Shown here: positions 1 to 64,000 of the stretch, piece after piece
How positions within the stretch are numbered: the stretch's first letter is position 1
Layout of the letters: every line of letters starts with the position of its first letter
Virus record (IMG/VR): IMGVR_UViG_3300035698_004085
Location: 1 to 64,000 of that record
Origin: a virus
DNA length: 64,000 nucleotides
Strand: one strand, 5' to 3'
Notes under the pieces: generated by a model
What the model was told of the DNA's origin: nothing
Seen by the model: the letters and a program-made list of their open reading frames with translations, nothing else
Database searches by the model: none
Program-made: the position numbers and the translations under genes

Positions 1-1809
1 AATCGTCCATCTTTTATTGACGAAGCTGTCTTGCATCACGATTACCGCGCCGGACATTTCTCAGATCTCTCAGGAAACGCGAACGATGGCACTCCTACGG
101 CAACTGTTTGGCAAGGGGGCGGGGTAAAGTTTCCAGAAATTACATCTAAAATTGTGGTTTCTGATTCCCCGGAATTAAGCCTTAATGAGGGAACTGTAGT
201 TGCATTTGGGGACCTTAAACCACCAGACAGTTTTCAGCATATCCTAAATAAAAATCAGGTAGGGGTTACGCATTTTGCGTGGTACATATGGGCTACTGGT
301 GTCAGTATTCAGACTGGAACTGATAGTACTCTTGCTATTGATCTTACAGGTAAAAGCTACTTAGCTACTAATTTTAAAGATGCGGAACAACCTATTACAT
401 ATCTTGATGGGGTACTACACGGAACACATAGCGCAGTAACAGCAATAACAGCCGACTCGGAACCACTTAACATTGGGGCATTTTACACCTCAGCAGCTAA
501 TCTGCGATCAGAAGCTCTTGGTGCCATCCTAATCTTCCCGCGAAAACTAACAGCCACGGAACACGCTGAGCTTTTCGCATACCTGTCCAATCTCCAATGG
601 CCTTCAATAGTTGACGCAAGAAGCGACGCGAGTTTGACGATTGATCCTGACGAAACAGGCTTGGCAGGCGCTTGGAATATGCGCCCCGAGAGCGGGGTTC
701 TGGTGGATGTTTCGGCTAACGGGAACGATGGAACGATTGACCAAGGCGTGAGCCACTCTCACACGCTCCTTGGCGACTCAATGGTGCTTGAATCTGGCAA
801 GAAGATTGACTGTGGAAATGTCGGCAATTTGAAGACTGTTTCGTTTTGGGCAAGCCTTGAAACTACTACCGAAGAGTTGTTGAAGCTGAGTGCATCGCAT
901 TCAATAGAAGCTGCGGCTGGCACCCTAACAGCAACCGGTTTCACAGCGCCCACAATATATGTTGATGGAGTAGCGACGACCACGATCACGGCACTTGTAA
1001 AGCACATGATTACGGTAACGACTGACACAACGGTTGCAGCGTCAGCGTTTGAAATGGGTGGTCCAACACCAGCACTCGCCGGATCAATCATCGGCACTGT
1101 GAAGGCTTTGGATTACAACCCTGGAACCGACTGGATCGATGCCGAATACGCCAAGGGTCAAGACGCAGGCTGGCACACTGATTTCGGCGTTCACGAATCT
1201 GTTGCGGCGGTTGCATCTGGATTCCTTGAGAACAGCCCGTTCGTGGTTGACAGCGGGTCGTTTAAGATTTCCTCAGAAGAAATTGATGGAGAACTTTGCA
1301 AGGTCATCGAATGCGTGACGACTGGGATTTGTTACGTTCCGACTTCACTATTCGGACAGACGCCAACGGAAGCGGCTTTTGGTGAATGGCAATTTTGGGT
1401 GAACAAAACGGGTGCAGCAACCGAAACAAGAATATTATTTGTTTCAGACGTTGTTGGTGGAGAAACCGCAGCAGGACAGGATGGTTATTCATTTCAGATA
1501 AACGGAGCAGAACGGCTTGCGGTCCTAGAAATGACTGCAGGCGGTCTTTCAAATAAATATTTGTCTGATGTGTCAGAGGTGTCAACAGCAACTTGGTATA
1601 GGTTTACAATAACGCGCACGTCGGAGGGGGTTTGTTCACTTTATACCAACGGTGTTTTAGCTGGAAATGCAATTGATGGAAGTAACCCGTTTACAGATAC
1701 GACTGTAGTGGACTCAAAGTATCTTATTCTCGAATTAGACGCAGGAGACAAAATCGCCTACTCAGACATCGTTGGCGGGCACTCAATTCAGAAACGACCA
1801 ATAGCTTAA
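1..1809 (+). CDS. LamG/concanavalin-like fibre or adhesin protein, 5' end outside window
   Basis: The frame is open from base 1, so the start lies upstream; the TTG at 31 is only the first internal start-like codon. About 600 residues are visible. They form three jelly-roll-like blocks: residues about 1-190 (HHDYRAGHFSDLSGN and a closing segment with RKLTATEHAELF), about 210-390 (GLAGAWN, DVSANGNDGT), and about 400-590, which looks like a third beta-sandwich (GEWQFWVN, TATWYRFTITRT). The pattern of W and G near NDGT is typical of LamG-type carbohydrate-binding folds in phage fibres and bacterial adhesins. Location next to the head and tail genes suggests a virion-surface receptor-binding or decorating protein. 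Bases about 600-1300 look more GC-rich than the surroundings, suggesting a mosaic origin. The exact role is unknown. Confidence 0.6.
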   Translation, partial: NRPSFIDEAVLHHDYRAGHFSDLSGNANDGTPTATVWQGGGVKFPEITSKIVVSDSPELSLNEGTVVAFGDLKPPDSFQHILNKNQVGVTHFAWYIWATGVSIQTGTDSTLAIDLTGKSYLATNFKDAEQPITYLDGVLHGTHSAVTAITADSEPLNIGAFYTSAANLRSEALGAILIFPRKLTATEHAELFAYLSNLQWPSIVDARSDASLTIDPDETGLAGAWNMRPESGVLVDVSANGNDGTIDQGVSHSHTLLGDSMVLESGKKIDCGNVGNLKTVSFWASLETTTEELLKLSASHSIEAAAGTLTATGFTAPTIYVDGVATTTITALVKHMITVTTDTTVAASAFEMGGPTPALAGSIIGTVKALDYNPGTDWIDAEYAKGQDAGWHTDFGVHESVAAVASGFLENSPFVVDSGSFKISSEEIDGELCKVIECVTTGICYVPTSLFGQTPTEAAFGEWQFWVNKTGAATETRILFVSDVVGGETAAGQDGYSFQINGAERLAVLEMTAGGLSNKYLSDVSEVSTATWYRFTITRTSEGVCSLYTNGVLAGNAIDGSNPFTDTTVVDSKYLILELDAGDKIAYSDIVGGHSIQKRPIA

Positions 1810-1849
1810 ATCTCTTACAAATATAAGTTATCACTCCTATTTAAATTCT

Positions 1850-1871
1850 CCAACAATTTATATGCTAAAAT
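1850..1871 (+). promoter_or_regulatory. Late-type promoter candidate P1
   Basis: CCAACA (1850-1855), 10 bases, TAAAAT (1866-1871), preceded by TTTAAA four bases upstream. The same arrangement recurs before several structural genes. It lies about 110 bases before the start at 1983. Confidence 0.5.
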
Positions 1872-1982
1872 TTGAAATACAGTTTTGCTATCCATACTTT
1901 TACTTCGTAAAATGGATTAATAAGACAACAAAGCACTTAGAGTATATTATAGATTGTACAAATGAAAAAGGAGTTTTTAAAA

Positions 1983-2447
1983 ATGTTAACCAATTTTGAT
2001 ATGGCAACGCTTTATAAGTTCATCACCTCTGACAAAATAGATAAATTAGATCTATCCATCTCAGCTTTCCTAGCACTAAAAACAAATTTAGAAAGAATTA
2101 AAGGCGTTTACAAAGCTCTTGGAGAAACAGAGCAAAAATACTTAATGCCCTCAGAAGAGCTAGAAGAATACAATAAAGAGAAACAAGAGCTTATAAAAAC
2201 CTATAAAGATAATGACGTAGTTAACGAAGTCACTAAAGAAGATGCGTTAAAACTACTAATAGAAAACAATAAAGAAGTTCTAGAAAAAAGAGTAGAAGCT
2301 CAAAAAGAATGGGTAGAAGTACTCAACTCTGACTCAAGCGTAGAACTAAAAATGATTAAGCACTCTGACATAGACTGGTCAGAGACTAAACTTAAAGCAC
2401 AAGACTTTAATGCGCTATTCATAATGATCGAAGATGAAGAAGAATAA
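1983..2447 (+). CDS. Hypothetical protein upstream of portal
   Basis: A 154-residue Lys/Glu-rich, mostly helical protein with no recognised domain. I place the start at ATG 1983, because AAGGAG at 1968-1973 sits at a normal distance before it; the longer in-frame ATG at 1962 would put that Shine-Dalgarno sequence inside the gene. The residues 40-120 region has heptad-like charged helices (for example YNKEKQELIKTYK). It is the first gene after promoter P1 and ends ten bases before the portal start, so the two are probably co-transcribed. A head-assembly role is possible from position only. Confidence 0.75.
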   Translation: MLTNFDMATLYKFITSDKIDKLDLSISAFLALKTNLERIKGVYKALGETEQKYLMPSEELEEYNKEKQELIKTYKDNDVVNEVTKEDALKLLIENNKEVLEKRVEAQKEWVEVLNSDSSVELKMIKHSDIDWSETKLKAQDFNALFIMIEDEEE

Positions 2448-2457
2448 GGACAACTAA

Positions 2458-5400
2458 ATGAAAACCGGTGACGTAAGTACTCTTCTTAACAGAAACAAAA
2501 TGACAGCTAGACGAGATGCTATGAAACCTAAGCTAATCTCATCTGACCCATCAGCCCATAATAGGAAGATGGCTGCTGAAGTCCTTCCAAAAGGATCTAC
2601 CTTATCTCCATCTATTCATAAGAGCGGAGTAAACGGACCCTGGGGAGGACAAGCAACTATGTCAACGGGTGGTGGAGCTTCACAATTCCACACACAGCGT
2701 CCTTTGATGCCTGAGTATGATTGTTTCATAGAGGGAACTCTTGTTAATCTTCCTAACGGTGAGTCTAAGAAGATTGAAGACATCGTAATAGGCGATAAGG
2801 TTGTTGATCGTAAGGGTATGGTTCAAACAGTAGAACGTCAATGGAGTTCTGGAACTCCTGATACCCTCGTTGAGATAACTACGTTAAGTGGTCTTAAGTT
2901 TAAAACCACTGACAGACACAACTGGCCAGTTTGGGCTTGGGCAAGAAAGTGTCAATGCGGTTGTGGAGAAGATGTAAAAACGTTAGGTAAGCTGTATCTA
3001 CGTGATCATTACAAGACAGGGATGGCTACTGGTGGAGTTTCTATTGTAGGTGACCCAAAAAATCCTATGTCTAATAGGAAGCTCTTACCTGAGGGTTATG
3101 ACCCTATTAAAAAAATGAGGGCAGACGAAATCAGGAAGGGTGATTTCTTGATGATGCCTCGGTCCTTTGAGAAGATAAAGACAGCTACTTCTCTGGATAA
3201 AGCGAGGTTGCTTGGTTATTATATAGCTGAAGGTAACATTGATTATCACAGAACCGGAGAGATATACTCAGCTACTTGGACTTTTGGTATTCATGAAGAG
3301 TATACGTTTGCAAAGGACGTTCATGATATTTTAGAAAGCATGGGCATAGCTTCTAGCGTAGTCTCAGTCAAAAAGAATAAGAATGTTTGTAGAGTTAGGC
3401 TAACGAATGATAGAGGTAAGAACCGGAAGACTGTTGATGAACTTATTGAGTGGCTTGCGGCAAACGGTGGGCAAATTGCTGCTCATAAAAAATGGAGTAC
3501 AGAAGTATTAGGGTGGTCTTTAGATCTTAAGCTTGAGATGCTTAAGGGTATGATAAGAGGAGACGGTTGTCAACAATGGAGATCAACAAAAGGAGATAAG
3601 GGCGGTAACTCTTTTATTGTGTTATACACTACGGTGTCTAAGACGCTGGCTCATCAGGTTCAGCTAGGCTTAACCCAGCTAGGATTTCCTTCTTGCATAT
3701 CTACTTGGCATAGTGAAAAACGGATTATGAATGGTGGAAAGCTTGTATCTTGTGCTGAGAGATACGACGTTAGGGTTATTTCTGCATATTCAAAGGCTTT
3801 AGCCGACATAATTTGGGGATCTGCATCTAAGTCTGCTGAGCTAGAGAGTAAGAACGCTATCAGGGCTACTTGCATGATGGATGATGATTTTGTTTATTAT
3901 CCAGTTAAAGCAGTTAATATAGTTGACAACGATAGACCGGTATACAACCTTACTGTATCTGGAGATCATTCTTATCTAGTTTCTAACATAGCTACTTATA
4001 ACAGTCCTGACCGTCAATTTTATCCAGAAGATAGGCTCCAAGCTAATGCTTATTGGCGAATGTTTCACAAGTATGACCCAATCTTTGGTACAGCAATTGA
4101 CATGTATGCGTCAATGATGACTTCTGACTTCGACATTGTATTATCGAATGAAGAAGACTCCTCTATTAAAAATCAGTTAATGGACATGTGCGACCAAGTT
4201 AACTTCTTAGAGAAATTTCAACAACTAATCAAGGAATATCTAGTCATAGGTGAGTCTTTCCCCCATAACTTCTTCGATTCTGAAAGAGGTATTTGGAACT
4301 ACATCGCTTTCCACAATCCTGATTATATAGAAGTGCAAGACTCTCCCATTATTGACATGGAGCCGATAATTAACTTCTTGCCAGACGACCAATTAAGAGA
4401 GCTAATATCTTCGAATACTCCAGAGTCTCATGAAATTAGGAAAAAGCTTCCCTCTGAATTTGTTTCAAAAGTATTAGCCAGACAAAAGATAAGGCTTTCG
4501 CCCCTAAACTGTTCATTTGTTGCGCGAAAGTTACATGCCTATGACGAACGTGGAACATCTTTGGCGAGTAGGTTGTGGAGGATCTTTGCAGTTGAAGACG
4601 CAGTATATAGCTCTACATTAGCTCATTTTAGAAGGGCTAGCAGTCCCTTAAAGGTGTTGAAGCTAGGTGACCCGTCAACAGGATGGATTCCGTCTCCTGA
4701 TACAGAGCAAGAATTACTTCGTATGGTGACAGCTGCTGAGTTAGATCCTCAGTGTTTTGTTCCAGAGACTCCAATTACTCAGTCAGATGGCATTACCAAG
4801 TGTATTGGCGACTTAGAGTTAGGTGATGAGCTTCTAGATAAGAATGGTCTAAAATGCACCGTAGAGGCTCTTCAAGATGAGTATACGACTGAGTTAGTTA
4901 ATTTGAGGGTTGAGGGTTCTCCTGATGACCTTATTTGTACTACTACCCACAAGTGGTCTATCTGGGGTATTGACCGTGAGTATACAGGAGTTAGGTCAAA
5001 CCTAAGAGTAAATAGTATAAGATCTTATATGGAAAAGAGGGGTTTATCCCTCATTCAGAAGGTTACAGCAGACAAAATAAAATCTGGTGATTATCTTATG
5101 GTTCCTAGGTCTTTTGAGTCTTTTTCTCCTTCTGACTTTAACAAAGATAAAGCTAGGTTGCTAGGGTATTATGCTGCTGAGGGAAGCGTTTCTGATGTTA
5201 AGGGTACCTCACGTAAAGAAGGTCGTTTTTCTCTTTCTATTAAGGAGAGGTCTACTCTAGCTGTAGATATTTGTAATATTGTATATGATATTTGCGGTAA
5301 ACGACCTAAAATATACGATAGACCCCAAACTAATAGCTGCGAAGTTGCTCTAAGTAACCTAGCGTTTGCTGAGTTGCTAGATTGGTTGGAGCTTCATGTT

Positions 5401-7329
5401 GGTAGAGGTAGCCATACTAAAGTTTTGTCTCCTGTTTTGATGGGGCTTCCTTTAGAATATAAGAAGGAGTTTATAAAGGGGTACTTATTGGGGGACGGTT
5501 GCTCACATGATGAGTCTAAAAAAAGGGGTAATCGAGGGTCTGTTCATGTTGATGTAGTTTCTGCTTCAAGAAAGATGATAGAGCAAGTGAAGTTAATTTT
5601 TGCTCAGTTAGGCTACTATGCTGGGTATTGTAAAACGGCTGTTTCTTTAACTTCTTTATTTGGTGCTGGTAATCCTATATTTACTCTTAGAATATCTGGC
5701 AGGAAGGCTTGTGACTTAGCTTATGAGGTTTGGGGTAGGAATCATACGTATGCTAAGCGTGATTGTACCCATTGGTGGGTTGATGATGATTTTATTTATG
5801 TGAGAATTAAGTCAGTAAAAAATGTTGATTGTTCTGACGAACCTCAAAAAGTTATAAATATGACCGTAAGTGGCGACCACTCATATTTAGCAAATCATTT
5901 TGGAACTTATAATTCATGGATTGTTTATAATTATGGTGTTAATTTCGAGCAGTGGGGGAACGGAGAAAGAGCTGTCACTCTTTCTCGTGAGAATGATACT
6001 ATTGAAAAGGTTAAGCTATTAGCTCTAGGAATGTCTAAATCGTTTGTCGGCGGAGAGGTGACCTACAGTTGTTCTACACCCGATACAAAAGTTCTTAAAG
6101 CTAGTGGTCAATACCTTAACATTGACGAAATAAAGGTTGGGGATAAAGTTGTAGACCGTTTTGGTAATCCCCAAGAGGTTACCAATTTCTTTGAATATCA
6201 TTCTCCTGACAAACTTATTAAAATTACTACATGTAATAATAAAGAGTTGTTATTAACGGATAATCATAATCTCCCAATTATGCGTGGCAGCGGTGACATA
6301 TTAAAACTTCAGTCAAAGGATGTTGAGGTTGGTGATTATCTTATGATGCCTCGTTGTTTGGTGAAGTCTTTATCAGAAGAGGACATGGGTAAGTGTACGT
6401 TAACTCTTTATGAGAATAGTGTTTGTTCTACAAAGGTTGAGAGTGAGAGTCTTGCTCTACATTCTGAGTCATTATTAACTCAAGCTGGTTATGCGAGCTT
6501 TACTGAAAAGGTTGGGGATACTTATTATGTTTATCGTGATGATGACGCTCCTCATATTATTAAAGATGATGACTATTTATATTTGCCAGTTAAGTCTGTA
6601 GAAGTAATTGATACGGATAAAGAAAAGTATCCTTATGTTTATAGTTTAACGGTTGCAAATACCAATAGCTATACACTTAATAACTTGGCTTCGTATAATT
6701 CCGCCAAATCTGGATTACAGGTATTTCTTAGAAGACTTCTAAATATGAGACAATTTTTTGAGTCATCTTGGATAATGCCAAAGTTTTTCCAACCTATAAT
6801 TGAGATTAACGATTGGCAAAAGGGAACTCCAGCGGAAGTCAATCACAGGATAAAGATTAAGAGGACTGCTCAGGAGGCTGATGCGCTTGGGTTGTTGATT
6901 AAGCCTAAGTTGATTTGGCGCAATAAGTTAGATCCGAAGGTAGATTCAGAGACTCTTCAAGCTTATTTACAGTTGAAGAATTTAGGGTTTATTGTTTCGC
7001 CAGATTCGGTTGGCGCAGCTGTTTCCTTAGATTGGCGAGATGAGTTAGCAAAGGATGCTAAGGCGTTTAAGGAGCGTGAGGAGATTCTTACTAAGCAACT
7101 TGGTCCAGAGCTTAAGTCAAAGTATGACGCAAAGAACCAAGAGGGGGCTGGAGCCAAGCCTCCTGGGGCAGCAGGTAGTGGTGCGGCTCCTCCTGGGGCA
7201 GCTGGTGGTAAGAAGCCCCCTGGTGGTCAACCGGGCGTTAGCAGTCCTCCTGGGAGTTCTCCTGAGGAGAGTGGTTCTGGTCCTTCAGATGAGTCGATTG
7301 ATTCGCCTGGAAGTATGGGAGGGATGTAG
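2458..7329 (+). CDS. Portal protein with three inteins
   Basis: The precursor is 1623 residues; removing inteins at residues 89-515, 766-1152 and 1205-1414 leaves about 599 residues, a normal size for a myovirus portal, the dodecameric ring through which DNA enters the capsid. The extein pieces join smoothly (MPEYD/SPDRQF, AELDPQ/SWIVYN, GEVTYS/SAKSGL). The call rests on the joined extein, with segments such as WRMFHKYDPIFGTAIDMY and SSWIMPKFFQPII, and on its place before the protease, scaffold and capsid genes. The C-terminus is a Gly/Pro/Ser-rich tail (KPPGAAGSG). The start has AAGGAC seven bases upstream. Each intein is followed by Ser as the +1 nucleophile. Terminase was considered but no ATPase or nuclease motifs are present. 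Confidence 0.8.
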   Translation: MKTGDVSTLLNRNKMTARRDAMKPKLISSDPSAHNRKMAAEVLPKGSTLSPSIHKSGVNGPWGGQATMSTGGGASQFHTQRPLMPEYDCFIEGTLVNLPNGESKKIEDIVIGDKVVDRKGMVQTVERQWSSGTPDTLVEITTLSGLKFKTTDRHNWPVWAWARKCQCGCGEDVKTLGKLYLRDHYKTGMATGGVSIVGDPKNPMSNRKLLPEGYDPIKKMRADEIRKGDFLMMPRSFEKIKTATSLDKARLLGYYIAEGNIDYHRTGEIYSATWTFGIHEEYTFAKDVHDILESMGIASSVVSVKKNKNVCRVRLTNDRGKNRKTVDELIEWLAANGGQIAAHKKWSTEVLGWSLDLKLEMLKGMIRGDGCQQWRSTKGDKGGNSFIVLYTTVSKTLAHQVQLGLTQLGFPSCISTWHSEKRIMNGGKLVSCAERYDVRVISAYSKALADIIWGSASKSAELESKNAIRATCMMDDDFVYYPVKAVNIVDNDRPVYNLTVSGDHSYLVSNIATYNSPDRQFYPEDRLQANAYWRMFHKYDPIFGTAIDMYASMMTSDFDIVLSNEEDSSIKNQLMDMCDQVNFLEKFQQLIKEYLVIGESFPHNFFDSERGIWNYIAFHNPDYIEVQDSPIIDMEPIINFLPDDQLRELISSNTPESHEIRKKLPSEFVSKVLARQKIRLSPLNCSFVARKLHAYDERGTSLASRLWRIFAVEDAVYSSTLAHFRRASSPLKVLKLGDPSTGWIPSPDTEQELLRMVTAAELDPQCFVPETPITQSDGITKCIGDLELGDELLDKNGLKCTVEALQDEYTTELVNLRVEGSPDDLICTTTHKWSIWGIDREYTGVRSNLRVNSIRSYMEKRGLSLIQKVTADKIKSGDYLMVPRSFESFSPSDFNKDKARLLGYYAAEGSVSDVKGTSRKEGRFSLSIKERSTLAVDICNIVYDICGKRPKIYDRPQTNSCEVALSNLAFAELLDWLELHVGRGSHTKVLSPVLMGLPLEYKKEFIKGYLLGDGCSHDESKKRGNRGSVHVDVVSASRKMIEQVKLIFAQLGYYAGYCKTAVSLTSLFGAGNPIFTLRISGRKACDLAYEVWGRNHTYAKRDCTHWWVDDDFIYVRIKSVKNVDCSDEPQKVINMTVSGDHSYLANHFGTYNSWIVYNYGVNFEQWGNGERAVTLSRENDTIEKVKLLALGMSKSFVGGEVTYSCSTPDTKVLKASGQYLNIDEIKVGDKVVDRFGNPQEVTNFFEYHSPDKLIKITTCNNKELLLTDNHNLPIMRGSGDILKLQSKDVEVGDYLMMPRCLVKSLSEEDMGKCTLTLYENSVCSTKVESESLALHSESLLTQAGYASFTEKVGDTYYVYRDDDAPHIIKDDDYLYLPVKSVEVIDTDKEKYPYVYSLTVANTNSYTLNNLASYNSAKSGLQVFLRRLLNMRQFFESSWIMPKFFQPIIEINDWQKGTPAEVNHRIKIKRTAQEADALGLLIKPKLIWRNKLDPKVDSETLQAYLQLKNLGFIVSPDSVGAAVSLDWRDELAKDAKAFKEREEILTKQLGPELKSKYDAKNQEGAGAKPPGAAGSGAAPPGAAGGKKPPGGQPGVSSPPGSSPEESGSGPSDESIDSPGSMGGM
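2722..4002 (+). mobile_element. Intein 1 in portal, with LAGLIDADG homing endonuclease domain
   Basis: 427 residues from Cys1 (CFIEGTLVNLPNGE) to the terminal Asn of ATYN, followed by Ser+1. Block B has the TxxH motif as TDRH. Two LAGLIDADG-type blocks are visible: LLGYYIAEGN and MLKGMIRGDGC. The C-terminal splice block has VYNLTVSGDHSYL. The penultimate residue is Tyr rather than the usual His. This is the class 1 layout (Cys1, Asn, Ser+1). A four-Cys cluster (CQCGCGEDV) lies after block B. Splicing is inferred; the ends are clear from sequence. Confidence 0.9.
4753..5913 (+). mobile_element. Intein 2 in portal, with LAGLIDADG homing endonuclease domain
   Basis: 387 residues from Cys1 (CFVPETPITQSDG) to Asn of GTYN, followed by Ser+1. 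Block B is TTTH, the endonuclease blocks are LLGYYAAEGS and FIKGYLLGDGC, and the C-terminal block is MTVSGDHSYLANH. Several stretches closely match intein 1 (GDYLMVPRSFE against GDFLMMPRSFE), so the two are paralogues at different sites of the same host gene. The penultimate residue is again Tyr. Confidence 0.9.
6070..6699 (+). mobile_element. Intein 3 in portal, mini-intein with eroded endonuclease
   Basis: 210 residues from Cys1 (CSTPDTKVLKASG) to Asn of ASYN, followed by Ser+1. Block B is TDNH. GDYLMMPR matches inteins 1 and 2, but both LAGLIDADG blocks are missing. A short stretch, LLTQAGYASFTEKVGDTYYV, looks like the tail end of a lost endonuclease domain. The C-terminal block lacks the DH seen in the other two. 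It is probably a splicing-only remnant that can no longer home. Confidence 0.85.
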
Positions 7330-7341
7330 TATATTACTATT

Positions 7342-8388
7342 ATGGAATCTGAATTTATAAAACAGATGTATGATAGTCATTCTTCGGAAGAAGTTTATGA
7401 CGAGGATGATTGTTTTTTGGTAGGAGACGGCAATAAGTCTTTGTTAAGAGCCAGGAAGACTTCAAATAATTCTAATCAACTTACGGGGATAAGATCGGTT
7501 AAGGATTTGAAGGCTGCTAATGGTAAGTGCGTAGAGGAGTCTACTACTGAGGATGATTTATCAGAGTTTAGTGGTGAGTCTTTTGAGTGTGAGTTTGAGG
7601 AGTATTACTATGAGATAAAGAGAAAGGTGTTTGACAGGTTTGGATATGTGGAGATAAAGTCTCAGCAGTTTTCTGGTCGTCCTATTCGTGAGAGAGATTT
7701 AGTGTTATCAGAGGATGATCGTTATTTGGTTAATTATCTTATTTCTCAGGGGGTCATAGACAATTATTTGTTTGATTCTTTGGCACAGTTGAGTGCTTTG
7801 TTGGAGATGGGGTTTTCAAAGGTCCGGTTTAATCAGAGGGATGGTTGTGCATTGTGTTTGGCTCATGATGGTTTATCTTATGATATAAAGACATTGATTT
7901 CTTTATTAGGATCTGGGAAGTATCTTGTTCATGAGTTTTGCGAATGTTATTATATTCCTATTATAGAAGATCGTAAAGCGGTTAAGGTGAAGGTTGATGA
8001 GCCAGAGGTTTGTGTAGCTGATACTGTTATAAAGAATTTGCCTATTGAGTTTCTGGATGAGATTTATTTATTGTTATCTGGTATGCAGGAGGTTGGGCTT
8101 AGTTATTCAGAGATTTCTTTTTCAGATTTTATGGACGTTGAGAAGTGGGACCACGAGGTTGTTAAGCAGGTTGGTGATACTCTTTGTGTTCATTCTATGT
8201 ATTTAGGAGATAAATCTCCTATTGATTATCTTCGGGCATGGGTAATAGCTGAGTCAAAGACTTTGGAAGATTATTCAGACGTTGATATTTCTGAATTAGA
8301 TGTTTATTATTTGAATGGAAAAAAAGTAGTAGAAATTGATGGTTTCTATATAGACGTAGAGACTAAGAAAGTAGTTGAGGGTATATAA
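7342..8388 (+). CDS. Possible MuF-like head morphogenesis protein
   Basis: 348 residues, acidic. The only recognisable signature lies at about residues 165-205: CALC followed closely by HDG, then HEFCEC about 25 residues later. This CxxC...DG...HxxCxC layout is that of the C-terminal domain of Mu gpF/SPP1 gp7 minor head proteins, which are usually encoded directly after the portal, as here. The rest is unrecognised and rich in Asp, Glu and Ser. The start lacks a clear Shine-Dalgarno sequence and follows the portal stop by 12 bases, so translation may be coupled. The assignment is tentative. Confidence 0.45.
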   Translation: MESEFIKQMYDSHSSEEVYDEDDCFLVGDGNKSLLRARKTSNNSNQLTGIRSVKDLKAANGKCVEESTTEDDLSEFSGESFECEFEEYYYEIKRKVFDRFGYVEIKSQQFSGRPIRERDLVLSEDDRYLVNYLISQGVIDNYLFDSLAQLSALLEMGFSKVRFNQRDGCALCLAHDGLSYDIKTLISLLGSGKYLVHEFCECYYIPIIEDRKAVKVKVDEPEVCVADTVIKNLPIEFLDEIYLLLSGMQEVGLSYSEISFSDFMDVEKWDHEVVKQVGDTLCVHSMYLGDKSPIDYLRAWVIAESKTLEDYSDVDISELDVYYLNGKKVVEIDGFYIDVETKKVVEGI

Positions 8389-8389
8389 G

Positions 8390-8503
8390 ATGAAGAAGAC
8401 AGGTGGAGACGGACATGTTGTAGGACCGGTTATTGATTTGAAGGAAGAGAAGGCTAAGAAGGAGTCTTTGAAGAAAGCCCAGGAAGCTAATAAAGAAAAA
8501 TAG
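8390..8503 (+). CDS. Small Lys-rich ORF, 37 residues
   Basis: ATG at 8390 overlaps nothing and follows the previous stop by one base; TAG at 8501-8503 is followed two bases later by the next ATG. The product begins MKKTGGDGHVVGPVIDLKEE and is strongly Lys/Glu-rich. The tight packing between two genes supports a real coding unit. Function unknown. Confidence 0.5.
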   Translation: MKKTGGDGHVVGPVIDLKEEKAKKESLKKAQEANKEK

Positions 8504-8505
8504 TT

Positions 8506-8823
8506 ATGAATTATTATTCTATAAAGGGACCTAAAGGTCCTGTTGCTGTAGTGTTTCATGATTATTTATCTCTTCAATATGTTATTAATTCTAAGTCTGA
8601 GTCATTTAGAATAGCGTTTGAGTCAGCTGTTAAGTCTGTTGGCGATGTAGCGTTTAAGAAGGTTAAGAATGTTTTGAAGGTATCTAAGTTTGGTCCAGGT
8701 TATGTAGGCTGGTTGCCAGCTGTTGTTGATAAAGTTTGTGGTGATTATTGGATTGTTGATGATAGTGGTGAAGTTTACGGAGATGTCTATTCAGAGGACA
8801 TTGCGAAGTCTTATCTATCCTAA
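8506..8823 (+). CDS. Hypothetical protein, 105 residues
   Basis: Small globular-looking protein starting MNYYSIKGPKGPVAVVFHD, with a central basic segment (FKKVKNVLKVSKFG) and an acidic end. No family recognised. It closes the portal transcription block, since a new promoter candidate follows at 8867. The beta-rich C-terminal part (YWIVDDSGEVYGDVY) could be a small SH3-like barrel, but that is a guess. Confidence 0.6.
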   Translation: MNYYSIKGPKGPVAVVFHDYLSLQYVINSKSESFRIAFESAVKSVGDVAFKKVKNVLKVSKFGPGYVGWLPAVVDKVCGDYWIVDDSGEVYGDVYSEDIAKSYLS

Positions 8824-8866
8824 TTCTTTCATTTTTCTAAAACTAATATAGTTTAGCTTTAAACCC

Positions 8867-8889
8867 CCGACATATTATTGACTTATAAT
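8867..8889 (+). promoter_or_regulatory. Late-type promoter candidate P2 for protease-scaffold-capsid operon
   Basis: TTTAAA, three bases, CCGACA (8867-8872), 11 bases, TATAAT (8884-8889). A perfect 10-base palindrome TTGTATACAA (8889-8898) lies at the expected transcription start. Confidence 0.55.
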
Positions 8890-8923
8890 TGTATACAACT
8901 TGCATAAGGGAGATCCTTTTTAC

Positions 8924-9844
8924 ATGGCATTTAAGAAAGTTTCGTCACTAGAGATTTTAGGAGTTTTATCTCAAGGTCAAACGACTTGGAATAAGACTGC
9001 TGCTTCTCGAACGACTTCTCATTATATGGAGAACAAGTTAGCGATTAACTTGGAAGAGCGTTTAGATGTTGTGGCTGATACTTATAAGATTAGTAGAGAT
9101 GCGAGTGATTATCTTTTGATTCCTGCTAGGGCTAATAGCATTGGTAGGTATAATGCTAATATGGATGGTTGGGAGTTTGATGAGATTCATAGCTTCCGTC
9201 CTACTTTGGGTCTTAGAACCTATTCAACTTACGTTAATAAGCCTCACTTTGTAGAGCATAATGCGACTGAACCTAGTGTTGCTCGTGGATTTATTTTAGA
9301 TGCTCATTTAAATTTGTCTAATGAAGCTGATGAGCTTGTTAAGCAGGCTGTTATGCAGACGATAGGGATTGAGCCTAAGACGGATGCATTTGTAGAAGTT
9401 ATTTTGGCAGTTGACCAGACTAAAGATCCGGTGTTAGCCAAGGCTTATAAGTCTGGAGCTATTAAGACTTTTTCGATGGGTGCTGATGTTGAAGATACTG
9501 TTTGCAATGTTTGTGGAAATGTAGCGACTACTACTTTTGAGTTTTGTTCTTGTGTTGTTTCTAAGTATGCTCGAATGCCTGTCAGAATGGAAGACGGGAC
9601 TATTCGGGTAGCAACTGAGTTGTGCAGGGGTACAGTTTTTCAAGAGTTGTCTGCTGTTGCTGATCCTGCTGATAAGAGTGCCGTGATACAGGATGGTATT
9701 TTAGAGATAGCAAAGGCTGCTTCTATATCAATTACTGCAAATGACTTACAAGAGATTGTTTCTTTTACGGCAAAATACGCTAACGAGATTACGGAATCGG
9801 TAGCTAAAGTTTTTCTTCAATCACTTACAAATAAAGGACTGTAG
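8924..9844 (+). CDS. Prohead maturation serine protease
   Basis: 306 residues from ATG 8924, chosen because AAGGGAG lies 11 bases upstream; the longer TTG start at 8900 would place that site inside the gene. The protein shows the head-protease pattern: His near residue 112 (FVEHNATEP), a beta-strand with AVDQTKDP, Ser about 184 in the FSMG motif, then a Cys cluster (CNVCG at 194-198, CSC at 208-210) and FQELSAVADPA. It lies before scaffold and capsid genes, where such proteases cleave scaffold and the capsid N-terminus during maturation. The Cys cluster could bind zinc. The catalytic assignment is by motif only. Confidence 0.8.
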   Translation: MAFKKVSSLEILGVLSQGQTTWNKTAASRTTSHYMENKLAINLEERLDVVADTYKISRDASDYLLIPARANSIGRYNANMDGWEFDEIHSFRPTLGLRTYSTYVNKPHFVEHNATEPSVARGFILDAHLNLSNEADELVKQAVMQTIGIEPKTDAFVEVILAVDQTKDPVLAKAYKSGAIKTFSMGADVEDTVCNVCGNVATTTFEFCSCVVSKYARMPVRMEDGTIRVATELCRGTVFQELSAVADPADKSAVIQDGILEIAKAASISITANDLQEIVSFTAKYANEITESVAKVFLQSLTNKGL

Positions 9845-9846
9845 CA

Positions 9847-11691
9847 ATGAAAAACAAAGTTAAGTTGTTTGAGACGGTTCTTGGGATTCACGCTAAGGGC
9901 GCAGCTCACTTGTCGGCTAGTGAAAGGTCAACGATTGAGACTGAGACGCAGGAATTGCTTCGTGGTGCTGGTCATAAATTAGCTGCAAAGGCTCCAGAAG
10001 GATTTGATAAACTGTTATCAGAGCTTACTTCTGCTGAGAATGCAGATGACGCTTACGAAATGGTTGTTGGTTTCTTGAAATCGCAAGACGGAATTGACGG
10101 TGGTGATCCTAAAGAAGATGCTCCAATGGACAAGCCTAAAGAGGATTTAATGGATTCTCCAATGGGAGATCCTAAAGAAGATGCCCCAATGGGCGCTCCG
10201 ATGGATAAGCCTAAAGACAAGCCAATGGGCGACGAGAAGTCTGATGACAAACCTAAAGACAAGATGGAAGACAAGCCTTCTGATGAGAAGCCTTCTGATG
10301 AGAAGCCTGAAGACAAGCCTAAGGATAAGATGGAAGACAAGCCTAAGGACAAGTCAATTGGTGATAAAGGTAAGGGCGACAAGGGCAAAGGCGACAAGCT
10401 AATGGACCTTGAAAAAGAGAAGAAAGACATCTTGGCTAGAGCGCGAGCTGCTGGTGATGAAGTTAAAGAAGACATGGCGAAATTGAAAGAAGATAAGGAC
10501 AAGCCTAAGGACAAAGACAAAGATAAAGAGGATGCTCCGATTTCTTCTGAGTCAATGGGCATTAAAGATCCTAAGACTGCTAATAAGGTAACTGTGAAAG
10601 TTACTTCAAGTCGTAATCTGTTGGTTTCATTTGACGGCAAGCCTTTGTTCCATGCGATTCCCAATGTAGAGACTAAAGCTAGTGTATCTTCTTTGAAGAG
10701 ACTTGCTAATAAAGTTTATGGATGGGTTGTTTATGAGGGTGCTGTTGCTGCTGCTACTAAGTGCGGAGCTAAGATCTTGGCTGGAGCTGACGATGACATT
10801 TCTGTTCCTTTTGATGCTGATTTAGGACCTGAGACTTCTCCAGTAACGGAAGACGCTGACGATGTTTTGGCTGATAGTCAAGAGACTCCTGCTAAGTCTA
10901 TTACAGATGATGCTGAATTTGTTTCAGATGAAACCTATGATAAAGTTAATGCTGCTGTAACAGATGATGCTGACGATGTAGTGTCTGAGGCTGTAGAGAC
11001 GCCTTCTAGTGACGTTACTGACGGGCATGAGGATGTGTTAGACGAAGAGCTAGAGACGCCTGCCAACGATACTCAGTCGGATGCTGAGGTTGATTTTAAG
11101 TCTGCTGAGGCTAGCTATAAGCAGCTGTATGCTTCAAGAGCTAAAAAAGAGTCTATTGATCTCAATAAGGCTTTTGTTACTAAATTTATTCGAGCTATTA
11201 AGGTTGCTGCTACCAGGATGAGTCTGAATCATGACGACAATCCTTATAAAGCAGCTTCTATTGATGTTTTAACCTCTGATAATGTGTCTTTCTCAGATGG
11301 TTCCGTTTTAGAGGGATTAGATGAGTCTGCTGCTTCAGAGTTAACTGAGCTAATTGCTAGTGAAGGTCATGAGCCTTTCATTACTCAACTGCTCACAAGG
11401 ACTTCCTCATTGATGAAGAAGTCAGATGAATACTTAGAAGATTTGGAGAGTGACTTGGGAGATCTTAATGTGACTCCTGTAGAAGTTGCACCTGCCAAAT
11501 CTGGTACTAAGAGACGTTCAAGCAAGAGTGAGAAGGTTCGCAAGGCTGCGTCCGATGGAAACTTTGCTTTAACTAATAATCGAGCGCGAGTTACCCGCAC
11601 TCAAAACGAAAACAATGTAGGTGGTCTTCGAGCCGTTATCGGTGACACCCCGCTTTCAAAACTAAGTAAAGTTTTGGCAGGGTCAAGATAA
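9847..11691 (+). CDS. Scaffold/prohead core protein
   Basis: 614 residues between protease and capsid genes, the usual place for a scaffold. Residues about 80-235 are an extreme Lys/Asp/Pro low-complexity region made of repeated KPKDK, DKMEDKPK and DAPM units. A second acidic repeat region (about 320-430) has recurring TDDADDV and ETP motifs. The N-terminal 75 residues and C-terminal 150 residues look ordered and helical; the C-terminus is basic (RRSSKSEKVRK), as expected for capsid-binding scaffold ends. It is likely cut by the protease and lost from mature heads. The role is inferred from position and composition. Confidence 0.65.
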   Translation: MKNKVKLFETVLGIHAKGAAHLSASERSTIETETQELLRGAGHKLAAKAPEGFDKLLSELTSAENADDAYEMVVGFLKSQDGIDGGDPKEDAPMDKPKEDLMDSPMGDPKEDAPMGAPMDKPKDKPMGDEKSDDKPKDKMEDKPSDEKPSDEKPEDKPKDKMEDKPKDKSIGDKGKGDKGKGDKLMDLEKEKKDILARARAAGDEVKEDMAKLKEDKDKPKDKDKDKEDAPISSESMGIKDPKTANKVTVKVTSSRNLLVSFDGKPLFHAIPNVETKASVSSLKRLANKVYGWVVYEGAVAAATKCGAKILAGADDDISVPFDADLGPETSPVTEDADDVLADSQETPAKSITDDAEFVSDETYDKVNAAVTDDADDVVSEAVETPSSDVTDGHEDVLDEELETPANDTQSDAEVDFKSAEASYKQLYASRAKKESIDLNKAFVTKFIRAIKVAATRMSLNHDDNPYKAASIDVLTSDNVSFSDGSVLEGLDESAASELTELIASEGHEPFITQLLTRTSSLMKKSDEYLEDLESDLGDLNVTPVEVAPAKSGTKRRSSKSEKVRKAASDGNFALTNNRARVTRTQNENNVGGLRAVIGDTPLSKLSKVLAGSR

Positions 11692-11721
11692 CAGTAAGGA
11701 AACCCAGACAAGGAGTCTGAA

Positions 11722-12483
11722 ATGAGTCTTAGTACAAGAAGAGAAGCATTTCGTGTAGACACTGTAGCGCGTGGTATTGACCACCTGCGGACCCAGTACA
11801 CCACAGCATATGGCGATTACGTTGCAAATGCAACTACTACGTTCGATGCCGGTCAACTGGTGGACCTAAACAGTGATAGCGAAATTATTCAATCAGTTGG
11901 TGCCGCACCATTTGGTTGGACGCGATATAACAAGAACACTGGGTTCTATGGTTCTGTCGTTGGTGAGTACATTCAACTGAATGCACTAGCTGATACTAGC
12001 CTAGCGCATGCTAACGTTAGAGCAGCAGCTGGTGGGTTGCTTGGTGTTCGCGTTGCAGCAGCACTTACTGGTGCGGCTTATGCGGAAGCAACTGATTATA
12101 CAGTTACTTATGCTAGTGGTCTTATCAAGCGTCAAGTGGCACCCGGCGGAACTATCCCAGATGGTGGATACGTCTACGTTACTTATCAGTATACGCTGAC
12201 AGCTCTTGAGCTTGCTGATGATGGTCACAACTTCTGGAATCTAGACGACGACATTACTATTCAAGGTGGAAAAGTAACTGTCATTACTGGTCCCGCAACT
12301 ATTTACACAACTGCTTATGACCCAAGTATTACTTATTCTATCAATGATGCATTGACCGCAGGAACGACTGCTGAATTGCTAGCTGGAATGGTAACTGTGG
12401 GTGGAGCTGGCTTGGCTATTGGGTTTGTTATTCAGATTCCAACGCCTGCTGATCCTTTCCTTGGCATTAAGTACAGCGGCTAA
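11722..12483 (+). CDS. Candidate capsid decoration protein
   Basis: 253 residues, Ala/Gly/Thr/Tyr-rich and beta-strand-rich, starting MSLSTRREAFRVDTVARGID. AAGGAG lies 9 bases before the ATG. It sits between scaffold and major capsid genes, where head decoration or stabilising proteins are common. Short features such as VGEYIQLNALAD and LGIKY at the end recall decoration proteins of other phages, but I do not recognise a named family. Other options are a head fibre or a second capsid subunit. Confidence 0.5.
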   Translation: MSLSTRREAFRVDTVARGIDHLRTQYTTAYGDYVANATTTFDAGQLVDLNSDSEIIQSVGAAPFGWTRYNKNTGFYGSVVGEYIQLNALADTSLAHANVRAAAGGLLGVRVAAALTGAAYAEATDYTVTYASGLIKRQVAPGGTIPDGGYVYVTYQYTLTALELADDGHNFWNLDDDITIQGGKVTVITGPATIYTTAYDPSITYSINDALTAGTTAELLAGMVTVGGAGLAIGFVIQIPTPADPFLGIKYSG

Positions 12484-12497
12484 TAGGAGGCTTTAAA

Positions 12498-13706
12498 ATG
12501 AAAAAGAATAATCCTTATCGTAAGCTTGCAAAACGAGCTACTAAGCCTGCTGCTTCTAAAAAAGCACCTCGTAGGCTAGCTGCTCGTCCGAAGACTCGGC
12601 TGCAATCTAAGAATGATGAACAACTGTTTGACGAGAGTGGTGCGTTTAACCCTCAGTCCTACGACCGTAAATCTTCACGGGGCGCGTCTGCAGGTAAAAG
12701 TAACCGTCGCATGTTTAATGCTAGTGGTGAGATTAATGCTCATGACAAGCGTGATGCGCTAACACAAATTTATCAGCTCTTAGGTAATGTTACTAAGAAG
12801 AATGCTGGTAGTTTGTCTTTCCACAACGCTGATGAGCCTTCTATTAGTGTTGACGAAAAGCGTCAGATTATGGCTGCTGCTCTTCGTGATCCTTCTGGTG
12901 CTGGATTCCATCAAGTAGGTCAAGAGCTTGCTCTCCCTATTAAGGTTATCCTTGACTATGAAGGTTTTGCTCGTAAACTGTTTAGGGTTCGCAAGCTAGG
13001 TCAAGCCGAGCTTTTCCGGGTACCCAAAGACATCCGTTCGGTTGCTTATATTATTGGTCAAGATGGTCAGACTCCTGAAGCTCGCATCAAGACTAAGTAT
13101 ATCACTCCTGAAGAGTTCAAGGTAACGTCCTTCCCGTCTATTGACATCCAGGACATCTATCAAATGAACTTCGACGTTTTGGAGCGTGCGCAAGATACGG
13201 CACGTCAAGAGATCGAACTCCAAGAAGACAAAGCTGGTATCAATATTCTGGATCGCGCTGCGACTACCATTAATAACGTTACTACTTTTGCTTCTCTGGG
13301 TGTTGGCGCTTTTGAAGACGTTCGCTATCAGGTTGAGCAACATCGTCTCCTGGTTGAGAATTTCTGGATTGCTCGTGCAGAGCTTTCTGACATCGTTAAG
13401 AATATGTCAACTGCGGTTGATCCTGTAACTGAGCGTGAGTTGATTCTCAGTGGTTACATTGGCAATATCCTTAATGCTCAGATTATGACTGCTGCTGGTA
13501 CAGGCGTTGAAGAAGTTATTCCTGCGGGGACCTTCTATGCGACTACCGGAAGTGATTATCTTGGTGAGATGGGTGAGCGAATTAGTCTCTTCTCCGAGCC
13601 TTACAATAAGTACAACCAACAGGAAACTGTTAAGGGTTGGGCGTTCGTAGAAATGATTGGTTTCGTTATTCCTAACTCCAAGGCAGCTGCTAAGGGTATG
13701 AAATAA
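12498..13706 (+). CDS. Major capsid protein
   Basis: 402 residues with an Arg/Lys-rich N-terminus (about 1-40) that may be removed by the prohead protease. Residues about 135-400 read like an HK97-fold capsid protein, with an extended strand region (YITPEEFKV), a long spine helix (FDVLERAQDTARQEIELQED) and a P-domain ending in GWAFVEMIGFVIPN. The preceding scaffold and protease and the following strong terminator fit the most heavily expressed head gene. The Shine-Dalgarno sequence is AGGAGG, 9 bases before ATG. Confidence 0.85.
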   Translation: MKKNNPYRKLAKRATKPAASKKAPRRLAARPKTRLQSKNDEQLFDESGAFNPQSYDRKSSRGASAGKSNRRMFNASGEINAHDKRDALTQIYQLLGNVTKKNAGSLSFHNADEPSISVDEKRQIMAAALRDPSGAGFHQVGQELALPIKVILDYEGFARKLFRVRKLGQAELFRVPKDIRSVAYIIGQDGQTPEARIKTKYITPEEFKVTSFPSIDIQDIYQMNFDVLERAQDTARQEIELQEDKAGINILDRAATTINNVTTFASLGVGAFEDVRYQVEQHRLLVENFWIARAELSDIVKNMSTAVDPVTERELILSGYIGNILNAQIMTAAGTGVEEVIPAGTFYATTGSDYLGEMGERISLFSEPYNKYNQQETVKGWAFVEMIGFVIPNSKAAAKGMK

Positions 13707-13718
13707 TTAAGTCTTATT

Positions 13719-13776
13719 AAGTAAAGGGGTTGGGTGAGTTTCCCTCCTTTCTCTCACCCTTCCCTTTACTTTTTTA
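13719..13776 (+). terminator. Rho-independent terminator after capsid gene
   Basis: A long inverted repeat: AGTAAAGGG-gtt-GGGTGAG (13720-13738) pairs with CTCACCC-tt-CCCTTTACT (13753-13770), with a pyrimidine-rich loop and a run of T residues at 13770-13775. It is the clearest terminator in the window and ends the protease-scaffold-capsid transcript. Confidence 0.85.
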
Positions 13777-13827
13777 TTTAACCCCTTGACTAATACTGGT
13801 TAAGGGAGTTCAGCGAAAGCTGGGGAT

Positions 13828-14688
13828 ATGTCTAAAGAGAAAAATATTCCGGTCTTAGATCTCAGTGATCATTTTCTCTCATATACTTCTCCTGCTAAAG
13901 CTAGGCTTTTGATTAAGTCTGGAAGAGCTTTCGCGTTTAGCAAAGACCCCTTCATGATTAAAATGAGGGGAGAAGTGGAAGAGAACGCAATGAAAAGAAC
14001 TGTATCAAATCAACGAAGAGCCGTAGTCACAAACTTTACTAAATACTTTCAAAAAGAGCGTGAAGTATATGTGCAAAATATGGGTTCAACTCAGATCTCT
14101 CTAGCTTTTAAATTGGATGGTCAGGATACTTATATTCTGATTCCTAGAACTCGTAAGCCTTATAATCTTACTCAACATGTTCCTTTTATGGCTATTAAAA
14201 ACTCTACTGATTTCAGAGCTATTATTAACCGGAGAAATCCCCCGATTCTAAAGCTGATTGAAGAAGAGGAATTCCTTGAGTATTATGATAGATTAGCTGC
14301 TAGAAACTCTACTACGTTTGAGGAAGAGCTGTCAAAAGCTGAAGAGGCTCAATATGGTCTAATGGACAAGCGAGTTGTCGGTACTGAGAGAATAGCTCGT
14401 GAGATGGAGCAACAGCTTGAGAAGAAGATGGATGAATTAGAGAAGCCTGATTCAACTCATCCTCAAATAGTTGGTTTTTGTGCGAAAGCTGATAAAGAGT
14501 ATATGCCAAGGTTAAAGGCTGAAGACTTTATTGAAGAGTTAGAGGCTCTAGAGCACGAATTGTCTCCAGAAGACTGGGAATTCGTCTCTACAAAGGGTGT
14601 ATATAAGACTGTAAAGAACTTTGCTGCTAAGAAACTAGATGTTCTTACCTCGTCTGAAGAAGATGATGATCCCAACGCTGATCTCTAA
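13828..14688 (+). CDS. Head/neck-region protein with IscB-like (RRXRR/PLMP) N-terminal motif
   Basis: 286 residues. Residues about 8-45 read VLDLSDHFLSYTSPAKARLL then KSGRAFAFSKDPFMIKM, closely matching the N-terminal segment of IscB/RRXRR proteins (pattern: Pro-Ala-x-Ala-Arg-x-Leu-Leu-x-x-Gly-Lys/Arg-Ala, then Pro-Phe-x-Ile-x-Leu/Met). No RuvC or HNH residues follow, so it is not a nuclease of that type. The middle (FTKYFQKEREVYVQNMG) looks like a beta-rich structural domain and residues 165-240 form a charged coiled coil; the end is very acidic. Position after the capsid suggests a virion or head-completion role. A weak promoter-like CTTGAC is at 13785-13790. Confidence 0.55.
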   Translation: MSKEKNIPVLDLSDHFLSYTSPAKARLLIKSGRAFAFSKDPFMIKMRGEVEENAMKRTVSNQRRAVVTNFTKYFQKEREVYVQNMGSTQISLAFKLDGQDTYILIPRTRKPYNLTQHVPFMAIKNSTDFRAIINRRNPPILKLIEEEEFLEYYDRLAARNSTTFEEELSKAEEAQYGLMDKRVVGTERIAREMEQQLEKKMDELEKPDSTHPQIVGFCAKADKEYMPRLKAEDFIEELEALEHELSPEDWEFVSTKGVYKTVKNFAAKKLDVLTSSEEDDDPNADL

Positions 14689-14718
14689 TAACTAATAAAA
14701 TCCTTCCCTTTTAAATCT

Positions 14719-14740
14719 CCTACAACTTTTCTGTTAAACT
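14719..14740 (+). promoter_or_regulatory. Late-type promoter candidate P3
   Basis: TTTAAA, three bases, CCTACA (14719-14724), 10 bases, TAAACT (14735-14740), about 40 bases before the start at 14782. Confidence 0.55.
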
Positions 14741-14781
14741 AGATAATGAGATTGGTTTATCTATAAGGAGATTTACGCAAA

Positions 14782-15204
14782 ATGTCACAATATCTTGAAA
14801 CGACTAAAGTACTAACGATAGGTGTCGGCGCTTCAGACAGGATTTGGGCAGCTCCTTCGGGCGTGCCTGTTCAAAAGACAACTGTTTGGGTTCAAGCAAA
14901 AGCTTTGAGCGCTGTAGATATAGATTATGAAGTGTTTTTGGGTGGTTATTTTACTGTAGCAGCTCCTTTCACTTCTGGAGCTACTCATAGCGGTGGTGTA
15001 TCACAAGGTGCTGCGGCTGCGGTTGGGGGTGCCTCTACGGAATTATGCCATAAGGTATTTGACGATGCTTCTCATTTTCCTATTAACAATCCTAACTCTG
15101 TTTCTTTTCCAGCGGCATACGTTACTGAGTTTACGAATAACTCAGCAGGCATAGTAGAACTACACGTTACGTTCATTCAGCAAACTATTGGAAGTAACGT
15201 TTAA
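14782..15204 (+). CDS. Hypothetical beta-rich structural protein
   Basis: 140 residues, rich in Ala, Gly, Val and Thr, with no recognised family. The pattern (KTTVWVQAK, ELHVTFIQQT at the end) suggests a small beta-sandwich virion protein. It has its own promoter P3 and a good AAGGAG site 11 bases before ATG, so it may be made in quantity and could be a capsid-decorating protein. It heads the transcript leading into the membrane-protein cassette. Confidence 0.55.
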   Translation: MSQYLETTKVLTIGVGASDRIWAAPSGVPVQKTTVWVQAKALSAVDIDYEVFLGGYFTVAAPFTSGATHSGGVSQGAAAAVGGASTELCHKVFDDASHFPINNPNSVSFPAAYVTEFTNNSAGIVELHVTFIQQTIGSNV

Positions 15205-15214
15205 GGAGTTTATA

Positions 15215-15520
15215 ATGATTGAAGAAATACTAACTACTTACGGAATCTATATTGCTATTGTTTTTGTAATTCATTTTCTGATTTTAGGATTAAAGAAAAC
15301 CTTCAAATCTTTCTTTGAGGGTGACGTAGGGAATAAGATACTTTATTTTTTGCCTGTTCTTTTCGGTGCAGCACTTGGTTTATTCTTACCTGAAGAGTCT
15401 TTAAAGATCCAGCTCCTTTACGGAGCTGCGCTTGGGACAAGTGCTCAAACTATTTATACGTGGGTGACTAAGCTCTTTATAAAAAAGATGAAAGACACTG
15501 AAGTAGAACTGGAAGAATAG
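15215..15520 (+). CDS. Small membrane protein, holin-like
   Basis: 101 residues from ATG 15215, chosen because AAGGAG lies seven bases upstream. Three hydrophobic segments are visible: about residues 9-27 (YIAIVFVIHFLILGL), 42-58 (ILYFLPVLFGAALGLF) and 66-82 (QLLYGAALGTSAQTIY), with a charged tail (IKKMKDTEVELEE). Size, segment number and charged C-terminus fit a holin, but no family is certain. Its neighbours also encode membrane proteins, giving a compact cassette. Confidence 0.5.
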   Translation: MIEEILTTYGIYIAIVFVIHFLILGLKKTFKSFFEGDVGNKILYFLPVLFGAALGLFLPEESLKIQLLYGAALGTSAQTIYTWVTKLFIKKMKDTEVELEE

Positions 15521-15543
15521 AAGCATAACTAATTGGAGGGTTT

Positions 15544-15894
15544 ATGCGGACTCTAAAGAAAATCTGGGCATTCATCAAGAAGCATTATAAAGGTATCCTA
15601 GCTGCCTTGGGCGTCATACTATCAGTTATTGCCTTATTTACGGTAAGGAATAGCTATGTTGACTCTCAAATTAAGCGTAGGAGATTAGACATTGCTAAAC
15701 GTCATAAAGAGATTATTGCTCTTCAAGGCGAGAAGGAGATGTTGTCTTTAATGAATGCTGCTACTTCAGAAGAGCTAGCGGCTCTGGACAAGCGTATAGC
15801 GCTTACAGATCAAGACATCATAAAAGCTAGAGCAGAAGTGCGTAAACTTACTCTAGCACAGAAGATTAAAAAGTTCGATGAGTTGGGTTATTAA
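15544..15894 (+). CDS. Membrane-anchored coiled-coil protein, inner-membrane spanin-like
   Basis: 116 residues: short basic cytoplasmic start, one membrane helix at about 18-34 (GILAALGVILSVIALF), then a long charged coiled coil (residues 40-112). This is the topology of an i-spanin (Rz-like), which joins with an outer-membrane partner to disrupt the envelope in Gram-negative hosts. A tail or signalling coiled-coil protein is also possible. It lies in the same cassette as the holin-like gene. Confidence 0.45.
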   Translation: MRTLKKIWAFIKKHYKGILAALGVILSVIALFTVRNSYVDSQIKRRRLDIAKRHKEIIALQGEKEMLSLMNAATSEELAALDKRIALTDQDIIKARAEVRKLTLAQKIKKFDELGY

Positions 15895-15895
15895 A

Positions 15896-16339
15896 ATGAA
15901 GTATCTATTTATTATACTTTTGACATGTTTAATACCTGCTATGACTCTTTCTCAGAACAAAGTTGAGATGGAGCATGAAGGTGTTCCTGGTTTTTGGTTT
16001 GATGAAGCAACCGGAACAAAAATGCTCTTAGACCTTACAGAATTTCATGTTTTAAAACTTGAGAAGATTCCAGCTTTAAACCTGAAGATAAAGAAATTAG
16101 AGTTTGGTATTCAAACGCTAGAACTCGAATTAATAGTAACCGAAAAGATTGCGGCTAAATGGGAAACGCAATTCGGTAAAGTAGATGAATTAAGAGTAAA
16201 AGAGGTTGAGAGACTTCAAGAGAAACTAAATAGCAAAGATAGATGGTATAAGTCTCCTCCCGTATACTTAATCTCTGGTGTAATTTTGGGAGGACTTTTA
16301 GCGGTAGGCTTAAACTATGGTCTACAAGAGGTAAGATAA
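15896..16339 (+). CDS. Secreted coiled-coil protein with C-terminal membrane helix
   Basis: 147 residues from ATG 15896, two bases after the previous stop. A signal peptide is visible (MKYLFIILLTCLIPAMTLSQ), then residues about 55-115 form a coiled coil (LEKIPALNLKIKKLEF, VKEVERLQEKLN) and the end has a second hydrophobic helix (YLISGVILGGLLAVGLNYGL). There is no lipobox (TCLIPA has Cys but no lipoprotein pattern). It may work with the preceding gene in envelope disruption; the exact role is unknown. Confidence 0.5.
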   Translation: MKYLFIILLTCLIPAMTLSQNKVEMEHEGVPGFWFDEATGTKMLLDLTEFHVLKLEKIPALNLKIKKLEFGIQTLELELIVTEKIAAKWETQFGKVDELRVKEVERLQEKLNSKDRWYKSPPVYLISGVILGGLLAVGLNYGLQEVR

Positions 16340-16340
16340 A

Positions 16341-16727
16341 ATGTCTACAGCAACAATAGCAGGGACTGTAACTTTCCCAATATCGGTTGGAGGTCCTAGT
16401 GCGGCAATGGTACTTGGCTCACCTGACGTAAACCCTGATTCAACTACGGGTCCTACTCTAACCTTTTCTGAGCAGATGTGTAATACTTATAGCGTTACTA
16501 TTGCTGCGTCTCCTTTTACGGTTCCTTTTGGTAGTATTACTTCAGGAGATATTCTTTATATTGGAACTGACCAAGCACTAACAGTTCTTCTTAATGGAGG
16601 AGCGGAGTCTTTCTCAATCGCCGCTGGTGGGTTTATAATGATTTATCTAGGATCTTGTACGGGAGCGGTTTTAACCGCGACGACTTTGGATGCTGTTGTT
16701 CAGGTTGCTCTCTTAGGCAGCGAATAG
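16341..16727 (+). CDS. Hypothetical structural protein
   Basis: 128 residues starting one base after the previous stop. Thr/Gly/Ala-rich, beta-strand pattern (VTIAASPFTVPFGSIT, FSIAAGGFIMIYLGS). No family recognised. Compact size and strand-rich composition resemble small virion proteins such as head-fibre or connector components. It marks the return from the membrane cassette to virion-type genes. Confidence 0.5.
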   Translation: MSTATIAGTVTFPISVGGPSAAMVLGSPDVNPDSTTGPTLTFSEQMCNTYSVTIAASPFTVPFGSITSGDILYIGTDQALTVLLNGGAESFSIAAGGFIMIYLGSCTGAVLTATTLDAVVQVALLGSE

Positions 16728-16750
16728 AGCGTATTAAAGGATAAATAACT

Positions 16751-17665
16751 ATGCTTATTCAGCCAACCCTAAATAGTCCTTCGGTACTTGACGCTCCAAG
16801 CATGATGACGCTTAACTCTAAGCGCTATCTCGATATAACTTTTCAGGATGATACTGGGAATCCTGTTGATATAGACGAGACTATTGATGCAACTGGTACT
16901 TCTAGGGGAGAGTTAGAGCTATCTGTAACTAATTACTCTACTACTGAAATACTATACAGCTCATATTGGCCAAATATTACTCCAACGACTCGCAGAATTG
17001 ATCACCCAGCTCTTGGGAAATACCGAGTTCACTGGGGTATAGAGAGTGGTGAATCTGATAAGTTATCACCTCTACTTTTCTCTTGGCACGTCAGAGAGAC
17101 TACGGGTTCTGAAGATATTTATAGAACTCAATTGGTTGAAATAGTATCTCCGAAGGTTTTATCTCTTCTTCCTAGATTTAGGTTAATGTTGGATAAGAGT
17201 ATTAAGGTAGTGGTTCCTGAGGAGTACTGTACACTAGGTTTTAGTGATTCTCAGCTGCTTGTTTATTTGAATATGGGTCTATCTTACATCAATACATCTC
17301 AGCCTTATCCGACGTGGCAGTCGTTGGATTCCTTTCCAATTGATCATGGTTTGGACGTATTGATTAAAGCTGCTTTAGCTAGCGCTTTAATGTCTCAAAC
17401 GCTTTTTTCTATCGACACAGATATTCCAAGCTTCAGTTCGCAGGGTAATAGCTTCGTTATTACCCATGCTCAACAACTAAAGGGAGTAAGGGATAGCCTA
17501 GTAGCAGAGTTAAATAAGCAGATTAGAGAGTTTAAACTGCAGTACGTAGGCTCAGGATCTATTGGAGCAGAGATAAGAATTGGTTACGGATTCTATGCGA
17601 TGCTTAACGCATCGCCTCCTGGATCACTGTTTAGAGGAGTTTTCAGCGGTGGAGGCGGTAGCTAA
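16751..17665 (+). CDS. Neck/connector-type protein, hypothetical
   Basis: 304 residues. The N-terminal half is beta-rich with an Ig-like look (RYLDITFQDDTGNPVDID, GKYRVHWGIESGE). The C-terminal half is helical, with FSDSQLLVYLNMGLSYIN and a long charged helix (LNKQIREFKLQY). Position between capsid and sheath genes suggests a head-completion or neck protein. No named family is recognised. The C-terminus ends in a Gly-rich run. Confidence 0.5.
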   Translation: MLIQPTLNSPSVLDAPSMMTLNSKRYLDITFQDDTGNPVDIDETIDATGTSRGELELSVTNYSTTEILYSSYWPNITPTTRRIDHPALGKYRVHWGIESGESDKLSPLLFSWHVRETTGSEDIYRTQLVEIVSPKVLSLLPRFRLMLDKSIKVVVPEEYCTLGFSDSQLLVYLNMGLSYINTSQPYPTWQSLDSFPIDHGLDVLIKAALASALMSQTLFSIDTDIPSFSSQGNSFVITHAQQLKGVRDSLVAELNKQIREFKLQYVGSGSIGAEIRIGYGFYAMLNASPPGSLFRGVFSGGGGS

Positions 17666-17668
17666 AAA

Positions 17669-17839
17669 TTGGCAGAAGTTATTGAAATAACTTTAGATGA
17701 TGACCGAAAGGTTGGCAACAGGGTATTTGCCAACATGGTCGATCCTATTAATCTTTCAATATTGATTGCCAGGGTTAATGACATAAAAGAGAAAAGAACT
17801 ATAGAAGAACTCGTAGAAGAGTTTTTGGCGGGTAGATAA
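17669..17839 (+). CDS. Small protein, 56 residues, TTG start
   Basis: TTG at 17669 lies three bases after the previous stop; the frame runs to TAA at 17837-17839. The product starts MAEVIEITLDDDRKVGNR and ends EELVEEFLAGR, with balanced charge and a hydrophobic core typical of a real small protein. A GGAGG at 17651-17655 is slightly far for ribosome binding. It fills an otherwise empty 190-base gap. Function unknown. Confidence 0.5.
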   Translation: MAEVIEITLDDDRKVGNRVFANMVDPINLSILIARVNDIKEKRTIEELVEEFLAGR

Positions 17840-17852
17840 AAATGGATGTGCT

Positions 17853-18335
17853 GTGTTAATGGGTATTAAGGATGGTGGGTTAAAGAGATTGGCAATTTTT
17901 TTGCAGTCTAACGAGTCCATTTTAAATACTTCTGGTACTCTTAAGGAAATGGCGAGGTTAGAGATTGATTTATCTGTTTATTGGCGTATTCAGCCAGAAG
18001 GAGCAGATCTTGAGCATTTGTCAATGGACTATTCTGGGGGTGACCTTATAGAAGGGGTATGGGCGTTTGAGTCTTTATGGGGGTTGATTAGTGATCTTAT
18101 AGAAGACGATAGCTATGTTGACCAAGTAGCCAATGACGGGTCACCTCCTGAAATAGTGGCTATTGAGTCAGATAGCGTGGAAGATGGTTCGGATAATTCT
18201 GTGATAATAACGGGCGGCACCGTATCTAACAGGTTTGACGCAGTTTTAGTTTTAGGGGAATTAAGAAAGTTTCAGGATGAAGATGGAGTTGTTGATGAAG
18301 AGGCTTTATATCAGTTTTTGTTTGAGGGCGGGTAG
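17853..18335 (+). CDS. Hypothetical acidic protein
   Basis: 160 residues from GTG 17853; ATG 17859 is an equally possible start. Acidic, with helical N-terminal half (LKRLAIFLQSNESILN) and a beta-rich end. No family recognised. It sits between two neck-region genes and is probably co-transcribed with them; a tail-completion or connector role is possible by position only. Confidence 0.5.
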   Translation: MLMGIKDGGLKRLAIFLQSNESILNTSGTLKEMARLEIDLSVYWRIQPEGADLEHLSMDYSGGDLIEGVWAFESLWGLISDLIEDDSYVDQVANDGSPPEIVAIESDSVEDGSDNSVIITGGTVSNRFDAVLVLGELRKFQDEDGVVDEEALYQFLFEGG

Positions 18336-18340
18336 ATAAG

Positions 18341-19381
18341 ATGACTGGATGCATTTTAGATAATAGAGATGGGTGCAAAGGTCTTGGAGGATCTGCTGTA
18401 GGCTATTGGGGAAGGGATATTTATAAAAGGATTGGTCAAGAGCAAGAGTATGCTAGACAACGTGTTTTACTTCAAGATCAAATAAATGCTGGTGGAATTA
18501 GGGCTGATTTATGGGTGGGCGTAACGTCTGGCGAGAAGTGTGCATGCTATAAAGAGAGTAATCAACAAGCTGATAGAAAATGCAAGTCTTGTTATGGAGT
18601 GAGAGACGGATATGTTCCTGGGTATAAGAAGTTTGGATTTGAGACTTTATATATGACTAGTGTGGATGCTGATGTTACTTTAACAAATGTAGAGATAACA
18701 ACAGTGTTTAAATCTTCGAAAGTGCAGTTATCGAGTACTGCGACTTCAGGCACTATAGAATCTGGAGATAAGTCTTTTACGAGATCTGCTATTGGCTCTA
18801 CTTGGGAATATGAGGAAGTGTCATTTGTTAGGCTTGAGGAGTCTTCTGAGGTTACGGTTGAGTATTCAATAGATTCTGGAAGCACTTGGTCAGCGATTGC
18901 TCAATTGGTTACAGCTAATCCGTCATCGGGCGTTATAAGGTTTAGAGCAACTTTGACCAGAGACACTACAAGCATCATTAGTCCGCTGTTTGAGGTTGTT
19001 AGGGCGAGGTACTCAACGATTGATTTAGGAGGGCTTAGAGGCGACGGTAGCTACTCTACGGGACCTTGGATTAGGATCATGAGTAGCAAGCCTAGTAGGT
19101 CTTATACAAAGAGTCAATACGGTGATGCTCCTTCAGCGCATTCAATGAATTTTTGGATGAGTGGCTTATCAATGTTTGATAGCTCTATTGAGGTTGGAAG
19201 TCCTGAAGAGCTTTTAGAGGGTCCAGATGTTGTTATTAAGTTGTTAGATGGTGCTTTGCAAGGTAAGAGATACGTATTGTCGGACTGGGCAGCATCAGAT
19301 CCAGGTGGTTATGTTCTAATAACTCAATCGTTTAATTTACGTACAGAGGACCCAGCGGCACCTCGTTCTCTAATATTTTAA
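18341..19381 (+). CDS. Neck/tail structural protein with zinc-ribbon-like Cys cluster
   Basis: 346 residues. Residues 67-84 hold Cys67, Cys69, Cys81 and Cys84 (CAC then CKSC), a layout suited to one metal ion. The middle (about 110-225) is beta-rich and includes YSIDSGSTWSAI, like a small Ig/carbohydrate-type domain, and the C-terminal third (SMNFWMSGLSMF, GKRYVLSDWAA) resembles virion connector proteins. It overlaps nothing and begins five bases after the previous stop. The function is inferred from position only. Confidence 0.5.
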   Translation: MTGCILDNRDGCKGLGGSAVGYWGRDIYKRIGQEQEYARQRVLLQDQINAGGIRADLWVGVTSGEKCACYKESNQQADRKCKSCYGVRDGYVPGYKKFGFETLYMTSVDADVTLTNVEITTVFKSSKVQLSSTATSGTIESGDKSFTRSAIGSTWEYEEVSFVRLEESSEVTVEYSIDSGSTWSAIAQLVTANPSSGVIRFRATLTRDTTSIISPLFEVVRARYSTIDLGGLRGDGSYSTGPWIRIMSSKPSRSYTKSQYGDAPSAHSMNFWMSGLSMFDSSIEVGSPEELLEGPDVVIKLLDGALQGKRYVLSDWAASDPGGYVLITQSFNLRTEDPAAPRSLIF

Positions 19382-19389
19382 GGTAGAAA

Positions 19390-20562
19390 ATGTCAGCAGT
19401 AGAAGACAGTTCAGAGAGAGGTTATGTAGCGACTGAGCCTTTTGACTCTAATGACCCTCCAAGGTTTGGTAGGTTAACGGAGACGGCTAAGGACGCTATT
19501 GCTTCAGAGTTGCAACAGTTTTTTAATTATAAGACATCTGACGCTACTTCCAAGATTACTGAGCTTCCTAATATTATGAAGTATTCGTTTAGCACAAATA
19601 CGAATGACCAGAGCTTAGAGACAACTGTAAACCTCATCATGGCTTACGCGGACACAGTAGACCGGTTCCCGATGGTTTCGATAACTTCGGCAAATCTTCG
19701 TGAGAAGAAGATGAATCTTGGTTCTAACTTTGTTGCCCAGGTTCAATATCTTCCTTCAATAACAGGAACTGAAAATGGCACTTATAATTTTAGTTATGAT
19801 GTTGATGAGGAAGATCCCCTGTATTTAGAGATAACGACTTGGCCAAAAGGGACTGAAGCTTTGGCCAAGGTTTCTACAATAACGTTTGCTTCTTCTATAT
19901 TTAGTGACATAAGCAATATAACTGCTGTAGATATTGCAAGGGTTGTTAATAAGACGCAGGCGTTGTATTATAATTGTTCAGCTACGACTATTGGATGTTT
20001 AATGATTGAGGCTGGCGGAATTGCTGCTAAGCCTGACACAAATTATATTGAGGTAACGGATGGGTCTGCTGCGGTTTTGTCTCAATTAGGATTTGCTGTA
20101 GGAGATTCTAGTTCGTTTGCAGACACTGAGAATCCTCCTCGAAATCGTTATGGCGTAGCTGCGGATATGACGATTAATGTGGATGTTGTGAGTGACGATA
20201 TAAATACTAGGACAGAGCTTCAAGATCTTGTTTTCGACTTTTTTGCATTTTATTTAGAGAAGAGAAGATTTCAGTTGTTTGGTCAGAGTTATTTTGAGAG
20301 AGGATTAGATCCGGAGCAGTGGTTTCATGTTAGTATAAATAATCAGTTTTCGTGGTCTTCTGAGGTTACGACTCCTAGAACAGGTTCTGCCAATTATGAT
20401 CAAATTTATGCTGTTAGGGGATCAATTCCAATTTTTATAGAAGATTTCCTTGATAGAAGACTTACTGGTACGTTCTTAGACGGCGATGATGTTTCATTGG
20501 ATGGAAATATGAATCCAGACGGATTAGTTCCTGATGGGGATTATCCTGGGGATATTGATTAA
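19390..20562 (+). CDS. Hypothetical virion protein before sheath
   Basis: 390 residues. Helical start (TAKDAIASELQQFFNY), central beta-rich region, and a block with FAFYLEKRRFQLFGQSYFERG followed by WFHVSINNQFSW. The end is an acidic Asp/Gly-rich tail. Position just before the sheath gene suits a tail-terminator or neck protein that caps tube and sheath. No named family recognised. Confidence 0.5.
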   Translation: MSAVEDSSERGYVATEPFDSNDPPRFGRLTETAKDAIASELQQFFNYKTSDATSKITELPNIMKYSFSTNTNDQSLETTVNLIMAYADTVDRFPMVSITSANLREKKMNLGSNFVAQVQYLPSITGTENGTYNFSYDVDEEDPLYLEITTWPKGTEALAKVSTITFASSIFSDISNITAVDIARVVNKTQALYYNCSATTIGCLMIEAGGIAAKPDTNYIEVTDGSAAVLSQLGFAVGDSSSFADTENPPRNRYGVAADMTINVDVVSDDINTRTELQDLVFDFFAFYLEKRRFQLFGQSYFERGLDPEQWFHVSINNQFSWSSEVTTPRTGSANYDQIYAVRGSIPIFIEDFLDRRLTGTFLDGDDVSLDGNMNPDGLVPDGDYPGDID

Positions 20563-20603
20563 GGTTATGTCTAATGGCGTTTCAGGTTTGGTTCTTTAAA
20601 TTT

Positions 20604-20625
20604 CCTACTCATTTTAGTCTATAAT
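20604..20625 (+). promoter_or_regulatory. Late-type promoter candidate P4 for sheath
   Basis: TTTAAA, three bases, CCTACT (20604-20609), 10 bases, TATAAT (20620-20625), 39 bases before the sheath start. Confidence 0.6.
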
Positions 20626-20664
20626 ATAAATTAGTTATTCTGAATCTTAACGAAGGAGAGTATA

Positions 20665-23154
20665 ATGCCTCTTGGAATTACTGAATATGTGCCACCGGGC
20701 ACCTACGTTAAACAAAATTTACAGCCGGGTTCAGTTTCTGTCTCTTCAGAACGTATTTTAGGCATTGTTGCAACTGCTCCAAGATCTCGTAGGTCTTCAG
20801 ACGAGGCGGTTACTCGTGGTAAAATATATGATGAGACGCTTACCCTAGCTGTTTCTACTCCTTATATTGCTACATTATCTGTTCCTAGTAATAGGGATCG
20901 TAATAGTGCAATTCTTTATCGTAATGATAATGCAATGGCTCTTGGAAATTGGAGTTTTAATTCTGCTGCTTTGATTGGTGATGCTTGGGCTGGAGCGGAT
21001 ATTGATGTTTCTTCAGGTACGGGAACCGCTCAATACCTTACTGTTTCTTTGGACGGTATTGTTCCTGTAACTATTGACTTGGATGCTGCGGTAACTGCGG
21101 TTGGTGGTACTACTAATGCGGCGACTGGTTTAATTATTGCTGCAGCTATCAACTATGACTTAGGAGATGCTGCTGGCGATCATTATGCTACTTACGGAGC
21201 TGCTTATGCGGCTGTAGCTTCTAGTGCCGTTCCGCTTACTCCAACTATTACGATTACTTCTCCTTTGACGACTTCTGCTTCTGACGTTAAAGTATTCCTC
21301 TCTGAATTGACTGCCAAGGACGGGGCTTCGGAGGTATCTAATACTGGGTGGGCACCTACTGCTGGCGTAGGAGTTCAGGCTGATACTATAGTGACTGTTG
21401 TGGATGCTTATTACGGCTCTACTGATACTTACACTATTGAGTACGTTTCAATCGAAAATATGGTTGATGCTCTTCTTTTGGCTGACTCAACTGATCCTCT
21501 TATCAGCTTAATTAGGGCTGGTTCTTTCCCCGGCTCAGAGTCTTATCTTCTGAATACCGATTTTGAGAAGACTAGTAATACTGTTGATTGGGCTACTTCT
21601 TCTTGGGCGCAAGCGATTGTTACGAGCGTTGATGGAACGTTTGCAATTGTTGTTTCTGTTAATGACGAAGTTAGATTAGGCATTAATGGCTTAGACCCAA
21701 TTACTGTTTCAATAGCTGCAAGTGCAACTCAATCTGCTGCTGTTATTGCTGCGGCTATTAATGCAGCTTTAGCTGCGAGTGTTCTTTACGGTCCTGCTTA
21801 TGCTCATGTTGCTACTGTTGATGGGTTGACTGTTGTGCTAACTGCTCCAAGTGCTTTTGCTAATTATCCTACTGCAAGGGGTTATTCAAGCACTGTTGAG
21901 CTGTTTACTTCTACTGATACTGCGGTTACTACTATTTTTGGTATTGCTTCTGGATCACTTCCTTATGAAGCGCGTGGTACTGGCGAGCGTCCTGCCTTTG
22001 GATCTGTGTATTACTCTACTTATGATTATACTAGACCAGATGCTGATTATCTATTGCCTACTAGGGTTTATACTTTGGAGCAATTGTCTGACTTTACTTC
22101 ACCTCCTACTATTGAGAATTATACGGTGAATCGTCTTTACATTGCTGGTGACATTGCTTTCGAGAATGGTGCTCCTTCTCTCTGGGTAGTTCCGATTGAT
22201 GACTCTACTGTTTCTGGCACGCCTACTCCAACTCAGGTTAACTCTGCGATTGATGTTTGTGAAGAGAAGTCTGGTATTACCGATATAGTGGTTATTGACA
22301 CTGCAGTTGCTCAGCATGTTCACCTAATGAATCACGTAGCTAATATGAGTTCTCTAATTAATAAGAAGTATCGGCGCGGTTGGTTTGGAATGGCTCGAAG
22401 CACTTCAGTTGGAGATCCTGATACGCCTGATACGTTTGTTTACCGGTCACAGAGGACTCTCCAGCCTGGGAATACTTCTCCAGGGCGTGGACGGCTAATC
22501 CTTTGTGCTCCTTCTGAGGCTTCTAGGGTTCTTACTTTGGATGATAAGTCTGAAGTAACCTTAGAGCTAGACGGTTCTTATATTGCGGTTGCTGACGCTT
22601 CTGTGATGACCGCTTTACCAAGTCCGTCTGACGCACTGTTGGGTAAGCAAATTGTAGGATTCTTAACCGATGATACTTTTGAGACTTACCTAACGGGTGA
22701 GAATAAGACTCTTGCCTCAAACGGCGTTAATGTAAATACGTTGGATGCTGGTTTGATTAAGATGACTGATCCTCTGACTACTGAGTCTGCTGGTTCAGTT
22801 GAGTTCCAAGAGCCTTCTTCATCTGCTCAAAAAGATGTTGTTACTCGTTCAATCGAGACTTTGGTTGATGGAAATCTTAAGGGTATTGTTCCTGACGACT
22901 TGGCTGACTTCATTGTTGATATTAAAACTTGGGTATCCTTGGGTATTAAAGCTAATATTAACTCTGGCGTTATTGCTCCATATAGAACTTCTACGGGCGC
23001 ATCTAGAGATATTAATCTAATGACTGACATAGATGCTTATCAGGATGAGGATGACCCTCGGTCATTCGTGTTCAAATATTGGTACAACCTGAAATACGTA
23101 GCTAAGAGATTCTTTGGTGAATACAGTGTGGATAATCCGTTCTTCGCGGGTTAA
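20665..23154 (+). CDS. Contractile tail sheath protein
   Basis: 829 residues. The start (ITEYVPPGTYVKQ) has the PG-[T/V]-Y motif common at sheath N-termini, and the C-terminal block (FKYWYNLKYVAKRFFGEYSVD) is the conserved sheath end that links subunits. Residues about 100-250 and 310-430 are two copies of an inserted beta-rich module sharing AAIN...YG.AYA.VA with a baseplate protein at 38873. The sheath contracts to drive the tube through the envelope, so this defines the phage as a myovirus. AAGGAG precedes the ATG. The tube genes follow. Confidence 0.85.
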   Translation: MPLGITEYVPPGTYVKQNLQPGSVSVSSERILGIVATAPRSRRSSDEAVTRGKIYDETLTLAVSTPYIATLSVPSNRDRNSAILYRNDNAMALGNWSFNSAALIGDAWAGADIDVSSGTGTAQYLTVSLDGIVPVTIDLDAAVTAVGGTTNAATGLIIAAAINYDLGDAAGDHYATYGAAYAAVASSAVPLTPTITITSPLTTSASDVKVFLSELTAKDGASEVSNTGWAPTAGVGVQADTIVTVVDAYYGSTDTYTIEYVSIENMVDALLLADSTDPLISLIRAGSFPGSESYLLNTDFEKTSNTVDWATSSWAQAIVTSVDGTFAIVVSVNDEVRLGINGLDPITVSIAASATQSAAVIAAAINAALAASVLYGPAYAHVATVDGLTVVLTAPSAFANYPTARGYSSTVELFTSTDTAVTTIFGIASGSLPYEARGTGERPAFGSVYYSTYDYTRPDADYLLPTRVYTLEQLSDFTSPPTIENYTVNRLYIAGDIAFENGAPSLWVVPIDDSTVSGTPTPTQVNSAIDVCEEKSGITDIVVIDTAVAQHVHLMNHVANMSSLINKKYRRGWFGMARSTSVGDPDTPDTFVYRSQRTLQPGNTSPGRGRLILCAPSEASRVLTLDDKSEVTLELDGSYIAVADASVMTALPSPSDALLGKQIVGFLTDDTFETYLTGENKTLASNGVNVNTLDAGLIKMTDPLTTESAGSVEFQEPSSSAQKDVVTRSIETLVDGNLKGIVPDDLADFIVDIKTWVSLGIKANINSGVIAPYRTSTGASRDINLMTDIDAYQDEDDPRSFVFKYWYNLKYVAKRFFGEYSVDNPFFAG

Positions 23155-23175
23155 TTCACAGTTAAGGAGAACTAA

Positions 23176-23625
23176 ATGACTGTTCCTAATACTTCAACCC
23201 GGATGGACCATGCGATCTCTATTAGGGTTGATGGTACCACTATTGGTCAGATACAAGACTGGACTCCGCAGCAGAACCGTACTGTTACGCCTGTTTACGA
23301 GTTAAAGTCAGCCACTTCAGGAGAGCCTATTGAGAATGCTCCTGGAAATCTTGGTGGGCTAACTATCGGTATTACTCGATATGACCTATACAATAAAAAG
23401 ATGGAGCAGGTTTGGGGATCTAGCTTTACTATGCAGATGCTAAGTGATCAAACTTCTGCTCTTCAAATTCAAGAGAAGTGGTCTAATCCTACGGGAACCG
23501 CTGAGACTTGGGTTTATACAGGTTGTTGGTTTACTTCATTGGGTAGAAATCATTCGGCTAATGGAGATCGTATTACTAAGGTTAATGCTTCTCTTATGTA
23601 TGTCAAGAAGTATCAAGTAACTTAG
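23176..23625 (+). CDS. Tail tube protein 1
   Basis: 149 residues directly after the sheath. The product has the tube-protein layout: RMDHAISIRVDG, a beta-barrel core with GLTIGITRYDLY, and a closing segment GDRITKVNASLMYVKKY. It is clearly paralogous to the next gene (many identical stretches including YTGCWFTS and HSANGDRITKVNASLMY). Hexamers of such proteins stack to form the inner tube. AAGGAG lies before the ATG. Confidence 0.75.
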   Translation: MTVPNTSTRMDHAISIRVDGTTIGQIQDWTPQQNRTVTPVYELKSATSGEPIENAPGNLGGLTIGITRYDLYNKKMEQVWGSSFTMQMLSDQTSALQIQEKWSNPTGTAETWVYTGCWFTSLGRNHSANGDRITKVNASLMYVKKYQVT

Positions 23626-23653
23626 CATTTATCGGTTTTAAAAAGGATTATTA

Positions 23654-24244
23654 ATGGGCGTTCAGTCTGACTTTAAAAAAGCATATAATGAAGTTTTTGA
23701 CTGGACTCTTCCTAATAATAAGTATAAGGGTCCTGAGACTTCGGTTAGAATGGACCATGCTGTGTCTATTCGGTCTTCAGGTGCTACTATTGGAATGATT
23801 CAGGAGTGGTCACCTCAACAAAGTAGAAACGTTACTCCTATTTATGAGATTAACGCAGCTGCTTTAGGCAAACCTTCTGAGAGTATTCCTTCTATTTTAA
23901 CTGGTTTATCCATTAGTATTTCTAGATATGACTTATACGCTTCTAGGATGGAGAATGTTTGGGGAGCTGGATTAACGGTACAAGTGCTTACTGACCAGAC
24001 TAACCCATTTACTATTAATGAGCGCTGGGATAATCCGAATGGTTCAGTTGAGATGTGGACTTATACAGGTTGCTGGTTTACTTCTGTAGGTCGAACGCAT
24101 AGTGCTAATGGAGATCGTATTACAAAGGTTAATGCGAGTTTAATGTATACGGATAAGCACCAGATTTCTAGCAGTAAGATTGCTAGTCAAGAGCAGGCTG
24201 CGTGGGCAGCTAATAAGATTACTAATGAGGTTGCTAGCTGGTAA
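23654..24244 (+). CDS. Tail tube protein 2, extended paralogue
   Basis: 196 residues. The core matches tube protein 1, but there is an extra N-terminal segment of about 30 residues (FKKAYNEVFDWTLPNNKY) and a C-terminal helix of about 25 residues (EQAAWAANKITNEVASW). The extra parts could mark a specialised ring at the tube end or a baseplate-proximal or terminator-proximal layer. Tandem duplication is the simplest origin. Confidence 0.7.
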   Translation: MGVQSDFKKAYNEVFDWTLPNNKYKGPETSVRMDHAVSIRSSGATIGMIQEWSPQQSRNVTPIYEINAAALGKPSESIPSILTGLSISISRYDLYASRMENVWGAGLTVQVLTDQTNPFTINERWDNPNGSVEMWTYTGCWFTSVGRTHSANGDRITKVNASLMYTDKHQISSSKIASQEQAAWAANKITNEVASW

Positions 24245-24357
24245 TTGCTTTTTAGTTATATTTAGTAAGTTATAGTATATGGTAACCCCGCTACGGTGGG
24301 AGAGATAAAAACATAGACCCCTTTTATTATTTTTATAAAGGGAGAAAGGACATTATT

Positions 24358-24846
24358 GTGTCTAAGGAAACTAAATTCGATATTTTAGCAGATCTCCAAA
24401 CAGAGTTAAGTGGTCAATTTCTTCAAGATGATTTTGAAGTTCAAGGACGGACTTTTACTATGCGTCTTCTGAATGAGGAGGAAAATGCGTGGACTTATAG
24501 CGGTTTGCTTGCTGGAGGAGACAGCACAATCTCTTTAGCAATGTCTGCCCGTATTGCAAACTTGGCAATCGGCATTCGATCTATTAATGATGCGACTATT
24601 GGTGAGATGTTTGAATCCAAGTTTAATGATCTTCCTGAGTCTGAGCAGAGAGAACTAGCTGCAAATAAGCCTATTCACTTTGCTTATGCTGGGCTATTTT
24701 TAAGATGGCTTGCAGTGCAGCCTCCTGAGTTTATCACTGAGTTGGTTGATAAATGGCAGGAATTGGAATCACGTAAAAAAGACGCAATGGGTGAAATAAA
24801 AAACTCATCAGGGGAGAGTTCGGACTCGGAAGAGAAGAAGAGCTAG
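24358..24846 (+). CDS. Tail assembly chaperone, short form (lambda G-like)
   Basis: 162 residues from GTG 24358, with AAGGA seven bases upstream. Helical and acidic, with FEVQGRTFTMRLLNEEE at the start. It lies between tail tube and tape measure genes, the place of the lambda G/GT pair. At 24798-24804 the sequence A AAA AAC is in the correct frame for a -1 shift; most ribosomes would stop at TAG 24844-24846, giving this short form. The chaperone coats the tape measure during tail assembly. The leader at 24245-24357 holds two small hairpins (24286-24302 and 24319-24342), otherwise nothing. Confidence 0.75.
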   Translation: MSKETKFDILADLQTELSGQFLQDDFEVQGRTFTMRLLNEEENAWTYSGLLAGGDSTISLAMSARIANLAIGIRSINDATIGEMFESKFNDLPESEQRELAANKPIHFAYAGLFLRWLAVQPPEFITELVDKWQELESRKKDAMGEIKNSSGESSDSEEKKS

Positions 24847-24861
24847 ATAAAGCTCTCCCCT
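24798..24861 (+). promoter_or_regulatory. Programmed -1 ribosomal frameshift signal
   Basis: Slippery heptamer A AAA AAC at 24798-24804 (zero frame ends in AAA AAC), a six-base spacer, then an 8-bp perfect stem GGGGAGAG (24811-24818) with CTCTCCCC (24853-24860), extendable to about 11 bp with one G-U pair. The zero-frame stop at 24844-24846 lies in the loop. These are the three standard parts of a bacterial -1 frameshift site. Confidence 0.85.
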
Positions 24862-25532
24862 TTTGGCGATCTATTGCGTCAAAGCTGAGGATTAAGTCTG
24901 AGGTTTTGGCTAAGAAGAATGTGTTGATGAGTGACCCGTCTGTACAGTTAATGACGGATACTCAATGGCTCTTTGAATTAGAAAGTTTGTCTTTGCAGAC
25001 TGAGCGTAAGTATGAAGAGATTGGATCTTTTACTAAGTTAGTTCAGGATGGGTTGATTAACTTATTGGGTCTTAACCTTATGCCGGTACCTGAGGTTATC
25101 CCTGAGGAAGAAGGCGGTGGGTTGGACGAAGAGGGTGAGCCAATAACTAGGTTACGAAGAGCTGAAGAGGGTGAGATAGTACCTCTTGCGATGTTGATAG
25201 GCAGTCCTGAGGTTATATCAGAGGTGGTTAAGCAGAATCAGGAACTGTATAGTCAATTGGAGTTAGACGAGAAGGAGGAGCAAGGAGAGATCGTTCATAG
25301 GACGCCTGAAGAACTTGATGAGTTTTTTGAGGATGATATTGAGTTTCCTGATAATCCTGAAGACTTTAGAAAGAGTCTTATTTGGAATTCTGAGGAGACG
25401 CAGAATACTCTTAAACATCTTGTTAAGCCTCTGGAGAAAGAGCCTTTGGAGAAAGAGCCTGAAGAGGGTGCTGTTGTTCTTCAAAGCCCTAGAAAGCGTT
25501 CACGAGTGACGATAGATCATGCCAGCCGATAA
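24804..25532 (+). CDS. Tail assembly chaperone, frameshift extension (lambda T-like)
   Basis: The -1 frame is open from 24795 to 25532. After slippage at 24804 it encodes 242 residues, so the fused protein would be about 391 residues (149 + 242). The junction-proximal peptide ELDKALPFWRSIASKLRIKS is plausible coding sequence lying upstream of any good start codon, which supports fusion instead of a separate gene; the TTG at 24906 has no good Shine-Dalgarno sequence. The C-terminal part is acidic with repeated EKEPLEKEP. It overlaps the tape measure start by 14 bases. In the lambda model, T domains contact the tape measure. Confidence 0.75.
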   Translation, partial: LIRGEFGLGREEELDKALPFWRSIASKLRIKSEVLAKKNVLMSDPSVQLMTDTQWLFELESLSLQTERKYEEIGSFTKLVQDGLINLLGLNLMPVPEVIPEEEGGGLDEEGEPITRLRRAEEGEIVPLAMLIGSPEVISEVVKQNQELYSQLELDEKEEQGEIVHRTPEELDEFFEDDIEFPDNPEDFRKSLIWNSEETQNTLKHLVKPLEKEPLEKEPEEGAVVLQSPRKRSRVTIDHASR

Positions 25533-27873
25533 TTACATACTCAGTTTTGATTTTGCTGAGATTACTCGCCAAATTTCTAATTTGCAGCAGTCTTATGTTG
25601 ACTTAGCTAAGACACAAGCAGATCATGCTTCAAAATCCCGCCAAGAGCTAGACTTAATCGAAGAGCAAGTTTCTCGCATTACTTCGTCTTTGGACAATTC
25701 CTTTCAAAATCTGGATAAGTATTATACCGGTCTTTTTGGAAAACTAGAAACAACGATTGACTATTTTAAAAACTTAGAAACGTATTCAAAAAACGTTACT
25801 GAGAATTTAAAGAGTCTGAATAATGTTGATCTAGCTAACTTGGGTAAGTCTGGCGGAGAGACTATAAGTGAGAGGCTTGCTGAGGTTTCCCCAGGTGAGG
25901 GTCCTGGCGATTTTATGTCGATGGACATGTCTATAAGAGCTGGTTCTGCTGATGCGGCTGAGGGTGCACTAGCTAAAGCTGAGGCTGCTATTAAGGCTGC
26001 GAAAGAGGCTGTTATTGAAGCGAATAAAGCCAAGGGAATAATGGCTAAGACTTCTGAGGCGATGTCCAAGAAAATTCAGCAGGAGTTAAAAAACGCTAAA
26101 CGAAAAGTAGGAGGTATGTTTTCGGGAGCTACTGGTGGAGCTTTAGCTGGCGGCGGTATGGCGGGTATGATTGGCTTGATTCTATTAGGAACGCAGGAAA
26201 GCCAACGTAAGGGGGCAGAAGCCTCTGAGATGTTCAACGTTCTAGCTGCTGGAGGAGATGTTTTTGACAAGGAGACTAAGAGGGCTTCTAAGTGGTTTGC
26301 TAGGTTTGGGGAACATGCTCAAGCGAAGATGGGGATCGGGCGTAAGGCAATTCAAGGGTTGAATAAGCAGCTTATTGATATTGGTCTTAAGGGAAAAGAT
26401 TTATTAAAAGACTACGGAAAAGAGGTTGATGACGTTAGTGCGAGCGTGACATCAACCACGTTGGCTCTGGACCTTATGTTCCAAAAAGGAATAGGGTCTT
26501 CGATGACGGACGTTACTACTCTTGTAAAAGATTATGGAGACGAGTTAGGTGAAGCTACTGAGAAGTACAAAAGGTTAAATTTTGAAGCTCAGAGATCTGA
26601 AATAGGGGTTGGTAGATTTGTTGGAGCGGTAATGGAAGGTACGGCTGCTCTTTCTCAATACGGCATTGAGATGGAAGATACTACTGAAGTTATGCGGACA
26701 ATGGTTGGTTACTATAAGGAGATGGGTTTAGACAAGGAAGTAGCCGGTACGTTTGCGGGTGAGGCGACTAAAGGGTTGATGCAAGGGGTTGGAAATATGT
26801 CTTTTGGCATGACGGCTCAAATTGCTCAGACTATGAGGCAAGACCAAGGGTTGCCGGTGATGGATGCTCTGGGAGCTAGGCAGTGGTTTAAAGAGGGAGC
26901 ACAGCGTGTTTCTGAAGGTGAGGATACAGGGTTTAGCGTAAGAGCTATTAAGGCAATTCATAAGTTTATTACTAATCGCGTAGGGGGCGGTAGACCTGCT
27001 CAAATTATGTTTGCTGAGCAAGAGATGGGAATGGAGAATGCTCCAGCTGCGGCGTTTATTGATAGGGCTGGGAAGTTGGCGGCGGGCGTAAAGATAGACG
27101 AGTTAACCCCTGAGGAACAGAAGGCTCATAAGAAACAGTTCGAGAGACAGAGTGATACGCTTACTGATCTTCAAAAGAATCAATATGACTTAATCCAGAG
27201 TTTGGCTAAGATAGGTTCTGGTCTTATAAAGATTTTAACTAGTATTTTAGGAGTTCTTATTGCTGGTATTCAAGGGTTGCCTATTCTTATTACTGCTGCT
27301 ATTAAGATGCTTACCGGAGATGCTGAAGAAAAGCAAGCTGGAAGAGATGAGATAAAGCTGTATAAAGCTGTTATGGAGGCACAGGTTGATACTTTTACGT
27401 CTGGAGCTAGTGATATATGGGAAGGAACAAAGGGGGCAGGTGGAGTACTCATGGATGCTTTTTCTGGGGTTCCTAGCTTGAAAAAAGCTATGGATATGAA
27501 AAGTTCATGGGGGGATATGGGCAATCTTATTGCGGATAAGGTAGAAGCGGGATTAGCTCCAGTGAAACAGGGGCTTATTGACGTGCAGATGTCTTTAGCT
27601 AATTTTATTGGGCTTAGCGATGACGCTAAACACAGGATACGAACGGATAACATAGATCGAGGTCCTGTTGGATCGCTGCATCCTAGTTTTCAAAAGACTA
27701 TGGACGCTCACGGGTTAAGTCTTGGTAGCTCTGGCAAGCCTAAATCCTCTAACCGGAGTTCTTCAGCTGGGGATGCAGCTCCTAGACATACTTTTTTGCC
27801 AGCTAAAACAGAGATACCTGCTGAGCATATAAATAAAGTTGTATCTATTTTAAAAGAGAAGACGCTTAAATAA
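25519..27873 (+). CDS. Tape measure-like protein 1
   Basis: 784 residues. N-terminal coiled coil (about 1-100), an Ala/Lys-rich helix (about 150-190), a hydrophobic Gly-rich stretch (GGALAGGGMAGMIGLILLG at about 205-225), a long helical middle, a second hydrophobic block near residues 570-600 (ILGVLIAGIQGLPILITAAI) and a flexible Ser/Gly/Pro-rich end. This is typical for tape measure proteins, which set tail length and leave through the tube. It follows the frameshifting chaperone, as expected, and shares its plan with the next gene. Confidence 0.7.
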   Translation: MPADNYILSFDFAEITRQISNLQQSYVDLAKTQADHASKSRQELDLIEEQVSRITSSLDNSFQNLDKYYTGLFGKLETTIDYFKNLETYSKNVTENLKSLNNVDLANLGKSGGETISERLAEVSPGEGPGDFMSMDMSIRAGSADAAEGALAKAEAAIKAAKEAVIEANKAKGIMAKTSEAMSKKIQQELKNAKRKVGGMFSGATGGALAGGGMAGMIGLILLGTQESQRKGAEASEMFNVLAAGGDVFDKETKRASKWFARFGEHAQAKMGIGRKAIQGLNKQLIDIGLKGKDLLKDYGKEVDDVSASVTSTTLALDLMFQKGIGSSMTDVTTLVKDYGDELGEATEKYKRLNFEAQRSEIGVGRFVGAVMEGTAALSQYGIEMEDTTEVMRTMVGYYKEMGLDKEVAGTFAGEATKGLMQGVGNMSFGMTAQIAQTMRQDQGLPVMDALGARQWFKEGAQRVSEGEDTGFSVRAIKAIHKFITNRVGGGRPAQIMFAEQEMGMENAPAAAFIDRAGKLAAGVKIDELTPEEQKAHKKQFERQSDTLTDLQKNQYDLIQSLAKIGSGLIKILTSILGVLIAGIQGLPILITAAIKMLTGDAEEKQAGRDEIKLYKAVMEAQVDTFTSGASDIWEGTKGAGGVLMDAFSGVPSLKKAMDMKSSWGDMGNLIADKVEAGLAPVKQGLIDVQMSLANFIGLSDDAKHRIRTDNIDRGPVGSLHPSFQKTMDAHGLSLGSSGKPKSSNRSSSAGDAAPRHTFLPAKTEIPAEHINKVVSILKEKTLK

Positions 27874-30659
27874 TGATTATTGACCTTCAAAAATTGGAAG
27901 AGATTAAGCATCAGTTTGCTGAGTTGGGCAGAACTGTTTCTGATGTTTCTTCTAGTACTGAAGCGTCTTCTAAGGTTGCTTTATTAGCTGTTAACGAGCT
28001 TCAAGAGGCTATTTTTAGTGCAATTAACTTTGAGCAGCTAGGTAAGGTGGCTGATTCAGTTAATGAGATTGCTGACTACGCTGAGGATTTTTCAAATATA
28101 GTTGATTCTTTAACTGAGAGTTTTTCAGGATTTGATGCTTTTAGCGACGCACTGGGGGAAGCGTCGGTTAAGTTTTCTAAGGTCGCTGCTGACCTTGATG
28201 ACCTCTATAATAAGAAAGGTCCTGTAGACTCGGCAGGGATGCCTGGAAAGAAGAAGAGTGCTAAAAAGACAAGAATGCCTAAGATGCTTAAGAAAGAGCT
28301 TTCAGGCGTCAAGGGTAAAGCCGGATCGCTTCTGAGTACTCTTAAGATTCCCAAGCCTGGAATGATTGCTGCTGGTCTTTTGGGATTAATGGCTTATGGA
28401 GTTAAGGAGCAGCAAAGAGTCGCTGCTGAAGCTGGAGAGGTCAGGAACATACTGATCACAACCTATGACGGGTTGTCTAAAGACATTGTTAGTAAGGGCA
28501 CTAGTTATATATCTTCATTTCAAGAGCACTTACAAAAAGCTTATGGTATTGCTAAAGGAGAAGTTCAAGATGTAGCAAAAACATTTGCTAAGGCGGGAAT
28601 TAGTATTGAGGAGATGCTTCAAGGCGTTGATAAGGAGTTAGGGCTAGTTGGGAAATCCTATATCTCGTTTACGCTAGGCGTTGATAAGATGCTTGAGCTG
28701 GCTGGCGGGTCTACGGCTCAGAAGATGGTAGACTATGCTAATAAGTATGGAATGAGTTTTAAGGAGTCTAAAGCTACTATTATGCGTATGGTAGATTTGG
28801 GGCAGCAGTCCGGTATTGGAACTATGCAGTTTATGAAAAATATTGAGACTGCAGGAGACGCTTTAGGAAAGTTAGGATTTAAATTGTCGTCGGTTATAGA
28901 TTTGGCGACAACTTTACAAGAGTCTTTTGAGAAAATAGGCGTTCCTAAACATTTGGCTGGTAAGCAAACCGCCGTAGGGCTTCAACAGATGGCTCAGGGT
29001 CTTTCTCAGATGTCTGATGGTTGGAAGGCTCTAATGGGGGAAGAACTAGGCTATGGCAGCGGTCTAGAAGCCGTACAAGGGTTTAATGAGCGGTTTCTGG
29101 AGTTGTCTAAAGGTGGAGAGAGCGGAGCTGAGGATTTTGATAAGTTTTTAACTACTATTGTTGATAGAGTTGGCACAGCCGTTGGTGGAGATGAAGTTAG
29201 GCAACGTTCTATTTTAGAAAAAGACTTGGGCATGGGTTTTGAAGGTGCAATGATTGCGACTAGACTTGTGAAGGCTATTAAAGCTGGAGATAAAAATAAG
29301 GCTAAAGAGCTTAGAAAGGAGCTAAAGAAGGAGATAAAGAATTCTTTTGAGACTGAGAAAGAAAAGAGAAAAGCTTGGGAACTCCACATGAATCAGTGGA
29401 TGAAGGCTTTGTCAGAAATAGGGCAAGGTCTTTTAGGTCTTGTGTTAGAGGCGCTTGCTTCAATGATAGCTTATGTAAAGTCCGTTCCTGAGTTGTTTAT
29501 GAATATGCTTGAGGGTGGGAAAAAGGGAGCGTTAGCAAATGAGGCGTTAAGGAAGAAGATTGCTGGAGTTTCTTCAGGAGCGGGGGCACACGCTGCGAAG
29601 ATTAAAAAGGCGTGGAAAAAACTAGGAAAGCACGGTAAATCATTATTAGGAGATGCAATAGGCTCATCGATGGATAACCTGGAAGCTGCTATTAATTTCA
29701 ACCCTTCTGTAACTGCAATTGGTAAGCTAGGTAGTGCTGGTAAGTCTAGCGTTCCTTCGTCTAGGGTGCAGCTGGTCCCTGTAGCAGCCGGTCGAGTTGG
29801 ATCATCAGCGTCGGGCTTTGGCGGATCGCGTTCTAACGCTTCGTCTGTTGCTGGCTCTCAGGTTGCACCATCATTAATTGGCTCGTCGGATGAGGGAGAC
29901 ATAGATAGTGATTGGGAGAGCGAGTCATCGTGGAAAGGCGAGCGTCCTCTTCAGATTGTGTCTCATGGTGTTTCAGATGAGGGTAATATTAGTATTGCTT
30001 TGGTAGGTGACTGTCCAAGGTGTGCGTTAGCTTTTGACGGTGGCAATAACGAAGACATATCTGAAAAAAGTATTAATGCTGGCGGTTCGAGTGACTTAGA
30101 TGTTTTAGCTAAAATGTTGTTTTCAGAGGGAGGTCCTGGGAAAATAAATGCGAGGGGTGGAAGTAAGGAGCTAGCTGGTATTGCCTTTACTGCATTGAAT
30201 AGGAAGAAGTTAAGGGGTAGGCACCAAGGAAAGAGCCTATCAGATATTATTACTAATAAGTTAGGTTATGGTAAGCAGGGTGGTAGAAAAGGTCATAGCA
30301 GGGAGTATGCGACGGCGCGTAAGGTTACTGAAAAAAATAGGGCTGAGTATGATCAGGTAAGGGATCTTGCTGGCGATATTTTAGCAGGAGATGTTGAGAA
30401 TCCTGTAGGAAAAGCTACTATGTTCCTCCATAATACTTTTGGGCAAGGCTATGGATCAAGAAAACATCCTGAAACTCGTAAGGCTCTTGCCCCTTTTGCA
30501 GATCCTAATAAGTCAGATAGTGTAAATACGGAAAATATTAAAACTGCTAGATTCTATGCAGAAAAAGGCAGGGGGAAAGATGCGCCTGAAAGAGGAAGAA
30601 AAGATGCAGCGTATAACGCTAAGTTTAATAAAGTACGTAGCGAAGGTGGATTACGGTAA
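27873..30659 (+). CDS. Tape measure-like protein 2 with C-terminal SleB-like hydrolase
   Basis: 928 residues starting at ATG 27873, overlapping the previous stop (TAATG). Residues about 1-700 resemble tape measure protein 1 in plan: helical start, a Lys-rich region followed by hydrophobic GMIAAGLLGLMAYG, and a long helical core. Residues about 741-905 look like a cell-wall hydrolase of the SleB (Hydrolase_2) type: LAKMLFSEGGP with the likely catalytic Glu, then ELAGIAFTALNR and later ATMFLHNTFGQG. Such ends help cut peptidoglycan during DNA entry. A Ser/Gly-rich linker (about 630-670) joins the two parts. Confidence 0.65.
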   Translation: MIIDLQKLEEIKHQFAELGRTVSDVSSSTEASSKVALLAVNELQEAIFSAINFEQLGKVADSVNEIADYAEDFSNIVDSLTESFSGFDAFSDALGEASVKFSKVAADLDDLYNKKGPVDSAGMPGKKKSAKKTRMPKMLKKELSGVKGKAGSLLSTLKIPKPGMIAAGLLGLMAYGVKEQQRVAAEAGEVRNILITTYDGLSKDIVSKGTSYISSFQEHLQKAYGIAKGEVQDVAKTFAKAGISIEEMLQGVDKELGLVGKSYISFTLGVDKMLELAGGSTAQKMVDYANKYGMSFKESKATIMRMVDLGQQSGIGTMQFMKNIETAGDALGKLGFKLSSVIDLATTLQESFEKIGVPKHLAGKQTAVGLQQMAQGLSQMSDGWKALMGEELGYGSGLEAVQGFNERFLELSKGGESGAEDFDKFLTTIVDRVGTAVGGDEVRQRSILEKDLGMGFEGAMIATRLVKAIKAGDKNKAKELRKELKKEIKNSFETEKEKRKAWELHMNQWMKALSEIGQGLLGLVLEALASMIAYVKSVPELFMNMLEGGKKGALANEALRKKIAGVSSGAGAHAAKIKKAWKKLGKHGKSLLGDAIGSSMDNLEAAINFNPSVTAIGKLGSAGKSSVPSSRVQLVPVAAGRVGSSASGFGGSRSNASSVAGSQVAPSLIGSSDEGDIDSDWESESSWKGERPLQIVSHGVSDEGNISIALVGDCPRCALAFDGGNNEDISEKSINAGGSSDLDVLAKMLFSEGGPGKINARGGSKELAGIAFTALNRKKLRGRHQGKSLSDIITNKLGYGKQGGRKGHSREYATARKVTEKNRAEYDQVRDLAGDILAGDVENPVGKATMFLHNTFGQGYGSRKHPETRKALAPFADPNKSDSVNTENIKTARFYAEKGRGKDAPERGRKDAAYNAKFNKVRSEGGLR

Positions 30660-30688
30660 AATAGGAAGTCGGAGTATATTGTATTAAT

Positions 30689-30710
30689 CTTGGATTATAT
30701 GCAGTAAAAT
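30689..30710 (+). promoter_or_regulatory. Weak late-type promoter candidate P5
   Basis: CTTGGA (30689-30694), 10 bases, TAAAAT (30705-30710), just before the gene at 30722. The TTTAAA element is absent, and the TATA-like box lies only 11 bases before the ATG, so it would give an almost leaderless message. Confidence 0.25.
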
Positions 30711-30721
30711 AAGGATGAAAA

Positions 30722-31483
30722 ATGTCAGGTGAAGCAAGAAGTGTGGTATCTAATTTTGCGATGGTTTTAGAGAAGGCGTTTAACCCTTACGACGATAAGT
30801 CTATAAGAGTGCCGTTTTACCTAACCTCGTCTTATAGAAAGCGTTTGGGGGTTCCTGGTGTCTCAATGGTCGTAAACCCATCTAGCGTATCGTTTCGTCA
30901 AGCTAAGAGGACAACTCAAAGGGATACTCAAGGTGGAAAGGTCTATTATCACTGGGCTAACCAATTGGGGCGGAACAATGACGTTTTAGAGATGGATTTT
31001 GTAGGCACTACGGGTAACCTAAATCTTCAAAATGGTACTATTGCAACTACGGCTGTTGGTGGCAACAATATATTTGGAGGTGCTACAGACTGGTTAAATG
31101 AAAAAGCAGCGGCTACTACGGACGCACAAGACGATAATCCTGCTTCAGTTAGGCTACAAGGATCTGGTTATTCTGTTTCGTCTGCAAAGAAGCTTGCTAA
31201 TTTTATGAATTTGTATTCATTGACTCGTGAGCCTATGACAGATCCTAAAACTGGCGCTCCAGTTCTTTATTACATTGCTTATAGTAGTCCTTTATTTGGG
31301 AATACATTTGTTAATTTTATTGGACACTTTAATAGGGTTATGGATATTACGGACGATGCAAGTGATCCGTTTAGGAAGAGTTATAGTTTTGGATTTACGG
31401 CTATCGCTTCAACCCCTTCAATGGACTATGTGTATTCAACGGTCGTAAATAACCTAAAATCCATATTTTCTAATCCTATTTAA
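30722..31483 (+). CDS. Baseplate-associated structural protein
   Basis: 253 residues, starting MSGEARSVVSNFAMVLEKAF. The segment VPGVSMVVNPSSVSFRQAKR followed by YYHWANQLGRNN and LEMDFVGTTGNL is the type seen in tail/baseplate proteins next to hub genes. The central part is beta-rich; the end (YSFGFTAIASTPS) is also strand-like. It lies between tape measure and hub genes, so a role in joining the tail tube to the hub is likely. No precise family. Confidence 0.55.
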   Translation: MSGEARSVVSNFAMVLEKAFNPYDDKSIRVPFYLTSSYRKRLGVPGVSMVVNPSSVSFRQAKRTTQRDTQGGKVYYHWANQLGRNNDVLEMDFVGTTGNLNLQNGTIATTAVGGNNIFGGATDWLNEKAAATTDAQDDNPASVRLQGSGYSVSSAKKLANFMNLYSLTREPMTDPKTGAPVLYYIAYSSPLFGNTFVNFIGHFNRVMDITDDASDPFRKSYSFGFTAIASTPSMDYVYSTVVNNLKSIFSNPI

Positions 31484-31492
31484 GGCGGTAGT

Positions 31493-34201
31493 ATGACTGA
31501 CCAACTAATAAATGAACTTTCTACCGACAGCATTAATAGGGTTGGGTTTCCTTTATGTAAGGTTTTTATCTATGGTCAAGAGGTTACGCCTGATATTATC
31601 AGCGTTAGGGTTAATCAAGCTGGCGGAAGCACAGAGAGAACTCCGGGAACTTGTACTATTGCTATTGCTAACCCTAAAGATAAGTATATATTGCATCATC
31701 AGGATATTGTAAGTATTGCTAAGAAGAAGGGTTGGCTATCAGGAAGTTGGTCAGACTTTGATTCAACTCATATGACTTCGGATTATACTAATCCTAATTT
31801 GGGAGTTTTGAGCGAAGAAACAAATGTTAATAATCTAAAATTAGCAGGTGGAAGTCTAGATCTTCCTGGCATTGTGTTGGATGAGCTGGCAGCTAGGTTG
31901 TCTGAGGCAAGTGATGATGAGCTACATGTTATTATTCAATCAGTTTTACTGGAAAACTTGGATGGAGGAACTGCTGTTGACATAAGTCTTTCAGAAGCTC
32001 AAGCGTTATCTAAATTGATAATAGCAAATAGGCAGAGTACGTCGAGCCAAGCTGTTGATGCTGGATTGCCAACTGATGCGTGGGAAGGGCTTGATCTAAC
32101 TTATAAAGTAAAACAAGAGGTTGTTACTCAGAAGTTAGAATATACGCAGACATTAAAGAGTGACGAGGCTAATGCTTATAGCAGTGACCTACTTGTTCAG
32201 GAAGATCGGTTAATTTATGACTATCCAATGTCTGAAGGTGATTGTGTATTTAATTTGAATGATCCTGTTAGAGTTGCATTTAGAGATCCTTTTGACCCTC
32301 GTATTTGGTATTGGATGTTTACTGGGTTTGTCGATACCTGGACTGACGACGCGGGTACTAATTTTGATTCTATTATTTCAATCAATTGTACAGACGTTAC
32401 GAAGATGGCTAGATATTCGCTAGCTGAGATAAAGACGGGACTTTTGGATGCTAACATAGAATCTATTATTAATGGAGTTACTACAGAGGATAAGAAAGTT
32501 GCAGATACTGGAGTGCCTGCGGCTAATGAGATTTTTTCTTATCTTAGTATTCCTGAAATTTTAGAGATTATCTTTTTTGGATCTGACTCTGCAAAAACGT
32601 TAGTAGCTAATAGTGGGTTAGCAATGGCTGAGACGGTGGATGACTTGTTAGCTGATAACCTTTTTGAAACATTGAGCGCTGAGGAGTGGGAATCTAAGTT
32701 TATGGCTCAGTTTAACTTTTCTAGAGAAGAGGTACAGAGTTTTATGCCTTCTGCTGATATTCTTGTAGATGTTTCTGCCTCGGGGGGGTATTCTGTTGGT
32801 GATATTAGCGACATTTCGTGGTCTACTATTAAGAATAAGGTAGCAGATGCTTATACGGTTCAATCGTTAAAGAGAATAAATCCGTTAAGCTGGTATGGTA
32901 TTTCTTCTCCTAGAGATGTTTCATTCAAACGCAGTAGCCCAGGTAGAGGATTGCACATATACGTGTACGGAGAGCCTAGCGCTGCCGATAATGCCTACGG
33001 AGCAACCCCTTTAAAAGATTTGTTTACTCTTAACGAGGAAATCCATCACAGGGTTAGAGAATCAGATCTTAAGGTGATGTCTGCGGCTTCTTCAAATGAG
33101 TATGATACTTTATATGAGATTAATCAGTCTGTAACCTTTGAGTCTCCTAATGCTATTGAAAAGGTAATTAGTAAGATTGGAACTGATTTAACTAATTATC
33201 CTGTGGGGCATGGCAGAGTTATCTATGTAGCTCCTGCCAAGATGGATTCTATAAGCGGAGAGAGCATTCTAGATCGCGGCATGGGTGGAGTTGGGTCTAT
33301 GCACTCAGTCTTTAAGGATCGATTGACTTACTTGTATGACTTAGCAGACATAGTAGAATGGCGGTTTTACGCATCTCCTAGGGGTGATGTTCTATTTGAA
33401 ATGCCATTTTATGATTTTGAACCAGATGCTTTTTTTGAGAGTAGTCAGCAGTCAGAGGATCTGGGAGATACCTATAAGGACAAGACTTTTATTTATGAGT
33501 CTACGTTTGGTGAGCAGTATGCAGGTGACTATGATGAAAATGCAGATGACCTTACCACTATGGCGATGGATTTAAACGCTACTGAGAGTGATATTGATTT
33601 TACAACTACTCCAGTTTTTGATTATAGATCTCACTTTACTATTGAGATACATGAGCAATCCGGTTATAGTAATACAAATACAGATAAGGGAATAATAACT
33701 GTATACAGAGCTAAGGACAATATTGTAGCTAGCTTGGAGCAAGTGAACAATAACGAAGATATTAAGAAGTTCTACTATGCTCCTGATAAGGCGTTAATCC
33801 CTACTCTTGGTTTTAGAATCGAGCAGGGTAATCTGTGGTCGTTTGCTCAGGGAGCTTCGGCTGCTGAGATGTACAGCGCTCTTCAACTAAATAAATTGAA
33901 TTCTTCTGCCAGAAATATAGGTCTTCCTACGCTTCCTAAATTTGGATTGATGGTGAATCGTCCGCTTTACTGGGTTTATAGAAATTATTATGCAAATATC
34001 GTTAGCCTGAATCATAGCTTAGTCTGGAATAGTGATGTTAATACTTCAATAAATCTGAATCAGGTTAGAGCTTGGTCAGGAGCGGTTGACGACAAGAACA
34101 AACCTATTTATCGTCACTTCGGCGATTCTAATCGCCCGTTCAACATGGTTGAGATGTTGTCTAAGGCTAAGTCTAAAGACAATCAGAATAGCGGGGTATA
34201 G
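31493..34201 (+). CDS. Baseplate hub protein (gp27/late control D-like)
   Basis: 902 residues. The start (PLCKVFIYGQEVTPDIISVRVNQAGG) and FDPRIWYWMFTGFVDTW at about 265-285 have the look of hub proteins that begin with a tube-like domain and carry a second barrel (ISINCTDVTKMARYSL). The middle is long and the C-terminal part (about 650-860) is beta-rich. The following gene encodes the spike, and hub and spike genes normally sit together. It would form the trimeric hub on which the spike is mounted. The size is larger than T4 gp27. Confidence 0.6.
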   Translation: MTDQLINELSTDSINRVGFPLCKVFIYGQEVTPDIISVRVNQAGGSTERTPGTCTIAIANPKDKYILHHQDIVSIAKKKGWLSGSWSDFDSTHMTSDYTNPNLGVLSEETNVNNLKLAGGSLDLPGIVLDELAARLSEASDDELHVIIQSVLLENLDGGTAVDISLSEAQALSKLIIANRQSTSSQAVDAGLPTDAWEGLDLTYKVKQEVVTQKLEYTQTLKSDEANAYSSDLLVQEDRLIYDYPMSEGDCVFNLNDPVRVAFRDPFDPRIWYWMFTGFVDTWTDDAGTNFDSIISINCTDVTKMARYSLAEIKTGLLDANIESIINGVTTEDKKVADTGVPAANEIFSYLSIPEILEIIFFGSDSAKTLVANSGLAMAETVDDLLADNLFETLSAEEWESKFMAQFNFSREEVQSFMPSADILVDVSASGGYSVGDISDISWSTIKNKVADAYTVQSLKRINPLSWYGISSPRDVSFKRSSPGRGLHIYVYGEPSAADNAYGATPLKDLFTLNEEIHHRVRESDLKVMSAASSNEYDTLYEINQSVTFESPNAIEKVISKIGTDLTNYPVGHGRVIYVAPAKMDSISGESILDRGMGGVGSMHSVFKDRLTYLYDLADIVEWRFYASPRGDVLFEMPFYDFEPDAFFESSQQSEDLGDTYKDKTFIYESTFGEQYAGDYDENADDLTTMAMDLNATESDIDFTTTPVFDYRSHFTIEIHEQSGYSNTNTDKGIITVYRAKDNIVASLEQVNNNEDIKKFYYAPDKALIPTLGFRIEQGNLWSFAQGASAAEMYSALQLNKLNSSARNIGLPTLPKFGLMVNRPLYWVYRNYYANIVSLNHSLVWNSDVNTSINLNQVRAWSGAVDDKNKPIYRHFGDSNRPFNMVEMLSKAKSKDNQNSGV

Positions 34202-34205
34202 AGAT

Positions 34206-35489
34206 ATGGGATTTAATACTGTACTACCGGGAGCTAGCGCTTTTAGAACCAGGGAAAGAAGCCATGAGTCTCTAGCTTATTCAGTGCATAGAGCGAGGGT
34301 AACTGAAGTTTATATAAATAAAGGGTCTGTTAGGGTTGAGTTGGAGACAGTTAGCTACAATGCTGAGGTTCTATTTCCTTTGGTTGGTCTATCTGCGCCT
34401 CCTAGTTTGACTGAGGAAGGTAAAGCTAATTTTAAGCAGGCTTCTTGGGGGAGGTATATTCCTCAAGTTGGAGATATGATGTTAGTAGCTTTTGGCGCTA
34501 ACATGGAGTTGTATGCTCTAGGGTATACGGCTGTCTTTTATCCAGGGTTTGACATAGCTGACGAACAGAACGAAACAACTGGCGGAATTGGTTGGGGAGA
34601 TATTTCTGCAAAAGAGATGAAGCCTGGGGATTGGGATTTTAAATCAGCTAGAAATGCTTCATTGTATTTAGGAGAGAAAGCTAAGATAGCTTCTGGTACG
34701 TGTTCATCCACCTATAATCAGAGTACTCAGGATATAACGAATACTGCTACGCTGCATATGGATAAGTCTGGATCTTCTACTAGGTTATTTGGAGCTGTAA
34801 GAAGGTTTCTGCTACCAACTGATTCTGAGGAGACATACGTTCCTTCAGGTAGGGGCATTACCTACGCACAGGAGCATACAACATCCGTTAAATGGGACGG
34901 TATTCCTGGAGGAGCTGAGTTAGCTAGGTTGTCTATGGGTGACGTAATGGACGATAGCATACCGTCTGTGATGCTCAAGCTTTCTACGTTTGGTCAGCCA
35001 ACTCGTCGCCATTTTTCTGCTAATGATTTTTCAGGGCTTGTTCCTGTTTATGACGAAATTACTGATTGCCTGGGTAACTATGAAGTATTGTCCGTTACTG
35101 GTACTAATTTTATGTGGACAACTGCTCTGGCAAGTTGGAATATAACCAACTTGAATACTACGTTGAATTCTAGCGCTGCTATAAGCCTGACATCTGGCGC
35201 AGCGATGACTCTTAATTCTGGGGCTGCTCTTAGTCTTACGTCTACTGGAAATACGGTGATAACGGCTCCCGTTACTCAGATAGGGAGCGCTGCGGCTTCA
35301 AGTCCTGCAGTTAAGGGCACTGAATATTTGGCAGCGTTTAATGCTTTTTTGACGGCTGTAGTGAGCGCAACTGCGGTAGTGGGGACTGCTCCTCAGAATG
35401 CTACAGCACTAACAGCTATTGGGGCAGCTGCAACAGCATTACAGTCATTAATAGGAAATACAGTTTCAAGTAAGGTATTGGTGGAATAA
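34206..35489 (+). CDS. Baseplate central spike protein (gp5/gpV/VgrG-like)
   Basis: 427 residues from ATG 34206; an upstream in-frame start at 34086 would overlap the hub gene by over 100 bases, so the later ATG is preferred, although no strong Shine-Dalgarno sequence precedes it. Residues about 25-125 look like the OB-fold of spike proteins (HRARVTEVYINKGSVRVELE, then IPQVGDMMLVAFG). Residues about 315-360 are a repeating Ser/Thr/Asn/Ala strand pattern (NLNTTLNSSAAISLTSGAAM), which suggests a triple beta-helix spike. It punctures the outer membrane under the hub. Confidence 0.7.
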   Translation: MGFNTVLPGASAFRTRERSHESLAYSVHRARVTEVYINKGSVRVELETVSYNAEVLFPLVGLSAPPSLTEEGKANFKQASWGRYIPQVGDMMLVAFGANMELYALGYTAVFYPGFDIADEQNETTGGIGWGDISAKEMKPGDWDFKSARNASLYLGEKAKIASGTCSSTYNQSTQDITNTATLHMDKSGSSTRLFGAVRRFLLPTDSEETYVPSGRGITYAQEHTTSVKWDGIPGGAELARLSMGDVMDDSIPSVMLKLSTFGQPTRRHFSANDFSGLVPVYDEITDCLGNYEVLSVTGTNFMWTTALASWNITNLNTTLNSSAAISLTSGAAMTLNSGAALSLTSTGNTVITAPVTQIGSAAASSPAVKGTEYLAAFNAFLTAVVSATAVVGTAPQNATALTAIGAAATALQSLIGNTVSSKVLVE

Positions 35490-35983
35490 TGAGTTTATTA
35501 ACTACAATAGCAGTTTGTATTGCAAGATGGCTATACGAGCAAGCTTCTGCTATCCTTCAAGCTCTTCGTGCATTTGTTGAAATGCTGATAGCAATGATTG
35601 ATGCTCAGATTTTAGCGTTACGCGCAATTATTGCTATGCTTGATCTTGCTAAATTTGTTGAGGAGCAAGTATGGAGTAGGGTTGAGGCTGTTATTGACCA
35701 GATTAGAAATGCTTTAATGGCTGGGTTGCCGGGTCCTGGACAGGATCTATGTCCTGAGTTTTATGCTGCATTTAGCAATCCTGCTTTGGCTTTATTGGAA
35801 GCTGCCTTGGCTGCGTTTATGCCGTACAAGGATAGATGGTTATCTTTTGTTTCTTTAACTGACAGGTTTGACCAGTTATTAACTTATTGGACAGCAACTA
35901 AACAACAACTGTTAGCGATGTTAGACGTTATCGATGACGCACTATATCAAGCGTTGATGGATGAGGCACACTCAATCGAGTAA
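35489..35983 (+). CDS. Small helical baseplate protein
   Basis: 164 residues, starting inside the previous stop (TAATG). Almost wholly alpha-helical with long hydrophobic runs (ILQALRAFVEMLIAMIDAQI, ALLEAALAAF). Mixed hydrophobic and charged residues make soluble helices more likely than membrane segments. No family recognised. Position between spike and gp25-like genes suggests a baseplate component, perhaps one that pairs with the spike. Confidence 0.5.
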   Translation: MSLLTTIAVCIARWLYEQASAILQALRAFVEMLIAMIDAQILALRAIIAMLDLAKFVEEQVWSRVEAVIDQIRNALMAGLPGPGQDLCPEFYAAFSNPALALLEAALAAFMPYKDRWLSFVSLTDRFDQLLTYWTATKQQLLAMLDVIDDALYQALMDEAHSIE

Positions 35984-35996
35984 AAAGGTTTGAAAA

Positions 35997-36437
35997 ATGG
36001 CTAAGACTTTAGAATGGGCTAATGGAGATATGGTAAGATCGGGGAATAATCAGGGATATTCTTATATTGCTGATAAAGCTAAAACTCAACAAGATGTTGA
36101 ATTAGTGTTAACGACCGATACTCGAAAGTCAACAGGTTTAGGCTGTGGGCTTGATTCACTGATTGGAGATGAGACTATGAGCGCGTTAGAATCATATTCT
36201 CAATTCCCAATTATGTTTGATTTTCAAACGGCTGTTAGGGTTGGCTTAAGCAGATTAAAGGGAGCACAGAGGCGATATTTGTTTGATAAGCGCACGCCAC
36301 AAGAGGTCCTTTATGATTTTTCTCCAGTAGATATGCAGATTGATACGAGTGATTTTAGGAATTTTAAATGGAGACTAGACATTTTGACGGAGGATGGAAC
36401 TTTTGATTTCTCCGTCTCCGGCAGTACTAGGAGTTAA
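35997..36437 (+). CDS. Baseplate wedge protein, gp25-like
   Basis: 146 residues. The layout KAKTQQDVELVLTTDTRKST...GCGLDSL, then a helix with FDFQTAVRVGLSRLKGAQRR and a strand-rich end (FRNFKWRLDILTEDGTFDF), fits gp25-like wedge proteins. The next gene is J/gp6-like, the usual partner, supporting the call. Wedge proteins nucleate sheath assembly on the baseplate. Confidence 0.6.
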   Translation: MAKTLEWANGDMVRSGNNQGYSYIADKAKTQQDVELVLTTDTRKSTGLGCGLDSLIGDETMSALESYSQFPIMFDFQTAVRVGLSRLKGAQRRYLFDKRTPQEVLYDFSPVDMQIDTSDFRNFKWRLDILTEDGTFDFSVSGSTRS

Positions 36438-36439
36438 TA

Positions 36440-37864
36440 ATGCCTGTTGAACGAATTACGTCAGATACTTTTGCCTCGCAATTAGTCTTAGGTATTAATA
36501 GTCGAGATGCTACGATAGATACAAGAATCGGCGGTGTTAGGGATATATTTATAGATCCTCTTTCTGAGGTGTTAGAGAATCAGAATGATAGGGTTGTATA
36601 CTTAAATAACCTATTCAGCTTGAAAAACGCAGGTAAATTAGTACCAGACGATGTTGACGATTTAGTATATAATGAGGGTATTGTTAGGTGGAGTGGCTCA
36701 AGATCTATGACTACGCTTACGTTCTCTCGTACAACGCCCCCTACGGTGGATATAACGGTTCCTATCAGCTTTCCGGTATCAACAACCGTTACTGCGGCTA
36801 CGGGCGTCTCAGTGGTGTTTAGAACGATTGAGACAAAGACTATGTATGCTGCTTCAGCAAGCAGTTACTATAATGCGGATACTGGAAAATACGAATTAGA
36901 AGTTTCATCAGCTAGTATTACTTTAGGGATTTCAGCTCAGGTAGGAGCCTTTACGGTTACTCAAATGAGGCGTCCACTAGCTCAATTCGAAGAAGTAACT
37001 AATACAGTGGTTACTTCTTCAGGTAAGAGTCTTGAAACTAATACAGAGATGGCAGATAGGTATCTGTTACATATTGAAGGATCACAACTAGGATCTCCTG
37101 CTGGTTTAAAAAGCTTTCTTTTGGATACGATAAGCACTGTTGAAGACGCATATATTGTGTATGGAGAGAATACGTCATTAACTCGTGAGCAAGACGATGC
37201 TGGCGCGGTAGATGTTTGGGTTAAGGGATCTATTCCTACGGCTCGCACTTACGTTACTTTGTATAATGGAACTGCGACTTTAAATGCTGTAGACTTTCAA
37301 CCACTCATAAGTGTGTCTTCTGTTTCATCTGTAGCTACGGGGCTTACTTATACAGAGGGAACTGATTATCTTGTGGAAACAGGAGTTGGTGAATACGCAT
37401 ATAGTAAATTAGCGGCTGATGGTATTAGGTGGATTTCTGGTGGATCTCACCCTGCGGTTGGAGATGATCTTGTTATAGTCTATACTTATAATTCTCTTAT
37501 GAATATTTTGACTGCGTTCTTTAAGCAGGGCGAGTACTATTCTTTTGGGTCTGATAGATTGTTTAGGTGGGCACAAGCTCTTTATTTGGAGATTGAAGCG
37601 ACGTTAAAGGTTCGCTCAGGTAATCCTAGTGTTGTTTTAGCCCTGGTTAGAAATGCCGTGTTGACTTATGTAAATGCTTTGAAGTTGAATGATAACGTAG
37701 AAGAATTTGACGTCGATATTTTGGTAGGAAAAATTTATGGGGTTGATAATTGGACGTGGACAACGCTTGCGGTTACAGACGGAACTGGAGTTTCTGACAT
37801 TGAGGTTTCTCCAAAGAATTATGCTCAATTGTTAGAAGCTGATTTTGTTATTAATTTGTCATAG
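36440..37864 (+). CDS. Baseplate J-like (gp6-like) wedge protein
   Basis: 474 residues starting two bases after the gp25-like gene. The start (RIGGVRDIFIDPLSEVLENQ) and the middle (FEEVTNTVVTSSGKSLETNTE, MADRYLLHIEGSQLGSPAGL, VEDAYIVYGEN) follow the baseplate J pattern: a helical start, a beta domain, and the GSP.GLK helix. The C-terminal block is also like J proteins (FDVDILVGKIYGVDNWTW). It forms the dimerising wedge ring around the hub. Confidence 0.75.
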   Translation: MPVERITSDTFASQLVLGINSRDATIDTRIGGVRDIFIDPLSEVLENQNDRVVYLNNLFSLKNAGKLVPDDVDDLVYNEGIVRWSGSRSMTTLTFSRTTPPTVDITVPISFPVSTTVTAATGVSVVFRTIETKTMYAASASSYYNADTGKYELEVSSASITLGISAQVGAFTVTQMRRPLAQFEEVTNTVVTSSGKSLETNTEMADRYLLHIEGSQLGSPAGLKSFLLDTISTVEDAYIVYGENTSLTREQDDAGAVDVWVKGSIPTARTYVTLYNGTATLNAVDFQPLISVSSVSSVATGLTYTEGTDYLVETGVGEYAYSKLAADGIRWISGGSHPAVGDDLVIVYTYNSLMNILTAFFKQGEYYSFGSDRLFRWAQALYLEIEATLKVRSGNPSVVLALVRNAVLTYVNALKLNDNVEEFDVDILVGKIYGVDNWTWTTLAVTDGTGVSDIEVSPKNYAQLLEADFVINLS

Positions 37865-37874
37865 GGGTTATTAG

Positions 37875-38873
37875 ATGGCTAAGTTCCAGACATTCACATA
37901 CGGCTCGTCAGTGTTGTACGGGCTTTATCCGGTAATTGATTTAATTAACCCTACGAGTGGTCCCGTTAGTGGAGGTCAGCCGTTCGTTATTCGAGGTGAC
38001 GGCTTTGACTATGATGATTTTAACGATGATTTTACTGCTGGTGTTTTAAACCTAGCTAAATGGCTGGATATAAGTTCTGGTACGGGTACTGTTGCAACCG
38101 GAAGCTCTCATCTACAATTAAATACTGGCGCTACTGCTGGATCTGTTGCAGGGGTAGAATCATTAAGACCTTTTGTTAACGCTCAATATGAAGCAAGAGT
38201 AAACGTTCCTACTATCTCAGCGTACCCTACTTCATCTGTAGAGCTAGTAAAGCTCTCTTTGTACATTGACGCTAATAATCACGCTGACCTAACTATAAAT
38301 TTAGGAACGTCATCTTCTGACTTGACTTTAGACTGTGATATTTATGTCGGTGGAGTTTTGCTAGAGACTTATTCAACAAGTTGGACTACGGGACTATCTA
38401 CTTTTAAGTTATTGAGGTGGACTAGCGATGTATACTTTTACGCTAATGGTTCTCTAATTTTTAAAAGTGAGAAGTTTACGGCTACAACTGGTACGTATCG
38501 AGTATATTCTTATAACGGAGGTGCCGCTTATAGTATTGTCAATACAGTGGTTGAGAGCATGAACTATGTGCCTTTTGTTGTGTTTGATAATGCGGTTGTT
38601 CATGATTTGTTAGTAGTAAGTAACCAGCGTGCTAGGGGTTTGACTCCACCTAGTTTAGATAAGAAAGACCGAAGTGAAGGCTATGCGGGGCTTGTAGATG
38701 TTTCTATAGTGGGCGGGATAACGGTTACTACTGCTGACTTGTATACGTACTACTATGAAGACGTGCTAACGCTTATGGATAATGAACAGTTTGGGGTAAA
38801 ATTGTCTGATATAACGGATTCTACAGTGAGAACTCCTACAAACGTTTCTAGAGGATTAGGAGGAGGTAAATAA
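37875..38873 (+). CDS. Baseplate/fibre protein with split IPT/TIG domain
   Basis: 332 residues. An IPT/TIG (Ig-like) fold starts at about residue 20 (INPTSGPVSGGQPFVIRGDG), is interrupted by about 190 residues that look like a jelly-roll or LamG-type domain (FNDDFTAGVLNLAKW, then VYFYANGSLIFKSE), and resumes at about 235 (VVFDNAVVHDLLVVSNQRAR, DVSIVGG). The inserted domain may bind sugar or another virion protein. Gene position after the J-like gene suggests an outer baseplate or fibre-attachment part. Confidence 0.5.
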   Translation: MAKFQTFTYGSSVLYGLYPVIDLINPTSGPVSGGQPFVIRGDGFDYDDFNDDFTAGVLNLAKWLDISSGTGTVATGSSHLQLNTGATAGSVAGVESLRPFVNAQYEARVNVPTISAYPTSSVELVKLSLYIDANNHADLTINLGTSSSDLTLDCDIYVGGVLLETYSTSWTTGLSTFKLLRWTSDVYFYANGSLIFKSEKFTATTGTYRVYSYNGGAAYSIVNTVVESMNYVPFVVFDNAVVHDLLVVSNQRARGLTPPSLDKKDRSEGYAGLVDVSIVGGITVTTADLYTYYYEDVLTLMDNEQFGVKLSDITDSTVRTPTNVSRGLGGGK

Positions 38874-41800
38874 TGTCTACCTTTCCTACAGTAGATCGCT
38901 ATTCTAATTTAGTACGGGGAATTATCTCTGGTGACTTTTATGCTAGTGAGGGAATTGTTATACCTTATAGATCTGGCGTAACAACTTTAAGGCTTGAGAC
39001 TTCTTCTCCAAATACTGAATATGGAATTTACGTTAACGAGACTTTTTCAGGGTCTGAAGTTTCAGATGTTAATGGAAATGTAGTATTATCCAGGAAGCTT
39101 CCTCAAGGTGAAGTTACTCTAACGTTGTTGAATCGTAGTACTGGTCAAGAGATAAAGACTTATGTGACGGTTAGAGACTATGCTATTTGGCTTGCGACCT
39201 ATGCTGAAGCTCTAGAAACAATAGACGATAATATTCTTCAGGTTCGTAGCAATGTTTCTATTGAAGATGCTGAGTTGTCGGCGTTACAAGAGGTTTATGG
39301 AAAACCGGTAGACACTTATGCTGATGTTGGTCAGGAAACAGAAGCTTATAGGCATCAGATACATGAGCTAAGACTTGCCTATCGTAACTTTGGCACTCGA
39401 TATAAAGGTTTTGAAGAAGCGATTGCAGAATTTACTCAGGTTCCTCCGTTTGGCTATACTCGTAGAAAATGGGGACCTAATTGGGTTTTAGATCAATCCA
39501 TGCTCATTAATCATAGGTTTAAAGAGAGATCTAATTCTCTTACTAACTCTACGGGAAACATTACTGGGCTTACGCTAGTGGGCGTTGAGCCTGATGTTGT
39601 GTCTAACCCTGGTACTGCTCACGTTATTGACTATACTGTCGCTACAAACGTTCTTACGTGGACGCCAGACGGAGTAGCTGGTCCTACCGTAGAGGCGAAT
39701 GACGGTGAATTGTTTCTTCCAGGTCCTCCAGATTCTCGTCCTGCTTATGCTCTTGGTAGGGATGTTTCAGTAACAGCTTATAGCATTATTGCAGGTGGTG
39801 CTTTAGATAATGACTATATTTATTTAAATATAGATAAAAAGGGAATCGCTGCAATCCAGCTTACGACTGGATTGCCAGCTCCAACTCCTGCAAATGTTGC
39901 TACAGATATTAATTACGAGTTGAGTAATGCTTTAGGAACTTATTTTTTACAATACGGAGCTGCTTATTCAGCTGTTGCTTCTGTGTATAATAGCAAGTTA
40001 TTGATTGATTCTCCTGTAGCAACTGGATCTTCTGTAGAGATTTTAGAAGGAACTGAGAGCGGAGCGGGAGAGCTTTTTGGAATATCACCTGGAGATGTTC
40101 AATTTCCTGCTGGTGAAGTTCTTAATGGAATTGAGTTACATAATTTTGGTGGAACGATTCCTTTTATGGGAACTGCTACGTTAGAGCATACTTATGATGA
40201 TACTTTGACTCCGCCTAATAGCTTAAAGTGGAAATCGACTAATGGAGCTTACGGAGTTTCAGTTAATGTTGATGAAAACGGGTCTTATACTTTAACAGAT
40301 ACAATTGGAGCTACTGTTACGGTTTATTGTTATGTGTCTGAGATGGATACTCAAGCTGGTGCTCCATTAACTACCGTAACTACTTTTTCAATAGGGTTTA
40401 ACCGATACAACGAAAATCTGTTAGAGACTCAAGGTTGTTGGGTTACTATTGACTCTTCTCTATTACCTATTGCTAATCAGACTGACACAATTGTTGTTTA
40501 TGACGACGTAACAGACGGATATACTGAGACTCCTGATTATTGGTTTATAGAGCCTGATCCGCTTATAGCTATTACAACGGTGTTTGCTCCTTCTGATATT
40601 GTTAGGGGAAAAGAGGATGAGCTAGATTCATCACCTGCGTATCGGTGGAGAACGTCAGATTCTTCAAAAGAAACTTCTTATGCTATTATTTCGCACGTTT
40701 TAAAGTTTCCTTTGATAAGCGATACTCCAAGGGGTAGTAACTATCCTCAACAAGACCCTGGGTTATTCTATGATTATGAGGGATACGAGACTAAATTTTC
40801 AGGATGGTTTAAGTCTCTTAGTAGGTTTGGCGCGGTTACTGCTACTTTAGCTTTTTCATTTGATGGAGGAGATAACTGGATTTCTGGCGTTGCTACTACA
40901 ATCAATAGTGATATTGGAACCCACGGCTATGACCATTATACGTATGTAGAATTAAGCACAATAATACCTGCTGATATTCAGTATAGGGAAACTGCGGCTT
41001 TAACCTATGAAGATTCTGGAGTTCTAGCAAGAGTAACGTTTGATTCAGCTTGGGGTTATATTGATGTTTGGTCAGATAGCCTTAACGTAGAGGTGAAATA
41101 TATCTCTTCAAGGTCTTTAACTAATGCTACTGTTGCAAGATCAAGGCATCGTCAATACTTTGGAGAATTAGCTTGGGTATGGGCACCCGAAGAACTAAGC
41201 GTTAACGAGCAAAAGTATATAGGCGTTCCTTATATGGACTCAGACAAGACTACTGTGTATGCGGGAGTTACTCTTACTCATATTGATTCTGATACTCCAA
41301 CAGGTACGGCTTCTTTAGAATATGAATATAACTCTACTCTGAATACAAAGAGACTAAGGTGGATTCCTTCTGGTACAACCTATGGAGCAGGAGTTGGGTG
41401 GTCTTCTATTACAGGTGATGGATCTTACGAGTTGACTGCTCCTGATGCGTCTACAATTACTGTGTCTGTTATTTATGCTATTCTTCCTGTGTTGACTGGC
41501 ACTATGCCTGTTTCTACTTCTAAATCTATTGTTATAAGTAACTCTTCCGTGCATCAAGGACATTCTAGGAAGATTTTGCCTGCTCATTCTGCTTTAGATA
41601 TTTTGGATGTTACTGAATATGACTCTTCTGGCGTTCCAATAAATCTATTCGGCGTTATTACCGAACCTGATTTCTCACTATGTGGTTTGGTGAACGCAGA
41701 AGTAATCTCAGCAGATCCTTTTAAATACGCATATGCTGCTCCAGAATTCTTACCACAAACTGGAGAAGCCTTATCCTTTGCTACTGTAGGTCCTGATGAA

Positions 41801-42592
41801 GTTGCTACTTTAGTTTATTATTCAGACGAAGACCAAACTGAAGCAGTTCTTTACGAAGATGGAATTCCTGTATCAAATGATATGTGGAGCTTTACTGCGG
41901 CAAATACTCTTGCTATTCCTACAACTTGGTTTACCGGAGGTTCTTTAGATGCTTCAGCGGTATTTACACTGGACTATAACCTTCTGTATCAAGTTACTTC
42001 AACAATCTTGGAATTAGACGCTACCTATCAAGATTACATGTGGCTAGCTGACTATTTCTTGTGGGAACGTTTTGATAATGTTCTAGGTGAGTACGCTGCT
42101 GAAACATCGTTAATCTTTAACTTTGATAACGGACAAGCGGTTTTGTCAAAGAAATCAACAGCGGATAAGTCAACTGCTTCATTATGGGTACAAGAAGCAG
42201 CTGAGCTAAGAGAAATACCTAAGCGTTATTGGGATTTTAAGGACGATAAGACTATTCAAATCGAGATTGCATATTTAGTGAATGGTCAATACTACTTAGA
42301 GCACTATGAAAAGCGCGTTTATGAGGAATCTAGACTAACAACTACTTTTGAGCATAGGTCCGCGTCAACTGCTCTTTTGACGGCTTCTGCTACGTGGGAA
42401 GAAGTAGACAAGAACGAGAACATTGAGGTTAACCAGACAGTACCTCACCAGTTCCATCAGCTGCGTTTGTCAATCTCTGGTATAAGGGACTTGAGAGACT
42501 TTAAGATTAGATCAATGGTTCTGAAGGGACTTAAAATGTTTGGGTCAAGCCCTTATGTGCCTGGGTTGACCAATATTTGGAAAGTAGATTAA
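38873..42592 (+). CDS. Large modular baseplate/tail-fibre network protein
   Basis: 1239 residues, starting inside the previous stop (TAATG). Residues about 1-210 hold a beta domain and then a helical segment (AYRHQIHELRLAYRNFG). Several repeated beta modules follow: about 245-300, 420-490 and 790-870 share the pattern GTA...Y.Y...L.W...G....DGSY.L..., while about 310-400 carries the INYEL...YGAAYSAVAS module also seen twice in the sheath. The C-terminal 250 residues (LWVQEAAELREIPKRYWDF, HQLRLSISGIRDLRDFKI) form a further domain. It probably links wedge and fibres, but no named family is certain. Confidence 0.55.
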   Translation: MSTFPTVDRYSNLVRGIISGDFYASEGIVIPYRSGVTTLRLETSSPNTEYGIYVNETFSGSEVSDVNGNVVLSRKLPQGEVTLTLLNRSTGQEIKTYVTVRDYAIWLATYAEALETIDDNILQVRSNVSIEDAELSALQEVYGKPVDTYADVGQETEAYRHQIHELRLAYRNFGTRYKGFEEAIAEFTQVPPFGYTRRKWGPNWVLDQSMLINHRFKERSNSLTNSTGNITGLTLVGVEPDVVSNPGTAHVIDYTVATNVLTWTPDGVAGPTVEANDGELFLPGPPDSRPAYALGRDVSVTAYSIIAGGALDNDYIYLNIDKKGIAAIQLTTGLPAPTPANVATDINYELSNALGTYFLQYGAAYSAVASVYNSKLLIDSPVATGSSVEILEGTESGAGELFGISPGDVQFPAGEVLNGIELHNFGGTIPFMGTATLEHTYDDTLTPPNSLKWKSTNGAYGVSVNVDENGSYTLTDTIGATVTVYCYVSEMDTQAGAPLTTVTTFSIGFNRYNENLLETQGCWVTIDSSLLPIANQTDTIVVYDDVTDGYTETPDYWFIEPDPLIAITTVFAPSDIVRGKEDELDSSPAYRWRTSDSSKETSYAIISHVLKFPLISDTPRGSNYPQQDPGLFYDYEGYETKFSGWFKSLSRFGAVTATLAFSFDGGDNWISGVATTINSDIGTHGYDHYTYVELSTIIPADIQYRETAALTYEDSGVLARVTFDSAWGYIDVWSDSLNVEVKYISSRSLTNATVARSRHRQYFGELAWVWAPEELSVNEQKYIGVPYMDSDKTTVYAGVTLTHIDSDTPTGTASLEYEYNSTLNTKRLRWIPSGTTYGAGVGWSSITGDGSYELTAPDASTITVSVIYAILPVLTGTMPVSTSKSIVISNSSVHQGHSRKILPAHSALDILDVTEYDSSGVPINLFGVITEPDFSLCGLVNAEVISADPFKYAYAAPEFLPQTGEALSFATVGPDEVATLVYYSDEDQTEAVLYEDGIPVSNDMWSFTAANTLAIPTTWFTGGSLDASAVFTLDYNLLYQVTSTILELDATYQDYMWLADYFLWERFDNVLGEYAAETSLIFNFDNGQAVLSKKSTADKSTASLWVQEAAELREIPKRYWDFKDDKTIQIEIAYLVNGQYYLEHYEKRVYEESRLTTTFEHRSASTALLTASATWEEVDKNENIEVNQTVPHQFHQLRLSISGIRDLRDFKIRSMVLKGLKMFGSSPYVPGLTNIWKVD

Positions 42593-42593
42593 A

Positions 42594-43064
42594 ATGAAGT
42601 TTCTATATATTTTAGGGTTTCTATGGGCGCTGCCTATGTCAATTTTTGCTTGGATGCTAATTTTAGTATTATATTTTACAAAACAGATTGAAAAATCCGA
42701 TGTTTCTGATTCGCTTACCTTTATTATTGACCTTAAGAATTCAGGTTGGTTTTGTAAGAAGGCATTTACCGAAAGAGGTTGGTTTGGCTTTGTTCTAGGA
42801 AATACAATATTTTTGGTAGATATTGATGATGAGCGCTATGCGAGGGCTTTAAGGCACGAGCAAGAGCATGTTTATCAAATGTATAAATGCGGGATTTTCT
42901 TCTTTGCTCTGTACATTATTGAGAGCTTGAGGATTTATATGTTTGTTAAAGAGGAACATTCGTACTACGATAACTGGTTTGAAGTTGAAGCTCGTAGGGC
43001 TGCTGGTCAGCCAATCCAGATACCTAAAAGTTTCTGGAAGGATGACCGATGGATTTGGTGGTAG
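42594..43064 (+). CDS. Membrane-associated HExxH metallopeptidase-like protein
   Basis: 156 residues starting two bases after the previous stop. The first 30 residues are a membrane helix (LGFLWALPMSIFAWMLILVL). RHEQEHVYQ at about 89-97 contains HExxH, a zinc-binding and catalytic motif, and a later NWFEVEARRAAG could provide the third ligand Glu. A second hydrophobic stretch (FFFALYIIESL) follows the motif. This is a small integral-membrane or membrane-tethered peptidase-like domain; its target is unknown. Such genes are sometimes found in phage tail regions. Confidence 0.55.
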   Translation: MKFLYILGFLWALPMSIFAWMLILVLYFTKQIEKSDVSDSLTFIIDLKNSGWFCKKAFTERGWFGFVLGNTIFLVDIDDERYARALRHEQEHVYQMYKCGIFFFALYIIESLRIYMFVKEEHSYYDNWFEVEARRAAGQPIQIPKSFWKDDRWIWW

Positions 43065-43104
43065 TGTGTGTTTTGTTAAGATTTATTAAGTTAAGTTTAA
43101 AATC

Positions 43105-43126
43105 CCTACAGAAGGTTTGCTACACT
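43105..43126 (+). promoter_or_regulatory. Late-type promoter candidate P6
   Basis: TTTAAA, three bases, CCTACA (43105-43110), 10 bases, TACACT (43121-43126). An inverted repeat CTACAC/GTGTAG (43120-43136) overlaps the -10 box and the expected transcription start. Confidence 0.5.
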
Positions 43127-43158
43127 TTATGTGTAGATGATTCAAGGAGATTTTAAGA

Positions 43159-43344
43159 ATGGATAACCTAACTAAAGAATGTACGACTTGTAAGGCGTCT
43201 AAGGATCTAGAGGCGTTTGGTAAGCATCCATTAGGGAAGTATGGACGTAAGTCGTCATGTAAAGAATGCGTCAGTTTGTATCAGAAGAACTTATATCAAA
43301 CTCGTAAACTAGAGTTGGAGATCCAAGAGGCTCCAAATGGATAA
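43159..43344 (+). CDS. Zinc-ribbon protein, 61 residues, upstream of HNH gene
   Basis: MDNLTKECTTCKASKDLEAF and then CKEC: one CxxC...CxxC zinc ribbon of the same type as the five in the next gene. AAGGAG lies nine bases before ATG. It ends eight bases inside the start of the HNH gene, in a different frame. It may be a real small partner or the first module of an array that became separated by a frame change. Confidence 0.55.
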   Translation: MDNLTKECTTCKASKDLEAFGKHPLGKYGRKSSCKECVSLYQKNLYQTRKLELEIQEAPNG

Positions 43345-44683
43345 AGTTTTTGATAAAGATGGTTCTGAAGTTTTGACGAAGGTTTGTACTAAGTGTGGAG
43401 AAGAGAAACCATTGGTAGAGTTTCATAAGGATAAAGCTTGCAGGCATGGTTGTCATCCTGTGTGTAAGGCTTGTAAGAGAGTTTATCAGGAGTCTCGTAT
43501 TTATGATTATTCTAAAAATTCTGAACGGGATAGTTTAACATTGAAAGCTTGTACGTGTTGTGGCGAGTCTAGGTTATTAGCGGAGTTTAGCAAGGACAAA
43601 TACCGCAGGGATGGCAGGATTTCAAGGTGTAATGAGTGTGTTAATTCTTCTGAAAAGCTTATTTATGATTATGAAGCAAATTATGAGGGGGATATTTTAA
43701 GGACAAGAGGCTGTACGTTCTGCGGTGAACTTAAGCTACTAGGAGAATTTAACAAGAATAAATTCTCCACAAAGGATGGGAGATCTTCAATGTGTAGGAG
43801 GTGTGAGTCGTCCTGTAGGTTGAAAAAAGATGATTATGATTATGCCACAAATTATGAACAAGATCTTTTAAGGAGGGGAGAGTGTGCGTGCTGCGGAAAA
43901 TCTAAGTTACTAGGGGAGTTTTATAAGGATAAAGCGAGTAGGGGGAACGGCAGGTCTTCAAGGTGCAAAGCTTGTGAAGCTTTTATTACATATGATTATG
44001 AAGCAAATTATGAGAGGGATATTTTAAGGACAAGAGAGTGTACGCGCTGTGGTATCGAAAAACCAATATTTAATTTTTCTAGAAGTAAGCATTGCCTGGG
44101 AGATGGTAGACAGGCTGTGTGTAAGGAATGTTCTAAGATTAGGAGTGTCTTGAGGCGCTCGCTCCCAGGAGTTAGGAGATCAGAGTCCTCAAAAAAGAAG
44201 CTTTATAATGATCGTCCTGAAAACAGAATGCGAAGGCTTAGAGTACAGAAGGCATACAGTCAGACTCCTTCATCAAGAGAGTTGACGCGGTTACGCTCCA
44301 GAAAAAGGGGAAAGACACCTAGGGGCAGGCTAGCTTCGAGTATGAAGAATGGACTCAGGTCTTCGTTAGGCTGTCAAAAGGCAGGTAGACACTGGGAAGG
44401 TCTTGTTGGTTGGACAATTGATGAGGCTTTATCTCATTGGGAGAGTGAAGGCCTATTACTTCCTCATCCTGTAACTGGTGAGGAAATGGTCTTAGGCAAG
44501 TCTGCAATAGACATACATCATATTGTTCCACAGCAGACTTTTAAATATGAGACGGCTGAAGATCCTGAGTTTAAACAATGCTGGGCAATGACTAATTTAC
44601 AACCTATTTGGCGTGATGATCATAAGAAGATTAATCATCATGATATAATTAATCTAATAAAAGTGTGTAAAGATAATCTATAG
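43337..44683 (+). CDS. HNH endonuclease with five tandem zinc ribbons
   Basis: 448 residues. Residues about 15-265 carry five CxxC...CxxC modules (for example CTKCGEEKPLVEF, CTCCGESRLLAEF, CACCGKSKLLGEF), separated by linkers containing YDYEANYE and similar. Residues about 270-340 are Arg/Lys-rich and likely bind DNA. The C-terminal domain has DIHHIVPQQTFK and NLQPIWRDDHKKINHHD, an HNH nuclease motif with its metal-binding His and Asn residues. Such free-standing HNH genes behave as homing endonucleases, so this is probably a mobile element inserted between baseplate and fibre genes. The repeated ribbons look recently duplicated. Confidence 0.8.
   Translation: MDKVFDKDGSEVLTKVCTKCGEEKPLVEFHKDKACRHGCHPVCKACKRVYQESRIYDYSKNSERDSLTLKACTCCGESRLLAEFSKDKYRRDGRISRCNECVNSSEKLIYDYEANYEGDILRTRGCTFCGELKLLGEFNKNKFSTKDGRSSMCRRCESSCRLKKDDYDYATNYEQDLLRRGECACCGKSKLLGEFYKDKASRGNGRSSRCKACEAFITYDYEANYERDILRTRECTRCGIEKPIFNFSRSKHCLGDGRQAVCKECSKIRSVLRRSLPGVRRSESSKKKLYNDRPENRMRRLRVQKAYSQTPSSRELTRLRSRKRGKTPRGRLASSMKNGLRSSLGCQKAGRHWEGLVGWTIDEALSHWESEGLLLPHPVTGEEMVLGKSAIDIHHIVPQQTFKYETAEDPEFKQCWAMTNLQPIWRDDHKKINHHDIINLIKVCKDNL
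43664..44044 (+). repeat. Direct repeat pair within zinc-ribbon array
   Basis: The 54-base segments 43664-43717 and 43991-44044 differ at only three positions, and both encode the linker YDYEANYE.DILRTR plus the first Cys of the next ribbon. A more diverged copy lies between them near 43840. This points to recent duplication of ribbon units. Confidence 0.8.
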
Positions 44684-44707
44684 TTATCAATAAGGAGCTA
44701 GAATACA

Positions 44708-47700
44708 ATGAAGAGAAGCTTATACCCTGACGGTTGTTTAATTGATAGAAGTGCCTTAGCAAATACTGAATCTACAAAAATTGATGAAATATTAAGAACT
44801 CGGGTTGATAACACATCTGGAGGTGTCTATTCTGGAGGTGCTGTTACAATCAACGCTCTGACAGATACCCTTGTAGACGTGGCGGCATTTGAAGGATTTA
44901 CTAGTAACGGAGAGTTCATATCTGATACCGTGGCTACTGCGAGCATACCTTTAGCTGATTATACTGCGGGGGTTATAAATGTTGTTGGAGCTATAGCTGC
45001 CGAGACTAATACTCATTCTCAACCGCATGAGTCCAATGGGCAGGTCTTTAGCACAAGAGCTTCAATGAGCTACCGGATTGTGGTTTATACTTTGGCAGAT
45101 TATGAAAACCCTTACGTATTGCCTGTGACAGATGCAACCTTAACAAATGACGCAAAGGACCGTTTTTTGGTTTTTGGATATGTTCAAGCTGAAGGAGTTG
45201 GTGCTACTTTAACAACTATTACAGATCCAACTACCTTTAACAACATATTGTATGCCTCTCCCACGTCTCAGGCTACTCTAACGGGCGTCTCGGTCATAGG
45301 AGTCAGCTCAGACACGCCGACAGGTCTTGGGCAGATTGACTATACGTATACTGCTCCTGCGACTTATGCAGTAACCTGGACTTCCCTAACAGGCGGAGTA
45401 GGTGCTTCTGTGGCTCTCACAGCGGACGGGACTTATACTGTGTTTTCGGGGACAGGGATTGACTATATAACTATTAGCGTAGTTTATTCAATGTTGCCTT
45501 TGACAGCTGCTGTGGCGTTCCCTACAACGGTTATTAACGCGTATGAGCAGGAAATTCCAAGGTTGACTGCGGAAGATAATTTGCACCGTAACTTTATTGG
45601 TACTGGTGTTGTTTCTCCGACAAATATTCATGGGCTTACGGCGGATGATCTCGGAGCACAAAGTCTTGCATTGTTGGATGAGCACCAAGACGTTATGCAC
45701 ACAAATGGGATCTGGAAAGGGTCTGCCCCAACGTGCTTAGGAACTACGGTAGTGAATTTGCCGGGTGATGACCAAATTAATGTAACTGCTCCAGCTGGAT
45801 CAGACCTATATTATATCAATGGTACTAAGCTAAATACAATAGATGCTACTTCTATTCTGTTTAATTTCCCAGCATTAACAACTCAGCTGTATGAAATCAG
45901 TGTGTCAGATGCTGGCAGTCTAGTATATAATGAGAAGCTTACCTATCCATTGGTTCGGAATGTTACTGGTACCTGGATTACGGATATGTCTACCTCATAC
46001 CCCGCAGGCAGCTATGATTTAGTTTGTGTAGCTTATACATCAGCTCCTAATTACTATGAACTATCATGGAACGCAGGACCTATTGTTACTGTTGAGTTTG
46101 GTGAAGCAGATCAAGCTGTAAGGCTTTATGACACAGATGGAATTAAGTGGGTTGACCTCTGGGTGAGAACGGCAACTTCTGGTGCAAATCCTGATTCATC
46201 TTTACCAACTACAGGTGGTGGTGGAACTACCTATACAGATTCTATAACTGTTTCAGCATCGTATGACTGGACAGAGAATATGCACATCTCTTCGGTGATA
46301 TGCTGGTGGGATGCAGTGTCTGCCACTAGAGTGTTAGGATATTCTTCATATTCTGCTTCAAGATTTGCGATGGATCATAGACCTTGGGGTACTATTGCTA
46401 AATCTAACATGAGTGATGCTGCTCTTCAAGATTTGATTTATCATCCTAATAGTGAGCTTCATTATTCTGGAGTTCTTTTAAATAGGGATATTCAGAATAC
46501 TGCTACTTCTATTGAGAATTTTGAGTTTGTCGGGTCTACTCTTCTTGCTGTTGATATAAGAGGAGGTCACTGTTATTGTAGAGGGCAAAGGCTATCAGTA
46601 GCTGAGGATGATACGCTAGCCCTGACTGATAATGTTGAGAATATTGTGTATGTGAGTGATACTGGCGTTATCATGTCATTGGCGGTTTCTGGGTTTGGAA
46701 GTACTGCTGAGGCGATTCGCTATCTGATTGGCGATGGTACTTATCGTCCAAATGTGAGCGCTGAGGTTCATTATACGGATGATAGAGATAATCCTGAGAG
46801 AGGCGTTCCTCTGTGGTCTATTACTACTGCTGCGGGAGTCGTATCGTCTTCTAAAAGCATTATGAGAAATGTAAATAACGTTACTGATATGTGGTCGGTT
46901 GGAGAGAGTGCTGGTGCTTTCTCAACCTTGGAGGCTGCATTCTTTATGGCGTCTATTTTCACAGATGAAGATATTGAAGTAACAGTAATTGGAGATACTA
47001 CGGTTTCTACTGTTATTACTCAACCCGCTAATGTTTCAGTGAAGGGCGTTGGTACGACTGCTGGCGTAACTATTGGATCTGCATTGAGCGTGAACGGTGC
47101 TTGGCTGTTGTCAGACGGTTGTGTAGTTGACGGAGCTAATATTGTTAATGCTTTTGACGGAAGTGCTGCGATTGGTCTAGCTGATAATACAACGGTTAAA
47201 AACTGTACTTATACGGGACAAGCGGTTGCTGGTTATGACTATTTCTTAGCAGGAAAGGGGGCTGTTCTAATAAGTAACGCTTCTGTCTTAAATAATACCG
47301 TATCTACGACGGGTGGTTTGTTTGCTCAGGCAACTATGGCTTCTGCTATAAACGTAAACATAAATATTATAGACAATCAAGTGTCAATGTCTGCGGACAA
47401 CACAAACAGTGATACGGCATTGTGTTATATTAGTGCTATCGATTCTCGGATTAAAGGTAATACGCTTACAACCGACAATGGTAATGCTCACTTTGTTGAT
47501 GTTCTAAATATCTCAAACACGGTTAGTTCGAGCGTTACTGATAATATTATTCGTATGGGTCAAGGTGATGCTTCTGCTGATGAGATAGGCATTAGGCTTT
47601 CAGGGCTTTTAAATGTAACTGTAGGAATTAGTGGCAATGTTATAGGTAGAGAGTCAAGTAGTACTTCCACTATTGGGGTTGGCATCTGTATTTCAAGTAT

Positions 47701-49255
47701 TGTGTCAGGGGTTTCTATTAGTAATAACAGGGTTAGCTTGGTTGGTAGGGCGATTGGAGCTGAGGATAGCGCTTTTCAGGCTCAAAATTTAGCTATTGAT
47801 GGGAACATCATAGACTCTTGTTATACTAGCGGAATTGTAGTAGATTTAGGTTCTCTAGACTGTGATAACGTTTCTATTTGTAATAACGTTATCCGAGATA
47901 TTACGAGAGCTGCTGTTGTTCTTTCGCATGACAGTATTGTGGGTATAGAGTTTACTGTTGATGGTGCGGCTACTGTTTTAGGAGTTAACATAAGCGGTAA
48001 TACGATTTCAGAGATGTCTACGGATATTGGGGCGGTTCAGGGGGTTAATATTAGCTTAGGTCTTGCTTCTACGGTTGAAGGATTTTCTGTTTCTAATAAC
48101 GTAATTTCTAATCTTTTATCTGCTGCTCAAAATGTGTATGGAATTGATTTTGGAGGTACTACAGGGACTTGGGATAGTTTTACTATTTCAGGTAACACGA
48201 TTAGCGTTTTATCAGCGGCTGCGGCTAATGCGATTTATGGTATTTATCTTGGAGGTTCGTCTACTGATGTTACGAATGCTTCTATTAATTCTAACAATAT
48301 TAATTTTGCTACTTCGGTTCTTTCTGCTAGTGCTGGAACTGCTTGCGGGATAAGGTGTCTTTGGGAGCTTGAGGCTTCTTCGCTTAATTCTAATACTATA
48401 TTAATATCTCATTCTAACGATACGGATCAAGGTGATGGTATTTTGCTTGAAGATCAGTTAGACGCAACCTCTATAAACGATAATGATATTAAAGTTCCTC
48501 GCGCTGCGTTACTTTTGGATGCTATTTTAAGGGGGTCTGTCTCGTCTAATACTCTTATGTCTCACGGTGGCGGAATTATGGTAGGGGCTACCGCTAACGG
48601 CGTTAATGTTCAAAATAATGTAATTATTATTACTCCGTCTAACTCATTAGGAAGTTACGGTAGCTATGGTATTGTTAACTTAGGAAATGATGTAGTTATT
48701 TCTGGGAATCAGATTAAAATGTTTGGTGATTCTACTGGTGCCGTGCCAAATGGCTCTTGTCTTATTTGTTCTGACGAAGGGGTAGGCGTATCAATTATTG
48801 GTAATAAGTTGTATACTTCTGCTCATATAACTTCAGTTTCTGGAGCTGGTCTTGCTTATCATATTCTTTTTAATATTGGAAATGTTACTACAACTCAGCA
48901 GCACGCTATCTCTGATAATAATTTAGTGTGTAACGATGCTAGCTTATTTAATGGTATTTATATTTATCATCCTAATGCGGGTACTGCTTTAGCTACCGCT
49001 ACTGTTAGTTTTTCAGCTAATAGTGTTGTTAGCGCTTTATCAGCTGCTGCTTGGCCAACGACGGCTGTTGATGTACCTCATCAGATCTTTTTTACTACGT
49101 CTGCTTTGTATAGGATAATAGCTAGTGCCAATATTATAAATGCCAGTGGCGGTTCTCTTACCTTTCCAAAGGGGTTTGTAGGTCCTTCTCCCCTGCATAC
49201 AGTATCCAGTAATGTTGCTACGGCTGACGGCGTTGGTGCACCTACTTGGTGGTAA
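44708..49255 (+). CDS. Large beta-helical tail fibre or tailspike
   Basis: 1515 residues. The N-terminal part (about 1-130) looks like a tail-fibre attachment domain (SLYPDGCLIDRSALANTEST). Residues about 195-260 share a beta module with the 38873 protein (DTPTGLGQIDYTYT, DGTYTVFSG). Residues about 750-1420 are a long run of short strands with repeated N-N-x-I/V motifs (SISNNRVSL, NLAIDGNIIDS, VSICNNVIRD), the signature of a right-handed parallel beta-helix. The end (TADGVGAPTWW) may be a trimerising tip. This is likely the receptor-binding or depolymerising spike; enzyme residues cannot be read with certainty. Confidence 0.75.
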   Translation: MKRSLYPDGCLIDRSALANTESTKIDEILRTRVDNTSGGVYSGGAVTINALTDTLVDVAAFEGFTSNGEFISDTVATASIPLADYTAGVINVVGAIAAETNTHSQPHESNGQVFSTRASMSYRIVVYTLADYENPYVLPVTDATLTNDAKDRFLVFGYVQAEGVGATLTTITDPTTFNNILYASPTSQATLTGVSVIGVSSDTPTGLGQIDYTYTAPATYAVTWTSLTGGVGASVALTADGTYTVFSGTGIDYITISVVYSMLPLTAAVAFPTTVINAYEQEIPRLTAEDNLHRNFIGTGVVSPTNIHGLTADDLGAQSLALLDEHQDVMHTNGIWKGSAPTCLGTTVVNLPGDDQINVTAPAGSDLYYINGTKLNTIDATSILFNFPALTTQLYEISVSDAGSLVYNEKLTYPLVRNVTGTWITDMSTSYPAGSYDLVCVAYTSAPNYYELSWNAGPIVTVEFGEADQAVRLYDTDGIKWVDLWVRTATSGANPDSSLPTTGGGGTTYTDSITVSASYDWTENMHISSVICWWDAVSATRVLGYSSYSASRFAMDHRPWGTIAKSNMSDAALQDLIYHPNSELHYSGVLLNRDIQNTATSIENFEFVGSTLLAVDIRGGHCYCRGQRLSVAEDDTLALTDNVENIVYVSDTGVIMSLAVSGFGSTAEAIRYLIGDGTYRPNVSAEVHYTDDRDNPERGVPLWSITTAAGVVSSSKSIMRNVNNVTDMWSVGESAGAFSTLEAAFFMASIFTDEDIEVTVIGDTTVSTVITQPANVSVKGVGTTAGVTIGSALSVNGAWLLSDGCVVDGANIVNAFDGSAAIGLADNTTVKNCTYTGQAVAGYDYFLAGKGAVLISNASVLNNTVSTTGGLFAQATMASAINVNINIIDNQVSMSADNTNSDTALCYISAIDSRIKGNTLTTDNGNAHFVDVLNISNTVSSSVTDNIIRMGQGDASADEIGIRLSGLLNVTVGISGNVIGRESSSTSTIGVGICISSIVSGVSISNNRVSLVGRAIGAEDSAFQAQNLAIDGNIIDSCYTSGIVVDLGSLDCDNVSICNNVIRDITRAAVVLSHDSIVGIEFTVDGAATVLGVNISGNTISEMSTDIGAVQGVNISLGLASTVEGFSVSNNVISNLLSAAQNVYGIDFGGTTGTWDSFTISGNTISVLSAAAANAIYGIYLGGSSTDVTNASINSNNINFATSVLSASAGTACGIRCLWELEASSLNSNTILISHSNDTDQGDGILLEDQLDATSINDNDIKVPRAALLLDAILRGSVSSNTLMSHGGGIMVGATANGVNVQNNVIIITPSNSLGSYGSYGIVNLGNDVVISGNQIKMFGDSTGAVPNGSCLICSDEGVGVSIIGNKLYTSAHITSVSGAGLAYHILFNIGNVTTTQQHAISDNNLVCNDASLFNGIYIYHPNAGTALATATVSFSANSVVSALSAAAWPTTAVDVPHQIFFTTSALYRIIASANIINASGGSLTFPKGFVGPSPLHTVSSNVATADGVGAPTWW

Positions 49256-49268
49256 TCTTAGTTTTTTC

Positions 49269-49297
49269 TTGACTTCTCTTATTTTTGGTGTTATGCT
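49269..49297 (+). promoter_or_regulatory. Sigma70-type promoter candidate
   Basis: TTGACT (49269-49274), 17 bases, TATGCT (49292-49297), 40 bases before the lipoprotein start. This is the ordinary bacterial consensus, unlike the promoters further left. Confidence 0.6.
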
Positions 49298-49337
49298 GTT
49301 ATTGTGAGGTTAAGAAAAACAATATGAGGAGGCTGCT

Positions 49338-50102
49338 ATGAGGTTTTTATTTGTAATTATTATAGTGTTGAGTTTGTTAGGCTGTCAGGCTTACGAGTCT
49401 CCGTCTTACTTTGATGAGGAAGATGCGGGGGCTGATACCGACACTGATACCGACACTGATACCGACACTGATACCGACACTGATACGGACACTGATGCCG
49501 ACACTGATGCCGACACTGATACGGACACTGATGCCGACACTGATACGGACACTGATACGGACACGGACACTGATACGGACACTGATACGGACACTGATAC
49601 GGACACTGATACGGACACTGATACCGTGCTGGGGTGTGACGACATTACTTGTTATTTATCTGAAGAAGATCCAGACGATATTGCTTTTTTTAAGATTGAA
49701 TGGCTGGATACGCATGATCCTTCATTTACTATTAGGCTGGAGAGGGGCGTATGTTCTCTTTCTGTTTATGGTGTCCCTGAGTGTGCTTATGCTACGGTAG
49801 AGATTGGGTGTGGAGAAGATCACTGGGCTTCTTATTGGACGTTTGATCATGGAGAGATGACAGACTACACTAAGGAAGAGCCGGGAGCGTGCTTGAGTAA
49901 AGATATTGAGCCTGTCGTAGGGTGTCACTCTACTCCAGAATTTCATATTCTTAATTGCATAGATGACGAAACCTTGGTAGAAATCTATTTTGTAGATCCA
50001 GGTCAGTGGGATACATTTGCTTGTGAGTATACCTATGCAGAAGACTATCACACCTGTCCAACTTCTTGTGTGTCTGACGGAGATTCTTCTTACTGCGTGT
50101 AA
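49338..50102 (+). CDS. Lipoprotein with long Asp-Thr repeat
   Basis: 254 residues. The start is a lipoprotein signal (MRFLFVIIIVLSLLGC) with lipidated Cys at residue 16. Residues about 33-96 are 32 Asp-Thr or Asp-Ala dipeptides. The C-terminal domain (about 98-254) has at least 11 Cys residues, suggesting disulfide bonding outside the cytoplasm. DTDT linkers of this kind occur in surface proteins of deltaproteobacteria-like hosts, so the gene may be host-derived. Possible roles are surface masking, superinfection exclusion or adhesion; none is proven. GGAGG lies before the ATG. Confidence 0.65.
   Translation: MRFLFVIIIVLSLLGCQAYESPSYFDEEDAGADTDTDTDTDTDTDTDTDTDTDADTDADTDTDTDADTDTDTDTDTDTDTDTDTDTDTDTDTDTDTVLGCDDITCYLSEEDPDDIAFFKIEWLDTHDPSFTIRLERGVCSLSVYGVPECAYATVEIGCGEDHWASYWTFDHGEMTDYTKEEPGACLSKDIEPVVGCHSTPEFHILNCIDDETLVEIYFVDPGQWDTFACEYTYAEDYHTCPTSCVSDGDSSYCV
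49434..49625 (+). repeat. 12-base coding minisatellite (Asp-Thr)
   Basis: About sixteen units of GATACCGACACT or close variants (GATACGGACACT, GATGCCGACACT), covering 192 bases in frame. It is more GC-rich than its surroundings and could vary in copy number by slippage without breaking the frame. Confidence 0.9.
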
Positions 50103-50110
50103 GAATCTCC
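50079..50110 (+). terminator. Hairpin at end of lipoprotein gene
   Basis: GGAGATTCTT (50079-50088) and AAGAATCTCC (50101-50110) form a perfect 10-bp stem around the stop codon. No T-run follows, so it may be a weak terminator or an mRNA-stabilising hairpin; the next promoter starts at once. Confidence 0.4.
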
Positions 50111-50139
50111 TTGACATTCTTTAAAAAATGTAGTAGAGT
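50111..50139 (+). promoter_or_regulatory. Sigma70-type promoter candidate
   Basis: TTGACA (50111-50116), 17 bases, TAGAGT (50134-50139), 38 bases before the gene at 50178. It heads the replication-region gene block. Confidence 0.6.
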
Positions 50140-50177
50140 GACTTAACAAATTTTAAAACCTTTTAAAGGAGGGCTTT

Positions 50178-51254
50178 ATGGCTAAAAAACAGAATGAATT
50201 GAGTGCTAACGAACTAGAAACTTTGGCGTGCGACTTATGCGGGTGGACAAATCCTAAGAATCCCAATGCTAGGGGTCTTAAGCGACACAAGACTACTAAC
50301 GATTGTTGGCCAAGTGATAGCGAGGAGCCTACGGAGGAGGTTACTGAGGAAACAGTTGAGGTGCCTGCTGAAGTGGCTCCAGAGTTCAAGGAAGCGCCTT
50401 CAGAAGTTCCTATTACTGCTATCCCCCCGGTTGTTGCTCCTCCTGTTGAAGAGCCTCCTATGCTGCCTTCAGTGATTCCTAGAGATTTGGGCATTAAAGA
50501 AATCACAGTAGGATCTATTGTTCATTTGACTGGTGAATATTGCAAGTTGGCTGCAGAAGGCACTGGCGCGGTAGAGATGGATGCTGAGGGAAACCCAACT
50601 ATCCTAAATCTTGTGGATATTCCTTGTGTAACTCGCAGCAATTTTGTTGATCCGGTTGGTCGTAGGTTTCTAACGGCTGATGCGCTTGATAGCTCTATTT
50701 CAGTAGTTTTCCTGGAAGAGATCATTTTGGACAGTAAAGATATGCTTAAGAAGCTGTATAAACCTGTTCCTGTGGCTCCTGTTGTAGAAGCTCCTGTTGT
50801 CAAGGCGGGTCCAACACCTGAAGAAATTGCTGCTAAACAAGAATTCTTTAAGGCTGTCTCAACTTATTTCGTCTCTAACGAAGCTAAGAAGGCGGCAGAG
50901 AAGTCTCATTCTAAAACAGATGCTGAGATGCGTGAGACAATTCTTGACTATCTTCAAGCACATGGCGCTGAGACTTCTGAGGGATCTGGTGACTCTTTAT
51001 TCAAGGAAGAAGGATACGAAGTGTTGTACTCCTATACTGAGGGACAACCTTTTGTAAACAGAGATGAAGAGAAGATCATTGAATATCTTAAGAGTAACTT
51101 CCCCTTCTGTCTCAAGCCTGTTATAGACTTTGACATGTGGGAGCAGCTTAAGAGTTCTGATTTGATTCCTGCTGAGTTTATCCGCGAAGTAGAGATTCCT
51201 GACCAGCGTAAGCCTGACCGTAGACTTTACGTAAAGTTTGATTCTTCTAAATAA
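50178..51254 (+). CDS. Hypothetical protein with N-terminal zinc finger
   Basis: 358 residues. Residues about 17-45 contain CDLCG, RGLKRHKTTNDCW: a CxxC...H...C finger. Then comes a Pro/Glu/Val-rich linker (about 48-95), a beta-rich central domain (about 105-195), and a helical C-terminal domain (about 205-355). AAGGAGGG lies before ATG. It is the first gene of the replication block, so it may bind nucleic acid, but no family is known. Confidence 0.6.
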   Translation: MAKKQNELSANELETLACDLCGWTNPKNPNARGLKRHKTTNDCWPSDSEEPTEEVTEETVEVPAEVAPEFKEAPSEVPITAIPPVVAPPVEEPPMLPSVIPRDLGIKEITVGSIVHLTGEYCKLAAEGTGAVEMDAEGNPTILNLVDIPCVTRSNFVDPVGRRFLTADALDSSISVVFLEEIILDSKDMLKKLYKPVPVAPVVEAPVVKAGPTPEEIAAKQEFFKAVSTYFVSNEAKKAAEKSHSKTDAEMRETILDYLQAHGAETSEGSGDSLFKEEGYEVLYSYTEGQPFVNRDEEKIIEYLKSNFPFCLKPVIDFDMWEQLKSSDLIPAEFIREVEIPDQRKPDRRLYVKFDSSK

Positions 51255-51278
51255 TTATTATTTCGTATATTAGGTAAT

Positions 51279-52736
51279 ATGTTGGATAAATCAATAGTTT
51301 TAGTCGATGGAGCTAACCTTGTGTACAGATCTGCTTTTGGAGGCGGTGAAACGTATGTGTGTCAGGGAACTGTCAGGTATTTATTCGAGATTTTAGACAG
51401 GTTTCCAGGCTCAGACGTTTTATTGTTTTTTGATGAGGGGAAAAGTAGAGTAAGGTATGCTGCTTATCCAGAGTATAAGGCTAATAGAGCTAAGCAAAAG
51501 GCTGAGTTAAACTGGGAAGAGATCAAACTTCAGGTTTTAAACGCTAGAAGGTATTTGTCTTATTTAGGAGTTAGGGATATTTCTTGTGTTGGGGTAGAAG
51601 CCGACGATTTAATTTCATGGTTTGCTGAATATTTCTCTTATAGTTATGACCGGGTTATTATTGCTAGCAGGGATAGAGACTTATGGCAGTTGATAAACGC
51701 TAAGGTTCACAGTTATGATCCATTTTCAGATTTGTTGGTAACGCCTGCTAATATTGTTTCAGAGTTTGGAGTAAGCCCAGATAAGATAACTGAGTTAAAA
51801 GCTCTTATGGGTGATTCTAGCGATAATTTAAAGGGAGTTCCTGGAGTTGGTTCAAAAACGGCTATTAAGCTTCTTGACCAATTTGGCGGAATTCCAGAAA
51901 TTTTAGATCCTAAAAATACTAAAGAATTGAGGAAGTCTAAGGTTTCCTCAAAGGTTTTGGATAATGTAGAAGAGCTTGAGATGTGTTATCAGCTAACTAA
52001 GTTGCCAACACTTTTCGAAGCACATTCTTATATTAACGAAGAAGAGTTCGAAAATATTAGGCAACATATTTTAAAAGTTGTAGAACCGAACGCTCTTTAT
52101 GCTCAGGTTGAAACGGAGGCACTGGGCATAACAACTCGAACGAGGTACCTTAACTCTCTTTCTGATGAGGTTAAGGGCTTACTACCTTTTTTGGAGAATC
52201 AGCCAGTACAAGACGTGTCTGGGCTTTCTCAGATAGATTCTGCCATAATGTCTTGTAATAGGTGTCCGTTAAGGAGTTTAGGACAGCCTGTTTTGCCTGA
52301 TGGCTATTCTGATGCTCAGATAATGGTTATTGGTAATAATGCTGTTGATGCTTCTTTGTTTACTAAGTTTTTTGAAGAGGTTGGTTTAACTTCTAGGGAT
52401 TGTTGGATAACGAATGCTTGTAAGTGTTCTTTTTCAGGCGGTATTCCAGTGTCTTATAGTGAGGTTCAAGCGTGTTCTCCTTATGTTGAGGCTGAGATTA
52501 AGATTTTAAAGCCAAGATTGATAATTGCTTTTGGAAATGAGGCTATGAGTCTTGTTACTCCTTATAAATCAGGGGTAGTAAGTCATTGTGGGGAAATTTT
52601 GAGGAATGAGTATCTTAATTGTTGGGTGGCTGTTATAACTCACCCTAACCACGCTAAGCGTGGGCAGAAGAATTTAACAGAATTTGAGTATGGCACTCAA
52701 AAGGTTAAAGAGTTTTTAGAAAAACGGAGGAATTAA
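51279..52736 (+). CDS. 5'-3' exonuclease (FEN/PIN) fused to family 4 UDG-like domain
   Basis: 485 residues. Residues about 1-230 are a 5' nuclease: VDGANLVYR, FFDEGKSRVRYA...YKANR, EADDLISWF, IIASRDRDLWQLI, and the DNA-binding turn GDSSDNLKGVPGVGSKTA. All key acidic residues are present. Residues about 320-485 resemble a family 4 uracil-DNA glycosylase: CNRCPL with later Cys in NACKC and QACSPYVEAEI (iron-sulfur ligands) and THPNHAKRG near the end. The usual motif A (GEAPG) reads GNNAVD here, so glycosylase activity may be lost. The protein could remove primers and act on DNA ends or uracil-bearing DNA. Confidence 0.75.
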   Translation: MLDKSIVLVDGANLVYRSAFGGGETYVCQGTVRYLFEILDRFPGSDVLLFFDEGKSRVRYAAYPEYKANRAKQKAELNWEEIKLQVLNARRYLSYLGVRDISCVGVEADDLISWFAEYFSYSYDRVIIASRDRDLWQLINAKVHSYDPFSDLLVTPANIVSEFGVSPDKITELKALMGDSSDNLKGVPGVGSKTAIKLLDQFGGIPEILDPKNTKELRKSKVSSKVLDNVEELEMCYQLTKLPTLFEAHSYINEEEFENIRQHILKVVEPNALYAQVETEALGITTRTRYLNSLSDEVKGLLPFLENQPVQDVSGLSQIDSAIMSCNRCPLRSLGQPVLPDGYSDAQIMVIGNNAVDASLFTKFFEEVGLTSRDCWITNACKCSFSGGIPVSYSEVQACSPYVEAEIKILKPRLIIAFGNEAMSLVTPYKSGVVSHCGEILRNEYLNCWVAVITHPNHAKRGQKNLTEFEYGTQKVKEFLEKRRN

Positions 52737-52737
52737 A

Positions 52738-52992
52738 ATGAGTTCATCAAGTAGCAGTAGTTCGTCGAGTAGCAGTAGTGCAAGTAGTGGAGGTATTGGT
52801 CTTTTAGGGGCTACTTTTATTGCGTTTTTAGTTTTGAAGCTGTGTGGAGTTATTTCGTGGTCTTGGTGGTGGGTTACGGCTCCTTTGTGGGGAGGCGTTG
52901 CTCTAGTCTTGGGCATTATACTTGTTGTCTTTGTTTTTGTGGGTTTGTTCAAGCTTATTACTAGCGCATCAAGGGGCGATAATAGGTATTAG
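52738..52992 (+). CDS. Small membrane protein, Ser-rich N-terminus
   Basis: 84 residues, starting just after the previous stop. A 13-Ser run and SASSGG lead into two membrane helices: about 20-38 and 50-71 (GGVALVLGIILVVFVFVGLF), with WSWWWVTAPLWGG between them. The WSWWWV..PLW segment resembles phage proteins annotated as transmembrane Fragile-X-F family. Role unknown. Confidence 0.55.
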   Translation: MSSSSSSSSSSSSSASSGGIGLLGATFIAFLVLKLCGVISWSWWWVTAPLWGGVALVLGIILVVFVFVGLFKLITSASRGDNRY

Positions 52993-53024
52993 CTTTTAAT
53001 ATTAGTTAGCTAACGGAGTAACAA

Positions 53025-53228
53025 ATGACTAAATTGATACAATGGACAAGTGTAGATGATGAGATGCCTGATGATTGGGAGGAGGTTCTTGTGTGGGTGA
53101 TTTCTGAAAGTGGAGGTACTAGCTATACTGAGTCATGGATGGACGCTAATGATGGTAGGTGGGCTATGGGATCTGCAAAGAACTTTACCGTAACTCACTG
53201 GGTTAGAGTTGAAGATCCGAATCAGTAA
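53025..53228 (+). CDS. DUF551-like protein
   Basis: 67 residues: WTSVDDEMPDDWEEVLVWV at the start and VTHWVRVEDPN at the end, the DUF551 pattern seen in many phages (W..v.d..P....eVLv...VTHW). AACGGAG precedes the ATG. Function unknown; it is part of a string of small accessory genes. Confidence 0.7.
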   Translation: MTKLIQWTSVDDEMPDDWEEVLVWVISESGGTSYTESWMDANDGRWAMGSAKNFTVTHWVRVEDPNQ

Positions 53229-53240
53229 GAGGAGACTGTT

Positions 53241-53420
53241 ATGGAAACTGTGATGGAAACTGAGAGACTGGCAGATATAATAGCTCAAGCTGATGAACGA
53301 CCACAGAAAGGTGCTTGGGCACCCGGTAACTATCTGAATGAGTGTGACCAATGCGGTTTTACCTTTGTTGGTGATAAAAGATCTTATACCTGTGCAGATT
53401 GTGCTTATAAAAGTGAATAG
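53241..53420 (+). CDS. Small zinc-ribbon protein, 59 residues
   Basis: ATG 53241 has AAGAGGAG upstream; stop TAG 53418-53420. The product contains KGAWAPGNYLNECDQCGFTF and GDKRSYTCADCAY, a CxxC...CxxC ribbon recurrent in phage accessory proteins. It is too short for standard ORF lists but coding potential and ribosome site are good. Function unknown. Confidence 0.7.
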   Translation: METVMETERLADIIAQADERPQKGAWAPGNYLNECDQCGFTFVGDKRSYTCADCAYKSE

Positions 53421-53426
53421 GACAAA

Positions 53427-53840
53427 ATGACTAAAGACTTATTTGACGATCATTATACGAGTCAGAAGATAGAGCCAATTGACGTTCAAGAGCAAATCAT
53501 GAGGGAGTTAAAGAATGTTCCTCCAGATGTTCGTCATTTGCTTGGACATGTGATTCGTTATGTTATGCGAGCTGGTAATAAGAATGGAGATCCGTATAAA
53601 AAAGACTTGACAAAAGCTTATAATTATTTGCATAGGGCTATTAACGGCTGTTGGGTTGATGAGGGTGATGAGTCTAGTAAGCAGCTGTTAGTTGAGCAGC
53701 TTAGCGAGCTTAGGGAGACGCCAGGACTTAGCGCTACTGAAATTTTGGATAGAGTAACTAGGGGCGTTCCTAAAAATCTTAAGCCTAGTGAGGATAAGGT
53801 GACTCCTAAATCACCAGATGAGTTTGGTGTACATCTTTAG
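53427..53840 (+). CDS. DUF3310-like protein
   Basis: 137 residues. The start DHYTSQKIEPIDVQEQI and the block GHVIRYVMRAGNKNGDPYKK then DLTKAYNYLHRA match the DUF3310 family (SaV-like), linked in T7 gp1.7 to nucleotide kinase activity. An added C-terminal region of about 60 residues is unrecognised. It fits a nucleotide-metabolism context with the ThyX-like and Nudix genes. Confidence 0.75.
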   Translation: MTKDLFDDHYTSQKIEPIDVQEQIMRELKNVPPDVRHLLGHVIRYVMRAGNKNGDPYKKDLTKAYNYLHRAINGCWVDEGDESSKQLLVEQLSELRETPGLSATEILDRVTRGVPKNLKPSEDKVTPKSPDEFGVHL

Positions 53841-53842
53841 TT

Positions 53843-54268
53843 ATGACAGCCAGATTAATATTTCAAATAGGTTTTACCAAGAATCGGAAAATGTCTCAGT
53901 CAATTAAGGCATTACTGAACGATGAGGAAGTTAGTTGGTCAACCGATGACGGAAAATATTTAACAAGTAACAAAGATCGCGTTTATAAGAATACTATTTG
54001 GCACATGGCTGATCGTGAATTAGCTCCTGACGATGTTTTAAAAATAGAGGTTAAGACTTATTTGACAGGAGTTGGTAAAGACGAGGAGAGAACGTATACA
54101 GCGTTTTATTATGCTGATGAAGATTCTCCAGTTAGGGAACACAACGTTAAGGGAGTTGGTCATAAAGGTTATCCGCTTCTCAAGGGTAGGTTTCAAGAGG
54201 TTGCAGCGGTTTATGAAGAGGATAAAAGATTGGGCGAAATACAAGACTTTATAAATAGGGAGTTTTAA
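53843..54268 (+). CDS. Hypothetical protein, 141 residues
   Basis: Starts two bases after the previous stop. The sequence (MTARLIFQIGFTKNRKMSQS, then EDSPVREHNVKGVGHKGYPL) shows alternating strands and charged loops with no recognised domain. It sits between DUF3310 and ThyX-like genes and is co-transcribed. Function unknown. Confidence 0.6.
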   Translation: MTARLIFQIGFTKNRKMSQSIKALLNDEEVSWSTDDGKYLTSNKDRVYKNTIWHMADRELAPDDVLKIEVKTYLTGVGKDEERTYTAFYYADEDSPVREHNVKGVGHKGYPLLKGRFQEVAAVYEEDKRLGEIQDFINREF

Positions 54269-54280
54269 GAGGAGTAAATT

Positions 54281-54868
54281 TTGAAAGTAAGCTTTGAAAG
54301 ACTAACTGAACCTAGTATGATGTTGGCAGCTATGCGTACAACTCAAGGTAAAGACATGTTTAAAAAGAAGGACCCTGAACTGGAGACTTACTATAAGATG
54401 CTTTTAAGCGAGCATTCGACAAGTAGGGTTATGAAATATAGGGTTTATATCGAGGATATTCCTTATTATGTCTCTACTCATTTGGTTAGGCACTCTATTG
54501 GAGTTGATCACTATGTTTTGAGCCAGAGAGACGATGATGGAACAATGGAGATAACGGAGAGAGATAGTTATCCTCAAGGGAAGCTCCTCAACATGGTTAT
54601 GGACTTGAATGCACAAGCTATGATTTCAATAGCAAGAAAACGTCTGTGTCACAATGCTCATAAAACCGCTCAAGATGTTATTAAGAAATTAAAATGTAGT
54701 TTAAGGTATGACGGAGACGAATATGATAGAGTTCTTGGTAATTTGCTGATGCGACCTTGTTCTTGGTTTATGGGTTATTGTTCTGAGCCAAAGGGTTGTG
54801 GGAGAGTTCCAGGAGTTAAAAAACTCTCAGATATTCATATGAAAGCATTGGAGGTGCCAGATGAATAG
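54281..54868 (+). CDS. ThyX-like protein
   Basis: 195 residues. The segment HSTSRVMKYRVYIEDIPYYV, then HLVRHSIGVDHYVLSQRDDD and a later NAQAMISIARKRLC, matches the arrangement of flavin-dependent thymidylate synthase (ThyX)-like phage proteins: RH, then S and R close together. The canonical RHRxxSxNExSxR motif is altered (the spacing between RH and S/R is one residue longer and the Glu is missing), so activity as a true thymidylate synthase is uncertain. It ends with a Cys-rich CSWFMGYC...GCG segment. AAGAGGAG precedes the TTG start. Confidence 0.5.
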   Translation: MKVSFERLTEPSMMLAAMRTTQGKDMFKKKDPELETYYKMLLSEHSTSRVMKYRVYIEDIPYYVSTHLVRHSIGVDHYVLSQRDDDGTMEITERDSYPQGKLLNMVMDLNAQAMISIARKRLCHNAHKTAQDVIKKLKCSLRYDGDEYDRVLGNLLMRPCSWFMGYCSEPKGCGRVPGVKKLSDIHMKALEVPDE

Positions 54869-55064
54869 AGATAAAAGCTATGATGAGGGATATGACGATG
54901 GTTACGATGAGGGGCAAAAAGAGTTCTTTAATGATAACACTGGCGGCGTAATTGGTTTGGCTGAGCTGTTAAAAGAGTATGTCGGCTTAAGCTCATATAA
55001 GTTAGATGAACTAGCTGAAGAATTGTTTATTGCTTTTGACGGAAAACTAGGAAAGCTTAAATAG
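54861..55064 (+). CDS. Small acidic protein, 67 residues
   Basis: Overlaps the ThyX-like gene by 8 bases and ends one base before the helicase start. Begins with repeated YDEGYDDGYDEGQ, then helices (LAELLKEYVG, LDELAEELFIAF). No family recognised. The overlap suggests translational coupling. Confidence 0.6.
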   Translation: MNRDKSYDEGYDDGYDEGQKEFFNDNTGGVIGLAELLKEYVGLSSYKLDELAEELFIAFDGKLGKLK

Positions 55065-57938
55065 ATGATTGCACTAGAATCGCATGGAGATAAATTTGTG
55101 GTATCTTTAGATAAGAACCATGAGTATTATACTCGTGCGTATATAGCAATGAGGTCTTTGTTAACTGTCCAAGAATTGCCCAACGATAAATGGGCAATGG
55201 GCTATGATGATCTAGTTTCGTTTAAGAGCAAATTAGATTCTCTTGGCTTAGTTGACGGACGAACGATGAATGAAAGCGCTTTACAACTTGCTTCTCAATA
55301 TCAAGCTCTTCAAAAACGAAATGAAGATATTAAAAATGGAGTGCATAACGAGTATATAGAGTCTTTGATAAAAGGTAAGTTGAAGACAACTCCTTATAAG
55401 GATCAAGTAACAGGAATCTCCTATTTAGTCAATAATAGAAGAGCGGGAATGTTCTCAAGCATGGGAATTGGGAAAGCTCAGCCTCTTGATGCTAAAATTC
55501 TTACTCCTACGGGTTGGAAGCTTATGGGGCAGATGAAGGTCAAGGATAGAGTTATAAACTCAAAGGGTAAGATCTCTAGGGTAACGGGAGTATTTCCTCA
55601 AGGAATTAAAGCTATTTATAGAGTTACTTTTACGGATGGGTCAAGTACGGAATGCTGTGAAGACCATTTGTGGAAGGTTCAGACTCCTAGAGAGAGGGCG
55701 AGTGGGTATCCTTCGCGTATCATTCCGCTTAAAGACTTTAAAGATGATTTGGTTTATGGTAGTGGTAATAGAAAGCGCTTTATTCCTATAGTTAACCCTG
55801 TAGATTTTGTTGAGAAACAGAAATTACCTTTACACCCTTACGTTTTAGGGTGCTTACTGGGAGATGGAGGGTTGTCTACTGAAAGTAGGGTGGGGTTTAC
55901 TTCTATAGACCGTGAGATTATTGATGCTATTAATAGTTTTCTTCCAGATAACCACTCTTTAAAGTTTAGGAAGGGTACTGAGTGTGATTATGCGATTACT
56001 CGTGACGATGTTAGGAAAAAGGGTGGTAATTTTGTTTTATCTGCTTTGCGGCTCTTATCTTTGCACGGAGTAAAGTCTGATACAAAGTTCATACCTGATA
56101 TGTATAAATTTAGTTCAGTTTCTTCTAGGATGTCTTTGTTGCAAGGATTGTTAGACACAGACGGAAGTGTTTCTGTTAATTCTTGTATTGAGTATACTTC
56201 AGTGTCTGAGAGACTGGCAGATGGTGTGTCTTTTCTTGTTAGATCTCTGGGCGGAAAAGCTACTAAGAATTCTAGGATTCCTACGTTTACGTATAAGGGC
56301 ATAAAGAAGAAGAGGGCTTACCGCATACATATATCGATGGCTGGGTATTTTCCGCCGTTTAAGCTTTCCCGTAAGGCTGAGGCATGGAGTCCGAGAACTA
56401 AGTATCCACCAGCTAGAGCTTTTAAATCTGTTGAATTTGTGGGTAGAAAAGAAGCTCAGTGTATTTCAGTAGATGCAAAGGATCATTTGTATGTTACTGA
56501 TGACTTCATTTTGACTCATAATACGATTCAGGCTTTGGGATCTGTTGTTTCTTTAAGCGATGAAGTTAAAAAGACTTTGGTAATTGCTCCAAAAAGCGTG
56601 CTATCTGGGTTTGCTAATGAGATTGAAAAGCATACGTATCTCAGCTCTATTACTATTCCTCCAGGAAGAAAGCCTAGCTTAAAGTTCTTACAGGATAATA
56701 AGCACGGTAATTGGGATATGCTTTTAGTACACCCTGAAAACCTTATTGGATCGTCTAAAAGAGAAACGTATGGAGACATTACAAAACTTTTAAAGACTAT
56801 GCGTTTTGATATGGTAATTGTAGATGAGTTCCACCAATATAAGAATCTTTCAGCCAAGAGAACTAAATGCGTTTTATCATTATTAGCAGAACTCCGAGAT
56901 AATAAAAAACAATTACCAAGAGCTGTATTAATGACTGGTACTCCTGTTTCTGAATCTCCATTAAATGCCTATACTGTCTTACATATTTTAAGTACAGATG
57001 TTTTACCGCACGTTGATAGGTTTGAGAATTACTTTACGATTAAGGATTCTTTTGATATTCGGCAGAAGAATAAGAGGACTGGAAGATTTCAGACAATAAC
57101 TGTTCAGAAGGTAAAAGGGTATAAAAATCTAGGCGAACTCAAGCAACGGCTAGAAAGAGTCTCTATCAGGCGCACTAAGGATGATATGGAGGGCTTCCCA
57201 GACCAAGTGTTTACTACTAGGTCAGTAGAGCTTAAAGGCAATCAGAAGGCTCTTTATAAGACGGTATGCGGAGAAGTAGTTGAGTCTTTATCTCAGTCGA
57301 GTAAGATCAATCTCACCAATTTCTTTTCTTCAGCTAGTGCGGTTAGGCTTAGGCAGCTTTTAAACCATCCTCAATTTTTGGATGAAAAAGGAACTTCTGC
57401 TAAGTATGATGAAATTGATATTATTTTAGAAGAGCTTTTTTCAGATCCTGAACAGAAAGTTGTGTTATGGACTGAATATAGAAAAGCGGTTGATCTTATT
57501 TATGATCGGTGGAACGAGAAATATGGAGTAGTTAAGCTCTATGGTGGAGTTGACATTACTAACGAACTAGCCAATTCTTTTGAGTCAGATGGTGGTCCAA
57601 GGATTGCGGCTTCGATTGCCGCCAAAGTAGGGACAGGGGTTGACTTTTTAGCAAGGGCAAGAACTGCTATTTATATTGATAGACCTTATTCGTTTACGCA
57701 GTATAAACAGTCAATTGACCGGATTCATAGGAGAGTAAAAACGACTGGAGAACTTTCTAAGCTAGACAGGATAAGATCTCAACCAGCGACTATTATTTAT
57801 CTTGACGTTCCTGACTCAATAGACGAGCTGGTTAAGGTAAAGTTATACGGTAAGCAAGAAGTGGCTGACGCTTTAACGATTGAAGATAGTAAGTTAGTAA
57901 CTATGGGTAAGTCTGCTCTATTAAGGTATTTGAGGTAA
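55065..57938 (+). CDS. SNF2-type helicase containing a class 3 intein
   Basis: The precursor is 957 residues; removing the intein (138-486) leaves 608. Joined motifs: GMFSSMGIGK/TIQALG (Walker A), MVIVDEFHQYKN (Walker B, DExH), MTGTPVSESP (motif III), YRKAVDLIYDRW and DRIHRRVKTTG (motif VI). These are the helicase core of SNF2/SF2 ATP-dependent translocases, which in phages are linked to recombination and replication restart. The start follows the previous stop directly. No nuclease domain is visible. Confidence 0.85.
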   Translation: MIALESHGDKFVVSLDKNHEYYTRAYIAMRSLLTVQELPNDKWAMGYDDLVSFKSKLDSLGLVDGRTMNESALQLASQYQALQKRNEDIKNGVHNEYIESLIKGKLKTTPYKDQVTGISYLVNNRRAGMFSSMGIGKAQPLDAKILTPTGWKLMGQMKVKDRVINSKGKISRVTGVFPQGIKAIYRVTFTDGSSTECCEDHLWKVQTPRERASGYPSRIIPLKDFKDDLVYGSGNRKRFIPIVNPVDFVEKQKLPLHPYVLGCLLGDGGLSTESRVGFTSIDREIIDAINSFLPDNHSLKFRKGTECDYAITRDDVRKKGGNFVLSALRLLSLHGVKSDTKFIPDMYKFSSVSSRMSLLQGLLDTDGSVSVNSCIEYTSVSERLADGVSFLVRSLGGKATKNSRIPTFTYKGIKKKRAYRIHISMAGYFPPFKLSRKAEAWSPRTKYPPARAFKSVEFVGRKEAQCISVDAKDHLYVTDDFILTHNTIQALGSVVSLSDEVKKTLVIAPKSVLSGFANEIEKHTYLSSITIPPGRKPSLKFLQDNKHGNWDMLLVHPENLIGSSKRETYGDITKLLKTMRFDMVIVDEFHQYKNLSAKRTKCVLSLLAELRDNKKQLPRAVLMTGTPVSESPLNAYTVLHILSTDVLPHVDRFENYFTIKDSFDIRQKNKRTGRFQTITVQKVKGYKNLGELKQRLERVSIRRTKDDMEGFPDQVFTTRSVELKGNQKALYKTVCGEVVESLSQSSKINLTNFFSSASAVRLRQLLNHPQFLDEKGTSAKYDEIDIILEELFSDPEQKVVLWTEYRKAVDLIYDRWNEKYGVVKLYGGVDITNELANSFESDGGPRIAASIAAKVGTGVDFLARARTAIYIDRPYSFTQYKQSIDRIHRRVKTTGELSKLDRIRSQPATIIYLDVPDSIDELVKVKLYGKQEVADALTIEDSKLVTMGKSALLRYLR
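55476..56522 (+). mobile_element. Class 3 intein in helicase Walker A motif
   Basis: 349 residues from Ala1 (AQPLDAKILTPTGWKLMG) to Asn of LTHN, followed by Thr+1. It lacks Cys/Ser at position 1, but shows the class 3 set: Trp in block B (EDHLWKV), Cys at the start of block F (AQCISVD), and Thr in block G (LTHN). The endonuclease has LAGLIDADG-type blocks LGCLLGDGG and LLQGLLDTDG. Insertion between GIGK and T destroys the ATP-binding site unless spliced. Confidence 0.9.
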
Positions 57939-57941
57939 TAC

Positions 57942-59027
57942 ATGGTAGATATAACGATGTTGTTGGGTAAGTCTAGCGCCGCCGATATTAATAGAAAGCT
58001 AACAAGAGACGAGGAGAACTATCTTATCAGAATATCAAGGAAGTTTTGGAGCTATTTTGGGTATACGGGATTGCTAGACCCTTGGCATGATGAGCCTAGA
58101 CCTTTTTTGAAAAGTTCTTCTAAAAAACTTTCTGAAACCCTTAAGTTTTCAGAAGTGGAAGATATAAGCTTGTCAGCCTACTGTATAATTATGTTGACTT
58201 TGGCTCCCTATACAAGGTTTAGCACTGTTGGTCAATGGTTTTCTAATTCTGTTGATGGAACTTGGGTAAAAAAACTGAGAAAGCATGCTGGTTCTATGGA
58301 TATGATGGATGAGCTGTCTTATTTGCTTTTGATTTTTATGGAGCTTCAGATTGAGCATAGTGGTAAGGCTTCATTATCCAGGAGCAGTATTGTAAAAGAT
58401 AGATATGCAGGAAAAGTAAAAGGAAAGGCTAAAACGGAGAAGTATTTAGAAGCTTATCACGGAATGGTTGATAGGGTTTCTCAACTGCAGAGTAAGGATA
58501 TTGATCCTGAGTTATGGCTTAGGGCAAAGTTTAAGAAAGCGATTGAGGCTTTTCCTGATAAGCAGGTTCCTCTTAGAACAATAACTAATTTGAACGGACT
58601 AGAGCCAAACATTCAACAGCTTCAGGCGCAAGCTCATGATCCTTGGAGAGAGCTTAGAGGGTTGTTAGGCTTGTCTTTTGAGTGTGAGTTTCCTGATGGT
58701 TACATTCCTAAGGGCTGGGGCGTTTCTTCGGACGATAGAGACGATGTTAAGAGAATAACTAAGATTTTGGGAGATGGGTATTACTATTATGAGGATGGGA
58801 CGCAACGTAGAGGAAAGCGTCATTATGCTTCAAATAGTTATTTTGTGATTAAGTGTGACCCTGAGAACTTTCATTTATTTAGAGATAAGTGGTTTGATCC
58901 GAGGTATTTGGCTGAGTCTCCAACTTGGATGGAGTACAATACTTACGCATCAAAACCTGGATTGTGGGATGAAAAAGGTGCATCAACAAACGGACGCGGT
59001 AAGTCGGTTAAATGGAGGAAGAAATAA
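57942..59027 (+). CDS. Hypothetical protein in replication block
   Basis: 361 residues. Helical N-terminal half (LTRDEENYLIRISRKFW) and a C-terminal segment with SYFVIKCDPENFHLFRDKWF. There is a basic linker (KGKAKTEKYLEAYHGM). No motif of a known enzyme is visible. It sits between the SNF2 helicase and Nudix genes and its stop overlaps the next ATG (TAATG). A role in replication or transcription control can only be guessed. Confidence 0.55.
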   Translation: MVDITMLLGKSSAADINRKLTRDEENYLIRISRKFWSYFGYTGLLDPWHDEPRPFLKSSSKKLSETLKFSEVEDISLSAYCIIMLTLAPYTRFSTVGQWFSNSVDGTWVKKLRKHAGSMDMMDELSYLLLIFMELQIEHSGKASLSRSSIVKDRYAGKVKGKAKTEKYLEAYHGMVDRVSQLQSKDIDPELWLRAKFKKAIEAFPDKQVPLRTITNLNGLEPNIQQLQAQAHDPWRELRGLLGLSFECEFPDGYIPKGWGVSSDDRDDVKRITKILGDGYYYYEDGTQRRGKRHYASNSYFVIKCDPENFHLFRDKWFDPRYLAESPTWMEYNTYASKPGLWDEKGASTNGRGKSVKWRKK

Positions 59028-59710
59028 TGGATGATGCTAAAAAGCATGAAAGAGTTTTAGTAATTGGAGAAGATCTTATGTACGGGTTTGGAAAGACTCT
59101 TGAGGCTGCTTTTCCTTTTTCAAAAGTTTGGGAGAGTGAGCAAGATTTACAGTGGCTAGACTATTGTTTGGGGCAAGCTTGTTTTATGCCAAGAGGGTTG
59201 GTTGAGGAGAATCCTAAGTACAAACAGCTTATTCCTTATATCGTCGTAAAGTCTGGTAACAAGATTTTGTCTTATGAGCGTGCTGGGGCAGAAGAAAGAC
59301 TGTCTGGTAAAGTTTCTGTAGGAATTGGAGGTCATGTTAACCTTGAAGACTTTTTTGAAGGTAGAAGTCGGTTTGCTCCAGAAGGAAATCTGTACATTTT
59401 AGAGAATGCTGCGGATCGTGAAATTAATGAGGAGCTTGGACTTGACCAGCTTTCTAGATCTTCTCAACTTAGGTGTATGGCGGGACTTAGCAATCCTAGC
59501 GGAATTCTGTTTGTTGGTGATGGTGACATGGTTAATGCTGTACATCTTGGAGTAGTCTATCAAGTGAGTCTGGGCGCTGAGGTTGAGTCAGACTGGTTAG
59601 CAATTAGAGATGAAGGTATTAATACTGTTTGGAGAACTAAAGAAGAGTTGTTGGAAATTGATGATCGACTTGAAACTTGGTCTAGTGTAGTGGTGAGAGA
59701 ATGTCTTTAA
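59027..59710 (+). CDS. Nudix-family hydrolase-like protein
   Basis: 227 residues from ATG 59027 (GGAGG eight bases upstream; the in-frame ATG at 59012 would include that site). A Nudix box is visible but split: GIGGHVNLED, then about 20 extra residues, then ENAADREINEELGL. The catalytic REINEEL residues are intact. The preceding ERLSGKVSVGIGGH resembles a Nudix subgroup called predicted phosphoesterases. Such proteins hydrolyse nucleoside-diphosphate derivatives, so a nucleotide-cleaning or signalling role is likely. It overlaps the next gene by 10 bases. Confidence 0.75.
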   Translation: MDDAKKHERVLVIGEDLMYGFGKTLEAAFPFSKVWESEQDLQWLDYCLGQACFMPRGLVEENPKYKQLIPYIVVKSGNKILSYERAGAEERLSGKVSVGIGGHVNLEDFFEGRSRFAPEGNLYILENAADREINEELGLDQLSRSSQLRCMAGLSNPSGILFVGDGDMVNAVHLGVVYQVSLGAEVESDWLAIRDEGINTVWRTKEELLEIDDRLETWSSVVVRECL

Positions 59711-60465
59711 GAGGTGAGATTATAGGTTCTTGCGAGCTAGGCTGTATTGATGGTTTTGTTAAGGGGTTGCACCCTTGCGAGTGCATGAAGAAGTTTAGAG
59801 CGTATAACCGAATGGTTTCTACAGGTTTTAGCAAGGGCACTTTAGACCTTATCAACTCTGAGAATTATCAGGATCTTGTGTATGAGTCTGGTGAGGACTT
59901 TGTTAAATTCTATTTAGCTGATTTGTACATGACTGAGGAAAGGGGTTTGTCTTTATTTGTTTATTCTAGGGATAGAGGGCGCGGTAAAACTACCCTGGCT
60001 CATCAGATCATTTTTGAGGCTGTAAAGTTGTTTTCTGAGGACGAGAATTATAAGTCAACTCGTACTTATGCTTTTGAGCATGTGGATTCTTTCTTATCTA
60101 GTTTTTCAACTCAGAAGAAAAAGAATGAGGTTTCTCCATTATGGCAAAGTACTTGGTATGTTTTAGACGATTTAGGACATGAGGACCGAACGGCTAAGTG
60201 GAAAAAAGGAATTCTGTTAGATTCTATACAACGAATGCTGCATTATCGGAGAGACTTGGGATTGCCTACTATAATAACTTCAAATTACGCTCCAGGTGAC
60301 TTGTCGTCTCTCTATGAAAGAGAAGTTGATTCTCTGTTGGAAATACAAGTTGATGGAGTTCTTGGTGGTGAAAGATTTAGATCTGTTCATGTAGGTGGAG
60401 CAGAAGATTTTAGACTTCAAACGCAGAATAGCGCGTGGAGCGGGATGGAGAAAACTAATGATTAA
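59701..60465 (+). CDS. DnaC-like helicase loader ATPase
   Basis: 254 residues. The N-terminus has a Cys cluster (CELGCIDG, HPCEC) suited to zinc. The AAA+ core has Walker A RDRGRGKTTLA, Walker B WYVLDDLG and sensor I TIITSNY. DnaC/IstB proteins load the replicative helicase on DNA; the DnaB-like gene follows two genes later, supporting this role. Confidence 0.8.
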   Translation: MSLRGEIIGSCELGCIDGFVKGLHPCECMKKFRAYNRMVSTGFSKGTLDLINSENYQDLVYESGEDFVKFYLADLYMTEERGLSLFVYSRDRGRGKTTLAHQIIFEAVKLFSEDENYKSTRTYAFEHVDSFLSSFSTQKKKNEVSPLWQSTWYVLDDLGHEDRTAKWKKGILLDSIQRMLHYRRDLGLPTIITSNYAPGDLSSLYEREVDSLLEIQVDGVLGGERFRSVHVGGAEDFRLQTQNSAWSGMEKTND

Positions 60466-60823
60466 AGCTTATATTTGTCATCCATATGCTAATGACCCAA
60501 AGGGGAATATTGAAAAGGTTACAGAGATTGTAAAAGAGTTTGCAGCTCTGTCTATTGACCAGCTTAAGAATGGTACTATAACTAGCGCTGAGACTCATCT
60601 TAACCGAGAGTTTGTTGTCGTACCTATCGTTCCTTTATTTGCTTTTCCTCCGTTCATGAGTGAAGACGGCGATGTTGATAGAGAGATTGCTTTAGCATTT
60701 TGCCTAGCTCTTCTTGAAGGATGTGATGAAATTTGGGTATGCTCCAAAGACATTACTTCAGGAATGCAACTAGAGATTAGTAAAGCGGCTGAATGGGGCA
60801 TTAAAATAGTGTGGAAGTCTTAA
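60458..60823 (+). CDS. DUF4406-like/nucleoside deoxyribosyltransferase-like protein
   Basis: 121 residues from ATG 60458, overlapping the previous gene by 8 bases. AYICHPYANDPKGNIEKV at the start, FAFPPFM, and CLALLEGCDEIWVCSKDITS with GMQLEISKAAEWG at the end follow the pattern of small DUF4406/2-deoxyribosyltransferase-like proteins (the YICHPY, the DREIAL, and the GMQLEI blocks). A role in nucleotide modification or salvage is probable; the substrate is unknown. Confidence 0.65.
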   Translation: MIKAYICHPYANDPKGNIEKVTEIVKEFAALSIDQLKNGTITSAETHLNREFVVVPIVPLFAFPPFMSEDGDVDREIALAFCLALLEGCDEIWVCSKDITSGMQLEISKAAEWGIKIVWKS

Positions 60824-62170
60824 ATGAATCTTAGCGTAAACGTAGAGGCTGAATTCTTAGCAGCCATTTTACAAGGGCACTCTTTAGATTCTGATCTTCT
60901 TTCAAAAGTAGATTTTGGATACTTTTCTGTGGATTCTTATAAATGGCTGGTTAAACAGCTCAAGGCTCGTAAATGGCAACCAATCGCTTATGACTACCTT
61001 GACCAGATTTTGATAGATAACGTTAAAGAGGCTGAGAAACAGACGTTATACAGACAACAAATATATGCGTTATACCAAAAAGAGATAACGTTTTTAAAAG
61101 ATGCTGAAATCAAATTTAAGGCTTTTACTGCTTATTCTTGCATTAAGTCAGCTATTAAGGACTCTTTTGAAGCTCACGAGAAGTCAGGTAGAACAGACTA
61201 TCTAGTAAAAGACATTATGGAGGCTACTAGAGAAGCTCATAGCTTAATTCACGAAGATGGCTTAAAGGTTATTGACTATGCTGAAGACTACGATTCTAGG
61301 ATGTCTAAAAGAGTGAGCGAGCGTGACAACCCTGATTTATCTCCAGTTGTCTTAACCGGGATTAAAGGACTTGACGATCAGTTTAAGATCAAGCCTGGGA
61401 TGATTGTTGACTTCTTAGCGCCTTTCAAGCGGTATAAGTCTATTATCCTAAATAATATGGGCTTTTCATCTTTGTTACAGGGGTTTAACGTTGTTCATGT
61501 TATTTATGAGAACACTATTGCTCTAACAACTGATAGGTATGACTCATTATTCTCAGAGCTTTCCTTCGATAGACTTGTTGGAATGTATTTGTCTCCAGAG
61601 GAGAAGAAAAGTCTAGATAGTCAAATGCATTGGATAGGAAAGTGGGACGCTCGATTAAAGGTTATCAAATGCACTGCTAATAAAACGAATTTAGAGCAAG
61701 TAGCTGAGAAGATAGAGAAGTTACAAGTTACTGACAACTTTGTTCCAAACGTTATTGTTCTTGACTATCTAAATCTTGTAGCTCCTGTCCTCCATTCTAT
61801 TAAAGAAGAGCGTTTAAGACAGGCAGCTGCTGCTTGGGACGCTAAAGCGCTAATAGACCATTTCAATGTTCCTATGTTCACGGCTACTCAAGCTAAAATG
61901 GAAGCTAATAAAGTTGACAGAATGGACAGTACCCACAGAGGAAAAGCCATTGATATTTCTCAAGCGGTGAACTTGTCTATTGCTCTTGATCAAACCAAAG
62001 AAGAGCGTGCTGAAGGTCGATTAGTGCTCAGTCCTCATATCTACCGTGAAGGAAAAATTGTAAATTCTGAAATAGTAGTGAACACTGCGTTAGAACGCAT
62101 GGCGATTTCAAGGAGCTATAAGCCCTTGTGGGACAGGGCATTTGAGAGGTACGGGTACCTAACTAATTAA
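60824..62170 (+). CDS. DnaB-like replicative helicase
   Basis: 448 residues following the previous stop directly. The N-terminal helical domain (VEAEFLAAILQGHS) is DnaB-like. The RecA core starts with GIKGLDDQFKIKPGM, then a Walker A-like APFKRYKS that lacks the usual GK[ST] Gly, then VIYENT, Walker B VIVLDYLNLV and MFTATQAKMEANK. The altered P-loop still keeps Lys-Ser. With the loader and primase next to it, this is the replication helicase of the phage. Confidence 0.75.
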   Translation: MNLSVNVEAEFLAAILQGHSLDSDLLSKVDFGYFSVDSYKWLVKQLKARKWQPIAYDYLDQILIDNVKEAEKQTLYRQQIYALYQKEITFLKDAEIKFKAFTAYSCIKSAIKDSFEAHEKSGRTDYLVKDIMEATREAHSLIHEDGLKVIDYAEDYDSRMSKRVSERDNPDLSPVVLTGIKGLDDQFKIKPGMIVDFLAPFKRYKSIILNNMGFSSLLQGFNVVHVIYENTIALTTDRYDSLFSELSFDRLVGMYLSPEEKKSLDSQMHWIGKWDARLKVIKCTANKTNLEQVAEKIEKLQVTDNFVPNVIVLDYLNLVAPVLHSIKEERLRQAAAAWDAKALIDHFNVPMFTATQAKMEANKVDRMDSTHRGKAIDISQAVNLSIALDQTKEERAEGRLVLSPHIYREGKIVNSEIVVNTALERMAISRSYKPLWDRAFERYGYLTN

Positions 62171-62175
62171 TTATC

Positions 62176-62204
62176 TTGACATTTTAGATTGTTTATGTTA
62201 TAAG
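62176..62204 (+). promoter_or_regulatory. Sigma70-type promoter candidate for primase
   Basis: TTGACA (62176-62181), 17 bases, TATAAG (62199-62204). The expected transcription start near 62211 lies about four bases before the ATG at 62215, which has no Shine-Dalgarno sequence, so the message may be leaderless. Confidence 0.65.
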
Positions 62205-62214
62205 TGTATGAATT

Positions 62215-63156
62215 ATGATTGAAAAGACGAGCTATATTTTGAGTAAGTTTCCTAACAAAGATCCCAACAGTAGAGGACAGATCCATACGACTTGCCCTTT
62301 CCATGACGATAATACGTCTTCATTTTCAATTAACGTAGAAGAAGGCGTGTTCATTTGTGGTTCTAGTCACTGCGGTATAAGAGGAGCTTTTCCCCTATTT
62401 TATAAATTAATGGAGAATATTGATTCTTGGGTTGAGGTTTTTGAGGATCTTAAGAGTAAAGACCCAAATTATGACCTTAATGAATTCTTTTCAGCTGATA
62501 AAGGACCACGAGTTAGCTCAATAATTATTAATCCTTTTCCAGAGCCTCCCGGTATAGAGCCTTTAGGCGATATTCAATTTCTGCAAGATAGAGGAATTAC
62601 TCCTGAAGTTTGTCAGCGTTATGGCTTAGTCTATGGTAGAGAAGGTCGGCATTCTGGAATTAGCATACGTTCTTCCATCGTTGCTCCTGTATGGGACGTT
62701 GACAGTGTTTATAAAACGTTCCAGGTTCGCTATTTAAGTCCTAATTCACCTACAAGATGGCTTAATCCTGTCGGTAGCCCTATTCAGGAGCTTTTATACG
62801 GAGGTCATGCTATAGACCCCTATGCAGAGTTCTTATGGGTTGTAGAGGGTGCTAGCGACGTTTGGAGAATGTCTACTTTTGGGGTGCAGTCTGTTGGTTT
62901 AAATACTAAAGAAGCTTCTCCTTCTCAGTTTAATAAGATTAAAAGCGTATGTGACACTTTTAAGTGTCAGCCTGTAATTTGCTTAGACGGAGATGCGGCT
63001 GTTGCACCTTCAGCTTATGAGATGAGCTGTAACGATATTTTGTACATTAATTTGGCTGCTTTTGGTTTTCAGCCGAAGATAGTAACTTTAAATTATAGTG
63101 AAGACCCTGGTTCACTTTCTTATGACAGATTTTTAGAGCTGCAGGAGACTTTGTAG
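62215..63156 (+). CDS. DNA primase (CHC2 zinc finger and Toprim)
   Basis: 313 residues. CPFHDDNTSSFSI with FICGSSHCGIRG is a zinc-binding primase finger (Cys, His, Cys, Cys). The Toprim motifs are LWVVEGASDVWRM (Glu) and CLDGDAA (DxD). This is the standard DnaG-type layout, shorter than the bacterial protein and without a visible helicase-binding end. It makes RNA primers and follows the helicase, completing the replisome cluster. The start may be leaderless. Confidence 0.8.
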   Translation: MIEKTSYILSKFPNKDPNSRGQIHTTCPFHDDNTSSFSINVEEGVFICGSSHCGIRGAFPLFYKLMENIDSWVEVFEDLKSKDPNYDLNEFFSADKGPRVSSIIINPFPEPPGIEPLGDIQFLQDRGITPEVCQRYGLVYGREGRHSGISIRSSIVAPVWDVDSVYKTFQVRYLSPNSPTRWLNPVGSPIQELLYGGHAIDPYAEFLWVVEGASDVWRMSTFGVQSVGLNTKEASPSQFNKIKSVCDTFKCQPVICLDGDAAVAPSAYEMSCNDILYINLAAFGFQPKIVTLNYSEDPGSLSYDRFLELQETL

Positions 63157-64000
63157 ATGGCTTTGAACCTAAATGATTATTTGGAAACGATGATAACGAA
63201 GGTTATGCACAGCCCTAATGGGTCTGTGCTTGCTGGAAGCTTGCTTAAGTGGAAGCCTCTTATCTATTCAACTATTCTTAAGCTGATGAAAGTCACTAAG
63301 CGTACTCAAGAAGAAGCATTTCAGGATCTTATGGTTCCTTTAGCTAGGATTAGTTCTCTATATCCTGTTATTCTTTATCGCTATGACGGAAAGATTTATG
63401 AGGAAGTTGAAAGAGACGGAAAGCTTGTTAAACTCACTACTGTTCGTTATAACAAGCAAAAAACTGTAACAATTTGGGTTAGGGAAGAGAAGGTTGAAAG
63501 GGTAAAGAAGGCAAAGTTTAGTTCTTTAATCTATAACAAGATTCGTCAAGAAGCTTGCGTAATGAATAGGGCGCATTTTACTCAAAAGAATGGCTATGAA
63601 GTAACAAAGATCACAAAAACCAAAGTGAAGACAAACAGCACTAAAGGACCTAAGTCGAAAACGGTTGATTTTAAAGAGGTTCAAAAGTTCGCACGTATTT
63701 ATAGCTTGGGTGATTCTTGTGTCAGTACTAATGATTCTGAAGGTGATAGGACCTATGAAGACGTTATTGCTTCTGACTCTATTTCTCCTGAGGTGATAGC
63801 TGAGGGTTTTGACACTTTTACCAGCGTTTCTGAGGCTATTTCGCTTATTTCTAAAAAAGCATTAGCGTATATTTATGAAAAACCGGAAATTACAAGTAAA
63901 GAACTGAGGCAGAAGCTTAAGGTAACGAATAAGAAACTAGGGTTTATCCGTAGGGAGATAAAAGAGGCGACAGACAAGTATCAAGGGCTTACGAGAAAGT
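63157..64000 (+). CDS. Sigma-factor-like protein, 3' end outside window
   Basis: The frame from ATG 63157 (directly after the primase stop) runs to the window end, 281 residues so far. AFQDLMVPLARISSLYP and KFSSLIYNKIRQEACVMNR resemble sigma region 2, and the end (KPEITSKELRQKLKVTNKKL then GFIRREIKEA) resembles a region 4 helix-turn-helix. If correct, it may direct RNA polymerase to the distinct late-type promoters seen in the structural half. The resemblance is moderate and the gene is incomplete. Confidence 0.5.
   Translation, partial: MALNLNDYLETMITKVMHSPNGSVLAGSLLKWKPLIYSTILKLMKVTKRTQEEAFQDLMVPLARISSLYPVILYRYDGKIYEEVERDGKLVKLTTVRYNKQKTVTIWVREEKVERVKKAKFSSLIYNKIRQEACVMNRAHFTQKNGYEVTKITKTKVKTNSTKGPKSKTVDFKEVQKFARIYSLGDSCVSTNDSEGDRTYEDVIASDSISPEVIAEGFDTFTSVSEAISLISKKALAYIYEKPEITSKELRQKLKVTNKKLGFIRREIKEATDKYQGLTRK

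Follow-up and report, generated by a model that had tools for sequence, protein, structure and literature searches.

The window, by which we mean the whole stretch of DNA analysed here, comprises 64,000 nucleotides, bases 1-64000 of a virus record of 175,002 bases. Within it, ORF 2458-7329 runs stop-free through 1623 codons (about 4.9 kb) in one frame, and is laid out as follows.

2458..7329, + strand: portal precursor gene, 1623 aa, with a predicted mature portal of 599 aa
2458..2721, + strand: extein 1, mature residues 1-88, ending MPEYD
2722..4002, + strand: intein 1 (I1), 427 aa, ORF residues 89-515, at site A (extein residue 88)
4003..4752, + strand: extein 2, mature residues 89-338, 48% identical to the Rctr197k portal over 250 aa
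4753..5913, + strand: intein 2 (I2), 387 aa, ORF residues 766-1152, at site E (extein residue 338)
5914..6069, + strand: extein 3, mature residues 339-390
6070..6699, + strand: intein 3 (I3), 210 aa, ORF residues 1205-1414, at site H (extein residue 390)
6358..6537, + strand: middle of I3, standing in place of an endonuclease (I3 residues 97-156, placed by alignment to L028, L029 and L031)
6700..7329, + strand: extein 4, mature residues 391-599

Among PHROGs the ORF matched portal proteins, which form the ring that admits DNA to the head (phrog_16240, 1.8e-58), and its Pfam matches were Intein_splicing (2.5e-27) and LAGLIDADG_3 (2.8e-21). Spliced in silico, the 599-aa product is homologous to portals: it matched 243 phage records, many of them annotated as portal and including Bacillus phage G, and is 41% identical over 88% to the intein-free portal of Virus Rctr197k. 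The predicted joints read (arrow at the junction) MPEYD↓SPDRQ where intein-free relatives have QPEFE↓SPDRQ, ELDPQ↓SWIV where relatives have EVDPA↓AWLV, and GEVTYS↓SAKSG where relatives have GEVTYA↓SAASG. All three are gapless against five intein-free portals, those of Rctr197k and of L011, L012, L013 and L015 (complete relatives from IMG/VR, empty at all three sites), as expected of precise insertion; the portal of L010 carries an intein at the third site. Downstream lies a head gene set that includes the major head protein gene (12498-13706; phrog_2522, 2e-57). These comparisons confirm ORF 2458-7329 as a portal gene interrupted by three predicted inteins of 427, 387 and 210 aa. An ORF at 9847-11691, a short distance upstream of the gene for the major head protein, contains a long Lys/Asp/Pro-rich repeat region (KPKDKPED).

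The units running from Cys1 to Asn and a +1 Ser, as first described for this gene, proved exact in all three lengths, with joints D↓C...N↓S, Q↓C...N↓S and S↓C...N↓S. By motif, each is an ordinary class 1 intein: Cys1, a terminal Asn and +1 Ser are present throughout, and the block B TxxH motif reads TDRH in I1, TTTH in I2 and TDNH in I3. The C-termini are ATYN, GTYN and ASYN, respectively, so that the penultimate His, which is usual and not obligatory, is replaced by Tyr in every case; the block-F His is kept in I1 and I2, and is Asn in I3. The Hint (horseshoe) fold is supported by AF2 models and Foldseek for I1 and I3, and by homology only for I2. For I1 (pLDDT 86.9) the top PDB matches were PI-SceI (6e-19), TliVMA and other endonuclease-bearing inteins. 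GC content is 0.40 in I1, like the exteins, and falls to 0.34 in I3; because neighbouring phage genes go down to 0.32, the inteins show no clear sign of recent arrival.

I1 and I2 each contain two LAGLIDADG blocks, as had been noted, with the acidic residues kept (E170 and D281 in I1, in the motifs LGYYIAEG and MIRGDG; E143 and D248 in I2, in LGYYAAEG and LLGDG) and Pfam LAGLIDADG_3 scores of 1.5e-12 and 2.4e-9. I1 also has a Cys knuckle, CQCGCG...H. A CxCGC...H knuckle, placed after block B and ahead of the first LAGLIDADG motif, was likewise seen in inteins of L009, L010, L018, L022-L024, L026, L028, L029, L031, L045 and L051, and may be an accessory module that binds zinc; redirection of homing sites has been proposed as a role of accessory domains (PMC8966425). 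I2 has lost the knuckle, which most clade members retain, among them the L029 intein at the same site. On these features the decay is graded, the apparent loss of a knuckle from I2 being milder than the loss of an endonuclease from I3.

Both LAGLIDADG motifs are absent from I3 while the splicing blocks remain, in agreement with the initial annotation, and the splicing fold is well formed in the AF2 model (pLDDT 87.5; Foldseek matches to GyrA, gp41-1, DnaB and VMA inteins). A compact intein of 210 aa with such a fold could in principle be a primitive mini-intein, free of an endonuclease from the start. This is extremely unlikely given where I3 falls among its relatives, nested within endonuclease-bearing inteins. 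The site-H inteins of L028, L029 and L031 sit at exactly the same insertion point, measure 438-441 aa and have complete endonucleases; I3 forms a clade with them at 100/100 in both the full-length and the splicing-column trees. Since these nearest same-site kin all have the endonuclease, "eroded" is the correct word for I3. In the extein tree, too, the window joins the L028, L029 and L031 lineages with 100/100 support and branches off first among them; the match between the two clades indicates that the ancestor shared by this portal and its closest relatives probably already carried the site-H intein, and that the endonuclease was lost on the branch leading to the window. Between the L029 and L031 site-H inteins, endonuclease dN was 0.14 and extein dN 0.157, with dS saturated, which amounts to equally conservative change; near-identical records hardly differ when compared for selection.

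The middle of I3, about 70 residues that can be partly aligned to the second LAGLIDADG half, also speaks against a primitive origin. Within it, SESLALHSESLLTQAGYASF resembles that half and aligns with the helix that follows the second LAGLIDADG motif; I3 residues 120-156 were modelled by AF2 as strand-helix-strand-strand, and a profile score as high was reached by 21 of 2000 shuffles. In the same profile comparison, the first LAGLIDADG half had no match in I3. The SESLALHSESLLTQAGYASF stretch is, possibly, a remnant of the endonuclease.

The gene was also followed across related phages. Because these inteins and this portal served as the queries by which relatives were found, the share of portals among host genes and the share of occupied sites are biased; the mapping of sites is independent of that bias. 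One intein clade occupies seven portal sites (A and C-H, at extein residues 88, 287, 301, 338, 380, 386 and 390), and an eighth, site B at residue 176, holds a sister-clade intein in L028. Members of the same clade are also found in TerL (L018 and L045) and in a head-tail connector (L009). The penultimate His is missing from all 19 sampled clade members (0/19), against 10/11 with it in the sister group. Six of the eight sites lie inside 104 residues, a clustering that is not significant (p about 0.06); the eight sit in better conserved stretches than random positions do (p=0.002). Mapped in this way, the portal gene has been entered repeatedly by one family of predicted inteins, at eight or more insertion points. 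Single-protein searches with pieces of the portal gave no matches in IMG/VR or GTDB, alignment-based searches being needed, and no relative was found on plasmids.

Several of these portals are multiply occupied. Two inteins each are present in those of L028, of L029, L030 and L033, and of L051, and the L023 portal, an ORF of 1996 codons, has three. Three inteins in one phage gene, at different stages of decay, had been called unusual; the description holds for this gene, and its rarity was overstated, because L023 has as many and archaea, too, have genes with three (PMC10643990). First residues also vary within the family. Ser-start portal inteins of the clade occur at L028:3444-4757 and L023:3705-4802, and the site-H portal intein of L060 (G009, IMGVR_UViG_3300009503_000018) starts with Thr, TTYA↓TLCKSAK...VGTYN↓SANAG. 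Besides this one portal intein, G009 carries one clade intein in TerL.

The three inteins are related to one another beyond chance, as the mutual alignment that the initial annotation had asked for demonstrates (I1-I2 6e-47, I1-I3 1e-12, I2-I3 1e-8). The GDY/FLMxPR and SGDHSYL stretches first reported as shared by I1 and I2 are real; they are a property of the wider clade, and SGDHSYL is missing from I3. From this resemblance it had been proposed that one intein entered the portal gene and was copied to the other two sites within the phage lineage. Mutual homology is indeed what such copying would leave behind, and since the clade is found mostly in portals, jumps between portal sites must have occurred at some depth. 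Paralogous jumping inside this gene did not survive phylogenetic analysis, and we regard it as very improbable, because each of the three groups more closely with inteins of other phages. A clade of I1, I2 and I3 was rejected with full-length sequences (p-AU 5e-6) and with splicing columns (2e-54), as was one of I1 and I2 (p-AU 1e-5). The sister of I2 is the L029 site-E intein at 100/100 (I2 is 41% identical to the site-E intein of L029, L030 and L033), while I1 groups at 94/91 with the inteins in the L009 head-tail connector and the L018 TerL, near the site-A intein of L023.

Label changes on the intein tree point the same way. Insertion site changes 7 times, a count as low being reached in 6/300 shuffles, consistent with same-site inteins being closer; portal of residence changes 12 times, as low in 227/300 shuffles, so there is no clustering by portal gene. 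Constraining every site-H intein to one origin was rejected (AU p=0.0045), indicating repeated entry into site H; for the two site-A inteins, I1 and L023_A, shared ancestry was not rejected (p=0.10). Because L028 and L031 have no intein at site E, I2 may have come by transfer and not by descent. Going by these trees, change of site must be a property of the wider intein lineage, extending outside the portal to TerL and the connector.

Based on the boundaries, homology, empty sites, same-site homologues and endonuclease loss visible in the sequences, we consider it very probable that the precursor sheds three class 1 inteins to yield the 599-aa portal, that I1 and I2 home, and that I3, having lost its endonuclease, is carried along. 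In each intein, attack by Cys1 would be followed by transfer to the +1 Ser and cyclisation of the Asn, joining the exteins. The intact-looking LAGLIDADG endonucleases of I1 and I2 would cut DNA and copy their inteins into empty portal alleles during co-infection. I3 would no longer home alone and would hitch-hike, either inherited with the gene or co-converted with I2, from whose site only 52 codons separate it, near enough for carriage by gene conversion. A homing cycle that includes endonuclease loss has been described (PMC8966425).

How well the inteins splice is less certain. The block-F His is thought to be able to substitute for the penultimate His, and with the latter missing from all three and the former from I3, splicing efficiency is uncertain. 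The residues of blocks F and G are unusual, most of all in I3, and might mean that at least one insert no longer splices and that the allele is dead or chimeric, or else misassembled. The 4.9-kb frame has stayed open and Cys1, TxxH, Asn and +1 Ser are all kept; head genes follow downstream, and inteins at both E and H are seen again in L029, L030 and L033, three records that were assembled separately. These observations make a dead or misassembled gene most improbable.

The residues at the C-terminus bear on a further reading, in which splicing is conditional and controls portal assembly or DNA packaging, and the inserts are regulatory and not selfish. The hosts of the clade (portal, TerL and head-tail connector) are all parts of the packaging vertex, and a regulatory role has been proposed for the two-intein TerL of cyanophage Mic1 (PMC7156551). 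The penultimate residue is known to alter splicing in a mycobacteriophage intein (PMC5050341), and the His that can tune the reaction from this position is missing clade-wide. Occupancy is patchy, with five related portals free of inteins and the sites varying between phages, as expected of selfish elements, and we judge a regulatory function quite unlikely. It is also unlikely, although worth stating, that these inteins represent a packaging-vertex lineage without penultimate His in which Asn cyclisation is otherwise activated and splicing is timed to head assembly or packaging.

The phage has five inteins in three genes in total. The fourth (window 55476-56522, 349 aa) lies in ORF 55065-57938, a SNF2-type helicase, and splits the Walker-A Lys and Thr exactly, GIGK↓AQPLDAK...FILTHN↓TIQALG. 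With Ala as its first residue, it has the class 3 Trp/Cys/Thr set (DHLW, QCIS, LTHN) and two LAGLIDADG motifs, and was missed by the Pfam splicing model. The fifth, beyond the window at G000:99599-99988 (locus L071), is a 130-aa mini-intein with the joints NP↓C...SN↓CGE and a penultimate Ser, in a gene that looks like a ribonucleotide reductase. Elsewhere in the window, at 49432-49626, about 17 copies of a 12-bp unit, CTGATACCGACA, form a tandem repeat just past the end of ORF 44708-49255.

The interesting part of this system is the portal hotspot, with same-site alleles that have and lack the endonuclease. At matched positions in related phages, empty, full-length, knuckle-less and endonuclease-less alleles provide a natural series of the homing cycle, and co-homing of an endonuclease-less intein by its neighbour becomes testable; for archaea, the question has been raised of whether an intein can decay when it is carried by a neighbour (PMC10643990). 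The hotspot is a structural phage gene, adding to the replication genes as targets, and the unusual C-terminal catalytic residues make these inteins an offering to protein engineering. A literature search conducted largely outside subscription journals found no paper on three inteins in one phage gene or on a portal hotspot.

Like the class 1 LAGLIDADG inteins PI-SceI, TliVMA and PI-PfuI, among which are the top fold matches of I1, the portal inteins have Cys1, a block B TxxH, a C-terminal Asn and a +1 nucleophile, and the insert of those inteins likewise has two LAGLIDADG motifs. They differ in being only about 15% identical to them, in a penultimate Tyr in place of His, and in the extra CxCGC...H knuckle of I1. 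I3 resembles the mini- and degenerate-endonuclease inteins PhoVMA (where degeneration of the endonuclease is documented; PMC8966425), M. xenopi GyrA and gp41-1 in having a Hint fold without a working endonuclease; unlike them, it has endonuclease-bearing same-site homologues in related phages, and both its block-F and its penultimate His are gone.

Inteins in packaging or portal genes are known from the Mic1 TerL, with two (PMC7156551), and from the portals of mycobacteriophage cluster C1, non-His penultimate residues also having been reported in mycobacteriophages (PMC5050341); we liken these to the present case by description and not by sequence, and here three inteins share one portal gene. 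Several inteins at different conserved sites of a single gene are likewise found in archaea, with three in Haloquadratum polB and four sites in haloarchaeal MCM (PMC10643990), whereas here the target is a phage structural gene with at least eight sites across the family, seven of them occupied by one intein clade.

Follow-up and report, generated by a model that had tools for sequence, protein, structure and literature searches.

What is made from two overlapping open reading frames (ORFs), the second in the -1 frame relative to the first, that stand immediately before a tape-measure-like gene? The question is raised by the window analysed here, a stretch of 64,000 nucleotides that represents the opening 64 kb of a 175,002-base virus record (IMGVR_UViG_3300035698_004085), and in which a first-pass annotation had noted a -1 frameshift signal in tail chaperone genes. 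A frameshift between genes g and t is widely conserved in long-tailed phages, T4 excepted (PMC5009743). Based on sequence comparison, structure modelling and analogy with phage lambda, we consider it highly probable (roughly 95%) that the heptamer A AAA AAC and a neighbouring hairpin drive a lambda-type -1 frameshift giving a short G and a long GT product. The analysis establishes the anatomy of the junction, the frame relation, the conservation of the junction, the covariation of the stem, the homology of the proteins and the fold. Such a slip is a well-known phage trick; the case adds a clear comparative record and not a new principle or mechanism.

Reading frames and the slippery heptamer

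All features of the junction lie on the plus strand. The zero-frame ORF (24358-24846) starts with GTG, stops with TAG at 24844-24846 and encodes the G-like protein of 162 residues. Close to its end, it contains the slippery heptamer A AAA AAC (24798-24804), which falls into the X XXY YYZ register when read from GTG 24358 (AT[A AAA AAC]), in the frame that had originally been proposed; the ORF ends 49 nt past the first base of the heptamer. In the -1 frame, a closing TGA at 24792-24794 is followed by open sequence from 24795 to 25532, with TTG 24906 as the earliest ATG, GTG or TTG. A computed tandem slip gives a predicted GT of 149 + 242 = 391 residues, and the two product sizes given by the first-pass annotation are thus reproduced.

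The window ORFs of at least 100 aa contain about 75 heptamers of the classical type in frame. Only the one at 24798-24804 has an extended open -1 frame behind it (244 codons). The runners-up behind other heptamers have 79 codons on the minus strand and 42 codons on the plus strand. As the sole heptamer of the approximately 75 with a long open -1 frame behind it, A AAA AAC at this position is not a chance occurrence.

Conservation of the junction and covariation of the hairpin

Relatives were found through the tail sheath gene, and then by alignments of G and T against viral contigs (used as a lone query against the viral contigs, the window G protein gave no match). G homologues were present in 11 loci. 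After removal of duplicates, nine distinct closer relatives were available in addition to the window (L014-L019, L022, L024 and L025). All nine have the same ORF pair in the same -1 relation. The in-frame heptamer is A AAA AAC in L014, L015 and L017, and A AAA AAA in the remaining six. In two more distant relatives, virus Rctr197k (KX853510) and L013, the same junction carries an in-frame C CCT TTA.

The stem comprises 11 bp (24810-24820 paired with 24851-24861) around a 30-nt loop. Its GC-rich core of 8 bp (24811-24818/24853-24860) is extended by a U-G and a U-A pair on the inside and an A-U pair on the outside. According to the sequence, the spacer (24805-24810) measures 6 nt to the 8-bp core, as first described, or 5 nt to the 11-bp stem. 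An equally strong contiguous stem at the same spacing was found at 6 of 9,108 sampled window positions. Folding energy of the window sequence alone showed a modest gain over shuffles (z -1.8), and a search of Rfam returned no match. The real support for the stem comes from covariation in the relatives rather than from the single-sequence fold.

The junction of the window and the nine relatives could be aligned over 87 columns without gaps. A 13-pair stem defined on this ten-sequence alignment was 92% paired, compared to 34-69% when the partners were slid by one to three columns. Changes on both sides of a pair were seen at three stem pairs (8 cells in the ten sequences). None of 500 shuffles equalled the stem in covariation score, share paired or number of two-sided cells; shuffles inflate the significance among related sequences, whereas the slid-column controls preserve the relatedness. 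RNAalifold independently recovered the same helix from the ten sequences. In L024, a swap from A-U to U-A changes the G protein and keeps the pair, which makes it unlikely that the pairing merely follows from conservation of the protein. The GC-rich stem of 8 bp, or about 11 bp when extended, was therefore correctly recognized in the initial description, and it covaries in the relatives. A hairpin with compensatory changes a few nucleotides 3' of the heptamer is what is found in stem-stimulated -1 frameshifting of the dnaX/IS type. By sequence, the hairpin is thus a putative frameshift stimulator, conserved by covariation. No Shine-Dalgarno-like stimulator was conserved 6-17 nt 5' of the heptamer.

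The zero-frame stop had been described as part of the signal, located in the loop. This holds for the window, where TAG 24844-24846 sits inside the hairpin loop, and for L014 and L015. It does not hold as a conserved feature, because the stop lies past the stem in the other seven of the ten sequences. A stop in the loop is therefore not necessary to the frameshift signal.

The -1 frame had also been said to encode plausible protein before any usable start, and the relatives bear this out. The T frame already encodes conserved protein (KK[LI].RG.FG ... P.WR ... K) in the stretch from the heptamer to the earliest candidate start codon, and approximately 36 conserved residues precede TTG 24906. 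From the window zero-frame stop to TTG 24906, the T frame is open in all ten sequences, and at least one other frame contains a stop in each of them. Among the T-frame codon positions before the start, the second is the most conserved (0.24 versus 0.42 and 0.45), as predicted for coding sequence, even though these counts are near saturation and weak when taken alone.

Protein identity, gene order and known systems

Searches of Pfam and PHROGs gave no significant match for any of 11 members of the G family or for T, and the proteins are too divergent for these libraries. Profile comparison linked T (by hhalign) to the C-terminal part of gp182 of Bacillus phage G (NC_023719; E 1.1e-6, probability 91%) and G to gp181 of the same phage (E 8e-5, probability 61%). 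Structure modelling used rows from the window and the viral contigs. The structure model of G had a pLDDT of 78 and a pTM of 0.70; the T model was of low confidence (pLDDT 69). Compared to viral models by Foldseek, the G model matched phage G gp181 (E 1.1e-4, prob 1.00). Further viral matches, each with prob 1.00, were phage G gp182, the tail assembly chaperone of Rhodococcus phage Finch, and A0A1P8DIN6, an unnamed protein of 185 aa, which is also the length of Rctr197k gene 069.

Against solved chains (VIA-align 2), the best match of the G model was the HK97 tail assembly chaperone 2ob9 (Z 6.3, rmsd 5.2, 101 aligned), followed by YqbN 3klu (Z 6.1, rmsd 5.9, 104 aligned), which is likewise a chaperone of the tail assembly type. 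Lower matches were 5ir0 (Z 4.1) and others with Z of at most 2.9. Model matches at Z 6 are not conclusive alone, and they are consistent with the remaining evidence. Together, profiles and fold model support the G ORF product as a tail assembly chaperone and a distant homologue of phage G gp181.

The gene order in the window is tail sheath, two tube-like genes, G/GT and tape-measure-like genes, and it is shared with phage G and the relatives. All of these genes are on the plus strand. The sheath gene (20665-23154) matches phage G gp178, annotated 'tail sheath', with an E of 8e-9 and 25% identity, the alignment covering 44% of the query. The two paralogous tube-like genes (23176-23625 and 23654-24244; 62% mutual identity) both match phrog_985, a virion structural protein. 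At the position of phage G gp183 stand two tape-measure-like paralogs in tandem, at 25519-27873 and 27873-30659, which share 28% identity over 433 alignment columns. Tube and tape measure names are based on position and on the phage G annotation rather than on firm family matches. Most relatives inspected carry the tube-like duplication, and a comparable pair is present in phage G. Tape-measure-like copies number two in the window, L007 and L017, apparently three in L003, L016 and L019, and one long gene in phage G.

Phage G carries the homologous G and T parts in gp181 and gp182. Both are annotated as tail assembly chaperone, gp182 as a joined CDS of two pieces, and the corresponding position has the A AAA AAC seen in the window. 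Phage G differs from the window in that the zero-frame stop directly follows the heptamer, a strong or comparable hairpin is absent, and the tape measure is the single gene gp183. In Rctr197k, genes 069 and 070 form a homologous pair at the same place and in the same -1 relation. Here the differences are the C CCT TTA heptamer, a weaker hairpin, and deposition as two separate genes. The C CCT TTA junction of the two genes is at 12426-12492 of KX853510.1. Genes 069 and 070 are probably a G/GT frameshift pair whose join was missed in the public record.

The conserved frameshift of tailed phages is reportedly the subject of work by Xu et al. from 2004. Lambda has a different heptamer, G GGA AAG, and the window phage is also unlike lambda in its contractile tail. 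No sequence similarity of the window G and T to library families was detectable for comparison with lambda gpG and gpGT. What the systems share is a -1 shift, predicted for the window, late in the gene that precedes the tape measure, with one shorter and one longer protein as its products (PMC5009743).

Proposed frameshift, its alternatives and the likely host

Translation of T as a separate protein from TTG 24906 or ATG 24927, without any fusion, would be another way to use the second frame. The candidate start codons are present, and the Rctr197k genes are annotated separately. However, such a start would discard the conserved T-frame residues upstream of TTG 24906, no good ribosome-binding site was found at a usable distance before either codon, and the heptamer and the covarying stem would be left unexplained. 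We regard a separate start as very improbable.

Transcriptional slippage at the A run, rather than a shift of the ribosome, might also give access to the -1 frame, and all ten junctions (the window and nine relatives) do have runs of six or seven A. A run of six is nevertheless short for transcriptional slippage, and Rctr197k and L013 have the same junction with C CCT TTA and no A run. The X XXY YYZ register and the stem spacing also suit the ribosome, leaving the polymerase route with the same very slight probability as a separate T start. Still less credible is a G/T split due to sequencing or assembly error, or to true decay of one gene. The site does contain a homopolymer in a metagenomic contig, but nine distinct relatives and phage G all show the same split, each in a sequence of its own, and this refutes the explanation.

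Taken together, homology to phage G, conservation of frame, heptamer and stem, the G fold and the gene order argue for a lambda-type G/GT frameshift in a phage-G-like, contractile-tailed phage. The first-pass annotation was thus supported in proposing a tail chaperone frameshift, even though the phage would be contractile-tailed and not lambda-like. We infer the occurrence of the shift, its rate and the roles of the products in assembly. Most ribosomes would read 24358-24846 and produce G. A minority would pause at the hairpin (24810-24861), and their tandem tRNAs would slip one base back on A AAA AAC and continue to 25532 to make GT. By analogy with lambda, G might coat the tape measure protein, and tube subunits might be recruited by the T portion of the few GT molecules. 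The slip rate would then set the G:GT ratio required for the tail. Lambda gpG is a binding partner of the tape measure, and the tube protein is bound through the T portion of gpGT; the G:GT products are at about 30:1 (PMC5009743).

As shift sites in E. coli, both A AAA AAC and A AAA AAA fall far short of A AAA AAG (PMC5009743). The weak heptamer counts against a shift, yet low efficiency would fit G/GT. A weak heptamer with help from a hairpin is a plausible route to a low share of GT.

The locus is a clean comparative G/GT case in large phage-G-like contractile-tailed phages, with proteins that public family models do not recognise, and it enables correct naming of the G/GT gene pair in metagenomic phages. 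The relatives, whose homologous junction combines three different heptamers with hairpins ranging from strong to weak, also offer material for a study of slip-site exchange.

The virus record contains a tmRNA gene (tag DEDYYEMAEAA) in L041 (G000:C1:104001-124000; 6209-6564 and 6745-13949, including tRNAs), and phage G likewise carries a tmRNA gene. Four tRNA genes are found on L041 (Asn GTT, Leu CAA, Gln TTG and Ile TAT). A role of the phage-encoded tRNA-Asn(GUU) in decoding AAC at the slip site is unsupported, since an A AAA AAA relative and a C CCT TTA relative also carry tRNA-Asn. In L039, an ORF at 6708-7829 (G000:C1:70708-71829) has an N-terminus, MSYLSIARKYRPDFFGQVFGQ, that resembles the bacterial DnaX clamp loader as judged by eye.

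The tmRNA gene and the DnaX-like ORF make a bacterial host likely. Haloarcula virus HCTV-2, whose g-t frameshift uses the same A AAA AAC (PMC5009743), infects archaea and differs in this respect. An archaeal host was considered because of the methane-oxidising enrichment from which Rctr197k comes and because of a contig in an archaeal metagenome-assembled genome (MAG), and it was rejected in view of the tmRNA gene and the DnaX-like ORF. The contig in question (L028, QMZE01000009.1) is 17,766 bases long and belongs to the same phage group. It is found in a MAG named Archaeoglobales archaeon, into which it was probably mis-binned.

Follow-up and report, generated by a model that had tools for sequence, protein, structure and literature searches.

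Helicase gene and its insertion

The window that we analysed comprises the first 64,000 bases (1-64000) of the 175,002-base virus record IMGVR_UViG_3300035698_004085. On its plus strand, an open reading frame (ORF) of 957 amino acids (55065-57938) encodes a SNF2-type helicase interrupted by an in-frame intein of 349 residues, with no stop codon inside the precursor frame. The ORF matched the Pfam SNF2-related domain across residues 498-770 (PF00176, SNF2-rel_dom; 1.3e-22) and PHROG 62, 'DNA helicase' (1.2e-68); Helicase_C (PF00271) scored 22.2 bits, below the cut-off of 23.5. Both the SNF2-related domain and the Walker A motif that is restored when the exteins are joined identify the host as a SNF2-type helicase. 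The intein occupies residues 138-486, starts with A-Q-P-L, ends with F-I-L-T-H-N and is followed by Thr at +1. It separates the Lys from the Thr of the Walker A motif (GIGK / A...FILTHN / TIQ), and the exteins keep this motif as well as VDEFH. The original prediction had placed an intein that starts with Ala and ends in THN before Thr at 55476-56522, within the Walker A motif of a SNF2 helicase. These coordinates were exact to the base, both termini and the +1 residue were found as described, and the location was borne out by the GIGK/TIQ junction, the PF00176 match and alignment with intein-free helicases. The features of the gene are as follows, where 'rows' are the 159 aligned inteins described below, the window's own included, and L177 is an intein-free relative.

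55065..55475, +, N-extein of the SNF2-type helicase, residues 1-137, ending in SSMGIGK (Walker A); residues 1-138 match the L177 helicase
55476..56522, +, class 3 intein by signature, 349 amino acids, Ala1 to Asn349; supported by boundaries, signature and the intein-free L177
55665..55673, +, block B His64 (B:10), Leu65 and Trp66 (B:12), in DHLW; His in 159/159 and Trp in 157/159 rows
55845..55871, +, first LAGLIDADG motif, LGCLLGDGG (Asp130); Asp in 145/159 rows
56136..56165, +, second LAGLIDADG motif, LLQGLLDTDG (Asp229), in PF14528; Asp in 152/159 rows
56460..56462, +, block F Cys329 (F:4), proposed initiating nucleophile; Cys in 159/159 rows
56514..56522, +, block G Thr347-His348-Asn349 (G:5 to G:7); THN in 159/159 rows
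56523..56525, +, Thr at +1, proposed second branch point and, once the helicase is spliced, Thr of its Walker A motif, from the junction alignment
56523..57938, +, C-extein with SNF2-rel_dom and Helicase_C (Pfam), stop codon included; residues 487-957 match the L177 helicase at 53% identity

The endonuclease domain of the intein matched Pfam LAGLIDADG_3 (PF14528; 4.3e-10) and contains two motifs with acidic residues (Asp130 and Asp229), as expected of a LAGLIDADG homing endonuclease. Among 50,697 phage records, a tblastn search with the intein matched 778, and in 725 of these the match covered 80% or more of the intein; together with the LAGLIDADG_3 match, this argues that the intein is not a chance assignment. 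The G+C content of the intein (39.8%), compared with those of the exteins (37.5%) and the window (40.6%), gave no indication of recent import.

The joined exteins, SSMGIGK-TIQAL, align with the Walker A motifs of four intein-free phage helicases, those of Gordonia phage Orchid (GLGKS), Oceanotoga phage UFV02 (GLGKT), Pelagibacter phage HTVC023P (GTGKT) and Streptococcus virus MS1 (GLGKT). On all four, the joined protein outscored the best segment of the precursor (150 versus 134 bits for Orchid, 129 versus 119 for UFV02, 130 versus 118 for HTVC023P and 132 versus 119 for MS1). Through the neighbouring gene 57942-59024 we also found a relative, L177 (contig IMGVR_UViG_3300018080_000001; 170,099 bases), that encodes an uninterrupted helicase: N-extein residues 1-138 match bases 6040-6456 at 38% identity, and C-extein residues 487-957 match bases 6454-7872. 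The only gap of more than 15 residues in the alignment of the precursor with this helicase is residues 138-486, exactly the intein. Because the two helicases are only about 50% identical (304 of 607 aligned residues) and the Walker A motif of L177 reads GSGK-S, gain of the intein in the window phage is indistinguishable from loss in L177.

Among 11 neighbouring window genes tested, six have matches in L177, namely those at 50178, 57942, 59701 and 60824, the exonuclease/uracil-DNA glycosylase (UDG) gene and the DnaG-like gene; the genes at 53427, 54281, 54861, 59012 and 60395 have none. The scan run for the gene 60824-62167 itself found no relative, despite the homologue in L177. Searching the L177 record with the intein, without a positive control, found no copy. 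In IMG/VR there were no close relatives of the C-extein (two stretches matched the pattern, neither encoding a relative), and megablast of window positions 40000-64000 found no near-identical phages.

Signature and class of the intein

The defining features of class 3 inteins are Trp at B:12, Cys at F:4 and Thr at G:5 (the WCT triplet), no need for a nucleophile at position 1 and Ser or Thr at +1, as described in the sections of PMC5222942 and PMC3196547 that bear on this definition. The triplet, which had been predicted from blocks B, F and G, is complete in the window intein (Trp66, Cys329 and Thr347). Its position 1 is Ala, which is non-nucleophilic and is not among the residues required in class 1 (Ser, Thr or Cys), and its Thr at +1 is one of the two residues that class 3 requires; His64 (B:10), His348 (G:6) and Asn349 (G:7) are also present. 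Class 2 inteins, which lack both a nucleophile at position 1 and the WCT set, had been found only in KlbA genes as of PMC3196547, in the part of that paper that treats them; the presence of the WCT set distinguishes the window intein from this class.

The same signature recurs across the 159 surveyed rows, which comprise 76 copies from IMG/VR, the window's included, and 83 inteins from genome contigs and named phages. In the 76 IMG/VR copies, Cys F:4 and THN are invariant, Trp occupies B:12 in 74 (Phe in two), and the +1 residue is Thr (59), Ser (16) or Cys (1). All 83 of the other inteins have the complete WCT triplet and Thr at +1. The patterns used for fetching included DHLW, which biases the Trp count upward; Cys F:4 and THN lay outside the patterns. 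Position 1 is Ala in 108 of the 159 rows, Pro in 41, Cys in five, Ser in three, and Met and Lys in one each. We excluded seven of 81 loci from the IMG/VR table as broken or partial matches (L050, L056, L058, L074, L075, L079 and L081), and L091 from the 83-row set, its frame being interrupted in the record. Five inteins (L021, L025, L031, L035 and L043) combine Cys1 with a complete WCT triplet and so have two candidate initiating nucleophiles, and in the class 3-like inteins L011 and L028 Phe replaces Trp at B:12.

For profiles and trees, the columns of position 1, B:12, F:4 and G:5 were removed. The window intein still scored 181.4 bits on a class 3 profile (101 rows, window excluded) versus 40.5 bits on a class 1 profile (7 rows), in agreement with the predicted class. 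Class 1 rows that were left out showed the reverse (68-100 bits on the class 1 profile and 28-40 on the class 3 profile), and six left-out Cys-F:4 rows scored 101-171 bits on the class 3 profile and 31-44 on the class 1 profile. Trees were built from 110 of 175 rows, kept after removal of near-copies, and then from 41 chosen rows. The Cys-F:4 rows (102 of 110) formed one side of a branch with support 99/78, and they split off again in the 41-row tree with support 100/100. The trees grouped the window intein with the Cys-F:4 inteins, and the placement in class 1 or 2 that would have refuted the original prediction did not arise, but the tree was not decisive on its own: in approximately unbiased (AU) tests, topologies that kept the window intein among the class 1 rows were not rejected (p = 0.254 for 110 rows; p = 0.292 and 0.413 for 41 rows). 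Since the backbone within class 3 is poorly resolved, the tree does not fix the point at which class 1 attaches, and since the AU tests fail to reject a class 1 attachment, the class assignment is carried by the profile and the signature. At the level of sequence, a class 3 assignment of the window intein is thereby supported. The comparison set lacks the sequences of the Deinococcus radiodurans Snf2, Bethlehem DnaB and Catera Gp206 inteins; a relative from Astraea, which we presume to resemble Catera Gp206, stood in for the last of these.

An AlphaFold2 model of the intein, built from a 20-row alignment, had a pLDDT of 89.8 and a pTM of 0.89. By VIA-align, the longest matches were to PI-SceI, with the whole intein aligning to 1lwt_A over 340 residues (Z 27.2, rmsd 3.6). 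The splicing domain gave its best mini-intein match with the class 3 DnaB mini-intein of M. smegmatis (6bs8_C; Z 19.6, rmsd 1.5, 123 aligned residues), followed by MchDnaB-1 (6rix_B; Z 19.2, rmsd 1.9, 128 aligned). Prp8 (Z 18.6) and the class 1 intein gp41-1 (Z 18.2) trailed the top class 3 chain by no more than 1.4 Z. The predicted fold shows an intein with an endonuclease; it does not sort the class, because Prp8 and gp41-1 score nearly as high as the class 3 chains.

Related inteins at Lys/Thr junctions and in the portal gene

A profile made from five intein-free phage SNF2 helicases picked out, at scores of at least 157 bits, 20 SNF2-type hosts among those of the fetched inteins, the window's and 19 others, from phages and bacteria. 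In all 20, the class 3 intein immediately follows GK, and the next residue after it is Thr (18) or Ser (2); weaker-scoring helicase hosts show the same pattern. This Lys/Thr junction is a classic site of insertion into P-loops, as described in the relevant part of PMC5050341. Other hosts named by Pfam were RecG (L119), PhoH-like proteins (L004 and L148) and a chaperonin (L033), the latter two kinds with the intein at other sites. Class 3 inteins with Pro1 were also seen in chaperonin-like genes (Cpn60_TCP1, the Pfam check covering L033), where they interrupt AGDG/TTT or a close variant of it (L033:3998-4987; similar in L034, L038-L042, L045, L048, L053, L054, L060-L066, L077 and L080); of the papers returned by a full-text literature search on chaperonin/GroEL inteins in phages, none looked relevant.

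The nearest known counterparts of the window intein are as follows. The Deinococcus radiodurans Snf2 intein, likened here by description only, is also a class 3 intein in a SNF2-family helicase, in this case of a bacterial host, and is reported to splice efficiently (Southworth and Perler 2002 and Brace et al. 2010, as cited in PMC11219805 and PMC3196547). The inteins of Hymenobacter and candidate Eremiobacterota (L101, L102, L109, L111, L112 and L117) share the SNF2-type helicase, the Lys/Thr junction, WCT and Thr at +1, but lie on bacterial contigs and are about 40-47% identical over the intein, and L102 starts with Ser. Of all rows, L101 has the highest identity to the window intein (61% across 138 columns of the splicing domain). 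Among phages, the PhiPA3 gp233 intein (L092) interrupts an annotated SNF2 helicase at GTGK/A...THN/T and has WCT, yet groups with other phage inteins and is not the nearest to that of the window. The mycobacteriophage Alice gp175 intein (L187) also lies in a phage helicase (GSGK/A...THN/S) with WCT complete, but has Ser at +1 and belongs to another phage lineage, and Pfam names only Helicase_C in the helicase part of its host. It seems to be a member of the HEL, HepA-related group described in part of PMC5050341, a link drawn here. The intein of Salmonella phage Shelanagig (L193, 1378-2418) likewise follows the Walker A GSGK of a SNF2-type helicase, which is annotated as intein-containing, and ends in THN before Thr, but its Cys1, Leu at B:12 and Gly at F:4 are class 1-like, so this kind of junction takes both classes. 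The intein mat_peptide in the Shelanagig record (1378-2154) is shorter than the 347 amino acids that we delimited.

The window contains further inteins in a 1,623-amino-acid ORF (2458-7329), named a putative portal after the first reading of the sequence. Its three inteins (2722-4002, 4753-5913 and 6070-6699) each have Cys1 and Ser at +1, with Asn, Asn and Ser, respectively, at F:4 and Tyr rather than His as the penultimate residue; by this signature they are class 1. Non-His penultimate residues occur in class 1 phage inteins, and in phage Bethlehem, for which a class 3 DnaB intein is cited, an RDF intein with penultimate Gly was tested (both in the portion of PMC5050341 on these phages). Matches to L177 adjoin at all three sites with no insert (residues 9-88, 515-765, 1152-1205 and 1412-1618). 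Portal intein 1 had no match in IMG/VR and 13 weak matches in phage records; portal intein 3 had four matches. The window phage thus carries four inteins of two mechanistic classes, by signature, in two genes, with none at these sites in L177, which upholds the prediction of two intein classes within one 64-kb region. This combination is not new in kind, since both classes occur in mycobacteriophages and cluster C1 has portal and HepA-related helicase inteins, as stated in the corresponding section of PMC5050341. Portal inteins 1 and 2 carry Trp B:12 and Thr G:5 together with Cys1 and Asn F:4. Having two of the three class 3 signature residues, they could represent an evolutionary path from class 1 to class 3, a proposal that we regard as unlikely.

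The window intein is an ordinary new example of a well-known large family. Its kind is already known, since class 3 SNF2 inteins have been published for Deinococcus (as cited in passages of PMC11219805 and PMC3196547) and such inteins are frequent in the searched collections. To the known pattern of class 3 inteins that invade the Lys/Thr junction of P-loop enzymes, in phages as in bacteria, it adds a well-bounded case for which an intein-free relative is available. It can serve as one of a pair of alleles in homing tests and provides a class 3 splicing module, and the general view is unchanged.

Predicted splicing and alternative explanations

Our preferred reading, to which we assign a probability of roughly 93%, is that the insertion is a complete class 3 intein, probably able to splice, that includes a LAGLIDADG homing endonuclease and lies between the Walker A Lys and Thr of a phage SNF2-type helicase. 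By analogy with characterised class 3 inteins, from which we infer the splicing chemistry, endonuclease activity and homing, the precursor helicase would be unable to bind ATP properly; because 349 residues of sequence separate its Walker A Lys from the Thr, it would be expected to lack ATPase activity. Cys329, aided by His64 and Trp66, would attack the Lys-Ala1 bond to form a block F branched intermediate, and the N-extein would then be transferred to Thr at +1. Cyclisation of Asn349 would release the intein, and an acyl shift would join GIGK to TIQ, yielding a normal Walker A motif. The endonuclease domain may cut intein-free helicase alleles, leading to copying of the intein into them; homing is plausible because the Asp is kept in both LAGLIDADG motifs.

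One alternative is that a class 1-derived or class 2 intein merely resembles class 3, with Thr at +1 attacking directly and the block F Cys unneeded. Class 2 inteins likewise lack an N-terminal nucleophile, and the AU tests leave space for a class 1 attachment at the tip of the window intein; the complete WCT signature, the wide lead of the class 3 profile with the signature columns removed and the reported confinement of class 2 to KlbA genes (in the portion of PMC3196547 cited above) make this very unlikely. We consider it just as improbable that the insertion is a decayed class 3 intein that has lost splicing and left a dead helicase. Such a pseudogene has been argued for in Arsp-FB24 Arth_1007 (in the part of PMC3196547 on that intein), and L177 has kept an uninterrupted helicase, but the positions missing from the Arth_1007 intein (His B:10 and Cys F:4) are intact here, the frame is open across all 957 amino acids, and the exteins match L177 at the identities given above with Walker A and VDEFH retained.

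Alternatively, the intein-like insert might be no parasite but a switch, retained to place helicase activity under redox or stress control. The mycobacterial DnaB intein has been described as an oxidative stress sensor (PMC6195587), and in the window intein Cys329 would be the sole initiating nucleophile of an insert located in the ATP site. L177, however, does without the insert, and the homing-endonuclease motifs are intact, as expected of a mobile element. A regulatory role seems unlikely, if less so than the other two explanations, and a mobile class 3 intein is the reading that we favour.

Elsewhere in the window, a ThyX-like gene and a small ORF lie directly upstream of the helicase (54281-55064), as in Gordonia phage Orchid (L093), whose helicase is intein-free. 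The ORF at 51279-52736 fuses a 5'-3' exonuclease with a uracil-DNA glycosylase superfamily domain, and L177 matches its C-terminal part only. Amid the structural genes, the ORF at 13828-14688 has an RRXRR domain (PF14239, 2e-06).
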